Below, in pieces: positions 1 through 64,000 of a stretch of 64,000 nt of DNA (the stretch's first letter is position 1; the number at the start of each line of letters is the position of its first letter). Position numbers and translations under genes: made by a program. The notes beneath the pieces were generated by a model, which worked only from the letters and a program-made list of their open reading frames with translations, searched no databases and was not told the origin of the DNA. Source of the DNA: Termitomyces sp. T153 (taxonomy: Eukaryota > Basidiomycota > Agaricomycetes > Agaricales > Lyophyllaceae); the NCBI GenBank assembly GCA_018296165.2, contig JACKQL020000019.1, forward strand, positions 558,001 through 622,000, written 5' to 3'.

Positions 1-2
1 GA

Positions 3-191
3 CCAAACCATAATACTAGTCGTTTCCAGCAGTACTGGAATGACTATTCAACTCTCTCTCAGCTGGGGACGTATGGCGGGTACCACGAGCCGTCCCCAGT
101 TGCACATCAACAGCAGCAGCCACAACAGCAAGGATACTCTGCTTCCTCACAAATGTACCTAACCGAACCCTATAATATGTATAGTGAGTAA
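3..191 (+). CDS. C-terminal end of a Gln/Tyr/Ser-rich protein (5' partial)
   Basis: Reading frame 3 stays open from the window edge to a TAA at 189-191 and encodes about 62 residues rich in Gln, Tyr, Ser and Pro. It includes a run of alternating Gln and Pro (QQQQPQQQQ) and ends in NMYSE. Low-complexity Gln tails of this kind are common at the ends of fungal transcription factors and RNA-binding proteins, but no domain is visible and no function can be assigned. The other two frames are closed early or read as noise. The rest of the gene lies outside the window. Confidence 0.55.
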   Translation, partial: PNHNTSRFQQYWNDYSTLSQLGTYGGYHEPSPVAHQQQQPQQQGYSASSQMYLTEPYNMYSE

Positions 192-3100
192 ACCTATTCT
201 CTCTGTTATTGTTCTTTCATTCCCAACGCCGACGCAGATCAACCTTCAAGATAATTGTTGTCCACTCTCTTTTGGTTTGCTTTCGACCACCTGTAGCCTT
301 GCATCTAAAATAAATTATTCCAGACATCTGCATAAATACGCATTGCTCCGATCAGGGAATTCCAGGACTTGTTCGCTTGTCACTGTATCAATTAACACCC
401 ATCTGCTATCCTCCCATGTACTAAACTGGATATACATGCCATACCGAGTACTACTAGTACGAAAAGAATTCTATGTCTCAAGCTAATGAAAAGTACCATA
501 ATAACAACATTCTAGCTGGTACGACGTGATCATGAATTAGTGTCTGGACTTGACGTGTCATAGGCCTTCGATGTGTGCAACTCCACTTCGCGTTCTGACC
601 ATACTCCCCATCGCTGTACAGCTGTCGCTTCAGAAAGCTTGATATAGGTAGAATGTTTCCATTCCCGGGCTGCCGAAGATGATGGTAAGGTGCGACCAGT
701 GTTCACCTGCCATCCTCAATTAAGAAAACAAGTGATGCGAATCATCTAGCGATGCTAACACAAGGAACTTTTGGGGGCTTCGATCCGAATTGACCTTGCA
801 GCAGTAGCAGAGAGTTATATGTGCGTGTCGCGCGTCGGAAATAGGGCAAGGATACTCTGACATGCCTAGGAACGGTCAATAAATAGTAAGGACCTTGTGA
901 GCCGAGCAAGGGCTGACGCGGACGCGTTGACGTCGGGCCAGAAGGATGTCTCGTCCGGAGGAATCTCGATGATGGAATTGGCCTTCGAATCCCATACCGC
1001 ATCAGTCGTACTTCCATGCTGTATTGGCGTTCATCGCGAGGTCAGTTCTTCTTTGGATCGACTAAGAAAGGCAAAGCTTGCGACTCGCCAGTAAGTCATC
1101 CTCATTTGAAGTTGCTAGAGCAGATTGCAAAAGTCATGGAGAAATCCGAGCCCACGTCCTGATTGTACCGAAGAGACAAATTTTGATACATTACATTTCT
1201 GGACCGTAAGTACCCTGGAGGTGGTGCTGGATTATTCCACGACGAATCGAGTGAGTTTGCGGCGCTGTCTCGCGAGTCTGTTTCATGCCTCATTGAGTAG
1301 ATACGGCAATGCTCATAAAGATCAGTTCTACCAGTGGAGGAAAACGAGAACGTAAAGCCTTAAAACCACTTAGATTGCAGTGCGTTGAGGAATTTGAATA
1401 TAATGGCGTTGGGCCAATCGGACCGAGCGAGGTTCAGTGTTGGAGTATATGGTCCCATTCTCAGTGGACACCGGTATACACCACTGAAATTCTTCCAATA
1501 GTAGACATGAGAACTAGGCCTAAATTTGCCATCATTACACATCCAAACGGTGGTTCAAAAGTTCTTGAACTTTGGAGTCCTGGATCCCTAATCGAATCTA
1601 ATCAGATGATCTCGTTCATCAAAGGCTTACTTATCTCACTTCTATATGTCATTTCTATATGCTCGAGGATAATATGGCAGTCACCTAGAACATATTGACC
1701 CGAATAGCATACATTACGTCTATTTTTGATGCACAACAATTACTTTATTCCTCCATCTATTGAAAAAGGATTCACCTCCATTGAACCTCGCCTCCTAATG
1801 CCCGCACGCCTCCCTATTCAGTTAGTCAGGAATTTGCCCAGATCGCCGTACTAGTTCCTTGTACCCACGTCTGCCAACTCGAAGATGTGTGGACAGTTTC
1901 TCCTTACGTGGCGCTTTTCCTTCACAGGCAGTCCGAAATCTACTCTGTTAGTGGACTAGTATTGTTTTCAAAGGAGTATAAGTACATTCCCCTTCATAAT
2001 CGATATATTCTGCGACGTTGCGTGATACATGGTTACTTTCTTTTTAGTATATTTAGAACACTGCCCGGGGCTTCCTTCTGTACACCCATAGCCATCGGTA
2101 ATCCGTCATCGGTAATTCGTTAGGGCTGACAAGTACCCAAAATTCCCTTCATCGCTTCGCCCCTCATTTTCGATATTTACGTGTTCTACACCGTGTGTTT
2201 GACCCATGAGCTTATTGCGTGGTCATTATTGGCATGATATTCAGGGTGATTCTTGGTTGGGCTTCTCTTCTTTGAGATTATGGATTCCATGCCGCAATGT
2301 ACATTTCATTTCAAGAATTAATCACTCGTACAAAACTAGTAGTCAATCGGCGATTCCTGTCATTTGTCAGATATATTTTTAAATGTCAGTGGTCAGTGCA
2401 CAGCAGCCGTCCAAATCGAGAAGTGGAATTCTCACTGGCTTAGCCATATGCAAGTGATTTTCAGTGGAGTCAAATAGCACACCTCACCATGCAAACGTTT
2501 CCACCTTGTCCCTTGTTTCTCGAACGATTTCCTTTTCGATTACATGAATTCTAGATCTTCAACGCTTCTAACCCAAACGTCACGTCTCACAACTGAGTCG
2601 CTTGGCGAGATTCCGAATGCCGCTGAGTCAATAGACCTTCCATACGTCTGACCTCGGGCTCTTTCTGGTTTCAAGAATCAATATTTCTTCGAGTCGTCGC
2701 ATCCATCGCCTTTCCTTTCGAGGCTGGACTTCTCTTGATGATCATGCTGGGTTATGCTAAGGGTTTTCTTCGTTATCCGTGTATTTTCAACCACCAAATA
2801 TATGCATCCTCATTTACCATGATAAGATATCGATACTGAGGAGTATGTCTCCCATATTTCACTGTTTGATCCGCATCTTTGGTTTGAACTTGAAGCGTCG
2901 CCTCGATTTACACTTCCCGAATCTTTCTGCATAATTTCTTCGGTCATTCACTCCATTTATGTAGGTACGGAACGGCTATGCGTATACCAGTTCGCTTCAT
3001 TGTCCATCATTGTCTAAAATCATACAGATTCCCGTGAGACCATATTGCCGAGCGAATATATCGCAGCCACTCAATTTGCGATATTTCTGGACGCAATTTT

Positions 3101-3549
3101 CCTAGTCTACCCTCAAAGGCGACAAAGGGCTTGCTGAACACTAATCACAACGTTTTAGGCGTATGCCTGGAGTTATCGGTTGAATCGGACTCAAAGACCT
3201 CAGAAGGCATCGGATAGCTATAGGTGTTAGACGGACAATATGTGTACCTGGTAATAATTTTGTAGATTCCTACATAGGCTGTTGCTTCCCAAGGCCAAGT
3301 CTCTGAATTTCAATCAGAATTTCATTAGCTATAAGTAGCGTCAGTACAAGACCAACTCGGGACGACGTCGGAGATACGCGTGATCTGATGTGTTTAACAG
3401 CATGTCCGGCCCGTGAGGATTCAAGTTGAGATTTGCCACGCGTACGGTTGTTAGCCAGATCCACTACATATTGACTTGCTCAGCGCTCAATACCGTTATG
3501 GATTCTCGGTACCTATTGAGACATATCTTGGTTTGTTATTTTCATTACT
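192..3549. other. Stretch without an assignable gene
   Basis: I see no convincing gene here. CpG content is normal and all open frames are short. The only exon-like signal lies at 898-1205 on the plus strand and is listed separately. The rest looks like intergenic sequence or very old decayed sequence. Confidence 0.4.
898..1205 (+). CDS. Possible exon pair of an unidentified gene (weak)
   Basis: A plus-strand frame reads through SSLDRLRKAKLATRQ to a GTAAGT donor at 1091. It resumes in phase at 1124 after an AG and runs (QKSWRNPSPRPDC...) to a second GTAAGT donor at 1206. Two consensus donors in phase with an open frame argue for exons. Against this, the implied first intron is only 33 bp and I could not find a start, an end or a family. 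Treat it as a hint only. Confidence 0.2.
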
Positions 3550-4161
3550 GTGAAACGAAAGTGCGAATGGATCTACCGAGTCCTCGATCACAATATGAGA
3601 CACCAACTTGATTTGGATCGTTGCAATGCTGTACCGATTTCCCCGCCTTCGGACATGATGACGCTCGTCTACTGGGTTCTGTCACTCTCCCTCTTGCTTC
3701 GCGGCTCCTATACTCCGTCCCCAGGTGCCCTACTCCCACTGCGGACGACACTGTCTCAATTCTGTATCCAGGTCTCGTTCAGACCTTCCTTTATTACTTG
3801 GCTCTTCTACCCAACTGGAACTCCAACCTACATCCTCCCGCCAACGCCTACCGCTTCTTTGGAATTGCATGTGACAAAAGTACCACTCTCCTTCACAATT
3901 GCCGCTCTCTTCGCTGTCATCTGCCTTACATTCGGCACTGTCTTCATCCGCCTATTCCAGATTCAAAAAATCCAAATTATGGGCTCATCCAGAAGCGTAG
4001 ACACATCATCTTTGACCCAAATTATGTCTTCGTCCTCCACCCATTTGTCATCTCGCTTACGCTCCCGCCAGTGTTACTTGACCAACGTCAGCGCACTCAG
4101 AACGCGGCTGCGCCTGTTAGTGTCCAAGGTCAAATTTCATTCAATCTCAGCAGTCGTCTAA
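3550..4161 (+). CDS. Hydrophobic ORF holding copy A of an unidentified repeated protein motif
   Basis: This 203-residue open frame has no recognised family. Its middle (3790-3950) reads TGTPTYILPPTPTASLEL and then KVPLSFT, followed by a hydrophobic segment (LFAVICLTFGTVF) that could cross a membrane. Relatives of the same stretch occur at 26,270-26,440 and 28,765-28,935 in the CpG-depleted block. The second frame over 3621-4169 is also open, so the true frame is not certain. I favour the first because amino-acid identity with the other copies is clearly higher in it. No reliable initiator ATG or splice pattern was found. It could be a decayed mobile-element gene or an exon of a lineage-specific membrane protein. 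Confidence 0.3.
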   Translation: MKRKCEWIYRVLDHNMRHQLDLDRCNAVPISPPSDMMTLVYWVLSLSLLLRGSYTPSPGALLPLRTTLSQFCIQVSFRPSFITWLFYPTGTPTYILPPTPTASLELHVTKVPLSFTIAALFAVICLTFGTVFIRLFQIQKIQIMGSSRSVDTSSLTQIMSSSSTHLSSRLRSRQCYLTNVSALRTRLRLLVSKVKFHSISAVV

Positions 4162-4247
4162 AATGCTGAAACTGCCTCTTCCTTTGCATCCAGATACTTC
4201 CAAGTCTTGAAGCAGCAACTACTGTCGTCATTTGCTGGGCTCAAGCG

Positions 4248-5304
4248 TTGAGGCTGACCACTTGTTATCCTGTCTTCCGTCTTCTTTCTTTGGTATACAT
4301 ATGCCCTGTCCCGCTATGTTTCCGAAGTTCAAGGCGAATGTCAATTGCGGACCTCGTGCTCAATTTTCATGATTTCGTCTCCTGTCTATTTAGCTTAGCT
4401 CGGAGCCGCCTTGTTCCTTTCATTCCTGCATTTTTGGCGGCTCTCTGCATAGTTTCTACCGAGGATTCCGTCGGCTATATGATATCTATCTTCCATCGAG
4501 ACTGCTCTTCGATCCTTCTTTCTGCGACAGCTTCTGCATGGCAGACATATCTTGCGATTCTATGTAACAGCGACGCCTGCATACATTACCTGGCGCGCTG
4601 TTTTACCATACCCGCCGTCATTTCCTTTGTCTACAGCGTATCCCCACTTGGTAGAGCCCTGATAGTCCCCTTCGCGCCATTCCCATCTCTCTTGACTTTT
4701 GTATTGCTTCATTCTGGCTTCGCGGCAGTGACTCTCCATTCCTATGATATCGCTATGCTACGACATCAGCAGATTGTCACTCGACGCCTCTTTGTCTACA
4801 CAGACGGAGCATTTGATAGGGGAATGTGTCGGCGCACCAGAGGAATAAAGGCATCCGATAATGTGCTTTGTCTCTTCATTTTTGGAACCATGTTCGTTTC
4901 TGGACTGATTTTGAGGGAAGAATTACTGTCTGTTATCATTGGCACGGCCGTAAGAGAACTCGCTTTCAGGTACTTCGAATTTATGACTCATTCTTCCATC
5001 TAGGTCCTCTGGACCATCAGAAGAATCTGCTGGGTACGTACTTCTGACGTTCGAAGCACACTTCTCCGCCTCATGCAACGTCTAGTGTTATTTGCCTAGC
5101 TTTAAACGGCGACTCGAAGTTCACGAAAGACTCGCTGAAGTAGTGATCAACCCTTTCCTGTTTATCATTGGCAACGTACGCGAGGAGGGAAATTTGGAAC
5201 CTGCCTTGGACGATATCACCCGTGACAGACCTTTATTTCCTCTTATGTACAAAATCGTTGACTTAGTGGACACGAGTCCGTGGCTACCAGAGGGTATTGG
5301 TTAG
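4248..5304 (+). CDS. Possible multi-exon gene of unknown function
   Basis: The first part (4248-4969) is a long open frame with many hydrophobic residues and C/T-rich third positions. A phase-consistent model continues through an intron at 4970-5003, a 30-nt exon at 5004-5033 (SSGPSEESAG) and an intron at 5034-5099 that starts GTACGT. It then enters an exon from 5100 reading FKRRLEVHERLAEVVINPF, acidic and well behaved up to the stop at 5304. The first intron would be only 34 bp. No domain is recognised and the 5' end is not defined. It may be joined to the hydrophobic ORF just upstream or to the ORF starting at 5518. Confidence 0.28.
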
Positions 5305-5517
5305 TGGTGACTAGTACTTCGACCAGTACCTAATGCTTGTAATGCGATTATTTGCGCATATATTCTGGTAGTTTTGACAATTGAGAGAATTCAAAATGCT
5401 CAACTTGCTGTGCCGCTGAACGTGCTTCCTCGCGTTTCGACATCATCTAATTCTCAATGTTCAACACTCAACGACGTTTCGTAAATGGGAAAGGAATGAT
5501 AAGCGCAGATCCTGAGT

Positions 5518-6213
5518 GTGCCAATGTCACAACACCGTGATATCTACATCGATTGTGTGGTCAGATATCTCAAGTCAAATCATGGATGGATGCTTTTCAA
5601 AACTCTGGACGGGCGGTCAGACTTGCTGGGTTCCGTAAATCAGCTCGATTCCTACAAAACCAAAGGATCACGACACTATCCCTTTCCACGTTCACAAATC
5701 GTCATCTCCACCCAAACCTCCTTGAATACCAAGGACAACGGTCACGAGATTTTCGCCAACCACTGCCCTCGCCTGCTTGGATTGCTGTGGTTCAGTGCCG
5801 TTATTGAGCAACTGAAGCTGATTGATTGCCTTAGAAGTAGCACAGTCAGTGTGGACCGTTGTTTTTCCCTTCGAATGAATACTGAACACGCTCTTGTAGG
5901 AATCACAAACTTTTGTCCGTTATGCCATAATCATGGTGGCGGAGGCACTGAGCGATCTTTGTGGACTCTAGGCTCTGAGGGCACGTCCGACAAGCGAAGG
6001 AGGACTCACAGACCACTGGTTCCCAGAACTTCTGCCCATGCTTCATTTAGTCTTGACCACGCGATGATCAAGCGACCTGAACTTTTGTCCAACAGCGGAA
6101 GAAACATCCCTGGCATTCAGGAGTTGATATCCTACCTGATCTTCTGGGGGTGGGCGATCACGGGAGTTGGAAGGCAAGCTCGTTCACCTTGGGATCGGAA
6201 CGATCAGCGATAG
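5518..6213 (+). CDS. Unidentified open frame, 231 residues
   Basis: This is a long open frame in sequence of normal CpG content. It holds a pair of cysteines and histidines (CPLCHNHGGGG, near residue 140) that superficially resembles a metal-binding knuckle. There is no recognisable family, codon use is not clearly coding, and a second frame is open over 5553-5807. It could be a 3' exon of the putative gene upstream or chance. It ends about 440 bp from the convergently oriented permease gene. Confidence 0.2.
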   Translation: MPMSQHRDIYIDCVVRYLKSNHGWMLFKTLDGRSDLLGSVNQLDSYKTKGSRHYPFPRSQIVISTQTSLNTKDNGHEIFANHCPRLLGLLWFSAVIEQLKLIDCLRSSTVSVDRCFSLRMNTEHALVGITNFCPLCHNHGGGGTERSLWTLGSEGTSDKRRRTHRPLVPRTSAHASFSLDHAMIKRPELLSNSGRNIPGIQELISYLIFWGWAITGVGRQARSPWDRNDQR

Positions 6214-6653
6214 TTTGACATGAGTCAGTCAGTGACTGTGGTTGGACAGGAGTCGGTCGGTGACTGCACCGATCAGAAGGGCCGACACGACGTAGGGGCG
6301 GAATACCGGTCCAGAGTCGGCACCCTGGCGAGACATCTTTTATTGGTGGCGGGGGTATCGAATCTCTCGTTACTGTGAGCAATGCATTTTTTCTTCTTTC
6401 CTTTGACGTTTGTCCCGCATTGTACGGATATTCCCATTATCTTGTATACCGGCTGGATTGAAAGTTTATATGCGTAAGTTAATCGTGTACCATCGGAAAG
6501 TCTGTATTCGTATTGTCAAATGGGACTATAGGCCCTGTGTTGTTCCTAGCAACCTGAAGTCGAAGACTCGAACAAACGCTACTACTGAGATTAAACCGCG
6601 TACCTCGCTGTGAGTTTGAATGCAATGATCTAGTAGTGTCTATTGGGAAATAC

Positions 6654-9274
6654 TCAGAGGGAGATAATTCGTGTGCCGAAGTCAGCGATAGAGAAGGGGA
6701 AACGAGCACCGGGGCACGACATGAACATCAATGAAGTAGGTATATTAAGGCGGTTTGATAAGGCCATTACGCCGGGCGGGTTGAAAGTGGCATCTACGAT
6801 GATCTTGGAAATGAATGAGACAAATACCTATGGGAACTGCAACGATAGCATACGAGATCGATTAAAAATTCAGGGAAATCTTCCCGCAGAACTAGAATAA
6901 CACAGTGTGAATGCGGCATGCACGGGCGTTCAAGATGACCAACTTTTGGCATGAGCCTCTAAAACAGGGATAATCCCTCTCTCGCAGTCGTTGAAGTGGA
7001 CAATTTTGATACAGGATGTCTCTTCGCTGTTGCGCACATACGAGATCATTTTGACGAGCTGATTGAACTACGGCATCAGGCTCGTCAGTACTAGATAGAT
7101 ACTGGAAGAGTATTGATACTACTTCACTGGTTTTGACCAGGATACAGATTGGCTGGCTTTTCAAGCTTAACATCAAATCGATCAGCTTGACTTTCGCTAT
7201 TTTGATCAGCATCAGAGAGTGTAAGCACGGGTGCTCATCACATAGCCAGTACACCCATCTCAAAAGATGAATTCTGTTTTGAGTAGCTTTGAAGATAGTC
7301 GTGATACTTAAGAAGTACACCAAAAAATACCTGTCCGATTTGTCAATGTTTGAGCTGGATATTCACAGGACGATAATTATGAGCCTTACCCAGCAGTGGC
7401 GGGGTTCAGAGCAATATTCCCGGCAAAGACGAGTATCGAGATGACAATGGATGAAAAGACGATCAGTACATGTGTGTTCGGGGTTCTCGCGATGCGGCCA
7501 CGGTCGAGCTTTAATAAGAGCAAGGCTAACGGGAAAAGTGACATGACTGTCAACCAGACAAGAGAGAACCTGTTCGTGGTCTTACTCGGGACAAATAACG
7601 AGATTCAGAGGAAAGGAAAGCCGTACATCTGGGAAACCATACTCAAACTAGCTCCAGCACTCGCATACAACATACCACAGAAAGCGACGAAGGAGAAAAC
7701 CGAAACGTACGGAGACTCTGTGATGGATAGTTTGAGACAGAAGAATTCTGGAAGAATGCGGTGAAACGCAAGTTGTTGCAAGAGTTCACAGGCACTGAGG
7801 ATACCTTGATTCAGAGAAAGTGATTATAAATATAAATGGTGAAGTTAACAAGAGTATACGGTACCAGTCAAAACGCCACCACAGAGGACTACAGTGGCGT
7901 CAATTACGATCCATATTCGTAACCACCTTCCTGCAGTCTACAACATTTTAGCTATGTAATCAATGGTTTTCTTGCGGCAAAATCAAAAGTTCCTACCGTT
8001 TGTGCAAGTACACTGAGCACGTTGGCACCTCCAAGAACGGTTTCTAGTGGTACATTGGCCAGAACTAGAACCATAATAGTACCATTAAGGGCGATGGCTG
8101 GTAGATGCAGATTTCTAAGGACAAGAGGGTAATGACCCTCCTTGATTCGTCCGATATACGATGGAGTACCTTCAAGAGCCTCAATCCAACGGAAAATTAG
8201 ATAGAAATTGTTCAACGCACATTCAAAACCAGTGAGTCCCAACATGCCGAGGCATATGCCATAGAATACTTGTTGCCAGATGGAACTGGGCGATGAAGGT
8301 GATCTACTGTTCCAATTGTCTCGAAGTTGTTGGGACCCAGTCGTTCCCAAGTGAAGCAAGGATGAAACGACAAGAACCATCATCGATCCCATCTGTAGCA
8401 TGACAAGTTCAAGATTACAGTTGAATAAAATCATGGATAAGAAGACAGACGTGGAATGTTAATATGAACAGAGCTATACGAGCGCTCTCTCTCACACCCA
8501 AAAGACTTATGAGAGTCAAAACAGCCAAAACGAGGACGGCAAAACCAAGCTCTGGAATAGGCAGTTTCACCTCCCCCACAAGATAAGAAGCCGCAGTCGC
8601 AGCAGATATCATCGAAGTAGCAATGTAATCTAGTAGCAGAAGTGTTGCCCCGATGAGGGCAAAAGACTTTGACGACACGTTCAAGCTTTGTATTGTGATG
8701 AGTAGAGAGAAAACTACCTGAGCAATGGAGGGAAGGCTTACATGTAAGTATATGGGGCACCAGACATTGGCAGGGCAGACCCCAATTCCTCCATGATGGG
8801 ACGCCATAAAAATAATACGAACGTCGCGATGATTAGAGATATGGGGGAGCTAGTATAGAATCAGGTGGAAGGAAGCGGCCAGATAAAGACTAACGGACTA
8901 GACAGTGGAAACTGCGACGACAGCAGGAAGAGCGTAAAACACACTGCCAAAGACCGCGTTTCCTGCTAGAGCACTAGCTGTAAACTGCCCCAAAACACTT
9001 TGGCGCCGAATTTCCTGAAGCCGAATTTCCCCAGTTTTATGGTCATCCCCAGAAAGGAACATGCGCGTCGTGTATCTGAGGTCGTTTAGTAGGTGCAGAG
9101 ACTGCAAAGTCAGGGGGTTTAGTGTGCGTCCACTGCCTTCATTGACCTGTGATTGGTGCTTTGGACGGATACTAGACGCTGATTTTGTAGTCACTACAAG
9201 GTGTCACTACACTTGGTCGAAACATACATGCCTCTCTTCGGTAATAAGACAGTGGTCTCGTTCGGGCGCGACAT
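6654..9274 (-). CDS. APC-superfamily amino-acid permease-like transporter, 13 exons, 650 aa
   Basis: Predicted multi-spanning membrane transporter of the amino acid/polyamine/organocation superfamily; the substrate cannot be told. Exons: 9274-9228, 9171-8899, 8849-8742, 8685-8451, 8392-8221, 8169-7997, 7937-7865, 7804-7627, 7569-7390, 7330-7120, 7058-6944, 6891-6854, 6803-6654. The sum is 1953 nt, exactly divisible by three, with GT-AG introns of 49-61 bp. Family landmarks in order: LGQFTASALAGNAVFGSVFYALPAV near residue 80, RPIMEELGSALP, FALIGATLLLLDY, a glycine loop GLTGFECTPSYI, VLCGGVLTGILSACELL, FSLVWLTVMSLFPLALLLLK, then a soluble tail with PICILVKTSEV, YVRNSEETSC and the terminal GTRIISL. 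The ATG at 9274 is the only one that joins in phase to the next exon; an upstream AT-rich TATA-like stretch lies just before it. All exons are open, so the gene looks functional. It sits outside the CpG-depleted block. Confidence 0.9.
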
Positions 9275-10530
9275 TACTTCGAGGTTTATAAAATATAATT
9301 TTCCGGGCGTCTTTGCTGATATGGGTTGAGCTGAATACTGAAACTTCTGAGCGACTTTATCAAGCAACCCATGACACCACTCACAGCTGGATCGGCGGTA
9401 TTCCTATGGCCCGATTTCATCATCCGCTGTCCGGTGCCGCATTCTCACAGGCACTGCCGAACGGTGAAGTAAAGCGATGTCTGAGGTTAATGATAATTAA
9501 AGTACTCACCTGACAAGCTTTCCGGGGACGCCGGAGCCAGGTCCCTGCAGTGGGTCATCATTGATGAGCTGTTTAAACGTTCGAGTACTGGTACAATACA
9601 ATGACAGTCAAGTCCAACTTCGATTCAGCTACGCGCCAAGATGATACGTCAAACACGTCAAACTCAAGGCTTAAGAATAAGTTTATGGCATTCAGCTGAT
9701 GCTGATAATGGTACCATGCAACATGACTGACCATGACATAAGTTCAAAGATGTTACTGAGAATTGGCATAGTCATGATAGTTTTCGTTAGTCATCGAGAA
9801 TCATTGATACTATTCTCGTCATAAAAGGGCCCGGGGAGCTACAATTGAGCGTTACCTTTCACACTCCAATGGAAAGGGAACGGCTATCGGTGAGGCCCCC
9901 TTTTACAAATGCCGCAGCCAGTTGGGCCGAGTTTTCAGACTTATCAGCACAGGAGTTATAAAGATCGAAAAAGAAGGCTGTCATGACAGGGAAGACAGGA
10001 AGAATATTAGGAATCCCATCAGAAGTTGGCGAAGAAGACCGATAGATGGAGATCTAACCCATTCCTAATTCAACCCTCGAAAAAGAAACTTGACAGGTGA
10101 CACGCTGGAACTAGACAAGGCCGCCTTGAGCCGGACACCGACTAGTAGATAGGTTTTCGATGTCTAAAATTCCAAACATGACAGGAGTCGTTTACTGGTC
10201 AGATCTCAGCTTAAAACATCGCCTCCTATTCGCTGTATCGTACTACCTGTTCGCCTTTTGTGAATCTATTTATCACCACTTAGTACTTTGCATCTAGGCA
10301 TGATAACCGCTGATATGACATTGTGTCACCTGGTATCATTATTACACCTTAGACAGGACACTGCGTGCTTCTTTCTGGGTCATTAGGCCCCGTACCTGTG
10401 ATACAGCCGTTTTCATAACGTTAGGCCCCTTTGACTTCCGGTTGTTTAGTTGTTTGGCCTGATATTCGTGGATGCCGGGCTTGCCGGAGAATAGTTACTT
10501 TGGTAACATCTTACCTTCTTCTATTATGAG
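9275..10530. other. Intergenic stretch, no gene seen
   Basis: This is upstream sequence of the permease gene. Open frames are short and show no family resemblance. CpG content is still normal. Confidence 0.4.
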
Positions 10531-10559
10531 GGAGGCATCACAAATCGATCGAAGTGAAG

Positions 10560-10970
10560 AGACTGATTTTACGACTTGCACTTGTCAAGAAGTATAAATA
10601 CAATGTACTCCAGGAAATTCCTGGTGTTAGCATCCGGGCCATCAAACATGTCAAGACAACATATCGTCGAACTGGTGACGTAGCTCTGAAGAGAACAGTT
10701 GATGGATGAACGCAATGGTTTTGAAGTAACTGTAAGTACACTAGATGTCAGTAAAGGCCAATGCAACTAACTTATACAACAGTTTTTGGAGAGTTGTATC
10801 GAGAAACAGCCTGACTTATTCCTATCCGAGCTTCAAGACTTGCTTCGAAACACATGTGGGATTGAGGTGTCTCCAATACATTGGGCTTTGAAGCAGCGTG
10901 GATTCACATTCTCCGGCAAGCCTGGCATCCACGGATATCAGGCCAAACAACTAAACAACCGGTTATGAAA
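10560..10970 (+). pseudogene. Tc1/mariner-like transposase N-terminal fragment
   Basis: Two blocks resemble the paired helix-turn-helix DNA-binding region of basidiomycete Tc1/mariner transposases. The first reads VLQEIPGVSIRAIKHVKTTY then RRTGDV (about 10,590-10,680). A TGA and further stops follow. A well-formed intron (GTAAGT at 10,732 to CAG at 10,782, with a CTAAC branch site) comes next, then FLESCIEKQPDLFLSELQ and an RGFTFSG motif typical of the second helix-turn-helix. The catalytic DDE domain and terminal inverted repeats are not visible, so this is a truncated relic. It lies just left of the point where CpG disappears. Confidence 0.6.
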
Positions 10971-11204
10971 ACGGCTGTAACTACAAATGGCCTTCGGAGG
11001 CAACCTCGTCGGCAGTTGTGCTTCTATTTCCAAAAATAGAACTGGTCGAGATCTCTGCCAGCGACATTGAGCGGTTTTGACCTCACCTCAACTCCACTTT
11101 GACCGTACCTCTAGACCTCAACCCCTACATTACCAATGACAAATTCTTCTCACCCTATCTGAGTAGATACATTGTAGTAGTAAACCTTGACCATGTTCAT
11201 TGAC

Positions 11205-14200
11205 CATGGCACCTCCCAAGATACCAATGCATGCTAAACAAGCTACTACCTCAGGCTTGGGTAAGACCTTCAGTCCTACCAAATGATGCAACAAGGCAAA
11301 GACACAAACCCTTGTACAACCTTTGAATTGACAGGGGGAACTTGCATGGCTCAAGGCCAAATTGGATAACCTTAAATGACATGTTCACAACACTTCAGAG
11401 CTTTTGAACTCAAACCCAATTACACCCATTGAGACAATGGATGTTGATGAACCTGATCCATTGCCATTTCACGACATGCTGACTGCAGAGTTTGTTGATT
11501 CTCAGCAAGATCATGAGCATGTCCTGCAATGCATAGTACCTGACAAGGTTACCAATGACTTATTTTCAAACTGGGCTGATGCTCTGTTGTAACTAGTAAC
11601 TCCTCTCCCGGAGTATACATCAAAGTCAACCAGTGCAATTCTGGACCAGGTTATGTGCTTGCAAGCAAAGTGCAGAGGGGACTGTACCTCAAAGAGCAGT
11701 GAGATCTTATGTCTGTTTCAAAACTGTATATTTTGCTCACTATGGAGTGGTGTAATTGTGAAGACTTGCTGCAAGTTCTCATTAGAAACAGACTTTTCCC
11801 AACAGCTCCCCTACATCCTTGGATGGCAGTCTTAATACTTCTTCTTGACTTCTATTGGGCTCTTTTCAAAAGATTGTGTGATGCAGTCAACGCTTTAGCA
11901 AGTGCTCTTAATACTTTCTATATGTGCCAGGGATTTGTCCTTTTAAACAAGAAGGTGAGTTCACGTTCACATTCCATGAAGACAAGTCAATAATATTTGA
12001 CCCTATGGTAGGATGCACCAATTCAAGATGCCTTCCATCAAGGCCTAGATTATGCCATGCAATGGTACAACAACCTTCAAATTTGCCTGAAACATCATGT
12101 CAATGCTGCCATCCTCAAAGCCAACAGCCAAATACAAGAGTACACCAATCCTAATTTAAACTCTGAGGCATCCATTAAGGATGAGGATGCTATCATCCCA
12201 GACCATTCTATTTCCATTCCATCTTCCTCAATAAATGAACCCTCCCCATCCAGAGTTGTGATGCTGCCTGGGGAATGTGGACACCTCTTGCAGCAGAGAT
12301 GCCCAGCCTGTTTTGGAGGTAATTTCTTTGGATGTTCTTTAGAGGAAGAGTGTGTATTTTCCACCTCTTTTGAGCACATGTAGTCATCCCTGATATTTTT
12401 GTAGTGGTGGTGACATTCAGGTTTGCGTTGATGGAAACTTTAACCATTGGCACTTCTGGTCTGCAGGTGACTGTCCAAATTTCTACAACCCTGTATATAT
12501 ATTGTCAAAGGACTATGTCAATGATGTCAGAGCTCACATTGAAACCCTCTAGAAGACTCCCAAGCCACACCAACACAAGCCTGTTGTACCTGACAAGGCT
12601 GTTAATGAGTGTGAATCTTCACATACAGCAGGAAGTGGATCAAATGTCAAGACCAACATGGAGAAATTCGACAATGGTGGGTTGATGGCCCTGGTGTGCC
12701 ACCACAACATCCCTCTCTTTCTAGCAAATATTGACACTCCTGGGGAGCAACAAAAGTATGCAATAGCTCTGATTGAGCATCTATTTTCCCTTCTCCCACA
12801 AGCTGCCACAGTCATGGTACTTTATGATGTAGCATGCATATTGGACCATAGCCTTCATGTTGTGAGTGATATACTGCTTGTAGTTCTTGTACTCGATAAA
12901 TGGCCAGTATGATTTTCTCCCTTGCAAGGTTGTAGACTGTTTAGGCTTGGCAGCAAGTGCAATGCACACATTTGTCCATTAGTGGGCTTGTCAAATCATT
13001 TATAATCCTTGAATACATACTGGTGTCAGTTTGACTGATGGTGAAGGTGTCGAGTGCCTTTGGTCTCAAATGTGAAAGTTGGTAGCAGTCACAAGGGCAT
13101 GTGGGGTGTGTGTTTTCTTTCTTTTTGGCCTATACAAATTCAATCTTGTTATAGAGATCATGCTGTCTTTACATTGTTGATTGACATGTTGCCTCAATTG
13201 GTCAAGATCTATGTGATGACCTTAGGGCCTGAATGCGCCCCACCTCATCAAAGGCATCAATCTCCTGAGTCAAAAGGCCCATCAAAGCCTATCCTCCTAT
13301 GGCATTGAGGAAGGTTCTTTGCATCATGAATGGGCTATGCAGCAAACATCTGAGCTTTCAATTCAGGCTCATAAGTCTTCTAACCTTAATCAATCACTTG
13401 AATAAATTTATTCTGCATAAGTTAGAAGCCCCTGTCCAACTCAAGAAAGAACTTGACACCATCCTCGCCCTTCAAGGTGACCTCAATACATGTGCAAAGA
13501 CCCTTCATTCCACATGGCTTTCCCTAGCTAAGACATCCCCTTCTGTACAATCACTTTGAGTCCTCACCAGCCTCCAAGCACATCACAAGCAGCTGAAAAA
13601 TGACATTGAACAACTTTATGCATCACTTAGCAGCAGGAATCCTATCCTGAGCTATATGATGTTGATTTTGAATTTGTTAGGAACCTTTTGATAGCTCATG
13701 ACATCAAGATTAATGTTTGGAAGTGTGCCATCAGTAGTTTCTTTGAATGGGACAGGCTTGATTAGGCTGCAGGTGGTCATAGCCAACCTCTTAGTCCACA
13801 TATAGTCATTGTGCATGCCTCCATGAGTCTGACCAATGCACAGAGACCAAGCTTCATCAAGCCACACATGTGGCAATTAAGAAGCATGCACCTGCACTAA
13901 TGGCAGGAATTCAGAAATACAACAACCTATGTGCAACTCTTGCATCCCTGTATAAACCAAAGTGGGCCATACCATTGCCTGAACCTCTTCCAATGGAACT
14001 CAAACTACTATGAGATGTCCCTCACCTGATGCAAGATGTGTATGGATTAGCCATCCAATGGAAGAAGTTCCACATTGGTTGACAGACACCAGTGTTTGTG
14101 AGGGGATTCATGCAATGTTGAAGGTTGATTGATGTCAGGAAGAGAGTCATCGCCTCCAAGTAGAATCAGCAAACATTGTCCACTGGTTTGGTCACAAGCT

Positions 14201-14760
14201 TTCTGCTATTGAACTTGCCTTAAGTGAACTGTGCAGTAAGTCATTTGTCTTTGCTATCTTCCATACCTTACACTATCTCTATAGATGCATGCCTTCATAT
14301 TCCTCTCCAACAGCACCATGCCCATGTCCTCAGCTTTAGAGCTCAATGGACAAGCCCAATTGCTTCTCAAGATGTTTTTGACAATCAAATTCATGCTGCA
14401 GGTGAACTTGTGTGGTCCATGCAAGCATCACACATCCTCACTCCAGTGCATGAACCTCATGAGTCCCTGGAACAGCAGGCTGAATACATTGACAACAATG
14501 ACAATGATGATGTACTGAAGCTAGAGTCATCTGATGCTTTTGAGCTCTTTGGTGATGGTGGACCAACTAATCCCAAAGATATTCTACTTTTAGACTACAT
14601 ATTCCAAGAACTCAGTCAGGACACAGTTGAAGATGCAGAAAGCATTGTTCCATTTGTTGTTGCCCCTGGTGTCAATGTGACATTGGTGTGGGAACTTCCA
14701 GTGAGTATTGATATTTTTGTAGGTCAGTATCAGCTCATGGCATCACTCTTGTAGGTTTCT
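11205..14760 (+). pseudogene. KDZ (CxC1-like) transposase relic
   Basis: Decayed gene for a Kyakuja-Dileera-Zisupton transposase, the large transposases abundant in Agaricomycetes. Recognisable blocks in order: an N-terminal GLGKTFSPTK region at the start; CPACFGG at about 12,300; GGDIQVCVDGNFNH and SAGDCPNFYNPVY at 12,405-12,500, carrying the first acidic catalytic region; GLMALVCHHN, then LIEHLFSLLPQAATVMVLYD with the conserved (V/L)LYD(V/I)(A/G)C motif at 12,680-12,840; LTDGEGVE at about 13,030; and a C-terminal stretch (13,880-14,220) with HAPALMAGIQKYNNLC and FVRGIHAMLKVD. Many stops and frameshifts break it, most explainable by C-to-T or G-to-A change. A downstream tail to about 14,750 stays open (SQDVFDNQIHAAGELVW). 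No terminal repeats were identified. Confidence 0.75.
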
Positions 14761-14889
14761 ATGCTTCACTATGATAACCTTCTTCAAGAGTTGCAATTCC
14801 ACACCTTCAGGGACTTTGAAACCCTGACTTTGCTATGGTCCTTTCTATATCTTTGCAGTTGCTTTGTCTTTAGTCCCTGAGAGCTTAGT

Positions 14890-15620
14890 ATGTTGAGTTT
14901 GGCAAATGCTTGCCTCAATGATGTATGCATCAATAGTATTGGTGCTTTGTTGAAGTACTAATTTTTAGAAACCACAAAAATTGTATTGTCTTCCAGCCAA
15001 TGATGTACTCTTTTCTCAACATTCAATCTTTCAATGATTCATTACAAAACAAGCCATGAAGAGGTATGGCGATGGACCTGACACATGGAATACTGGAATC
15101 ATGATGTTTGGATTCTTCCCATTCATCAGTCCCAAAGCAAGCATTGGGTAATGAGCACAATCTTACCTCTCACTAGTGAAATACACCTTTTTGACAGCTT
15201 TGGTGAGCAACAACCATGGACAGTTGAAGTTCAGGTGCACACATTTTAATTTTCTCCATCATGTACATGCTTTAATTTTGAGCAAAGGAAATAATGTCCT
15301 TTATTGCATGGCTCGTCCTTCTCACCAATCAGAATGGACATCCCCTGCATGTCATCACTTCTGGTTGGATTGCTTGACCCACCGTTATCCATCCTCTGCA
15401 GACTAATGGGGTTGACTGTAGAGTATGGGTGATTGCAAACATCATGGCAGTTCTTTCAGGCTTCACAGTCACAGCAGTTGCAGAGTCAGATATGATTTCT
15501 CTTCAAAATCTACTTTTGAGGAATCTTGCTGCTCTTCCTATACACCACTGCACTCTTACTTACTAACAATGTTCTGTTCTGATTGTGATTTGGACAATGT
15601 AGCAACCTCTTTCTAGGAGT
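14890..15620 (+). pseudogene. Ulp1-like (C48) cysteine protease relic
   Basis: Remnant of a SUMO-protease-type peptidase, a frequent companion gene of KDZ elements in mushroom-forming fungi. The catalytic layout is still legible in scattered frames. CINSIGALL appears near 14,930. VWILPIHQSQSKHWVMSTI at 15,100-15,160 supplies the catalytic His. IHLFDSFGEQQPW (15,183-15,225) supplies the Asp. LQTNGVDCRVWVIA (15,398-15,440) supplies the Gln and Cys. Frameshifts separate these blocks, so it is a pseudogene. It follows the KDZ transposase relic on the same strand after about 130 bp and is probably part of the same dead element. Confidence 0.68.
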
Positions 15621-15825
15621 TATGCTGATGCTGTAGCTGTATGTTCTCTTGGTCATGTCATGTATGGGTAGAAGTGGCATGTAAAGTTTAGAATCAACTC
15701 AAATTGTTCTAATTGTTTTCTCATACTTATTCTGTAGTAGTGTTCATTATATACAACTTTGTCCTTCTCATCCTTTCAGTCATGTCCAAACATTCTACAT
15801 GGGAATCAATGGCTGTAATTGCAAC

Positions 15826-16104
15826 TTAGGCTAGAAGATCCTGATACAAAAACTCTCTCTCTTCATGCATTGCTGCTAGGTCCTCTCCTTCAAATGTAGT
15901 GTGTAATCCTAAGTCTTCCAAAGACCTCAGAACTGTTGAAATCTTCTTTAACACCTCCTCCAATTCTTTCCACTTGTCTCCAGCCCCAGCTGATTGTTGA
16001 ATTTCATGCTGATAAGTATGCATCCATTTCTCATACCTTTCCAGATGATCAACAGCACTGAAGATAGTATCTGCACTGTGGCTTGACATGTAATCATCAT
16101 ACAA
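15826..16104 (-). other. Charged, coiled-coil-like ORF fragment (unidentified)
   Basis: A 92-residue minus-strand open frame rich in Glu, Lys, Leu and His (for example DKWKELEEVLKKISTVLRSL) has a helical, coiled-coil-like pattern. It resembles spacer regions of large transposon ORFs, but I cannot name a family. Orientation is opposite to the KDZ/Ulp1 relic, so it may be a separate insertion. Confidence 0.3.
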
Positions 16105-18386
16105 AGATTTGAGGTAGTCAAATGGTGATTTTTCTGAAATCTTTGCTCAGTCTCTTTGTAATGCAGTTGATCCTGATGGTCTAATACTTTACATGCCTCG
16201 GATTGTTCCTATATTAGAGCATGAATTAGATATTCATTGAGAATTGTATGCATACTGACTGAATAGGGATTTCAGGTTCTTCATCTTGATTCAGTGATTG
16301 TGATAAAGAGTTGACTCAAGATGAAGAGTTGACTTGGGGTCATGCTACTTTCCTGGGCTTAATTTCCATTCTAATGAACATAAGTACAAGTTACAGTATC
16401 ACAATAATGCACATGCTGTTTTTCCTTGAGCTTTTGGTAATGTCCCTGGTGGCAAGCGCTAATAGTGGCCTTGTTCCTGGCTCAATGTCTTATGAATAAA
16501 ATCCCTGATATATAGACTGATACACTGCTTACTTATGGTAGCTTCTACAGCTCTTGGAATTTGCAGCAAGTCTTCTCTCTTCATCAGTGTGGTAGAAGCA
16601 GTAGTGGCCCATGATTTTAGAAGAGAATGGGAAGCTGGTGGTTCAGCCTTAAGTACAAATAAGAAGCATTTGCCTGAATCTGTCTTACCTTTTTGTTTTT
16701 GTCTTACCTTTTTCTTTCTGGGGCTGCAATCACTGTTCAACTACATCAAAGCATTCTATATCATTATAATAGCATGTCAATTTATTCAGGGGCTCTTGGA
16801 TGCACTGTGCAACTTACAATCCAACATTGAAATGTTGGCTGGGTTCTGGACAAGTTGTGGGCTGACCTGTTGTGGCTGTGCCATGTGAGCACCTATCAGT
16901 GTTCTAAGTATCACTTATTTCTATAAACCTCTCAACCCTGCCCTAAAAAAATGATTATTCAGGGTAAGTCACACTATACTAATCCATTTCCATCAGCTGA
17001 TTATTTGTTAGGCAGCAAATATGAAAATAACCAATCTGCCAGTCCAGAAAAACTTGAAAACTACTTTGAGCAAATGTGAACAAGAAGAAAAAAAATTCTG
17101 GATTATATTCCACCTTACTACAGGGCTGCTTTGAAAGAAAAGAAAACATCTGCATTCTTTGATGCATTGAGTGTTCTATGGCAAGATTGGTTCCCTCCAG
17201 ATGGTGGCAAGACCAAAACCATGACACATACACAGTTGATGCAATTTCTGCATCAGAAAGTCAATTTTCTCATGTCTATTCATTGGAGTCCTATCTTAAT
17301 ACTGCTTCCAGATAGTTTGGAATGGTGTTCAGCATGGAATAACCTCCACAATCATCAAAAATTGGTGAGCATTCATGTCTCTTGAGTCAGACAGGCACAT
17401 CTGGGTTTGTATCCAAAGTTTCAACATTTAACATTCCTGTCTTTATATATTTGAAATTCGTTATAGAGAACTGATTATTTCTCACTTGCTTGGCTGGGTC
17501 ATCACCTTGATACCCATCAGTACTTGGTTGTCATATCTCCAGATGAGCAAGCTCTTATTGAGAAATTCCCTACAAGTCTCCCTTGTGTTCTCTATCACCA
17601 TGTACTTGATGAGCTTGAGGATGCTCCTTACTCATGCTAGTGGCTCCAATAGTTGAAACTCATCTATGTAGCTTTGTTACCTATTTGAATAATGTAATTG
17701 TATTAAACATTTTATTCTGGTCAACATGTTGGAATGAAAAAAATGCAGTTCTATTGTCTAGATATCATTCCATGGTCTAGATGCAGAGTGGTGGTTTGAG
17801 AACTTGAAAATTACAGAATTTGATTGTCTGAGTTAGAATGTGTGGCTGCTGGTGCAAGTTTATGGCTAATTGTTTTCTCTGCCTGCTGTGTACCTTGGCA
17901 ACAGATTACAGCCCAGACCACTTTGGATGTATTAAGTAATAGTAATACTGCATACTTCAGAGCCTCCATGAGTTTTCTGAATTAGTCAAGTTCAGCACTC
18001 TTCTTGGCTTTGTGCCATGCAATTTCTCTGTCATTGATAAATATCCCCATGCCTTTGTATCACTGGTATCATTTCTATCTCACTTGTATAGAATGGGAGG
18101 TTGTGCTGACTCTTTTGACCAGATGGGCAGAATGCTTCAAGACTTCACCTACATCCTGACTTTTTTGTATTAGTTACACTTATATTCTTTTGATAACTAC
18201 ACCTATACTACAACACACATCACACTTTGCTTATTGCTTCCTTATTCATGCACTTCTACTTTAACACCTGTGTGATTCCATAGCAGATTTTCCACCAGGC
18301 AATGCCATCAAATTACTCTTGTTGATATACTAGACTGGCATGCCAGAAATGCTTGTCCATCTTTACCACACCTTTCCTTCCTGCTT
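16105..18386. other. Decayed repeat sequence, no gene assigned
   Basis: CpG-poor sequence with short open frames only. A plus-strand fragment at 17,131-17,385 (FFDALSVLWQDWFPPDGG) and another near 17,520-17,640 look protein-derived but match no family I recognise. They are probably pieces of a dead element. Confidence 0.35.
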
Positions 18387-20580
18387 TTGTGCTTGAAGAA
18401 ACAAAATTACTTAGCATTGACATTGACTCACTGTCTTTTGGAGAACTTTATGGAGTCTGAGCTTACTGAACCTGCTGAAGCCATTCCACTACCTGGCCCT
18501 ACTCTGTCCACCACTACTCCATGTGCTATGCTCCCTAGTGATGGTGCACCGGATGCTTTCATCCAGGAACCTGATGAAACTCTTGCTGATTCTAATGCTT
18601 GTGGTGAGCAATCTCCCAAATAACAACCTTCTGAAGATCATTCATCCAGTACAGCTCTTGAACAATGTCAAGAAAGTTTTGCGCAAATTGAAGAAATCTT
18701 TATTGACATTGCTGAGGCAGTGCAGTGCCCAGTGTCACAAGTGAAACATTGGTTCTTTTTGGGTCTAAAGGAATCAAGGAACACTGATGAGTGGAACCTT
18801 TACCAAGCATATTTCCCTCAGCACTGTGAGGAGGAATTGGAATGCTGTGGACTTGGGGACAGTACAGGTATGCAGCTTTAATCCTTTTGATCTTTACTGA
18901 AAATTTTACAGACCAGGATTGTTGGCCAGCTTCTAAGAGAAGTATGGCACCAATACCAAGGCATGTTTGCAAGCAGTGTTGGACACAAAGCATGTCAAAA
19001 ATGAAAAGGAAATCCTTCAACAATGAGCTCATACTTTTCACAAGCACTGTATCAAATTGGAAAAGCTTGTGAGTTCATTTGTTCTTCTGTTGCTCTGGCA
19101 GTTATTCATTCCTTCTTAGAATAAAGAAGGTATTGAGAACTAGTTTCAGACTTTTGCTGTTGTCGTTGGTGATTGCCTTCTAGAGGATCACAGCTTAGGT
19201 TCAGTCATTGCAAGCCCAGGTTTGACCAATGTATGTAGTGATGTCATTTAATTGTCACTAAAGCTGACTTGAGTTATTTAGTTCTTAGCTAACTACATAA
19301 AGATTGATGAGAACATTCTTCTGGGCTTGATGAAGTGTGAAGCTTAGTAGGTCGTTGATTGTTGATCTGTCATTATAAACTGACCAAATCTCAATAGCAA
19401 TGTAGTTGCTGAGAAGGTTACAGAAAGAGTAGATGCTGAGCAGCTTATAAGGGAGCTCAAACAAGCATTTTATTCCCTGGAAGCTGGACTGAAATGTCCA
19501 TCAAGCCCCTCTGCTGAGGCACAAGATGATGATGAAGATCTCATTATAGAAGAGGAATTGAACATCCTTTTGAGTTGCAAAAAATATTTGATCAAGTTGC
19601 TAAGTAAGTTGTTATCTACCATTTTCCAAGCTGATACTTATCATTCTATAGATGTAGGGGGTGCCACAGAGGCTGATGATCAGCAGTGGTCTATGCACCA
19701 ATTGCCTTGGTCTACACTGCCCAATTACCTTGTCAGCATATCTCATATCATCCAGGGATGGCCTCTTAGCTGCCCGATGCCCTATGAAACAAGTAAGCCA
19801 AGGAAGGGGAAGCAGGGAATCAAAGACCTTGGCAGCAAAAATGGATGGCTCCTCTTGACTGCACTTTAGGATGGCACACTCAAAATTATTCAGGCTGATC
19901 TCAACAAAATCAAGAATGATCAGGTCACCATCATCTCCACTGCTGGGCCAACTATTTATGATTGTTCTACTGTTGCTCTCTGAGGCATCTTTACAAGCAG
20001 TAAAACATGGATTGGCAAGGCTGCTCCTCCAAGTGCCATGGCTACTCATGTTTGGTGGAAGAAAAAAAGTGCAGTTATAAAGATTAAGTCAGATGATGAA
20101 GAGACAAATCTACTGGTTGCAAAGGACAAGTCTAATCTGACCTCCAGCTCAAAAAGGCAGCAAACTCCTGCCAAACCTGTCTACACCATCAGTAATGACT
20201 CTGATTCTGATCCTATACAGCAAACTCCCACCAAAACTGTCTACACCATTGGTAGTGACTCAGATTTCAATCCCACTTCCAGCTTGAAAAGGCATGTTGG
20301 CACTGACTCTGATTCTAACAAACCTACTATAGCAAAGAGCCAACCCTCTCCACCTCCTGTACAGCCATGCCCTATCAAGAAGCATCTAGTAATGGTCATC
20401 AAGGGGACATTGTCTGACTCCAATAAGTAGCCCTGACTTGGTCTCTTGTATGCAGCATCTAATGCCAGTCCTTCAAACACCAATGCTGGACCTCAAATGT
20501 ATAACAGTGGCAACTTGCATGCAGTGTCCAATGCTAGTTCTTCCTCACAACCAGACCTTCTCTTTGATTTATAATGGCAG
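18387..20580 (+). pseudogene. Unidentified transposon-like ORF, copy 1 of 2
   Basis: A chain of frameshifted open segments on the plus strand. Blocks: an acidic Pro/Thr-rich start (18,450-18,620); a segment with AQCPVSQVKHWF then WNLYQAYFPQHCEEELE (18,712-18,840); a segment with LPNYLVSISHIIQGWPLSCP and KGKQGIKDLGSKNGWLLLTAL (19,700-19,868); and a Ser/Asp-rich tail with a 60-bp tandem duplication. The same blocks in the same order recur in the copy starting at about 21.7 kb (NLYQAYF; GIKDLGTKHGQILLMAL), so the two are diverged duplicates of one gene. Similar proteins are common near mobile elements in mushroom genomes, in my recollection, but the function is unknown. Confidence 0.5.
20158..20277 (+). 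repeat. 60-bp tandem duplication, coding, two units
   Basis: Units at 20,158-20,217 and 20,218-20,277 encode 20 residues each, beginning QQTP(A/T)K(P/T)VYTI and ending in an alternating Ser/Asp stretch. They lie in the acidic tail of the transposon-like ORF, and the unit length keeps frame. Confidence 0.85.
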
Positions 20581-21699
20581 CAATTAGTACTGGGGTTCAT
20601 TAGGATGATACAACTAGGAGATGGTAATGATCACCCAAATATGCTGAGTTGAAGCTGACTTGCTTGTCGTACAGTCTATTCACCCACTGCCACCAGTATT
20701 GGACATTATTTCCTGCTGCTTGTTAGTCAATGTATTATTGCTGGCCATTGCATATCTTGAACCTTATTACTTGCTCATTGTTTAATGTATTGCATCACCC
20801 ACTCTGTTGATATTTTGATTTGTTCATATAATTAATGCCATGTTTTCTTGTCACAATGAATCAGACACTTCCATAAAATCCTCCCTTGTGCAGTATGCAA
20901 TTATGGACTTGTAATGTGCCTATCACATGGTAATGTGGTCAAATATCATACCTGTCACCATTTGAGGTTGACTATATTTTTCAACTCACAATGACAATTC
21001 TCTGAAGTACTCTTTTAATTCTATTGTAAAACAATAGTATGTGCTCTATAGTATGATCTTCACATCTGATTAACATTCAATGAGAGACCTCTGAAGCAGT
21101 GGCTTGAGCAAAGCCCTCATTGACATGTTCCTGGGCTGCAGAAGTCTGGACATATTTGAGCAGCCAACTTCTCTGTCACTTATGTTTGGAAGTCAGATGT
21201 GTGTGCCTGTACTACAATTCTGCTTGTTTGTAGTGAGTACTCTTTCCTGACAGTACTCTATATTGCTTTTTTCTAATTGTGTAATATTTAATATCCACCC
21301 ATGTAACAGAACTTGTATAAATACATTCAGCACTTCTCTACTTTGCAAAGCTATATTCAGACCCATCATTGTGAAGCAAGTGACCTGCCAAACCAGTACA
21401 TATTCATGCATGCTTCTCCTGCAGGAACTCTTGTGATTCCTTTCAAGATGTGATTTGTTGCAGCAACTGTTGACAATTCTCTTAGTGCAGCAACTATTGA
21501 CAATTTTCTTGGTGCAGCAACCGTCAACAATTCTCTTGGTTTCAGTACTCCAATGTACTTGCATCCAAACTTCCCAGTTTTCATATCTCTGGCAAGTCAA
21601 TTTTAATTCTCTCAATGTGTGTTGCCTCTGTCCTTCATTGATATGTGCTGATTGTTTTTAGATGCAATCCTCTCCAACTCAGCTGGATCTCAGCTCTGA
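20581..21699. other. Spacer between the two duplicated transposon-like ORFs
   Basis: CpG-poor sequence with no assignable coding content. It contains a short tandem repeat at 21,461-21,541. Confidence 0.4.
21461..21541. repeat. 27-bp tandem repeat, three units
   Basis: Three consecutive units of the type TGCAGCAACTGTTGACAATT plus CTCTTAG differ from each other by a few transitions. The third unit still carries a CpG where the others have TG or CA. Confidence 0.8.
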
Positions 21700-24600
21700 A
21701 ATCTCAGCCAACTTCACCATGACAGTTGATGATGACCATGTAGGCAGTGGTGATGATAGTAGTGGTCTCTCAATGAATAGTTTTGAAATTGTGCATTTTA
21801 TGCAATTTTAGTATCAAATACCTACTTGCTAACAATTCAATAGCTTGATAATTCTTTCTTGGATGCAGCTGTATCTTATGATGAGCAAATTGGTGGTGGC
21901 TGTGGCTGTGCAAAGCCCACCAATGCTCCTAGTGACTCAAATACCCCTATGCCAATACATTACAATTTTTGCTGGAACATCCTTCTTACTTCAAATGCCC
22001 AGTCATGCCACCATACCTGCAATGCAGCTGCACAAAGCTCTAGAGAGTCTTCATCCATCTCTCCAGATCACCGCTTGCCACCTGACACCCAGGACCCTTT
22101 TTTCTTTGGTCTTGACAATGAAACAATTGCAAGTATGGCACATGACAATTCCTCACTCTTCTTGTCGACACCATTTTCTGATGCCAGTGTCTTTCAACTG
22201 GCTCAATCTCTTCTGGAGGCCTTCTTTGAAGCTGCCAGCTTCAAACCCATTATCCCTATTCACCCTGGCTTCAAGAGACTCTAGTGTACACTATAGCCAA
22301 TGTATCACACACTGTGAAAGAAGATGACACAGCCAATGCACCTCTGGACCACAAATTCTCTGACCTCAATAGCACTATGCATTTCTTGACTGGTCCACAG
22401 GTGGTCCCTCCTATTTCAGAGACCTCCAATGCCAGGTCTGACATTTCTCTTGAGGGCTCAGATAGCCCAGGCCATTATTCCAATGCTGAAAATAAAAGAC
22501 TCACTGATGCCTTTGATCAATGCAACAACATTCTTAGCACTACTGCCAAGGACATCAACTGCCCCCTTCACATCCTCAGATGCAAGTATTACATCTCTAG
22601 GAGCAATTGGCTAATTCAACAAAGCACACTGTGGAATATGTATCAAGCCTACTTCTGGCTTCACCATGAGGAGGAGATATGATGCACTAATGTTGGAGGA
22701 GACAATGACCATGATGGTTAGTAAGACATTTCTATTAATTTCATCATAGTGCTATAACCTATTTCATAGTGAATAAAATAGTCATTGAATGTTTTAAATA
22801 ATTCCTCAAGGAGTATTCTACCAATGCCAAAGAGATTCTGCACACTGCTATCGAACTTGATCAAATCTCTAACCAAAAAAAGACTATGCAACAGGGTACA
22901 TGCACCTTTGAAAGGCACCTGCAAAAAGTACAGAGACTGGTCAGTGCCTCCCACAATTTTGTCACATAGATCTGACTTTGGCATGTTGCACAGAACAAGG
23001 AAGGTATTCACAACTGCTTTCAGTCCATTACAATTGTGATTGATGAGTGTATGAATGAAGATGGAGGGCTAGTGTCTGTCATGGCCACCCCTGGTCTAGA
23101 AAATGTTTGGAAATCTTTTCTTTCTGACTTGTTTCATGCCCTCATGAGTATTTTTAGTTCTTTCAAAACCATCTCAAACTTGATGCCCATGTGATCACTG
23201 GTCTAGCCCAGTGCAAAGTCTAGTAAGTTTGCATTGTTAGATACATTGCCCTTAACTTTATTGTATTCTTATGAAGCAATGGTGTTGCACAAGAATTCAT
23301 GGACTTGTTTAATGTAAACCAAATTGTCAAGAACCTCAAGACCTCAAAAATACCCTGAATCAAGGCTGACATGCACTCAGAGGCTAAGAGCAATGAAACT
23401 GAATCAGAGTCGGATGACTCTAATTCTATTGATGGATGTAAGAAACAACTGCTAAAGCTTTTTGGTTAGTTTTCATCCAACTCATGTCATGTTGTGATCT
23501 TAAACTCATATATATTGTAGTGGCTGCTGGCAAGAGCATGGGAGTTCCATACACCTTCAAGAAGATGCTATGGGTGACTATCAGAAAGCACCTCATTGCC
23601 TGCTCCCATACTTTTGAAGATTGGCCAGCTGCCTGCCCTTTCCCACATGAAACTATTAAATCTGACAAGGGAAAGAAGACCAATGGGACTGATGGAAGTC
23701 AAGGCATTAAAGATCTTGGTACCAAGCATGGTCAAATTCTCTTGATGGCACTCAGAAACCATGAAGTTAAGCTAGTTCCCTGTGATGTTGAATTAGTCTT
23801 GAACAACATCATGCCACTCATTACCACTGCCACCCCAACCTCTGATGATCCCAACCTCCATGCATGATGTCTTTATGAGAATGGTCAAATGGCTCATGTT
23901 GATTTTCCTGCCACTAAGTCATTAGCTACCACTTGTATCAAGTGTAGAAAAAACACATCCAAAATCACTTCTGCAGACTCTGATTCTCTGCCAATGCTAC
24001 CACCTGCTCATGTCAAGAAAGAGCATGAGCAACCTGCTCCTCATGTGAGCACCCATTCTGATAGCAATGATGACTGTCCAATGACCAAGCTAAAGAAGTG
24101 ATGAAAGAGTCCAATGGAGTTGGAGGACTTTAGTAAGCAGTCTAATAGAAGCTATCACATGGATGATGATGATGATGAGTCTGAGACTGGGGTAAAGTAT
24201 TCTCCAGTGAAGACACAACAGTCACAGGCAAAGGGCAGAGGTCAGAAGAAATCTAATGCTGGCTCAAAGGTGAAGGCGACTGCCCCAATTGCCGCTACTA
24301 AAAGGAACAAGTCAACCACTGTTTCAACTGCAGGTGTGAAGCATAGTGCCTCCACTGCTGTGGAGGAATGTAGTAATGCCCCAGTACCCCCCAAAGCAAA
24401 GACCATGGCCTCCAGCAATGCCAGAAATAAGTCCACTACTTACACCATTGTTAAAAATGGAGTAGCCACTCCCTGCATTAATCATACTATTGATCATACC
24501 CTTGCTACTGTTCATACCTCCACTATCACTGACTGCCAATCTGTCACTGCTGACCACGCCTCTATTGCTGCCAATGCCAATGACATGAGTTATATTGCTG

Positions 24601-25650
24601 CAACTGGCAACACTACTGCTGCTCAACATGTGTCTGCCACTCTTAACTGTGCTCCTCCCACTGATGGCCATAACAAGATTACCAATAGGGAAAGATCTGA
24701 CACCTGCACTGTTGCAAGGGAGAAGTCATTGGCTCCCACTCTACTAAGCACTGCACCCCTCAGTACTAAGCCTGCTCTATTGACCAAGCCTGCTTCATTG
24801 ATTATGCTTGCAGGAGCTACTACCTTGCTAAGGACAACTACAATGAGTACAGGTGCCATCCCTGCTGCACCTACTGCCACTTGTCCACAGTGTACTGTCC
24901 AGGAGGTTATAGATTCATTCCCACCAAGCAAACTAACCATATCACACTCTGACCATATAGGACCTACTTTATCAACTCCAGAACTTGTGGTTCCCCAAAC
25001 CCCCTCCAAAGAGCCAGGAAACCCAGTGTTGGTGCTACTACATTAACTCTGGCACCAGAAGTACCTCCCACCCCCTCCAAAAAGCTGGTGAATCCTGGCC
25101 CTGGCACTACTATGTCAACCCTAGCATTCACAGTACCCCAAGCTCCCTCTAAAAAGTTGTTGAACCCCAGCTATGGTGCTACCCCTTATCCTATGATACA
25201 GCCATCCTCTAATCCCCAGGGACAAAAACAACCCTATCAATCCAGCATTACCAATGAACCTTTTAGTCACCCCAATACTTCTTATCCAGCCCATCCATAT
25301 GGCCCCAAATACTACTAGTACTACACTCATCACCAACTGACATATCTGGCCTTCTATAATATGCCATATGATTCCTCAATACCTCCCTCAATGGCAGCCT
25401 ACCATAATGGTCCACACAGCTATAGAGCAGGCACAGCACCTAATCATCAATATCCTGCCAGAGGTTACTCCTTCAGACTGCAGGGTGCCTACCCCCTACT
25501 TGATCATTCACACTTCAACCTTTACAGATCTTGCACCCCACTGCCCTTTGTACCTTATGGGCCTCACCCCAGCAGCCCTCATGCTACTGGCCCATCCCCA
25601 ATGGCAGCATGGTCAACCTATGTGCTGCACTTCAATGCTTAGGTCTGGAA
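21700..25650 (+). pseudogene. Unidentified transposon-like ORF, copy 2 of 2
   Basis: Second, longer copy of the ORF chain found at 18.4-20.6 kb. Conserved blocks in the same order: a Thr/Ser/Pro-rich start (21,845-22,280), the NLYQAYFWLHHEEE block (22,500-22,680), the MLWVTIRKHLIACSHTFEDW block with FPHETIKSDKGK and GIKDLGTKHGQILLMAL (23,530-23,760), then long low-complexity Ser/Thr/Pro/Ala regions. Frameshifts and stops break it into at least six pieces. The Pro/Tyr-rich end (25,090-25,640) has no counterpart in copy 1. Confidence 0.5.
24114..25046 (+). CDS. Low-complexity Ser/Thr/Ala-rich ORF inside copy 2, 310 aa
   Basis: This is the longest open frame in the window. It starts at a non-ATG codon and carries an acidic run (DDDDDES, near residue 20), a basic segment (KGRGQKKSN) and a long Thr/Ser/Ala/Pro-rich region. 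Composition suggests a disordered nuclear protein segment. It is the continuation of the transposon-like ORF rather than a gene of its own, and it survives because GC-poor, CpG-depleted sequence rarely makes stops in this frame. Confidence 0.35.
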   Translation: MELEDFSKQSNRSYHMDDDDDESETGVKYSPVKTQQSQAKGRGQKKSNAGSKVKATAPIAATKRNKSTTVSTAGVKHSASTAVEECSNAPVPPKAKTMASSNARNKSTTYTIVKNGVATPCINHTIDHTLATVHTSTITDCQSVTADHASIAANANDMSYIAATGNTTAAQHVSATLNCAPPTDGHNKITNRERSDTCTVAREKSLAPTLLSTAPLSTKPALLTKPASLIMLAGATTLLRTTTMSTGAIPAAPTATCPQCTVQEVIDSFPPSKLTISHSDHIGPTLSTPELVVPQTPSKEPGNPVLVLLH

Positions 25651-26269
25651 CAAATTGGAAGAACAGTATGACAGTGCAAGCACAAACATAGAGGGAGAAC
25701 TAAATACCAGTATGGAGGGTGGTATTGATATAAACATGGACAGCTGATTGCAGTTGATCTTGTCAAGTATATCATTTTACTGTCTGTAAATGTGTCTTGG
25801 ATCCCCCAGTATTATACATCTGCATCTGTCTCTAACATAATTCTGAATAACTATGTTTTTTGTGATCACAAATTCAATCGAAGGAAATTTGCATCAAGGC
25901 AGGAAACTATTGACCTCTTGGTCTACTGGATAACCTCTGTCCAACCTCAAAAATGGAGGTCTCGGCTGACCTCAGAAATGGAGGTCCTAGCTGACATCTA
26001 ATCATCTTTTTTTTGGGACTCAACCAATCACCATCTGGTATCAGGATGCACTGATGTGCAAAGGCACATTGTTGTCAACACAACAATGGGGCCTAAAGCT
26101 CCAAGAAGCAATTACCATCCTGCCAGCAGTGCATTATTACTTATATTAATTTACTATGGATGATATCTACTCTATGCTACTCCCAGTCACCTTCAGGCTT
26201 CTTCATGCCACTTCAAATCCTGCTCATCCTACAAACAACACACTCATAATGGAAATGAATATGTGCCTT

Positions 26270-26440
26270 GTTGAAGTTCCCTGACATATCCTGGCCACTT
26301 TTTTTCACTGGAACTATAACCTTCACTCTTCCTCCAACACATTCTTCTATAATTAGAAGTGATGGAAGAACCACTCTCATTCACTGTTCACTCTCTTTAT
26401 CATCCTCTCATTTACACTTGGTTTCTGTTTCAATGTCTTA
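26270..26440 (+). repeat. Copy C of an unidentified hydrophobic protein motif (frameshifted)
   Basis: Reads FPDISWPLFFTGTITFTLPP and then, after a frame slip near 26,360, RTTLIHCSLSL. This aligns at DNA level with the sequences at 28,765-28,935 and 3790-3950. The slip and lack of a continuing frame show it is a relic. Confidence 0.5.
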
Positions 26441-26572
26441 TCACACAAGTACAACTATGATAGCTATATCATTACAGTTTCTATATTTATCATCCTCTCA
26501 TTTACACTCAGTTTCTGTTTCAATGTCTTATCACACAAGTACAACTATGATAGCGATATCATTACAGTTTCT
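26393..26572. repeat. 90-bp tandem duplication, two units
   Basis: Two near-identical 90-bp units are adjacent (junction near 26,482/26,483); only a handful of bases differ. The unit begins in the tail of the copy C motif, so the duplication happened after that insertion. Confidence 0.85.
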
Positions 26573-26930
26573 AATAAGAACTATGTTTCTTTGGTTTAGG
26601 CCTTCACTCAAGCCTCTTTCCTTCCAAGCTGAATATCCACAATATACAAACCCCAATCTCTTCCCCCACACTGTTTCATCTTGTTTCTTGGTACAGCCAT
26701 GTCCTTGAAACTTCCTATGGTTTGGCAAATACAATAACTTGTACCCTTCAAACATCTGTCATAGGGTTCTCACTGGTTTGCAAAAATCATCATTCTGCCA
26801 AGCTCATTGTCAAGGTGTCTCTCTCAAATTCTGTTCAAGCTGAAGCAGTATTTCAGTCTCTTTGTGAGTTCTCAGGAGCATTTGCCTCACATATTTATGA
26901 TGCTAGAGTCTCGGCAATCAGCTTTACAGA

Positions 26931-27235
26931 TAGGCTGTCATTAACCTTTTAGAATTTCTCTTATTCATGCACTTCTGACAAAGTCAAATTATAGATATGA
27001 TGTTCAAGGTGTACAATGCAGTTATGCCCAAGTTGCCCAGTTCTATCTCAGCTGACCCTGTCATTGGAGTGCATTATACTGTGTGATTACAGTAAAAAGG
27101 TAATGCAATATCCCCTGTAAGAATGCATGACACTGATGCATCACTGATGCATTAAAAATACACTACACAGGAATTGAACCCAGATCATTATATACAGAAA
27201 ATTACAACAAGTAAAACCAATGACCATTAGACAAA
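26931..27235 (-). repeat. tRNA-derived SINE-like repeat, unit 1
   Basis: Read on the minus strand, the unit starts with a tRNA-like head (27,235 to about 27,165). It has an A-box-like GTCTAATGG and a B box GGTTCAATTCC (complement of 27,170-27,180). A roughly 230-bp body follows. The head is truncated where it abuts unit 2. SINEs of this build are transcribed by RNA polymerase III. Confidence 0.65.
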
Positions 27236-27548
27236 TAGGCTGTCATTAACCTTTTATAATTTCTCTTATTTGTGTGCTTCTGACAAAGTCAAATCATTAG
27301 ATATGATGCTCAAGGTGTAAAATGCAGTTATGCCCAAGTTGCCCAGTTACATCTCAGCTGACCCTGTTGTTGTAGTGCATCATACTGTGTAATTACAATA
27401 AAAAGGTAATGCAATATCCCCTGTAAGAATGCATGACACTGATGCATCACTGATGCATTAAAAATACACTACACAGGAATTGAACCCAGATCATCATACA
27501 CAGAAACTTACAACAAGTAACACCAATGACCATTAGACCAAACAGTCC
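27236..27548 (-). repeat. tRNA-derived SINE-like repeat, unit 2
   Basis: Second unit with a 305-bp period relative to unit 1 and high identity over the whole length. Its head (27,548 to about 27,470) is the more complete: the A-box-like TGGTCTAATGG, a potential anticodon loop holding TGT, and the B box GGTTCAATTCC occur at tRNA-like spacing. The two units form a head-to-tail dimer. Confidence 0.68.
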
Positions 27549-27828
27549 TAACAAAAGAGTTGGGATGGGGCAGATTATCTAAGGGGAGCAAGCTCTCCTT
27601 TAATAGATATCCCTGTCCAAAGCCTTAACCAACTTAACACTAACACTAACAAACTAACCAACCTAATGCAAGCCATAGACAGCTTGCTCAACACTACACA
27701 TATACATGATGTCAATGTAACTTAATTGTCATTATAGTGTATTGGTTATGTTACTACTTGTAGTATGTGTGTATTCTCTCTGGATGTTGCCCATTCAATT
27801 CTAAGGTATGGCATTTTTTTTTGATTCC

Positions 27829-27915
27829 TAATGCATCAGTGATGCATCAGTGTCATGCATTCTTACAGAGGATATTGCATTGCCTTTTTACTGTAATTAC
27901 ACAGAATGATGCATT
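27829..27915 (+). repeat. Inverted partial copy of the SINE-like body
   Basis: About 87 bp match the body of the two SINE-like units in opposite orientation, including the self-complementary TGATGCATCA motif and the conserved TGTCATGCATTCTTACAG. No tRNA-like head is visible. Confidence 0.65.
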
Positions 27916-28506
27916 AAAGTGACAGGATCAGGTGTACATCTTTCTTCTGTCTGCATCCATTTGGAAGTGTGTCATGCCTACTGTCTGCCTTTTTAATATC
28001 CTGGATTTTATATAACAAAGCTCAATATCTATCTTCAGAGCAGAATGCTTGTTGATAACATCTTTCTATGGTGATTTTCATCTGGCAGACATTCTTTTGT
28101 TGTTGTGTAACAGTGACATCTTCACATGCTATTCATTCTGTTGCTTTGGTGCACCCCTGCAGCTTTCACCCACCTTATCTGGCTCCTACCTTCCTTCACT
28201 CCAAATCTTTCTGTTACCTCTTTCAGGGTCTGTGGTTGCTGTGCTCTTCAATCTTGTTATGTTGTGTACTCAATGAATTATAATGTGCCATCTACATGTT
28301 CATGGATCTGGCAAAATCTTACCCCCATAGTCATTTAGAAAATGTGTTGATCTCAGATAATATGCTTGTTCTCTTTAGGTTGAAACAGTTACAATTGCTA
28401 CTTTGTATTTCAGTGTGATTGTTCATGATACTTGTACAAACTTTGTTTCATATATATACATTTATATTCATGCTGCATGTCATAGCAATATTAACCACCT
28501 GTCACA

Positions 28507-28557
28507 TTAGAGGAAATTGCTGGCTTAGAGGAAATTGCTGGCTTAGAGGAAATTGCT
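28507..28557. repeat. 18-bp tandem repeat, about three units
   Basis: Unit TTAGAGGAAATTGCTGGC repeats without interruption, the last unit being partial. Confidence 0.9.
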
Positions 28558-28764
28558 GCTCCTATTCATATGATATTGTACTATATTGCTATTGTTAGAT
28601 CTTGTTCTTCACTCCTTTGTCTACAGACATGACACTGCTATGACTACACCACTTGATATCATTTCCCCAATCACCTTTAGTCCTGGGTGTTCCTATCATA
28701 CCTGGTTTCTAAGCCCTTCTTTTCCTAAGGACCACACTCTTACAATGGACATGGACACTGACAT

Positions 28765-28960
28765 TGTTAAAGTCCTTATCCATATCTTGGCTTGTTCCTC
28801 AGACTATCAGTGGTACTCTGACATTCACTCTTCCTCTGACACCCTCTATTCCTCTCAAGTTGGAAGTGGCAAAAGTACCACTCTCATTTACATTGTGCAC
28901 TCCTTCCATTGTTCTTTACCTTACACTGGGTACCATACTTGCCCAATCAGTTGTTTAAAC
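28765..28960 (+). repeat. Copy B of an unidentified hydrophobic protein motif
   Basis: Open frame reading LKSLSISWLVPQTISGTLTF, then TLPLTPSIPLKLEVAKVPLS and a hydrophobic segment YLTLGTILAQS. It aligns with the ORF at 3790-3950 (shared GTxT, LPxTP, KVPLSFT and LTxGT). It sits directly beside the left LTR of the first gypsy element, only about 55 bp away. An overlapping frame is open from 28,586 to 29,020. Confidence 0.45.
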
Positions 28961-29015
28961 ACTCCATCACACAAGCCTGCTTATGCATGCAGTCACTTCA
29001 TCCCTAGACCCTGTC

Positions 29016-29387
29016 TGTAAGGGCAATCTCCAGAGCAGTGGATCAGAGTCATGCAGCTAGCAGAGGGGAATCCAAAGCATATTAGCAGAGTGGACAACAA
29101 TACAATCAGTAACTAATCACCTAGCAGAGGGGAATCTGAAGAGAACAAGTCTAAGGATTCCTGCTGCTTGGTGCAGTGCATCAGCAGGCAGCAGAGGCAT
29201 GGGAACTACTGTACAAACAACCAGAGCTACTCCTAACTCTAGAGCAATGATTGCTGAGGTAATATAGAGAACTCCACATTTCTCCAGAGATCTCTGGGGT
29301 TCTAGAAAGAGCCCTGGAGACATTGAACAAGCTGTGGAGGTGCTGGAACAAGTTGCAGAGGTTGAAAATGGAAGTCCTCTGACATCA
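29016..29387 (-). repeat. 3' LTR of gypsy element 1
   Basis: 372 bp. On the minus strand it begins TGATGTCAGAGGAC and ends GCCCTTACA, so it has TG...CA ends. It is preceded by a purine tract. A second LTR of the same length with the same ends lies at 34,775-35,146. Confidence 0.8.
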
Positions 29388-29399
29388 CTCCCCCTCTAG
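29388..29399 (-). promoter_or_regulatory. Polypurine tract of gypsy element 1
   Basis: On the minus strand CTAGAGGGGGAG directly precedes the LTR start, as expected for the plus-strand priming site. Confidence 0.75.
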
Positions 29400-29419
29400 C
29401 ATGTGGTGTCTTGACATGC

Positions 29420-29893
29420 AGGGCAAAAGAAGTCCCTGATTGCTTAGTCCACTGGTGAGATAGGGTAGATCCCTTATATGGCATATGGGGCATCTGGATG
29501 TCTCCAGTGCAACTCCTTGACAAGTCTGGAGGTGTATACATTGTCCTGTGGCTCCCAGGAGATGTGCTTGATTCCATAGCCCTTCCACTTCACCTTGTAT
29601 TGTAATCATCTCCAGAATAAATGGCTATCCAGAATTTCCTCCACCTCGTATTCCTTGTTGTTGCTGACCACTATGGGGGGTGGCAGAGGTGGCAGATGAC
29701 ACCTCAGAATGGGATCTTTAGGGGCCAGAGTTAGTTTGACTATGTTGAACACCAGATGAAGCTGGCACATCCCCATGGGGAGCTGGAGTCGATAGGCCAA
29801 GGGTCCTACCTGTTGTTCCACTGTGAAAGGTCCCAACTGATGGTGCAAGAGCTTTTTTGAAGGCTGGGTAGTTGTAATGTTGGAGGCATCCAA
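29420..29893 (-). pseudogene. Gypsy 1 integrase C-terminus and chromodomain
   Basis: A segment ending YEVEEILDSHLFWR is followed, after a stop, by LQYKVKWKGYG and ISWEPQDN. Together these give the chromodomain pattern with its aromatic cage residues (Y, W, W). Chromodomains guide integration toward marked heterochromatin. Upstream is the integrase tail (GPFTVEQQVGPLAYRLQLP). Confidence 0.75.
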
Positions 29894-29950
29894 GTAGACT
29901 TGATCTTCAAGCTGATATTTGTGCTCCAGAGTTCTTCTACAGTCATAGTA

Positions 29951-30900
29951 TCATGCCATATTGTCCTTTGCCTTTGCCAGCACTGCTTGGGCCTCCTCCT
30001 GTGACCTCTTCATCCAGTCCACAAATTTGTTTACTGCCTCATTCTCTAAGGGTTGGGCCTGGGGTTCACAACCCATGTGCAGATGCCATCTCATGTCAAG
30101 GAAGAATGGGGAAAACTGGGTGGATGCATGAATGTAGTTGTTGTACTGGAATTTGGCATCAGGGAGGAGTTTGTCCCAGTCATTTTGGCACTTCTTGCAA
30201 AAGAGGTGGAGATACTGCTCTAACTCCTGGTTTATGCATTCCATCTGGCCATTGGACTGTGGGTGGTAGGCAGTACTAGTGTGGTGCTTCACTCTGAGCA
30301 GTTGGTAGAGCTCCCAGGTGAATTCTGCCACAAATTGTAGTCCCCAATCTGAGACATAGGCATCAGAGAGGCCGTGGAGCTTCCAGATGTTCCTTTAGTA
30401 CAGGTTTGTGGCATCCATGGTAGAACAGGTAGTGTGGGTCAGAGTGAAGTGTGCTTGCTTGCCATACAGGTCTACTACCACCATGATTGCATCATAACCA
30501 TGGGTGTTGGGGAGCTCTACAATGAAGTCCATAGATGCCATGCTCCATTGCTCTGCAGGCACAGGTAGTGGGTGTAACTATCTATAGGGGAGTTGGCATT
30601 AGGGCTTGGTCTGAAGGCAGAGATTGCAGGTACTAGTGTAGGACCCAATATATCAGGACATCTGAGGCCACCAGTAGTTCTGCAATACTAGCTCTAGTGT
30701 CTTCCACCATCTAGGGTGCTCTGTAATGTAGGAATTGTGGTGTTGCTCCACAATCCTCTGGCAGAGCTCTAGAACATTTGGGACATAGATACAGTCTTGG
30801 AAGGTCAGGATTCCATCTTGGAGGGCCCATTTGCCAGTGCAGACCACCTTGACACCAGTGATATGCCCCAACTTCAGCATCTAAGTAGCTTGCGCCACAA
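29951..30900 (-). pseudogene. Gypsy 1 integrase core
   Basis: Contains the zinc-binding end (IVEQHHNSYITEHPRWWKT, near 30,700) and the catalytic end STAYHPQSNGQMECINQELEQ (30,200-30,280), whose E is the last residue of the D,D-35-E triad. Stops and a frameshift interrupt it. Confidence 0.75.
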
Positions 30901-30949
30901 GCTCCTCCTGCTGACCATCCAGATTATCCCACCATATATTTTGGAGAAT

Positions 30950-31560
30950 GTCTGCCTCTGCTCCTTTGGTGGCAAGACCCTCCATGGCTTGGATTGTGAA
31001 CAATTCAGGATGGAAGAGCACAATGTTGCTGTTATCCCCTTCTCCCATGCTGTGGTCCGCTCTCTAGGACAGGGCATCTGATTTTTCCATGCTCTAGCCA
31101 GGCTTGTAGTGCAAAGAGAAGTTGAAGTTGGTGATGTAGAGGGACCACCGAGCCTGTCAGTAATTGAGCTTCTTGGCCATTTGGAAGTATTTAAGGTTCT
31201 TGTGATCCATCTAGACTTTGAACTTGTGCTGCGCACCTTCCAGGAAGTGCTACCACTCCTTGAACAACTAGATGATGGCCAGCATCTCTTTGTCATGGAT
31301 CTTGTAGTTCCACTCCACCCCATTCAGGCTCTTGGAGTAAAAGGCCACCAGATGCCACTTCTCATCCTCCAGGGATTGCTGTGAGAGCACAGCTCCAGTG
31401 GCAAAGTTGGAGCTGTTGGCCTCTATCTGGTAAGGAGAGTTGTCATCCAGAAAGGGGAGGATGAGTCCAGAGGTCATGGTGCACTTGAGATTGTCAAAGG
31501 CCATCTGCTCTGGAGGTTTCCAACTCTACATAACATCCTTTCTCATGAGGTCAAATAGCA
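30950..31560 (-). pseudogene. Gypsy 1 RNase H domain
   Basis: The start reads DDNSPYQIEANSSNFATGAVLSQ; the family normally has an Asp where this copy has Glu-Ala (IEAN), so a catalytic position may be altered. SKSLNGVEWNYKIHDKEMLAI follows and is typical of gypsy RNase H. A frameshifted remainder runs down to about 30,950. Confidence 0.7.
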
Positions 31561-31654
31561 AATGGGTGTGGTGTGAGAAGTCCTGGATGAATCTCTGGTA
31601 GAAGTTTGCAAAACTAAGAAATGCCTGCACCTCCTTCTTGTTCTTGAGCTCCAG

Positions 31655-32726
31655 TAATAAGACCCAGTTGTCACTGAGCACTATTTTTGGCATTTTGGAC
31701 TTAGTGGCAGCTGGCTAATTTTTGGCACAAGTCACAACACTCAGCACATGGGGCCTAGCCTAGGGTCTAGATCGATGTAGCCCTCACACAGGATCTTAGT
31801 GACCACAAGACTTATCAATCATGAGGAATATCATGTGGAGCCTGGACTTTGGGTCTAGGACAGTAAGGCCAAGACCTTTTCTAGCAATGATTATTAGCAA
31901 CACTGGTGACTCTTTGGCAATAAAATGGCTTTCTCTTACCATATACAGACATATTGACAGATGCATATTGACATCAGACTCACTCTTTTTTGGATTTATT
32001 TGCAATTATATGCTACAGAGACTTTGCTTATAGTTTTCACTTAGTTATAGACTGATGCCTCATATGAACCATAAACACATTGACAAATGCCATTGCTAGT
32101 GGTGACTATTTGCTTACTTTCCCATACTATACTTTTAAATCATATAAACACTGCCTGTACATAGACACTCAATCATCAAATAAATCCCCCTTGGATAGAA
32201 CCCATCTATCTCTAAGCCTACCAGCTTAAGAGTACACTTTGCCTCTGCCTTCACTCTATTCCTTTACTTGCCATCAACTTTGACTCATTAACAAGTCTTA
32301 CCAACTTCAACCTTGACCTAGTGCAGTACCAACTGTGGGTGCCCTTTGTGTTATCTCAACTTAGTGACATTAGCAACTGCGGCTTATGACTAGTTTATAT
32401 TTGTCCCCCGATTCTGTCTCCCTATTACCATTTCCCCCTTTCTATTCTATTCCCTCACTCCCCTACCACCATTAAGAGTTTGCTTTGTCTTAGCAACACT
32501 TCCTGCCTTCACCCATTCTTCTTTTCATCACTAGCAACTTAGGCTAGCAATAGTGACTCCTCTCAACTTCACTTTATAACACAGTTTTTGCTCTTGTTCT
32601 CTGGGACAATTACTGACTTGCCCTCTACTATTAACTTCCTACTGCTAGCTACCCTATCTAGTGACTAGTGCCAATGTTGTCTTTTTAGGTTTCCTGCACA
32701 GCACTAGGTGGCATAGGAGCACATTA
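31655..32726. mobile_element. Nested 1072-bp insertion in gypsy element 1, possibly a solo LTR
   Basis: The insertion is bounded by CCAG on both sides (31,651-31,654 and 32,727-32,730). Removing it with one CCAG rejoins the gypsy reading frame as GVAEWLELKNKKEVQ, and gypsy 2 has the empty site (VAECPKPKNKKEV, about 37,195). Ends are TAAT...ATTA, with a TATAAAG and AATAAA inside on the minus strand, as in an LTR. There is no long ORF, and TG...CA ends are not obvious, so the class is uncertain. Confidence 0.7.
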
Positions 32727-33640
32727 CCAGCCACTCTGCCACACCTGCTACCTTTACTGAGTCCATCTCTGCAGCTCCATACAAGATGATCAGGCCAAGA
32801 TACTCGATCTGGGTTTGTTCAAACTCACACTTCTCTGGCTTGAGGTAGAGCTGGTGCTGGCAGAGACATTCCAGGACAAGGCAAGTGATCTGATGGTGTT
32901 CCTCCAGCATTTTGGTATAGATGAGGATGTTGTCCAGGTACACACACACTACACCCTCTGCTATGAGGTTCCAGAAGATGTCATTCATCATGGTCTGGAA
33001 GGTGGTGGGGCTGTTAGTGAGTCTGAAGAACATAACAAGCAGCTTGAACAATCCCTGGTTAATTTGGAAGGTGGCCTTCCACTCATCTCCTTTCTAAATG
33101 CACATGTTGTTGTAACTTTACCAGACATCCAGTTTAGTAAAGTATTGCACATCCCAGAGGTTGTTGATGAGCTCGGAGATGAGGGGGAGAGGGTAATGGT
33201 TCTTCACCATTATGGCATTGAGTATCCAGTAGTCCTGGACCAGTTGGAGTGAACCATCCTTCTTCTTAATGAAAAAGACCAGAGAAGCCATCAGAGATTT
33301 GGATGGGTGGATATGATCAGAGTCCAGGTTTTCCTGCAGGAATGTGTTGAGCTTGTCCTGCTCTCTGGGTATAAGTGGGTAGACCTTACAGCTGGAGGGT
33401 GTGGAGTCTGGCAGCAGTTTGATGGTGTGGTCCCACCTCTTGTGCTCTGGAAGCGAGTTAAATGAGGCTTTGGAGAACACATCCTCACATGCATGAAGGT
33501 AGAGGAGTACCACATTCCAGAACTCTTGGGGCATGGTATTAGCAGCAAATGCCTGGGCCAGTTGTTGTGATATGGTCTGGCTAGCTCAGATCTCCATAAT
33601 GGAAGGTGGCAAGTGTACAGTAGTAGCATAGATTCAATCC
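32727..33640 (-). pseudogene. Gypsy 1 reverse transcriptase
   Basis: Blocks FIKKKDGSLQLVQDYWILN, PLPLISELINNL, FTKLDVW, FRLTNSPTTFQTMMNDIF and VCVYLDNILIYTK follow the usual order. The active-site YLDD is YLDN and the RDYR motif reads QDYW, so two key positions have changed by transitions. A frame break separates 33,118 from 33,051. Confidence 0.82.
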
Positions 33641-33819
33641 CCCACTTCTACTGCTTTGTCTGGGAACTCCGGCTTGCATATGCTACCAAACTCCCCTCTG
33701 CACTCCTTCTCTGGGGCTCTGCTGTTGTTCTGGTCATCCTCATAAAGGGCCTCTCTATGAGGCAATGCTAGAGGTGGAGGGTCCAGGAGGTCTAGATCTG
33801 CAGAGGGGAGAGAGCCAGT

Positions 33820-34365
33820 GTGACATGCATGGATGGCTGTATGCTCTCAAAATCAGGTCTGGTGCTCTGCCCTGTTCTCTGTAGTGTAGGCAGAGCACTT
33901 CCAGGGGCACCTGCTCATGGTTACCTCTCCTTTAGTCTAATTGACCTTAGGGTTGTGCTCATGGAGCCATGTGAAACTAAGAATAATGTCCTGCCTTCCC
34001 AAGCTGGTGACAGCAAACATAGTGTGCTGTGCGTGATTCCAATAATGGAGGACCAGGTTGACCATAGAGTTGATGGCACCTGCTTCATTAGGTGTTCCAT
34101 CAATGTTGTAGACAGGAATGGGCTTGGGAAGGGGCTGCATGGTCAAGCCATGGTGTTTGACAAACTCCGAGTCCAGGAACAGTCCCATTGCTCTGCTGTC
34201 CAGAAGAGCTGTGACTCTATGGGTTTGCTGAGTGTCCATTATCTCAATCTCCACATTGAGATGCAGAGAGTTGGTGGACAGGCTAGAGGCCATCACATAC
34301 TGTTGGGGCATCTGACATGCCCAAGCAGGACCATGCTGATGGATCTTTGGAGGTGTCTCCAACAT
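33820..34365 (-). pseudogene. Gypsy 1 aspartic protease
   Basis: Contains TALLDSRAMGLFLDSEFVK, where the family has DSGATGLF. The catalytic DSG is DSR, a G-to-R change that would inactivate it. ILSFTWLHEHNPKVN follows (family ILGxxWLxxHNPxIDW). Homology ends near 34,365 and no gag is present. Confidence 0.78.
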
Positions 34366-34774
34366 CTACCATTACATACACTCTTGAAATATTGACTTGT
34401 TGGACAAATTAGTATTACAAAGCTTCTTGCTTTCTGCACCAGAGGACTTTTCTGGGCACATCTTATCTACCTGATGACTGAAAACTATTGCTCATTCTTT
34501 ATGAACATGTTCTAGTTGTACTGCCCCAGCTTCATGAGATGCTACAAAATATATGTGCATTTCCCTGAAGTCATTATTGATGCTTTTCCATTCTTCCTGG
34601 GCAAACAGGTGGAAGTGGATGACTGACTCAATCCTGCCAAAAGCACTTCCCTTTCCATCTATGACATCTTAAGCATCTACTTAGACTTGTTTGTTGCACT
34701 GATCAATAGAAGTTCAAGGATTGTTCAAGGCATTGAGTAGCTATGGTCAAACTGGTATTTTGATCACATGCAAT
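34366..34774. other. Spacer between the two gypsy elements
   Basis: CpG-poor sequence not shared by the two gypsy copies, with a protein-like plus-strand fragment (VIIDAFPFFLGKQVEVDD) of unknown family. It could be the older target sequence. Confidence 0.35.
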
Positions 34775-35146
34775 TGTAAGGGCAACCTCCAGAGTGGCAG
34801 ATCAGAGTCACACAGCTAGCAGAGAGGAATCTGAAGTACATTAGTGGAGTAGATGACAATACAATCAGTAACTAATCACCTAGCAGAGGGAAATCTAAAG
34901 AAAACAAGTTTAAGGATCCTCACTGCTCAGTATGGTGCATCAGCAGGTGGCAGAAGCATGGGAACTACTATACAGCAGGCCAGAGCTAATCCTAAGCCTA
35001 AGACAATGATCAATGAGGTAATATAGAGAACTCTGCAATTCTCTGGAGATCTTCGGAGTTCTGAAAAGAGCTCCAGAGATGTCAAACAAGCTGCAGAGGT
35101 GCTGGAAAAGATTGTGGAGGTTGGAAATGGAAGTCCCCTGACATCA
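34775..35146 (-). repeat. 3' LTR of gypsy element 2
   Basis: 372 bp, the same length and termini as the LTR at 29,016-29,387, followed on its inner side by the purine tract (plus-strand CTCCCCCTCTA). It could also be read as the 5' LTR of element 1, giving an LTR-internal-LTR-internal tandem. The 409-bp unrelated spacer argues against this. Confidence 0.78.
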
Positions 35147-35159
35147 CTCCCCCTCTAAT

Positions 35160-36640
35160 GTGCGGTGTCTTAACATGCAGGGTAGAAGTAGTCTATGATT
35201 GCTTGGTCCACCAGCAAAATAGGGTAGATACCTCATATGGTGCATGGAGCATCTGGATGTCTCCAGTAAAACTCCCTGATGAGTCTGGGGGCATATATGT
35301 TCTTTCACAGTTCCCAGGAAATGTCCTTGATTCCATAGCCCTTCCACTTTACCTTGTATTGTAGTTGCCTCCAGAATAAATAACTGTTCAGGATTTTCTC
35401 TATCTCATACTCCTTGTTGTTGACTACCACTGGGGGTGGTGGGGGTGGTGGACATCATCCCAGAATAGGATTTCTGGGGGCCAGAGTTAGTTTGACTACA
35501 TTGAACACTAGATGGAGCTGGCGCATTCCCACAGGGAGCCAGAGTCAATAGGCTAGGGGTCCTACTTGTTGTTCCACTATAAAAGGTCTCAACTGGCAGT
35601 GTGACAACTTTTTCAAGAGTTAGGTAGTCATAATAGTGGAGGCATCCAAGTAGACACAATCTCCAGGCCAGTATTTGTGCTCTGGGGTCCTCCCACAGTT
35701 GTAGTATCACACTATGTCATCCTTTGCTTTTGCTAATGCTGCTCAGGCCTCCTCCTGTGACTTTTTCATCTGGTCCACAAATTTGTTTACTGCCTCATTC
35801 TCCAAAGGTCAGGCCTGGAGTTCAAAACCCATGCACAGGTGCTGTCTGGTGTTGAGGAAGAATGGGGAGAACTGGGTGGATGCATGAATATGGTTGTTGT
35901 ACTGGAACTCAGCATTGAGGAGGAGTTCATCCCAGTCATCCTGGCACTAGTTGCAGAAGAGGCAGAGGTACTGCTCCAACTCCTGGTTCACATGCTCAGT
36001 CTGGCTGTTGGACTATGAGTGGTAGGTGGTGGAGGTATGAAGCTTCACTCCAAGCAATTAGTAGAGCTCTCTGGTAAACTCTGCCATGAATTGTGGCCCC
36101 TGGTCAAAGATGTAAGCCTCAGAGAGGCTATGGAGCTTCCAGATGCTCCTTCAGTACAGGTTCATAGTGCCTATAGCAGAGCAGATGGTGTGAGTTGGAA
36201 TGAAGTGCACTTGCTTGCCAAACAAGTCCACCACCACCATGATTGCATTGTAACTGTGGGTATTAGGGAGTTCCATGATAAAGTCCACAGATGCCACACT
36301 CCATTGTTCTGCCAGCATGGGTAGCAGATGTAGCTGTCTAGAGAGGAGGCAATGCTAGGGCTTAGTTCAGAGGCCTAGATCACACATACTAGTGTAGGAT
36401 CCAATATACTGGGACATCTGGGGCCACCAGTAATTCTGCAATACCAGCTCCAGTGTTTTCCAATATCTAGGGTGCTCCATAATGCAGGAGTTGTAGTGTT
36501 GCTCCACAATCCTCTGATGAAGCTCTGGAACATTGGGCACATAGATACAATCCCTAAAGGTCAGGATTCCATGCTGGATGTCCCAATGAATGTCCATCTC
36601 TGCTCTGTCAATGGCTAGACCCTCCATGGCCTGGATTGCA
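35160..36640 (-). pseudogene. Gypsy 2 integrase and chromodomain
   Basis: Parallels copy 1. The zinc-binding part reads RIVEQHYNSCIMEHPRYWKT then YWWPQMSQYIGSYT (36,400-36,520). Degenerate integrase core and a chromodomain remnant follow toward 35,160. Many stops. Confidence 0.72.
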
Positions 36641-36719
36641 GACAGACCTGGGCAGAGAAGCACAATGTTGCTATTATCCTCCTCTCTCTCCCCTCCCCCC
36701 CCCCATTGTCCATTCTCCA

Positions 36720-37990
36720 GAACAGGGCATCTGTTAGCAGTTGAGCTTCTTGGCTGTCCAGAAGTACTTGAGGTTCTTATGATCTGTTCAGACCTTGAAC
36801 TTGTGCCATGTGCCCTCCAGGAAGTGCTGCCACTCCTCAAATGACTGGATGATAACTAGCATTTCCTTGTCATGGATCTCATAGTTCCACTCTACTGCAT
36901 TTAGGCTCTCGGAGTAAAAGGCCATAAGATGCCACTTCCTATCTTCTGGGGATTGCTATGAGAGGACTGCTCTCATAGAAAAGTCAGAGCTGTCAGCTTC
37001 TACCCAGAAGGAGGAGTTGTCATCTTGGAAGAGGAGGGCTGCCTGCTCCAGAGATCCCCAACTCTACACAATGTTCTTTCCAGTGAGGTCAAACAGCAAG
37101 TGGGTGTGGTGCAAGAAGTCTTGGATGAATCACTGGTAGAAGTTTGCAAAGCTAAGGAACACCTATACCTCCTTCTTGTTCTTGGGCTTCGGACACTCTG
37201 CCACACATGCCACTTTCACTGGGTCCATCTCCACAGCTCTGTGCAAGATGATTAGACTAAGATACTCAATCTAGGTCTGCTCAAACTCACACTTCTCTGA
37301 TTTGAGGTAAAGTTGGTGCTGGCAGAGGCACTCTAGGATGAGGCAAGTGATCTGATGGTGTTCTTCTAGCATCTTAGTGTAGATGAAAATGTTGTTGAGA
37401 TATACACATATTACACCATCTGTGATGAGGTCCCAGAATATGTCATTCATCATTGTCTAGAAGGTGGTGGGGCTGTTGGTAAGCCTGAAGAACATCATGA
37501 GCAGTTTGAACAATCCTTGGTTAGTTTGGAAGGCAGCCTTCCACTTGTCTCCTTCCTAGATGCATACATTGTTGTAACCCCACCAGATATCCAGTTTAAT
37601 GAAGTATTGTGTGCCCCAGAGGTTGTTGATGAGCTTGGAGATGAGAGGGAGGGAATAGCAATTCTTCACCATCATAGCATTGAGAACTCAATAATCCTGG
37701 ACCAATCAGAGCAAGCCATCCTTCTTCTTGATGAAGAAGACTAGAGAAGCCATTGGAGACTTGAAAGGGCAAATGTGACCAGAGTTTAGGTTCTCCTGCC
37801 AGAAGGCATTGAGTTCATCCTGTTTTTGGAATGCTAGTGAGTAAACCTTGCAGCTGAAGGGTGTGGAGTCTGGCAGCAGTTCAATAGCATGATTCCACTT
37901 CTTGCACTCCAGAAGTATGTTAAACAAGGCCTTAGAGAACACACATATGGAGGTAGGGAGGCACCATATCCCAGAACTCCCAGGGCCTAG
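36720..37990 (-). pseudogene. Gypsy 2 reverse transcriptase and RNase H
   Basis: Blocks SPMASLVFFIKKKDG, MMNDIFWDLITDGVICVYLN and IFIYTKMLEEHHQ are legible. The active site reads YLNN instead of YLDD. The junction VAECPKPKNKKEV (about 37,195) is uninterrupted and serves as the empty-site reference for the insertion in copy 1. Confidence 0.75.
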
Positions 37991-38289
37991 GCCAGCCTCT
38001 GGGATGTGGTCTGGCTAGCCCCCATCTCTGCCATGGAGGGTGGTGGGTGTATGGTGATAGCATAGATCTGGTTCCCCACTTCTATTGCCTTGTCTGGGAA
38101 CTCTGGCTCATATACACCACCAAACTCCTCTCCATGTTCCTCCTCCAGGGCTCCGCTACTGTTCTGGTCAATCTTGTAGAGGGCCTCTCTATGAGGGAAT
38201 GCTAGAGGTGGGGGATCCAGGAGGTCCAGATCTATGAAGGGAAGAGGGCCAGTGCAACATGCACAAATGGCTGCATGTTTCCAGACTCA

Positions 38290-38720
38290 AGCCCAACATT
38301 TTTCCCTGTCTTTGGTGGCACAGGCAGAGCACTTCTAAGGGCACCTGCTCATGGTTACTTCCCCCTTGGTCCAGTCAACCTTGAGGTTGTGCTTGCAGAG
38401 CCATGTGAAACCCAGGATCATATCCTGCCTACTCAAGCTGGTAACAGCAAAAACAGTGTGCTCCATGTGATTTTGATAGTGGAGGACCAGGTCAACCACA
38501 GAGCTGATGGTGCCAGCTTTATTAGGCATTCTGTTGATGTTGTAGACCAAAATTGGCTTGGAGAGGGGCTGCATGGTCAGGCCATAGCATTTGACAAACT
38601 CTGAGTCCAAGAACAATCCTGTCACACCACTATCCAGCAGAGCTGTGACTCTGTGGGCTTGCTGGGTGTCTGTTGTCTTGATTTCTACATCAAGGTGTAG
38701 AGAGTTGGCCAATAGGCTGA
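38290..38720 (-). pseudogene. Gypsy 2 aspartic protease
   Basis: TALLDSGVTGLFLDSEFVK keeps the catalytic Asp-Ser-Gly; DMILGFTWLCKHNLKVDW follows. It is better preserved than the protease of copy 1. Upstream sequence (beyond about 38,720) is unrelated to copy 1. Confidence 0.78.
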
Positions 38721-40690
38721 ATGCTATAGATACAAACAATCTTGTTATGCAAGATCTAGCCATGGCTGAGGCTGATGCTACACCTGAAGGTCCCCACACC
38801 CATCTAGTGAGATCTTACCTGACCAAAATTCTTCCCTTACCTGCAATGTTATGCATCCAATGAGATTGATGTTGTTTCCATGAACTCCAGCTGTCCCAAC
38901 ACTACTGAAGGTCTGCTTGGTAGGTTGACTGGAGCCATCTCCATTTGTGTCTCTTCAAGTCTCAGTAAGGGCACCAAGCCAAGCTATAGTCTTGTTTCTA
39001 GTTCTTCTGGTCACATTAGTACTTTTGAATGATCTACAAGCCATCAACAGTAGTGACAATGGTCCAAGATCTTCATAGGGAACTTAGAACAAGATAACAC
39101 AGGGAAAACAGCACAAACTTACTTGTGGGACTGACAAGGAGCATCCTTCTAGGATACCCAACTAGCCTTCAAATCAATTGGTTACACTAGAACAACATCT
39201 CCAGCTCCTTGAGAATGCATGGTGTTGTTCAAAGCAGATTCAGATGTGGATGAAAAGATATATTACATGTATATGTCCTACAACAAAGAAGCTATTTTGA
39301 ATCTGGTGCATAATGAAATGACAATCTAGAGGCAAGGAAGTGGGTTTGAGGTTTGAAGTTCTGATGGCTAAAGAAGTCTTTGAGAAATAGTGGATGGGGT
39401 CAAGCAGAGCAATGGTGTGCAGAGGACTCGGGACTTGGAATGGCTGTGAAAGTTTAAGAAGAAGATTCAGTTTCAGAGTGCTGTGGAATTGTAGTCAAGG
39501 AAATCTGATTGGCATTGTTTTCCAAATTTGGGCACACAATATCATTTTCTATTTCTGTGGAATGTCATTGCATGTATTGCTAGCATAATTTTGGGTCATT
39601 TTATAAGCTGCAGAATGTAACAGAAAAAATAAATGATTTTTGTTTCGTCAGTTTGCATGGTGTTGACATTGGATTCAGACCGGGAACTTGTCAAAGAAGG
39701 TAGTGAACCTCCAGATCACTTCTTGCTGCTCCTTGTCTGTAAGGACTTTGTTGTCAGTTTGCTTTCCTGCATTACCTTCTTTCTCTCCCAACCTTGACTG
39801 CCTGTGGCTGAGAACTAGGACTCTGACCAGGCTCCAAGTTTATAGGATGCATGGCTGATCTGTTCTATAAACCCTTATATATCCATCAAGCACCAAACTC
39901 CTGGACCAGGGGGCATTTCCAGCTTCTCATGTAGGAAATCTACTTATCCTAATTTTCCTTGCCATGCTATCACTGTAAGCAAGCAGTATTTGAGACTTCT
40001 GGACTTTCAGGTTCAAGGTAGCATGCATTCATTAGTCTTGAAGCCCTGATAAAGTGATAGCAGCATGAACCTTATTGCTGGAATGCTGAGCCTTCCAGCT
40101 TCTTGCTTTGTCAAATTCTTTCTTTGGGGCATCACATAAAGATTGAATATATGTGTCCAATCAGGGTATCAAGGAAGCTTTTGGCATGCTGGGATGGACT
40201 GCTGAGGAATGTGGGCTCTTTGGAGAGTGGAACTACTAAGCCAGTCTCATCATTCTTTGCAAGATCAGAATCAACAACTTAAGTTTGTTCTAGCCTCTGT
40301 GTTATTGCTAACCAGCCTCTTCATTCTCAGCATCTTGAGGTTCAGGTCACAAATGCACACAGGCAGGGAATTCTAGTGTTTTTTCTAAGAGAGACTCCTT
40401 TAAGAGTGCATTTGTGCACCCTTTTTATTCCTGCTTTCATAGCAAAGTCCTTCATATTTTTGGGACTTATTACATGAGTAGAAAGTAACTTTAGTATCAT
40501 TGTGTGTTTTCCATGATATATTTGTCTGGTGCACAGGGCTTTTGATTAATAGGTACAGTGGATTTGTCATGTTGATTGGCTCATTGCAATGTGTCTATAA
40601 TGGCACATTTTCTTGCAAGGCAGAGGTAATCTCCAGATATGTGTAATGAGACAAACAGTCATCTCATCAGCCTGATGTCTCATATTCAAC
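38721..40690. other. Decayed sequence, no gene assigned
   Basis: Short open frames only. A Ser-rich plus-strand fragment (38,740-39,030) looks protein-derived but has no recognised family. Confidence 0.35.
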
Positions 40691-40742
40691 TATCTATATT
40701 TTCTGATTGCAGTTCTCTACAGTCGAGCACACAGGAGTGATG

Positions 40743-42460
40743 TCACAGCAAGACTCTGTGTTATGGATCCAACAAGCCATCTCTTTATTTCCAAGTATGA
40801 GAAATTCAGGTTCTACCATGGCATCACTCTTGGCAAAATTCATCCCCATCTCTTCTACTGTTCTGATCTTCTTACAAATCTCTTTTCTGTGCCCAAGGGC
40901 AGATTCCCCTTTTACCCTACCAAGTCTACTTGTTCAGTACACAACACCCTGCTGAACTGTTGCTGGGACACTGTTGCTCCTAAGATTGTTGCCTTCTCAA
41001 AACATTGCAACATTTGTTACTTGGCAATTGACTCAGTCCATTTCTACACTTACGCATGGCTGGAAGAAGAACATAAGGGGACTCTTGGCCTGGTGACAAT
41101 TTGGATTGCACTTCATCTCAGCACCACCACTGTTGAGGCCACCCACAATGCTTTCTTAGACATCCTCATCTCTTGAGGGCCAATAAAGTTGAAGATATGG
41201 TGGTTGAATAGTGGGAGAGTGCCTCCAGGAAGCTTTTAAGCCCTGCCCTCCTACTTGTTGTTGATTATTTTGACCCTACCCACTATGTCTGTTGTTTCCT
41301 CACTGCTACCCTTAGTATGCCCATTGCCCCCCTAACAAAGGAGAATGACAATGTCCAGGGTAGCATTGCCTTCTTCTTCCATGAGAATAGAGACAAGAAC
41401 AGAGATCCCAATGACACAGTCCTTGGTGTCAGTACCTGCCATGTCTTGAGTAAGGATATCACCATTGACTACCAATTCAAGGGGCCTGGTGCACCTATGC
41501 AGTCCATCCAAGTTATCAGATTCTGTTGCTTTCAGCATGCTCTTAATGAGATCAAGGATTGTATCACTAGCCATGCAACTAATGCAGAATGCTTGGCTAA
41601 GCACATTATCAAGTTGGAGGCAGAACTGGAGAGTAAGGACTCACAGGAGGCAAAGAATGTTGCTGAACTTCTGATGGCTAAGCAGGCCAAGTTGGCCCAG
41701 GGAAAAGAGGATATTGACACACTCAAAAAGTTCTACAATGAAGTCACCAGTGGTAATTGGGCTGATATCAAGTACCACAGCATCAAATATTTCCATTGGG
41801 CTACAAATATCTCTATTAATGTCCAGGGTCACAAGTATACCAAGGATATTAGTACATTCATGGCCAATCCAAGCAAATTCAGGGCCTAGTTCAAGGGCAA
41901 TGTTGTTACCTTGCATGCAGTTTCAATCATCTTTCACATTTCTCTCATTCTAACAGAAACCACCTTATTCAGAAGGCAAATATACTCCTTGGGGACTTGA
42001 TAGGTTGTTTCATTCTCAGATATTCAAGTTTCTCTTGTGTCAACATTTTAGAATCAAAGGATGCATCACATGTGAGCTGCTGGCTGATTTCAACTCCTTT
42101 GATAGCAATAGAAATCCATGCCATATTGTCATGAAAGATGGTAGCACTACCAATCTCACCATAGAACACTATGCTGGCCTCAGGTCCTACCTCTGTGACA
42201 ATCTTGGCATTAAGTCCATCAAGCTTGCGATCTACAACTATGACAACTTGAAGCTCTCTTCTGATCTGTTAGGCTTCTCTGCCAAGGAGGACTCTGGCTC
42301 CCTCATCTTTGATGGTCAGGGTCACATGATCAGCATCATCCATTCTGCAATGCTCTGTGATGGGTCTTTGCATGTTAAGTATGCTATGCCTGCCTGGTGG
42401 ACCATTGAGGAGCTCAAGAAAAGGTATCCATATGCTAACTTTGACTATACCTCCTTTTAA
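40743..42460 (+). pseudogene. Broken trypsin-like (PA-clan) peptidase-family gene
   Basis: Matches, from my memory of the family, a protein common in Agaricomycetes with an alpha/beta N-terminal part and a trypsin-like C-terminal part. The N-terminal segment (40,763-41,176) ends TLGLVTIWIALHLSTTTVEA. The middle (41,200-41,889) carries VLGVSTCHVLSKD with the putative catalytic His, a charged helical stretch, and NWADIKYH with a putative Asp. The last part (42,005-42,460) carries AKEDSGSLIF, the position of the GDSGS serine motif with Gly changed to Glu, and ends PYANFDYTSF. Frames shift twice and a stop interrupts near 41,215. An intron probably lies at about 41,900-41,975. It is a pseudogene, still long and readable, in CpG-poor sequence. 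Confidence 0.55.
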
Positions 42461-43740
42461 AAATGCAAACAACATCCTTGGCTGGCATATTTATTCTCAC
42501 ATTCCATGCTCTTTGCATTTACATGTACCATCATCTACCTATGTTTGATTTATGGTGTTGACAATCTTCCCTATAGGACTTAGTGTAGTGATCTTGTCTT
42601 ATGCCAAAAGATGTTACACACCATCTAGTAGTGGTTGCAAGGATGATGGTTCATTACAAGAGCACACTTCCCAGAGTATAATTCGGATAATGTGTTTGTT
42701 ACTTTCTCCATTTCAACCACAATGCTCTCACTATAACCATGAATGACCTGATCAAACAGAATGTATTGGTCTTCCTACTGATACCATTAGCATTACATGC
42801 ACCTTCAAATAACAATTTTGTAGTTGACTCTGAAGTGGGAGTTGGTATGAACAATGACATCCTCCAACCATTCTACTAACACTACCTGAAGCAGGGAGAA
42901 ATATGTGACCTATGATGATGTTCTGTGGGCTGATGAGGCATTCTTATAATACATTGTCAAGATCCACAATTCTAGATTTTAGATTTAGATTCTCTTCTTC
43001 TTCTCATAGAACAATGTCTGATGCTAACAGTATGCTTTTCCTTCTAACATTCATTGTAGGACATTGTCTAATATGCAGAGTACTTTACCTAATGCTCTCA
43101 CATAACTGTAGAGGGAGGTGCCATGCTTTCAGTAACCTGTACAAGGAGTGAGTATACTCAATAAACTGGATACATTGTACACTCCAAGCATTTTCACTGT
43201 ATACATTCTTGAACAGTGCCCTGATGGTTTTAAATACAATATACAGAAGCCAACACATATCTCAGTAATGTCCAGAAATGAATGAAAAGGATGAATGGAT
43301 GTTTTAAGAGTTTCATTCGTGGGGGAACAAGTATATATGTTATGTGCATTTCCAGATGCAACCCCCTTTTTGCTACTATTGCTGCTATGAAGCTATTCTA
43401 TGTTCAGTAATATTATGACATTTGGGTGCTAGCATGCTTCTGGAAACACTCTTGAACCTATAAGCTGCAACTCCCTCCATTCTTGTTATAAGTTGTCCAA
43501 GCTCTAGCACTCTGACCCTGCAACAATACCCACTATACATTGTTACCCCATATGAACACAAGTACTCTATCACTTCAAGATGCTATCATCAAAAGCATGT
43601 CCAAGTAGGACATGGACCATCACCTTCCTAGTTCTAAGGTCTATGAAGTAGACAAGGTTTTTTTACTTGATTATGCACTGAAAAATGTCCACAATTTTTA
43701 TTTCCACATAATTGATATACCATGTGATATTTACCTGCTA
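42461..43740. other. No gene seen
   Basis: AT-rich, CpG-poor sequence with only short frames. Confidence 0.4.
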
Positions 43741-43752
43741 CTCACTTGTCTG

Positions 43753-43995
43753 CACTTTTTGCTCCCTTCTGGCTATCTTTTCCAGCTATCTTTTCCAGCT
43801 ATCTTTTCCAGCTAACATTGCTGTCTGCACTTTTTGCTCCCTTCTGGCTATCTTTTCTGGCTAATGTTGCTATCTGGACTTTTTGCTCCCTTTCAGCTAT
43901 CTTTTCTGGCTAACATTGTTGTCCACACTTTTTGCTCCCTTCTGGCTATCTTTTCCAGCTAACATTGTTGTCTGCACTTTTTGCTCCCTTTCAGC
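43753..43995. repeat. Tandem repeat, 48-50-bp unit about five times, with a 13-bp sub-repeat
   Basis: The marker CACTTTTTGCTCCC recurs at about 43,753, 43,829, 43,877, 43,925 and 43,976. Within the first unit, TATCTTTTCCAGC is repeated three times at 43,774-43,812. The open frame over this region is a by-product of the repeats. Confidence 0.85.
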
Positions 43996-44150
43996 TTTGT
44001 TTTCCCTCTTTTTATGTTTTTCCTTTTTTTTCTTTTCTTCTTCTTCTTCTTTTATTTATTTATTTAATTTTCATTTAATATTTTCTTCTTCTTTTCTTCT
44101 TTTTGTTTTTTATATCTTTTCTTTTCATATATTTTATATTTGCATTTCTT
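43996..44150 (+). repeat. Polypyrimidine tract
   Basis: About 150 bp consist almost only of T and C, with TTC/TTCT runs following directly on the tandem repeat. Confidence 0.85.
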
Positions 44151-46531
44151 GACTGACTTGATGTTCTTCTATCCATTGCACTATATACATTCACTGATTT
44201 GTGTTGAATGATTTGGAGGGTATTGGCTGGATTCAAGGTCTATCTTGCTGTCTGTATGGCTTTTGTCAATCTGTATCTATGTTGTGGAACAATTTTGTTC
44301 CAAAATCTAATTGCATAATATTCTCATATGCTAATCATGGGCATGTGATTGAACCTTTTATGACTCTCTTATTCATAGTCAATATTACTATATTAATATT
44401 TTGATGTCTATCTATGCTAAATGGAAGCTGAAATTGCATCCACATATATGCCATGATAGACCTAGTGAATAAAGAATAAAATATATATGTTGTATAACAA
44501 TCTTTGCTCCAAGAACTGATTGTGTAATCTTCTCATGTGCTAAGTATGGCATGAGATTGAACTTATGCACCTATTCAGTGTGAACAGTCAATCTTACACT
44601 GTATCTGACCCTCACTGTATTTGCATTATTTGTAGTTTGTATTTTGGATCTCTTGTATTGATTGTCTCATAGTAGTGTATTGTACTATTTGTTGTATGTG
44701 CCACTATATGCCCTGAACATCACAGGGGAAGCCAGCACAGAGCATGGTCAAAATCATGTATGATAATATTGTTGACTGAAAGAGGTTTGATTAGTGATCA
44801 TTTGGAAAATTTCTAATTACATACAGATTCTCCATGTCAGTCTTGTGGAAAGAATCTTATAAGGGTCTTCCAATTGTTGCATGCACCACCTTTGCTGTAT
44901 TTTGACATATTGTCTATCAACATTCATATCAATGATAGCATATGTATATCCACTGTTGACACATTGAAAACATATGGGTATAAGTTAAGGGGTGTGGTAT
45001 TACAGTGATAACCACTTCACAAGCAGGTATATAGATAAGAACAATGATGTATGGTACCATGATGGACTGACAGGACACCAAATGATTAAATATAATGGAC
45101 TATTAGGTATGTCTGTATCTGAAACTAAGATAGCTACATTGGCTATATATGTATGTTTGGACTGAATCTATTGTATTTTCCCAATTAGACCTCAGACTTG
45201 CCACATGTGCTGCAACAGCCCATACTCAATGGTCATTATTGACCCCAATCACACAGATGTAGAAAATGCAAATCATAACAGACTGCAGCATTCTTGATCT
45301 CATGTCCTCATATGTATAGGTAAATATCTCAGCTAGATGATGCCAAATTTATTGCTAGACTTGACCTAATATCACTACCACTTGTGGAATCCTTTGACCT
45401 ACATTTTAATAATGTACCCTCTCTTAGCTCATTTGAGTGTGTTCTCAAGAAAGTAGAGATGCCATGCACAATGATTAGCGATGAGAGTGGAGTATGAGCC
45501 AAGGTTCAAGGGAGAATGGAGTCAGACTTTGTCAAAACTTTGTTTGAACAAGGTTCAGAGGAGTGGTCTGTATTTGTTGACCATGCTCCAACTTTTTGGA
45601 TACATGTGTTCTATTACAAAAGAGTCAGAGAAGCATCTCAATATATTGGGATTGTTGGATCAAATTGGATGAGGGTGTGCATGTGGAGTGGGTTTGTTCG
45701 ATAAGGGAGCATATGATACTTAGTCTTATGTTTTGTGACCTTGTGGTTTATATAGGCTTTCTAGATGCATTGCAAGATAGGGTAAGTTGTACTGGTCTGG
45801 AGGGGTTGCTAAGACTCACACCACTCTCAGTTGTAGTTTGCTACTCATCATCACTACTAAATACTAAAATTGTTTCTTGCTTCTGATTGCATCCTAATTT
45901 CTATAATCAACATCCTGTTCACATTCACATTTGAATGTGAGCCCTTGATTGCTGCCATTTGCAATTTACAAATTCACTAATGCATTGTTGTACTCATTGG
46001 ATTGCATGAGTCCTGATTGTTACAGTAAGTTCTGAGTTCATGGTTGTGATACATTTTCAAACCATTCACAGGAATCGACTATGAAACAAAACTTTTAACT
46101 GTATAATCCTTGTAAGAGGCAGTTGTTGGTCCCTGTCACTATAAGCTTTGATCACATAACTACCAATGTGTTTGCAAAATTTACTTAAGTGCTATTCACA
46201 TTTAGGGGTTACATGATACACTGTTTCAACACTTTTTTTAGCACATGACATGTCTGAATGGACTTCCATGCCACTTTACTCCTAATGCTCCTCCTATTTC
46301 TGCACATTGATCCTATTATCAGCATGCTGAGTGGCACATACACACAGCCCCAATTCTTCAAGTGGGTCCAAGACATTGTCTAGCACCACACCAACCCATT
46401 GAACACACAGCTTCACCATCCTTATTCCATACATGCACTGCCTCACCTCAGATATAGAAGGTCAACAAAATTGACCATGGACTTTATCATCTCAGCTTTG
46501 AACCTTATCTCCACAGTCTACAATCTGCTAC
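44151..46531. other. AT-rich stretch without an assignable gene
   Basis: Only short frames (for example 45,481-45,704) with no family resemblance. The last part is presumably the upstream region of the secreted-protein gene at 46,532. Confidence 0.4.
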
Positions 46532-46785
46532 AATGAAGTTCTCAGTCTTCACTTTAATTACTATTTTCACTTCTGTAGCTCTCATCACCCCTACACTTGG
46601 TGTACCAACTGCAGATTGTCATAATCTTGTTCAGGTTTGTTTCTCTAATGGCTTTTTTCACATTCATTGGTTGATTTGATTATTATATAGCATGGTTACT
46701 ATGATAAATATGGCTATAACTCCTATGACAGATGGAACAGACCTTCTCCGTGGAAATACCATCCCTCATACAATAGAGGCAGGAA

Positions 46786-46790
46786 TGGTG
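46786..46790 (+). repeat. Target-site duplication (left) of copia element 1
   Basis: TGGTG immediately before the left LTR, matched by TGGTG at 52,321-52,325 immediately after the right LTR. Confidence 0.85.
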
Positions 46791-47047
46791 TGTTGGAATT
46801 CAAACTGTAAGTACCTAAAACGACACAGACCAAATTAGTCTAATCTATGGTACAGTAAGTGAATGTTTAGAATCAGTGCATATATGTAACTCACCCTCAG
46901 TCTGTTGGTAGAACAACTGAGGGTTCTGGTATGTACTGTCTGTATATATATAAGTAATCTATCCCTTTTTGTAACATAATGATTCAATATGAAAGGTCAG
47001 GCACACTTATAGTGCCATGTTGCAGAGTCCCAATCTAGATTGTAACA
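46791..47047 (-). repeat. 3' LTR of copia element 1
   Basis: 257 bp. On the plus strand it begins TGTTGGAATTCAAAC and ends TTGTAACA, so it has inverted TGTT(A/G)...(C/T)AACA ends. Confidence 0.88.
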
Positions 47048-47062
47048 CTCCTCCTCACCCGT
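47048..47062 (-). promoter_or_regulatory. Polypurine tract of copia element 1
   Basis: On the minus strand GGGTGAGGAGGAG abuts the 3' LTR. The same motif precedes the 3' LTR of copia element 2. Confidence 0.75.
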
Positions 47063-47093
47063 AAGTGTGCTCCTCCTCATGTGGAATCTCTCG

Positions 47094-48760
47094 CTACTGC
47101 AGTTCCATTATACCTCTCAGTCTTGTAAATCTCAGTGCTGGCAATGCTTTTGTGAATATGTCTGCAACATTATCTTTCATATTGATATATTGCAACATAA
47201 TCTCTCCAGAAATAACACACTTGTGCAAAAAATGATATTTGATGTCAATGTGTTTGACTCGAGTGTGAAGCAGTGGGTCCTCAGACAAATTGATTGTGGA
47301 GTTGTTGTTGCACAGCATTTTCATTGCACCATTCTCCAGGTATCACAACACTTTCATCATCATTCACAACCATATCCCTTCCTGTGCTGCCTCAAAAGCT
47401 GCCATATATTCCACTTTACAAGATGATGCCGCCACAGTTTCCTGTTTTCTAATCACCCAAGATACCAGTCCAGATCACAACAACCATGCATAGCCCCCTA
47501 CACACTGTCAAGTATCCAAACAATTGGCCCAATCTGAGTCAGTGAAACCAACTAGTCCAATTCTGACATCTCCTCTAAGGCATAGGCATAGATTTTGCAT
47601 CCCTTTTAAGTATTGTAGTACTTGTATTGCGGCATTCTGGTAGACATAGGAGTATGATTTGAAATATTGAGTCAACTGCTGAACCACATACTGGATGTCA
47701 GGCCTTGTCAATACTGCCAGCCATAGGAGACCTCTCACTAGTCATTGATATGGGATGTGTTTAATCTTTTCAAACTCTGCGAGTGGGAGTTTTGTTCTGT
47801 CCACTCAATGCAATTTCAGTCCAGGTTCTATAGGTACAGTGAGCAGGAAGACATCAGATTGTCTGAATTGTAAAATCATCTTGTCAATCAGAGTAGATTG
47901 TGAAAGAAATACTTTTCTGTCACTTCTGTCCCATTCCACTGCAATGCCAACAATATGTTTTGGCATACTAAGGTCGGAGATTGTCCATATCTCCCTCAAT
48001 TGATCCTTGAACTCATTGTTTGCCAGTTTAGTACTTGCGATAGACAGGAAATCATCGACATGGATTCCAGCTATTACAGTCCCCTTTTTAGCTTGTCAAT
48101 AATATATGCATGCTTCACATTTCAATTGCATAAATCCTAATTTTTGCATCATCTCATCTAATGTCCTGTTCCAAATTCTATCTGCTTGCTTCATACATAA
48201 ATCGCCCTCACAATTTTACACATCCATCCTTCTTTACCACTTTCCTCAAAACCTCTTGGCTGCTCCATATAAATTTGCTCCTCCTCTAATAGAACCCCAT
48301 TCAGAAAAGCCGTCTTGATATCAACCTGGATTGCATCCCACTCAAGCATTGCTGTGAGATGCAACAAGATCTGCCAAGATTCTGCATGTGCTGTGAGTGA
48401 CATCATCTTATCATAGTCTCTACCCTAGATCATTGAAAATCCCTGCAGAACATGTCAAGTTTTAAACCTTGTTATCTCTCCATGTTTGTCTTGTTTAATG
48501 GTGAATACAGGTTGACCCTTAGATATTTTCTGTCCTGCCAGTATCTTCTCATGCAGTACCAACTCCCAAACACCCATATTCTTCAAGGAATTAAGTTCAT
48601 CACAATATGAACTTTCCCATTTCAACCAGTCAGCAGATCTCTGAGCCTCATCAAATGTCTTAGGTGTGTTAGGGTCCATCTCATGTTCTAACTCAGGTAT
48701 TGAGTCTCCAATTGCATTGAGCACTGCTGCAATGTGGTCCTGTTCCTCATGGTCCACCCT
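47094..48760 (-). pseudogene. Copia 1 reverse transcriptase and RNase H
   Basis: Order on the minus strand: DEAQRSADWLKWESSYCDEL and NMGVWELV (48,600-48,700), DIKTAFLNG (about 48,310), the VDD active-site motif near 48,050, VEWDRSDRKVFLSQ, PDIQYVVQQLTQYF, GFTDSDWANC (RNase H start), and CNNNSTINLSEDPLLHTRV and HIDIKYHFL near 47,250. Stops and frameshifts abound, but most catalytic residues are legible. In the RNase H block an Asp has become Asn (CNNNS versus CDNNS in copia 2). Confidence 0.82.
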
Positions 48761-48940
48761 AACATTATTAGCTTCTGGAAGTGCTCATTGTAATTCTTCC
48801 AGAGCTCTCCTCCTTTCTGCCCTTGACTCCTTAACTCAATTGGCTGATTCTCTTGACTCTCTAGTGGCCTTTTTGAGGCATGTCTCCAGTCGATCATCAG
48901 GAGCAGTCTTTTTAGTTGGAATATAAGCTCTGCTAGATTG

Positions 48941-50260
48941 TTATATTAGCGGCATGTCAGGCCTATCAATGGGCAGTTGTTGGATCTGCTGTTGGGCTGG
49001 AAGTTCTGGCTTGGCAATGATTGAAAGTAGTTGAACTTGGATTGGTCCAGGTAATACAGTGGGTTCATTGTCACCAGGATTATCCTTGAGACATATGTCT
49101 TCATCAAGACTGTTAGGTCTAGGCACATATGTTTGTTCCTCTTCATCAGCCTGTCTGGTTGCTGCCAGTAGCTGTTCCAACAATTGCTTCTCAATCTTGT
49201 CAATTTTGGGGAAATCACTTCCTATTTCCTTTTCAACAGGAGGGTGTAAAAACAATGGTTGGATTTGTTCTTCATGACTTTCAATAAACTTGACATGGTA
49301 AGAACTGTACACTCTCCTTCTTGATCTTTCATAACATCGATATGCCTTAGAGTTTGAATCATAACCCACCAACACACATTCAATGGATTATTAATATACT
49401 TTTGGATTGTGTTTATGAAGAATCAGCACAAACACTCAACACTCTATTTCTCGGATATAGGAGTAGTCTGGCTTTGTGCCATACCATAGTTCATCTGAGG
49501 TTACATCATCAATAGTTGAGGTTCTCATCTTTCCATGCAGGTGAGTCGCCATTAAATAGAACTCATCCCACAGAAATGAAGGACATTTTGCAGCGATACA
49601 CATCGACCTAGCCTTGCCCATTAATGTCTGGTGCATTCATTCAACTCACCCTATGTGGGCTGATGTATGTGGGGTGCCAACCTCAAATATGATACCCTTG
49701 GACTTATACCACGCTTTGTGCTCCTTGCCATTGAATTTGCCATCATGACCTATTTGCAAAATCTTAAGCTTTTCTCCAGTCTCAGCTTCCTGTGCCAGGA
49801 TCCATGCTCTTAACTTGTTGAATCCATCATCATTGACCTTTGATGGAATGGACCACAGTTTATTGGTATACTCATTGACTATATTCATGATGTAATGATT
49901 TCCCATGCATGATGCCACTGCCAATTTTCTAGTTAAATCCACCCAAATCTTTTCCAATCTCCTTGTAGCCTTATGCCCAATTCCTTCTTCCCTCTCTTTT
50001 GGTACAAACCTGTTTCCCAAGTATACAATAGTCACATTTGAGTGGCTTTAAGGGGAAGGTTTTGGGCATACCTTCAATCATGCTGGCCCTTGCTATCTGC
50101 CTAATTGCTTGGTAGTTAGTGTGTCCAAGTCTGTTATGCCAGGTCTTGAGATCAGGGGCCGCATGTACAGCAAATGCTTGATCAAGATAGAGATCAATAG
50201 CATAGAGATCTTCATGGGGAAGTAAGGTTTCTGATGCAATTGTGGTATTGGTCAACATAT
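48941..50260 (-). pseudogene. Copia 1 integrase
   Basis: The gag-pre-integrase zinc part reads TWHNRLGHTNYQAIRQIA, then CDYCILGKQ (50,050-50,160). The core reads KIWVDLTRKLAV, IVNEYTNK and ILQIGHDGKFNG. DEFYLMATHLHGK and LMGKARSMCIAAK follow near 49,560-49,630. The linker to the reverse transcriptase (YDSNSKAYRCYERSRRRVY) lies at 49,330. Confidence 0.8.
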
Positions 50261-50499
50261 GTTTGAGTCAGGCTCCAGTATCATTGAAGGTCATTTTGAT
50301 CTTGGCACATTTTGCTAATTTGCTGATGGACAGTAGGCATACTGTTGATCCTAGGATAAAGAGTGCATGGTCCAGTTTGATAAATGATCCATCTTGGATG
50401 CATAGTCAGATCTTCCTAATACCTGTGGCAGCAATTGTTGATCCTCCAATGTCACAGATCAAACATTCAGCAATTTGCATCAATGATGTAAAATCAGAG

Positions 50500-50570
50500 G
50501 GATCAGGTGAGATATGAACTGTTGCTCCTGAATCAAGATAGAATGGCAGGGTCTCTAGTGGTATTGTATA
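50500..50570 (-). pseudogene. Copia 1 protease
   Basis: The short segment YLDSGATVHISPDP holds an intact Asp-Ser-Gly-Ala active site. The flanks are frameshifted. Confidence 0.7.
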
Positions 50571-50618
50571 GCTCAATAGAGCCTCTTTGCTATCTTGATT
50601 GTGATTGGTGTGGTCATC

Positions 50619-51815
50619 CTAATGAATCCCTGCCCTTGGTTCCTCCTCAAGTGCTATCAAGGTATCAAATTCTAGCATCTCAACCTCATCAATTGATCCT
50701 GTGCTTGGGAGAGCATCAAACGCCAAGCCCACAAACTCTGTTTTTATAGGTTGCATAGTCTGGCCTTCCCTTGCCACCATATATGCGGCAATGAAGTCCA
50801 GGTCCCCTTTGATAGTGAAGGCGGAGCCCCCAGAAGGCATGACAGTGATCCTTGAGTTTGACTTCTTCTTATCTTTGTCCCTTGCCCTGAAGCTTGCCAA
50901 ATGAGCTGCCTTGGATTCCTCCACAGTCTTTCCAGCCATGCCTCCACCCTCCAAAATGCACCATGGCTGAGTATGTCCCATAAAATTCAGTCTGCCCCTC
51001 AACTTGCATCCCTCACATGTCAATCTCACATATTTTGAATGCTTCAATGTCTGTGCAGCTGCCAAGACAATATCTGCAGAGCTTGACTTATCCACATCAA
51101 TAAGCATCTGTTTACCTTCAAGAAAGCATCATATTTTGTTGGGGCCATACACCTTGACATTGCCAGTAGCAGTGAGGTCCCATGAGATGATAGAGCATAT
51201 ATGTGTGTATGATTTATTGAACAGGGCAGACAGTATTGCAATTGATCAAAGAAGCTCCTTTGTCACTTCCCCAGCCTCAAATGCATGCGTGATCTTTTGT
51301 ATAATAGTATCCACAGTCTTGGTAAGAGACTCAAAGAGTGAGCATTTCATGGTGAGGGCCTCCTGCAGTGAACAGACCTGCTGTACCAGCACAGCACCTC
51401 TATGCCTCTGCTTCAGGTAGGCCTACAAAGCAACTAGATCCCATTCCTTGGTGCATAGCTTCTGCTCTGATGGGGAGATTGCATGCTTGATGAATGAGCA
51501 TGCCAGGCAGTTGTTGCCTGCCCATGCTCAGCTCACACATGGCTCATAGATAGGGTGAGGCATGACAGGTGCACTGAATACATACTCCCACAGTTGTACC
51601 ATAGAGAGTTCCAGATTCATACTATAGGACCAGTTAGCCCACTTACCATCATCCTTGTCAAGGATATGGCCTGTCCAACCTGTAGTCACCTTCCCCACTG
51701 GCAAGATCAAAGGATTCAAGGAATTATTGACCTTCCACATCTCAGCAATCTGGTCAGCAGTGAAAGCAGTGACAGAGAATTCAATCCCCTTTATTTCCTT
51801 GCCAGAAATAGTCAT
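50619..51815 (-). pseudogene. Copia 1 gag
   Basis: The N-terminal part reads TTGWTGHILDKDDGKWANWS (51,610-51,680). A later part has a zinc-knuckle-like CEGCKLRG...H...C pattern (about 50,960-51,020) and an acidic C-terminal end. It corresponds block by block to the gag of copia 2 (HILDKDDGKYAKW). Confidence 0.75.
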
Positions 51816-51978
51816 GGTTCATATAAAGCATGATAGTAACATGACACAGAGATAATCAAGAGTTCCTTAGATGGGCCCTAGGGTTCAGGCACAATGTCCA
51901 GCTAACCAATGTGGGTGATGATCAAAATCAACCACACAAAAAAATTTTCATCACAAAAGGTCCAGTCTAAGTTTACAG

Positions 51979-51997
51979 TGCAGCAACACCCATAACC
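51979..51997 (-). promoter_or_regulatory. Primer-binding region of copia element 1
   Basis: On the minus strand GGTTATGGGTGTTGCTG directly follows the 5' LTR. Copia 2 has the related GGTTATGGGTTTGTGCTG in the same place. The priming tRNA was not identified. Confidence 0.6.
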
Positions 51998-52320
51998 TGT
52001 TGGAATTCAAACTGTAAGTACCTAAAACAACACAGACTGAATTAGTCTGATCCTCAGTCTGTTGGTAGAACAACTATTTTTCTGTACCTAAAACAACACA
52101 GACCAAATTAGTCTGATCTATGGTACAGTAAGTGAATTTTCAGAATCAGTGCATATATATAACTCACCCTCAGTCTGTTGGTAGAATGACTGAGGGTTCT
52201 GGTATGTACTGTCTGTATATATATAAGTAATCTATCCCTTTTTGTAATGTAATGATTTAATATGAAAGGTCAGGCACACTTATGGTGCCATGTTGCAGAG
52301 TGGCAATCTGGATCATAAAA
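51998..52320 (-). repeat. 5' LTR of copia element 1
   Basis: 323 bp. It is like the 3' LTR but longer by about 66 bp because of an internal duplication (52,036-52,110) that repeats the ACCTAAAACAACACAGAC block. The outer end is decayed (TAAAA in place of TAACA). Confidence 0.85.
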
Positions 52321-52325
52321 TGGTG
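52321..52325 (+). repeat. Target-site duplication (right) of copia element 1
   Basis: TGGTG, pairing with 46,786-46,790. Confidence 0.85.
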
Positions 52326-52815
52326 GAAATGGTAGTAATGGAGGAAATGGTGGTAATGGCAGTGGCTGAAATAATAATTGGTGGACACTGTACCCATATA
52401 ATGGTGGAGGAAGTGGTGGTAATGGAGGTAATGGAAGTAATGGAGGCAATGGAAGTAATAGAGGAGGATTGAGGAACTTATGGGTTTGGAGTTCATGGAG
52501 CAGGAATGGTGGAAATGGAGAGAATGGAGGAAATGGAGGAAATAGGGGTAAGAGTAGTTGGGGTTGACTGGGAGGCAATGGCAAGAACGGCAGAAATGGT
52601 GGCAATGGAGGCAATGGTGAATGTCATTGGGGTGCTTCCAGAGGCAATGGTGGAAATGGTAGGAATAATGGGAATGGCAAGAACAGTGGAGGAAGTAGGA
52701 GAGGCTCTGGTGTTAATGGTGGGAATGGTGGAAATAGTGGAAATGGAGGCGGTGCAAATACAGCGGTGCAAATGATGGAGATGGTGAGAATAGTGAAAAT
52801 GGAGGTTTCATTTAA

Positions 52816-53493
52816 TCTTTACTTTGCAATTAATACCTCTTACTATATAAAACAATAAAAATGCTATGATGCTATATGCTTCTGGGGGGCAAGCTACAAA
52901 CTAGTAACAAAACAATGTCCATCAGCATGGGATAACATTAACTGGGCATTGGTGAAAGTGTCAATTGTAACAGATTTAGAAGTGTTAATCTAGAGATTAG
53001 CTTCTATGATCTCTTGCTCGCAAGAATTTTGTGCTAGATTGTTTTTCCAATTATCCAATAAGTTACAGTTGTGGGTGCCTGCTTTAAGCCATGAGATTCT
53101 CAAGTTGTGTCACAAGCCACATTTTCCCATTTGCATCACAGAGAGTAATTTTGTCATCTCCATATGTAAATTGCTCTTGAAAATTGCTTTTGAAAGGAAA
53201 TTGCAGAAACAATGTCTGAGTGAATGATTGAGGGAGGGAGGGAATAAGAAGCCACAGGATATTTGACAACTAGAACTGGTTATGTTATATGTTTTACAGT
53301 TGAATGGTATACTTTGCCTTTTGGTAGAGATCGAGGGTGCTTATGAACAAAATCCATGCCCTCTTCCATCTGAAGGCAGCCTTACTATTGTTGAGTACAG
53401 TTATGTGGGGTAGCGAGAGTGTTTCTCCCTGGAAATTCCTTGTGGCAGAGAAGGCATGGATGTTGAGTCCTTCAAATTTGTTTTGACAACATT
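52816..53493. other. Spacer between the secreted-protein gene and copia element 2
   Basis: AT-rich, no gene seen. A few CpG sites survive here (for example near 53,016, 53,330 and 53,414). Confidence 0.4.
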
Positions 53494-53498
53494 AGCAT
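53494..53498 (+). repeat. Target-site duplication (left) of copia element 2
   Basis: AGCAT, matched at 59,112-59,116. Confidence 0.85.
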
Positions 53499-53798
53499 TG
53501 TTGAGACTCACAAGTCACAACACCACATGCATTAACTGGTTACCAAATGATAAGCAGCAGGATTGTGGATCAGGGGTACAGATGCAAAATGAGAGTATAT
53601 ATACATGAAGGAAAAGGTGATGACTACCCTCAGTCAATATCCAGAAACTGAAGGTGAGCCAATAGTTTATACACATGTAACAAACACATACTTATGCATA
53701 CCATAGAATAATCTCTGTATTATCTAGGTATGCAATATCTAGTTGATATCCAGAGACTGAGGAATAATCTCTGTATTATCTAGTTTGCACTTCTAACA
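53499..53798 (+). repeat. 5' LTR of copia element 2 (no CpG left)
   Basis: 300 bp, TGTTGAGACTC...TTCTAACA. It contains no CpG dinucleotide at all, whereas its partner at 58,812-59,111 has eleven. Confidence 0.92.
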
Positions 53799-53819
53799 GG
53801 TTATGGGTTTGTGCTGTGC
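53799..53819 (+). promoter_or_regulatory. Primer-binding region of copia element 2
   Basis: GGTTATGGGTTTGTGCTGTG directly follows the 5' LTR. Confidence 0.6.
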
Positions 53820-53928
53820 TTTCCTTTAGAAGCATTACTAGTATTTTGTTTGACTTACAGGCCACTGCTGCACTCACTCAATACTGGACTGACTGTCCAA
53901 CACTTTGATACTGCTCTTTGCTGCCTGT

Positions 53929-55140
53929 CATGGCACCAGCAACAATGACCACTCCAGATCCACCCAATACTCCTTCTATTGAACAAATCAGAGCAATGAG
54001 GGCCATTGACAGCTCAGCAAATCCAATGGTCCTCCCCATATGTAGAATCACATCTCCCTGGGTGGGACACATCCTTGACAAGGATGATGGCAAGTACGCC
54101 AAATGGGCATACTCCATGAAGCTCAAACTCTCAATAGTCCAGTTATAGGACTATGTGTTTGACCCAATTCCCCAACTACACACCACCTATGAGCCTAGAG
54201 CCTATCAGGCATGAACCTCGAACTGCCACTTCACATGTTCTTTTCTGAAGTGCATGATTTCTCTGTCTGAGCAAAAACTTTGTGCTGAGGAGGACAACTC
54301 CAAGACCCTGTGGTTATACCTGAAGGACTGCCATGGTGGGGCTGTTCCTGTGAAACAGGTACAGCTCCTTTAGAAAGTGCTTACTATGAAATGTACCCTC
54401 TCTGAACCACTCACCAAGATGATGGACATGATATTCAAGAGATTGATTGCATGTTCAATGCAGGAGAGGTGATGAAGGACCTTCTAAAGTCCATTGCGGT
54501 CCTGTCTGCTCTCTTGGACAAGTCCTTTGTTCACATCAGATCTATCATCTCTCATGATCTGAGACAGGCTTCTGACACTATGAAATATGGCCCAGCTGAG
54601 ATTAGACTCTTTTTAGAAGGGGAACAGACACTCCTGGATGCTGATAGACCTTCTTCCACCCTTGCTGACTCCACATTAGCTGCCTCCTTTGGGAAGCCTT
54701 CTTAAATGAAAGACTTCATGTATGCAGCATGTAAAGCTTGAAAGTGCCCAGCCTATGTGTACACCAGGCACACTGCCCCATGGTGCATCCTAGAGGGTGG
54801 TGGGATGGTGGGGAAGTCTGCCAAGGAATCTAAGACTGTGCACCTGGCCTTCTATGATAGCAAGCAGAAGGAATGGGAGAACAAAGGGAAGATGACCTCA
54901 AAAGTCACTCTCACTCCAGCAGGAGGTAGTGCATTCACACTGTAGGGTGACTCAGCAATTATTGTGGCCTACTTGGCCATGCAGACACAGAAAGGGCTCA
55001 ATGTACAGCTGTCAGAGTTTGCTGGTCTCAGATCTGATTCCCTATCAAGCACAGGGCTCCTAGCCAATGTCAAGGGCTTGGAGTTCAATGCATGGGTTGT
55101 CTTTGAGGAGGAGCCTTACCTCAACAAACACAAGGCTACT
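53929..55140 (+). pseudogene. Copia 2 gag
   Basis: Starts MAPATMTTPDPPNTPSIEQI with VGHILDKDDGKYAKWAYS soon after. It continues in broken frames past APWCILEGGGMVGKS (54,775-54,815). A TAG at about 54,147 and further stops interrupt it. The same blocks occur in copia 1. Confidence 0.75.
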
Positions 55141-55440
55141 GCACTTGAAATTGAGGGTCTGGAGTCAGCCTTGTCATGCAAAGACCAAACCCTGGAACCA
55201 TTCTACTTAGATTCAGGTGCAACAGTTCACATATCACCAAACCCTGACAATTTCCTCAAGATAGACCCAATACCTGCAAAACAGATCTGTGAAGTAGGAG
55301 GATCCTCTATTGCAGCTATAGGAACGGGGACTATTCACACATATGTTGCCGAAGGGGTGTATCTCGACCTCAAAAATGCACTCTATGTGCCAAGATTGAC
55401 AGTCTGCCTCCTATTCATCAGCAGAATAGCATGAGAACAT
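55141..55440 (+). pseudogene. Copia 2 protease
   Basis: FYLDSGATVHISPNPDNFL carries the intact Asp-Ser-Gly-Ala site at about 55,207. IGTGTIHTYV and LYVPRL complete the fold. The frame runs open from 54,964 to 55,434. Confidence 0.78.
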
Positions 55441-55559
55441 GGAGTATCAGCAGTATTTGATGACATGAGAGTCTCTCTGAAGAAGAAGATAAGCAGAAAA
55501 CTCATGGCCACTGGTACTCTCGCACCTAGTTGTGGTCTCTACATCCTCGACACAATGAC

Positions 55560-56500
55560 TGATCGTGCACTTGCTGTACATGCCATGCCAAATATACAGT
55601 CTTGGCACCTTTGACTGGAACACACAAACTATCAGTTGATCCTTCAAATGGCATGTGCAGGCATGATTGAAGGTATGCCCTCCTCTTTCCCCTCCAAACC
55701 TCCTAAGTGTGACCAATGTATCCTTGGAAAGCAGACTAGGACACTGGTACCAAAGGAGCATGAGAAAGGGGAAGGGCATAGAGTGAGGAGGAGATTGGAA
55801 AAGGTCTGGGTGGACCTGACAGGACCAGAAGCTGTTACATCTCACACCAGAAATAACTATGTCATGAATATTGTCAACAATTATACTAATAAACCATGGT
55901 CAATTCCATTGAGATCAAAGGATGACAGTTTTGATGGGCTTAAAGCCTGGATCCTCACATGTGAAAACAAAACTGGACTGCACCTGAAGATATTAAGGAC
56001 AGGTCATGATGGTGAACTTAACAGGGATCATCACAAAGAATAGTACCAACAAAGGGGAATCATTCTAAAAGTCAGGGCACCCTACACCTCTGCATACATG
56101 GGCAGGGTGGAAAAGATGCAATAGATGCTGGGAGGAAAGGCATGTGCAATGAGACTAACAGCAAAATGCCCACCATTCCTATGGGACAAATTTTACCTGA
56201 CAGCTGCCCATCTCCATGGGAAGACAAAAACATTGGCTGTACAGGACATAACACCCAATGAACTGTGGTATGTGAAGAGACCGTCATACTCGTATATTCA
56301 GGAGATAGGCTGCCAGGTGTTTGTACTGGTTCTGAACTGACATAACCTGAAGATATACGAACGCTCAGTAGAATGCATATTAATTGGGTATGATGTTAAC
56401 TTGAAAGCATATTGGTGCTACAATTGGACAGCAAGAAAAGTGTACAGCTCATACCATGTCCAGTTCATAGAAAGTCATAACGATGCCTGACAACCATCAC
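55560..56500 (+). pseudogene. Copia 2 integrase
   Basis: CDQCILGKQTRT (zinc part), KVWVDLTGPEAV with the first catalytic Asp, NIVNNYTNKPW, ILRTGHDGELN with the second Asp, then FYLTAAHLHGKTKT and YSYIQEIGCQVF. A TAG at about 56,041 and one at 56,122 interrupt it. Confidence 0.78.
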
Positions 56501-56999
56501 AGAACAGTGAACCCATGCCACAGACTGAGGATCAAAGCACTGATTTTCCAGATATAACAACAATTGCTGGACGCGCAACAAATGCTCCGATACAGCCAAA
56601 TGATGTAATCAATGACAACGAGTTACCAGGGATCCCAGGCCCAATACTCAATCTGACAGATGACAATCCTCCTCCAAGATAGGAACAAGCAGCAGACAAT
56701 CACTGTGGTGAAGGAGAAGTGATTCACCAACCACAACTGTGGCAGTTGACAAGAACAATTACTCCTACAGAGAAGGTCATCCAAGGGGAGGACCGAGAAA
56801 CCCACACCGAGAGAGCAGTGAGGGAATCCAAGAAAGCAGCAGAACACATCTGACAGAATAGAGCTAACTGAAGACAGACTGTTGATGGACAGCTGGAAGA
56901 CCCAGGGGCTGACAGTACCAGAGAAGAACCAGACTTAGAACAGGTACTGTCAGCCCTGAATGCAACCAACCACTCACAGTTTATTGAACCCAGGGCTGA

Positions 57000-57395
57000 C
57001 CTGGCAATATCTAGCACAAGGGAGGCAAGCACACATTTTAAACAAGAAATGGCGAGTAGGAACAATAGTTGCCTGGGAACATGAGAAATATCAGGTCCAC
57101 CTGTCTCAAATGGTCCTCATTGACAGGATGATCCAACAGTTTGGACAGACCAACGCTGCCCTACTGTCAACGCCAATGGAGCCCAGAACAAAATTGCGAC
57201 ATGTGGACCTGTCAATGTTATCAGATGCTGACTGTGAAAGGATTGCCCAAGGATTATTATGGCTAGCAATTACCACACAACTGGACATCCAATATGCAGT
57301 TCAACAACTATTGCAATACCTCGATTGCTTTACACATACTCACTGGAATGCCACTGTGAGGACCTTATGTTACCTAAAAGGCACAAGGACCATGG
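57000..57395 (+). pseudogene. Copia 2 reverse transcriptase C-terminal remnant
   Basis: Only the end of the domain is left: WEHEKYQVHLSQMVLIDRMI, PMEPRTKLRHVD, GLLWLAITTQLDIQYAVQQL, CYLKGTRTM. The upstream catalytic half is absent: the sequence jumps from LSALNATNHSQFIEP straight into this part, which implies an internal deletion. Confidence 0.72.
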
Positions 57396-58258
57396 TGATA
57401 CACCAGTCTCAACAGTGAGATCGGCAGAGGAAAAAGCCTAGTCAAAGTATATTATAAAAAATATACTTTACAAATAAAAACAGCTGAAAACTGTAAGCTG
57501 GTGAAAAACATTGAAAACTGTAAATGTAAGGCATACCTCAAAGTAAACCTCCCATGTAAAACCAAGGATGAACCCAAAAGTCAGTCGACAACAGCTGGGA
57601 AGCTGGCCATCAAATTTTGATGGCAGGGGCCAAGAATTGATCTCAGCTAACAATCCAAGTTTCCCCTCAATCCAGGGCTAGCCCCTCCCTTCTCTGACCA
57701 ACTTAAACTAAACAGCCCTCAAGTCCACATTGATAAGGATCAGCAGGCAGGAGGAGAAGACAAAGGGGGAGGAAAAGAGACAGACAAAAGAGCAGCCTAG
57801 GCCTCGGCATGATCAAATCCGAATTGCCGATGCCAAAAATAAGTGCATGCCAAGGCCCGACCATGCAGCCCAGCCCACCAACCGGTTGACCACACTCCCG
57901 GATGACGATGAAAACATGTGGAAAAGCCATGGTCCATGCGCAGACTGAGGGGTATAAAAGGAGAGGATTTTTGAGCCTATTGGACAAGCAAAGTACTAGC
58001 TACAGCTCGGAAATCCCCAGGGAGCGGGTTTCTTAGGCCAATAAACTATTATTTTCTTCAGGCTTAAAATTTATTATATTTTGCTTGAGCCTTGTGATCA
58101 GACTTGACCCGGTTGAGTTTGTAATCTAAATCAATTAAAAATCTACTTTGTACGACACTTTTAGAGTGAGCTACGTGAAACAAAGTCCCGAACACCTTTG
58201 TGAGTCGGAGTTTTGAGCTGAGTTTGAAAACTAAGCCAATTTCGCCGATTTCGCATCA
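57396..58258 (+). mobile_element. Solo LTR nested in copia element 2
   Basis: 863 bp with ends TGATACACC...GCATCA (TGAT/ATCA inverted) and a 4-bp duplication ATGG (57,392-57,395 and 58,259-58,262). Removing it with one ATGG restores the copia frame GTRTMGISLGGRHP. Inside are a TATA box (TATAAAAG near 57,954) and an AATAAA near 58,040, as in an LTR promoter/terminator. No internal coding region is present, so it is a solo LTR of an element not otherwise seen here. Confidence 0.82.
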
Positions 58259-58262
58259 ATGG

Positions 58263-58783
58263 GCATATCACTAGGGGGTAGACACCCAATACAGTTAATT
58301 GGATTCACCGACTCAGACTGGGCTAACTGTCTGGATACGAGGAGGAGCGTCGGGGGATATGCGTGGACGCTAGGGTCCGGAGTGATTTCTTGGTCGACAC
58401 GCAAACAGCGAACGGTGGCGGCTTCATCGTGCGAAGCCGAATATATGGCGGCCTTCGAGACAGCCCAAGAGTGCATATAGTTGCGATCATTGCTGGAAGC
58501 ACTCGGGCACACGCAGAAAGACGCGACGACAATACTTTGTGACAATAATTCCGCTATCAACCTCTCAGAAGATCCCTTACTGCATCAACGGGTGAAACAT
58601 GTCGATATCAAGTATCACTTCCTGCGAGAACGTGTGGCATCGAAAGAGATAACTCTTCGCTACATCAATACAAAGGACAATGTCGCGGATATATTCACGA
58701 AGGCCCTCGCAACCCCACAGTTCACTAGACTACGAGGCATCCTAGGGATGACACAAAATTCCGCGCGAGGAGGAGTTGACTAG
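58263..58783 (+). CDS. Copia 2 RNase H domain (nearly open)
   Basis: Reads IGFTDSDWANCLDTRRSVGG, then AASSCEAEYMAAFETAQECI, a single TAG near 58,478, then ILCDNNSAINLSEDPLLHQR and HVDIKYHFLRE to the end. Catalytic Asp, Glu and Asp positions (TDSDW, CEAEY, CDNNS) are intact. Only one stop interrupts the domain, in strong contrast to the rest of the element. The sequence is CpG-rich. Confidence 0.82.
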
Positions 58784-58799
58784 AATGGATAATGCTCGC

Positions 58800-58811
58800 G
58801 GTGAGGAGGAG
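58800..58811 (+). promoter_or_regulatory. Polypurine tract of copia element 2
   Basis: GGTGAGGAGGAG directly before the 3' LTR, the same motif as in copia 1. Confidence 0.8.
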
Positions 58812-59111
58812 TGTTGAGACTCACAAGTCACGACACCGCACGCATTAACTGGTTACCGGATGATAGGCGGCAGGATCATGGATCAGGGGTACAGACGCGA
58901 AATGAGAGTATATATACATGAAGGAAAAGGCAACGACTACCCTCAGTCTCTGGATATCGACTGAGGGTGAGCCAATAGTTTATACACACGTAACGAACAC
59001 ATACTTATGCATACCATAGAATAATCTCTGTATTATCTAGGTATGCAATATCTAGTTTATATCCAGAGACTGAGGAATAATCTCTGTATTATCTAGTTCA
59101 CACTTCTAACA
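58812..59111 (+). repeat. 3' LTR of copia element 2 (CpG retained)
   Basis: 300 bp, colinear with 53,499-53,798. Differences are mostly CpG sites, where this copy has CG and the left copy TG or CA. At three places this copy has CA where the left has TG, consistent with a shared ancestral CG lost on opposite strands. Confidence 0.92.
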
Positions 59112-59116
59112 AGCAT
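59112..59116 (+). repeat. Target-site duplication (right) of copia element 2
   Basis: AGCAT, pairing with 53,494-53,498. Confidence 0.85.
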
Positions 59117-59548
59117 TAGCAGATTCGAGTTTTTCTGGAACTCCGTCAGGAAACATCATAACTGCCTTAACCAGTCCAGAAGAAAGTACCAGAATGTCAG
59201 AACTATATCCACCAGTAAAACATACAAAGGATTCGACAGAGCCTGATTGCTCCCTAGCACATGATAGTAATAAAATCACTTAGTGGAAACGATGATATTG
59301 GAGAGATCACAAAGATAGTGATTCTGGAGAATATTGTCCGAGATAGTGTTTCCTTGGAAGATGGAGAATGATCACAAAAATAATGGCGAGAGGTAATTCA
59401 GCTAGAGGTTGATTACTATAATGATCAAGGAAATAGTTCTAGAGGTAGGTTCCTATTTCTCAGAAGTGTATTTCTACGTATATACAGGAAAGGAGCTCTG
59501 GACAAAGGAAAAACTTGACCTTTATAGGGCAAAAATTTGTTAAAGAAC

Positions 59549-59779
59549 TTATGGTATCACATGCTCCTTATCCCATTTTTTCAATTCAGAAGTGCTCGTC
59601 GACGGCCTTGACGGCAGCGGCCAAATCGTCGTATTCAGGCGAAGACTATCAGTTGATTCCAATCGTATGGACTCGAACATTTCTTGAGATCGTCGCCCAA
59701 TGAGTCTCCTGGCGATGAGGTATAGGAGATTTCGCGAGACAATCAGTCTGTTGACTGCGTACTGCAGCCTACGACTCAC
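59549..59779 (-). CDS. Possible C-terminal exons of a small unidentified protein
   Basis: On the minus strand two protein-like stretches are seen: SPGDSLGDDLKKCSSPYDWN (about 59,720-59,655) and PEYDDLAAAVKAVDEHF followed by a stop (about 59,637-59,586). They could be joined by a short intron. No start or family is found, and the space to RRP9 is only about 400 bp. It could be a small gene or a remnant truncated by old rearrangement. Low certainty. Confidence 0.22.
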   Translation of the reverse strand: MSRRLQYAVNRLIVSRNLLYLIARRLIGRRSQEMFESIRLESTDSLRLNTTIWPLPSRPSTSTSELKKWDKEHVIP

Positions 59780-59988
59780 GACTCACGAAGATCAAAATTC
59801 GAGCTACCACTGATGGCATCGACGGAAGATGCTTCCAAAAACGGATTCAACGAAATGATGAACCTGCCAGTGGCCAGGCATCAAATGTCAAAGTACAGAT
59901 ACACCGGCGTGTCAACATGTCAAACGATTTTCATGTAGTCCAGAAATGCTGAACACTAAGGATTTCACAGTAGTTCATACCTCCTGAA

Positions 59989-62017
59989 TCATGGTAATGT
60001 CCGTGGTGAGAAGGCAACTACGATGGTTCCGTTGACAACACCCTCCTTCAGATTCAACCATCTACCAAAACGGTGTTCCTGACCCATACCCGCAATAAGA
60101 AGTATCGGCTGGGTACCGCCTTTCCTGATCAAGGCACTGGAATCTTGTTCATTGCTTTCAGTAGCAGAGGGATTTATCCACGTGGACCGCTTGAAAAACT
60201 CCGGTGGAGGTGACAGAAGTTGAAGGGAGTTTACGACACCAGGAGCAGGTATGGTTCCGACGAGAGAAAACGACTTGAGCTTCGGGTCGAGTTTCCATAT
60301 TCGAACATCGCCCTCCCAGGAACCTGATTCTGCGTTAAAGTGATAATGCGACGAAGGGATAAAAGACCTTACCAGAGGCTATCACATCGGAATACCGCAA
60401 ACTCGCAACAGACGTTATCCACCTTGGTGTACGTATCAAACCCTCAGTCTCACTGTGCACCTCATTGAATCCGTGAGCAAGAGCCTGTGTAAACACAGGT
60501 TTTTTCTTCAGCGTCGACCACAAACAGAGAGAGCTAGCATCAAGATTAGGAAACACTCAAATGGAAAGAACATTGGACGTACCCACTGTCTCCGCCGCTC
60601 ACAAAAGTGGTCTCATCGATCATAGCCACGCACTCAATGCTTCCTTCGATAAACTTCTTCACTGTCTCTGCAGCCCGTGCACCCTCTATCCCTTCATCAG
60701 GATCGTCACCCTCATCGTCTCCACGTAAACCACCATCCATGACCTCCCGTATACGACTACGGCCTCCACCACGAAACACGAGTTGAGTCTCTTCAACAAT
60801 CTTCCAATACCGAACCGTCTTGTCGCGTCCTCCCACACTCACACATGTTTCTCCACGTAAGGCATCAACAGAAAGTATGTGGTCCTGGTGACCAAACAGA
60901 GTCTCCACATAGCCCATCACCGAGGGCGAAAGATCGTATACTTTCAGTGTTCGGTCGAACGAGCCGGTATATAGTTGGTGTGTTCCTTTCCGAAATGATA
61001 ATGCCTGGAGTCAGGATTAGAGTCGAGTATAGAGAATGAGAGATGAGTGGCGTACAGAAATGGTGTCTTTGTGTCCGAGATTGCCTCCGAAGGCTTTTAT
61101 CCATTCTCCTTTCTCCACGTCCCAAACAACAAGCTTCCTGTCCTTCCCAGCACTAGCCAGATATTGCCCGTCGCCGCTCACAGCTAACGCGAGCACTTCA
61201 TCAGTATGACCTTTGATACTCAGGTCGACCTGAGCTTTGCCCTTGCCCTTTTCCTTCGAATTTGGCGGGCGTACTTTATGGAAGGTCATCAGGCGCTTTC
61301 CCGTCGCCAAATCCCATTGAATAATAGCGCCTTCCTTCCCGGAAGTGAAAAGGTGCTTCCCAGACTCGGAAGCGACGGCTGAGGTTACAGAAAATCGGTG
61401 TCCGCGCGTTCGTAGAACTTTGGTCGGTACCTGCGTAAAATTCAACTGGAAAATAATGTAAACGACGTCTCAAAGTGATATAATAGAGCTCACAGAATCA
61501 GCAACGAAAAGGTGGACTTTTCCAGAGTGTTCTAGCACGTCTTGCTTCAGTCGCGCAGATATGAGCTCCTTGTCGATTTCAGCGGCGTCAAACTCGCCGT
61601 CAGCTGGTAATAGAGGACAACTTAGCCACGAACTGACGTTATATAGAGCTGGTAGGACATACCTAGGCTCTCTTTAACACTCTCAAGGTATAACTTGGCC
61701 AACCGTAATCGTTTCTCAGCAGGGGTCTCCTCATCGTCCTCTTCTCCGCTAGCACCAAGATCTTCCTCCTCTGCCCTCAAATCCATGTCATCAATACCAC
61801 CCTCTCCTTCATCTGTGTGTTCAGAAAGCTCCTCATCTGCAACCCGACGTTTCGTCTTCTGGACATTGTTCACTTTTGATGACCCATGTTTTGCAAGACC
61901 CTGAGGCGGTCCTTTGCGCGACGACTTTATGGCACTTCTTGAAGAACTTCCCTTTGCTCCGGAGTCTGTGCGCTTTCGTTTACGAGGCTTTGAGGACGTG
62001 AAAAAGGCGTCGGGCAT
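59989..62017 (-). CDS. RRP9: RRP9/U3-55K, U3 snoRNP WD40 protein, 6 exons, 590 aa
   Basis: Nucleolar WD-repeat protein of the U3 snoRNP, needed for early pre-rRNA cleavages in 18S rRNA maturation. Exons: 62017-61663, 61603-61494, 61445-61056, 61004-60583, 60533-60373, 60323-59989. They sum to 1773 nt in frame, with GT-AG introns of 48-59 bp. The N-terminus is basic and acidic (PRKRKRTDSG, EEDLGASGEEDDEETPAEKR), then LRLAKLYLESVKESL, the U3-55K signature region. WD repeats follow: VLRTRGHRFSVTSAV, IKGHTDEVLALAVSGDGQYL with ASAGKDRKLVVWD, TGSFDRTLKVYDLS, LFGHQDHILSVDAL, VGGRDKTVRYWKI, an acidic insert, SGGDSGSLCLWS, ASGSWEGDVRIWKL, and a last repeat near GRWLNLKEGVVNG. The ATG at 62,017 is the first in frame. 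The gene is intact and CpG-normal. Confidence 0.95.
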
Positions 62018-62480
62018 GAATGATTTGTTCGCATGCGCTATAGCTATAGAAATTTTTGAAACGCATTGGTGATTATTTGTTTTCCCTTCCGTAGCCAAAT
62101 TATGCACAGCCACGCATTATCCTCAAATTCTTGCCAAACGTGCCGAACGCCACTTACATGTACAGGATGAAGCCTGGAGACAAAAATAGTCTGTACGTCC
62201 ACAGCTACCTGAAACTTTCTTGTTCTGGATAACGATTACCCTTGGGCAAATACATCGAGCGCGTCTTGAGATGCTTCTACTAATTCTCAACTTTTACTCC
62301 TGGTGCCCACTACCTATAGAGATATCCGTGTATAACAACAGATCTATCGCATGTCGAGGTTTGTTGGCTAAGTAGTCTCATAATTTCAGGGTATCGTCGT
62401 CGCGCATGGATATGGATATACGACGATTAAGCAAAGCCATGCTTAATTCATCATCCTTGCGCATCAGTGCTTTGTAAACG
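62018..62480. promoter_or_regulatory. RRP9 upstream region
   Basis: This 463-bp gap between the EMC8/9 stop and the RRP9 start must hold the RRP9 promoter and the EMC8/9 3' end. No motif strong enough to name was seen. Confidence 0.4.
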
Positions 62481-63312
62481 TCAAGTACCATGTATCATTG
62501 CGTCGGGGATGCAAGCTCTGTTTCTCAACCAATCTGAAAAAGTTGTCAGAGCCTGACTCCAAGGTAGCACAGGAGCGACATACCAATGGAGACATCTTCA
62601 AGATGATCATCAAAGTCTCCAAATTTGTGATGTCGGTGTTCATCACGCACGAGAGCGACTGCACGCCTCGGAAGGTCGTCTAACGCAAGTTTAAAAGATG
62701 AGTTTTGTGAAAAGGGAGCCGGGCTTCCGGAAAAAGGCCGCCATGACGATGACGTCGAAAGTGAGGTGTATGGCTAGAGCAGGAGAGCATGAAAATTATT
62801 AAACTCGTAAAATGTTATGGACGAACGATCAAAGCTGCCTCATGCGTTCCCAGCTTGTCCCCATCGATCTCAAATTCAAATGAGCAATCAACAAGATACA
62901 GTGAAAGAATGGACGAACGACAAATGCCACGGCATCGTTGAAGCCTTGCTTGATTTTCCCTGCTATTTTCTCCCCAACTGGTACAAGAGAAGTGTCATCC
63001 AGGCGGTCACTAGCCTGGTAGTAGCCGACCAGCTTCAAGCCCACCGAGTCCGCATATTGGGTTACCTTCGAAGGGTGAGGCGTAATCAGAACAGCACAAG
63101 AAGTGGTGGATGCATGCACACACGAGGTCGAGACCGATCTCCATCATAGGGCTTAGACTTGTCCAATGATGAAGCAGAGGCACAGCGTCCTCAATGATCA
63201 CATCGCCGGCTGATTTCTTACCGAGTAGTACGCCGTTTATCTGCTTATGAGGGTGCTTCGCTGCATGGAAAAAAATTTTGAAGTAAGTTGTTGCCGAGAG
63301 CGTGTAGGACAT
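62481..63312 (-). CDS. EMC8/9: ER membrane protein complex subunit 8/9, 5 exons, 206 aa
   Basis: Subunit of the ER membrane protein complex, which inserts tail-anchored and multipass proteins; a cytosolic MPN-like (UPF0172) fold without catalytic metal site. Exons: 63312-63124, 63065-62919, 62868-62827, 62773-62584, 62533-62481; the sum is 621 nt in frame. Landmarks: MSYTLSATTYFKIFFHAAKH, INGVLLG, AVPLLHHWTSLSPMMEIGLD, LVGYYQASDRLDDTSLVPVG, then after two short introns IDGDKLGTHEAALIPYTS and GDFDDHLEDVSIDWLRNRAC. Length fits the family. Two introns (62,869-62,918 and 62,774-62,826) start with the same ten bases, GTTCGTCCAT. The gene lies 464 bp upstream of RRP9 on the same strand. Confidence 0.93.
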
Positions 63313-64000
63313 GGTGGTTCACGATCAAGTCGCCCAAGAAGTTGACAGATCTTATCTCAATCTTATCAGCTAATTTGTATGTGCCCGAGATAATGTCAAC
63401 ACTGGGCATTTGTTTCCATTGTTGCATCATGAAATACCAAGCTACAAGCTTCAAAGCTTCATTGATCATCAAGTTTATTTCTTCCCTCCAAACTGTGTTT
63501 CTTGCTGTAATGACAGAGCTATGACCGCTCCAGTCAGAATGAACCTGAAGGCAATACACGTTGTTTACTCGGTACTGCCAAGCCACATATACAGCAGTTT
63601 GACTTTGAACGCATGTAAAACTCGTAACGTCTGCTGTGTTGCCTATCACTTTCTCCACCAATTCCGAGCTTACTTAACACGGCATGCTCGCAGTCCCTTG
63701 ACGTTCAACGTCGCAACTAAAGCACTGTGAAAAACGGAATATGCCTTCGATACTTATGCGATAGCCTGATATCTTTGTCGTACATCGCTCGAATCCGCTC
63801 GAACTTTCGGGTTTGATCTCAACAGTCCTGGCATACGACACAGCCACCCCCGCACATCGGCCAAGCATGGATGGACGTTACCGATTCGCTCAGAATATCA
63901 CACGCGATTGCTTTCTGCACAGGTTTGAGGGGTCTTTCCCTTTCGATGCGCCCATCGCACCATATTTTTGTCCCTTTAGTGGTTAGAGACGTTACACCTT
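63313..64000. other. Upstream region of EMC8/9, no gene assigned
   Basis: Several overlapping frames are open (minus 63,661-63,313; plus 63,288-63,730), but none shows a family or splice pattern. It may hold the EMC8/9 promoter and the edge of a neighbouring gene. Confidence 0.35.

Follow-up and report, generated by a model that had tools for sequence, protein, structure and literature searches.

A Ty1/copia-type element very probably spans the right edge of a 46.7-kb CpG-decay domain in Termitomyces sp. T153

Passages of PMC4352252 ascribe the CpG-to-TpG decay of elements in Basidiomycota to Masc2/Dnmt1-type methylation followed by deamination. A CpG-biased, RIP-like hypermutation is described for Rhizoctonia solani AG8 in passages of PMC4014442, which also mention the leakage of RIP into repeat-adjoining DNA in Ascomycota. 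For Marasmius oreades, the passages of PMC9674265 that concern nanopore data report highly CpG-methylated repeats and low methylation of active elements.

The window analyzed here, a stretch of 64,000 nucleotides from Termitomyces sp. T153, contains a long block in which CpG is nearly absent and TG/CA is in excess. The two edges of the block were placed by change-point analysis with LLR values of 639 and 605. CpG O/E is 0.053 over positions 11120–53498, with a TG/CA excess of 1.47, versus 0.914 at positions 1–11119 and 0.962 at positions 59112–64000. The left LTR of a copia element lies inside this domain, and the right LTR lies outside it.

11120..57805, no strand: CpG-depleted, TG/CA-enriched domain, 46.7 kb, with change-points at 11119 (11078–11170) and 57805 (57744–57820)
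53499..59111, + strand: Ty1/copia-type element (LTR pair, TSD, Pol_BBD match, and sub-threshold gag_pre-integrase match), its left part decayed, interrupted by a solo LTR
53494..53498, + strand: left copy of the copia TSD, AGCAT
53499..53798, + strand: left LTR of copia, 0 CpG
53799..55300, + strand: zone A of the copia body, 3 CpG, O/E 0.036
55301..57395, + strand: zone B of the copia body, 22 CpG, O/E 0.21
58259..58811, + strand: 3′ part of copia with a putative RNase H-like frame, 40 CpG, O/E 1.12, a single internal stop at 58478
58812..59111, + strand: right LTR of copia, 11 CpG
59112..59116, + strand: right copy of the copia TSD, AGCAT

The paired LTRs have TG...CA ends (TGTTGAG...CTAACA), and because the 5-bp duplication AGCAT flanks the element on both sides, it represents a single insertion. 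The Pfam profile search gave 50 bits for Pol_BBD and 20 bits for gag_pre-integrs, the latter under the cut-off of 28.4, and no match for the RT and RNase H pieces. Copia-type pol domains follow the order protease/BBD, gag-pre-integrase, integrase, RT, RNase H. We take the 3′ frame to be RNase H-like from its motifs, and the RT core is presumably absent on the same kind of motif reading; the 3′ frame is nearly free of stops, as the initial annotation of this DNA had stated.

That annotation had also counted no CpG in the left LTR and eleven in the right one, and the LTR alignment gives the same numbers. Its claim that the left copy reads TG or CA at every one of the eleven positions holds in direct register for ten of them; the eleventh, at 58958, sits in the inverted 12-base loop of a hairpin.

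53627..53654, + strand: hairpin with 8-base arms and a 12-base loop, the loop being inverted relative to 58940–58967 of the right LTR (alignment read by eye)

The arms of the hairpin in the right LTR copy are CCCTCAGT/ACTGAGGG, and in the inverted register of the loop the left LTR carries CA at the CpG of 58958, along with one more G/A difference. At the three further sites described as decayed on opposite strands (53564, 53618, and 53786), the left LTR indeed has TG and the right one CA. The remaining single-base differences outside the loop are four, namely transitions at 53546, 53553, and 53652 and a transversion at 53745, so the spectrum comprises 14 CpG-type differences, of which one falls in the flipped loop, and 4 of other kinds, all outside it. 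Substitutions between the LTRs are thus enriched at CpG, as the initial annotation expected: outside the loop, 10 of 10 right-LTR CpGs are changed versus 4 other changes (Fisher 2e-15), which excludes chance as the source of the contrast. Identity of the two LTRs at non-CpG positions outside the loop is 98.5%. The right LTR too has lost at least three CpGs, so the outside of the domain is not wholly spared.

Along the body, the left LTR together with zone A (53499–55300) holds only 3 CpGs (O/E 0.03), and the step to zone B is significant (binomial p 0.0004), with a change-point at 55325 (permutation p 0.010). The return of CpG reported from about 55.3 kb does begin there, but it looks stepwise rather than smoothly graded, with a weak step at 55.3 kb and a sharp one at 57.8 kb. 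Dense CpG, previously said to start after 58.2 kb, sets in at 57805 (support 57744–57820), within a solo LTR that the initial annotation had overlooked, treating its sequence as part of copia.

57396..58258, + strand: nested solo LTR, 863 bp, TGATAC...GCATCA, identified from the match listing, its ends, and its TSDs; it holds the domain edge
57392..57395, + strand: left copy of the solo-LTR TSD, ATGG
58259..58262, + strand: right copy of the solo-LTR TSD, ATGG
57657..57805, no strand: right domain edge interval, bounded by two neighboring ancestral CpGs, one lost (57656) and one kept (57805)
57953..57959, + strand: TATA-like motif of the solo LTR (LTR position 558), about 150–300 bases to the right of the edge; a motif with a putative promoter function

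The insertion consists of one LTR with its own ATGG duplication and no internal region, and a second TATAAA is found at 57453 within the AT-rich U3. It belongs probably to a Ty3-like family; the internal flank of one related copy (L021) gave Integrase_H2C2 at 20.2 bits, under the cut-off of 25.5, and two further pieces had no match in Pfam. Ancestral CpGs are kept at 2 of the 7 scorable sites on the U3 side versus 18 of 19 on the right side (p 0.0018), and adding five doubtful sites gives 2/8 versus 18/23 (p 0.012). The later insertion therefore records the same edge as copia. In this respect the proposal that the edge of a CpG-mutating domain crosses the copia element is borne out, the domain extending from 11.12 to 57.8 kb and its edge recurring in the nested insertion.

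The solo LTR has 44 matches in the assembly at about 40 distinct places, its own locus counted, and an exact 4-bp duplication is present at 17 of the 35 other copies. In these 35 copies (69 half-copies, one copy lacking a flank), the O/E of the flank correlates with CpG retention in the adjoining LTR half (rho 0.53, p 3e-6). A left/right bias intrinsic to the LTR was considered as the source of the step and rejected: the 18 copies whose flanks are both below 0.35 showed none (MH OR 0.81, z −0.70), a set that excludes L023, which lacks one flank, and L082, which has no left sites. In the five intact solo copies astride an edge, the copia-nested one included, the contrast is strong (OR 0.036, z −6.0). 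The same kind of CpG step occurs at independent solo-LTR loci bearing different TSDs.

Inside depleted regions the conversion of CpG to TpG/CpA greatly outpaces change at other sites, and non-CpG C-to-T change is mildly raised too. CpG loss is 97 times the non-CpG per-site divergence (bootstrap 66–138) in 7 depleted, unsaturated copies, and 115 times (79–168) in 9 copies when the set is widened by L023 and L024, two copies outside the strict selection rule. The corresponding values for L018, L035, and the right half of L070 are 21, 21, and 5. Between copies the ratio is variable, depleted or straddling ones spanning 38 to 317 and some lying lower, and it is a crude clock. The same genome contains matches to the cytosine methyltransferase profile PF00145 over the cut-off in C37, C4 (with one internal stop), and C121; those in C37 and C121 were confirmed on single frames.

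We consider it very probable that copia lies across the right edge of a CpG-decay domain, for which CpG methylation and deamination are the most likely cause. RIP acts in CpA (or TpCpG) context, senses duplicates, calls for a RID-type methyltransferase, and typically leaves strand-coordinated C-to-T runs; its usual length limit exceeds 300 bp. It appears improbable that part of copia was hit by RIP in its classical form or by a different pre-meiotic C-to-T process that senses repeats: the LTRs duplicate each other, yet one alone was hit (each, at 300 bp, is under the usual limit). Neither strand runs nor a CpA-specific bias is seen in the LTR copies, where 201 of 435 adjacent pairs are on the same strand (permutation mean 201.6) and non-CpG C-to-T changes affect 45/95 CpA, 45/103 CpC, and 31/114 CpT sites, so that CpA equals CpC (p 0.67) with CpT lower (p 0.004); RIP with such a preference or such runs was rejected on these data. 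On the side of RIP stand the excess of non-CpG C:G-to-T:A over A:T-to-G:C changes (121 alleles at 312 sites versus 71 at 457) and the CpG-biased RIP-like mutation described in Basidiomycota in passages of PMC4352252 and PMC4014442. Of the methylation-driven or RIP-like origin first proposed, the methylation–deamination part fits better, because CpA-specific preference and strand coordination are both absent.

Replacement of the right end by gene conversion or recombination from a younger, CpG-intact copy, raised as an alternative in the initial annotation, would yield the CpG-rich, nearly stop-free 3′ sequence, but we regard it as very improbable. Among the best candidates scored, other matches in the assembly show 71–83% identity with parts of the right LTR and no more than 75% with the RNase H part, and the proposal was rejected as having no close donor among them; since only the best candidates were scored, this absence is not proof in itself. 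Against conversion there are also the 98.5% non-CpG identity of the two LTRs outside the loop, the intact copia TSD, and the position of the step, which falls not in copia sequence but inside the solo LTR that inserted later. A haplotype switch within copia, as an assembly artefact, deserves hardly any credence. C153 and C29 carry the same match, at least one such pair of loci, and redundancy therefore exists in the assembly; against a switch, the LTR pair was found at one locus only with no second allele, both TSDs are intact, and the CpG step repeats at the independent solo-LTR loci.

Under the preferred reading, methylation followed by deamination would convert CpG to TpG/CpA inside the domain. 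The left LTR and body of copia lie there and have lost nearly all their CpGs, while most are kept in the right LTR and the 3′ end, which lie outside. A younger solo LTR later inserted within copia, and its decayed U3 side and spared promoter/R/U5 side place the present edge at about 57.66–57.80 kb. The difference between zone A (O/E 0.03) and zone B (0.21), the latter matching the 2/7 kept in U3, suggests that the edge was formerly near 55.3 kb and shifted right to the solo LTR; this shift is read from the comparable retention values of zone B and U3, whose error is wide. The copia relatives fetched scarcely cover 55.9–57.4 kb of zone B.

Whether the solo LTR itself contributes to the edge is a separate matter, distinct from the main explanation. 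Tentatively, the LTR might act as a boundary with an orientation: its promoter region, from LTR positions ~230–420 onward, would halt a CpG-methylating and CpG-mutating state arriving from U3 and shield what lies downstream, although we think this rather unlikely. We lean slightly towards the opposing view, that copia and later the solo LTR fell by chance on a pre-existing edge fixed by the neighboring gene side and that the solo LTR plays no role. Speaking for the boundary, an LTR separates a CpG-free or CpG-poor half from a CpG-normal half at two unrelated loci: besides copia, a copy at L070 divides a different, tyrosine-recombinase-like retroelement into CpG-free and CpG-normal halves in the same orientation. 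Among eight strong-step intact solo copies, the edge is inside the LTR in five (p 0.018 for 863 of 3800 bp), and four of these edges share one 200-bp stretch (p 0.0005, the stretch being chosen post hoc). Orientation falls short of significance: the depleted side is the U3 side in 7/8 strong-step copies (p 0.07) and in 5/5 intact edge-straddling copies (p 0.06). Chance landing is further favored at L018, where decay has gone further in the left flank (O/E 0.12) than in U3 (5/7 kept), so an edge existed there before the LTR. Edges within elements are frequent as well; 22 of 43 copia-related loci, some overlapping, have CpG change-points with LLR >25, and because such change-points are common in element copies of this genome, the copia case is not unique. 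Among the titles listed from a limited literature collection, none dealt with fungal solo LTRs acting as boundaries of methylation, nor did a passage search of PMC12543289 return anything on this subject.

Inserted elements can thus be used as dated records of where CpG-depleted blocks start and stop. Paired LTRs, and nested solo LTRs for which many relatives exist, are natural reporters that carry a date, and their sequence is enough to yield the edge of CpG decay to ~150 bp, its time order, and a rough in-domain loss rate (~100 times non-CpG). If the LTR promoter does set the edge, a mobile element would supply boundary elements to a fungal genome.

There is a close likeness to the decay of Basidiomycota elements in PMC4352252, whose passages, like our data, combine a CpG signature in copies with cytosine methyltransferase genes in the genome; copies are scored there genome by genome, whereas here the edge is mapped within single insertions, with LTR pairs and nested LTRs as clocks. 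Rhizoctonia solani AG8 shares the CpG-to-TpG change, commoner near repeats, but according to passages of PMC4014442 genes are hit as well and what is detected is heterozygosity between nuclei, while the domain described here has hardly any CpG left, its edges are sharp, and its flanks are normal in CpG. As in the RIP leakage of Ascomycota mentioned in the same source, mutation spreads past the repeat, although the CpA-specific bias is absent here. The methylation state of Marasmius oreades is the one expected to give the pattern seen in this window; the passages of PMC9674265 offer direct methylation data without a mutational record across single elements.

Within the genome searched (72.4 Mb in 307 contigs; the window is C19:558001–622000), the CpG observed/expected ratio (O/E) is 0.91 at window positions 1–11119, 0.053 at 11120–53498, and 0.96 at 59112–64000; the middle stretch shows an elevated TG/CA ratio of 1.47. 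Change-point analysis places the edges of this CpG-depleted domain at 11119 (11078–11170) and 57805 (57744–57820). An amino-acid permease gene lies on the left of the window, and an RRP9 gene and a UPF0172 gene, which we take to be EMC8-like, lie on the right. A MITE-like element (10438–10962), bounded by 55-bp terminal inverted repeats and having numerous relatives in the genome, sits on the CpG-normal side of the left edge, which is about 115–210 bases past it. The domain contains an imperfect, GGN/AAT-rich minisatellite of 9-bp period (52304–52805). The stretch 59112–59590 has an O/E of 0.42 yet no TG/CA excess (1.03) and differs from the decayed domain.

The right edge crosses a copia element (53499–59111), the LTRs of which are as follows:

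53499–53798, + strand: left LTR of the copia element, 300 bp, flanking duplication AGCAT
58812–59111, + strand: right LTR of the copia element, 300 bp, flanking duplication AGCAT

Since the same 5-bp duplication flanks both LTRs, they represent one insertion. The CpG contrast between them described in the initial annotation is borne out by the LTR alignment: outside a 12-base loop, 10 right-LTR CpGs are TG or CA on the left, and at three sites the left LTR has TG and the right CA. Four further base differences lie outside the loop, including 53546 adjoining a lost CpG, and the non-CpG divergence is 4/~260 (1.5%). The loop, located between 8-base inverted repeats, is flipped (53627–53654 versus 58940–58967) and is a hairpin micro-inversion dating from after the copia insertion; once it is read flipped, the eleventh right-LTR CpG corresponds to CA on the left, with one extra G/A difference. 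Of at least 14 CpGs, none survives in the left LTR, and at least 3 are gone from the right LTR.

The reported rise of CpG along the body is reflected in the counts (3 in 53499–55300, 22 in 55301–57395, and 40 in 58259–58811), although a nested solo LTR at 57396–58258 had been overlooked. The RNase H-like region is almost stop-free, as noted earlier, with a single internal stop (58478) in the 3′ frame. Judging from translations and characteristic motifs, the copia element seems to lack its reverse transcriptase core at about 57020–57090, between the end of the integrase and the reverse transcriptase thumb.

A genome search with 57440–58262 gave 44 match rows in about 40 places, including the query locus, the best other copy being 98% identical. 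Comparison with 19 copies delimited an 863-bp LTR at 57396–58258 with a 4-bp duplication (ATGG); such duplications occur in other copies too, which identifies this one as a nested solo LTR that entered the copia element after the latter had inserted. At 2/769 non-CpG positions it departs from the base commonest in the family. After one site never CG in any copy and four CG in just one or two had been set aside, 26 sites counted as ancestral CpGs, being CG in this copy or in three or more of the 19 others. The solo LTR keeps 2/7 of them left of 57700 and 18/19 right of 57800 (p = 0.0018); with the five excluded sites restored, 2/8 and 18/23 are kept (p = 0.012). As a later, separate insertion with the same CpG step, it records the same edge a second time. 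No other evidence speaks as strongly against a history peculiar to the right end of the copia element, and the earlier proposal that the edge of a CpG-mutating domain runs through that element is supported.

The simplest order we infer begins with copia insertion close to where an older domain ended on the right. An early edge at ~55.3 kb would have been followed by solo-LTR insertion at 57.4 kb and advance to the present 57.7 kb; the body at 53799–55300 has decayed almost fully, and 55301–57395 to an O/E of 0.21, which agrees with the U3 of the solo LTR (2/7). Nearly as good a fit is an edge that has stayed near 57.4–57.7 kb and has a soft shoulder.

In 35 other copies of the family, 1-kb flank O/E correlated with CpG retention in the LTR half next to it (rho = 0.53, p = 3 × 10−6; 69 halves given, one without flank), as it did in the exact-duplication subset (n = 17, rho = 0.48, p = 0.005; 34 halves given, one without flank). 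For the right-minus-left difference, the correlation held in the full set of copies (rho = 0.45, p = 0.008) and was not significant in that subset (rho = 0.37, p = 0.16). Left/right retention bias was absent in 18 copies whose flanks were both below 0.35 (MH OR 0.81). Retention therefore mainly follows place, with single copies departing: L019 (C65:134002–134826) keeps 1/7 left and 14/19 right though both flanks are depleted, and L024 (C205:46562–47386) keeps 5/7 left and 0/19 right, at odds with its flanks. L077 and L078, with identical match values on C153 and C29, are either a recent duplication or redundant assembly.

CpG losses over 27 copies comprise 239 TG and 223 CA, and strand coordination is absent among them (201/435 adjacent pairs, 201.6 expected). 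Distinct non-CpG C-to-T changes occur at 45/95 CpA, 45/103 CpC, and 31/114 CpT sites; thus, CpA preference outside CpG is not seen, CpA equalling CpC and CpT being lower. Per site, C:G-to-T:A alleles outnumber A:T-to-G:C alleles by a factor of 2.5, indicating that non-CpG cytosines are mildly affected too. In seven depleted copies (both flanks below 0.35, at least 4 CpGs kept), CpG loss is 97 times non-CpG divergence (66–138), a ratio that is approximate because the clock is distance to the commonest base; it is 21 in each of the edge-straddling L018 and L035 and 5 in the right half of L070. PF00145 methyltransferase matches occur on three contigs, two of them checked. Together, spectrum, rate, and these matches favour slow deamination of putatively methylated CpG over RIP.

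The solo LTR may itself have a boundary role. By a loose test (at most one duplication mismatch, aligned span above 840), 22/36 copies, including that of the window, are intact solo LTRs, and a CpG step with LLR > 40 is present in eight of these 22. Depletion is on the U3 side in seven of the eight (L017, L018, L024, L028, L031, L069, and L070) and on the U5 side in L030 (orientation p = 0.07). The edge falls within the LTR in 5/8 (binomial p = 0.018), at LTR positions 409 (L017), 414 (L028), 423 (L031), 261 (L070), and 550 (L030), outside it in L024 and L069, and ambiguously in L018 (−221 to 415); four of eight lie in stretch 226–424 (binomial p = 0.0005), which was picked after seeing the data. 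A flank rule (one flank below 0.35, the other above 0.7) identifies five intact solo copies that span an edge, and in each of them U3 faces the depleted side. Another seven copies, which are not intact solo LTRs, also span one, in the same orientation (L077, L078, L081) or the opposite (L026, L035, L075, L080), and some of them look like LTRs of longer elements with a depleted inside anyway. In the window, the edge precedes a TATA-like motif (57953) by 150–300 bases; a second TATAAA lies at 57453.

The closest parallel to the split copia element is L070 (C223:12250–16080), with flank O/E of 1.07 on the U5 side and 0.00 on the U3 side. Its flanks match neighbouring stretches of the same relatives (C61:124265–124929 and 124959–125786; also C2), so that this LTR splits one element, which by its motifs looks like a tyrosine-recombinase retroelement. 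Counting against a boundary role, the LTR may sit at an edge that came first: the left flank of L018 was depleted before its U3, so that there the edge preceded the LTR, the counts are small, and CpG steps are generally common near elements (22/43 copia-related loci at LLR > 25).

That elements in Basidiomycota undergo CpG decay is already known (PMC4352252, PMC4014442). What this locus contributes is an edge that is sharply mapped and recorded twice, an approximate rate, and a boundary hypothesis that can be tested.
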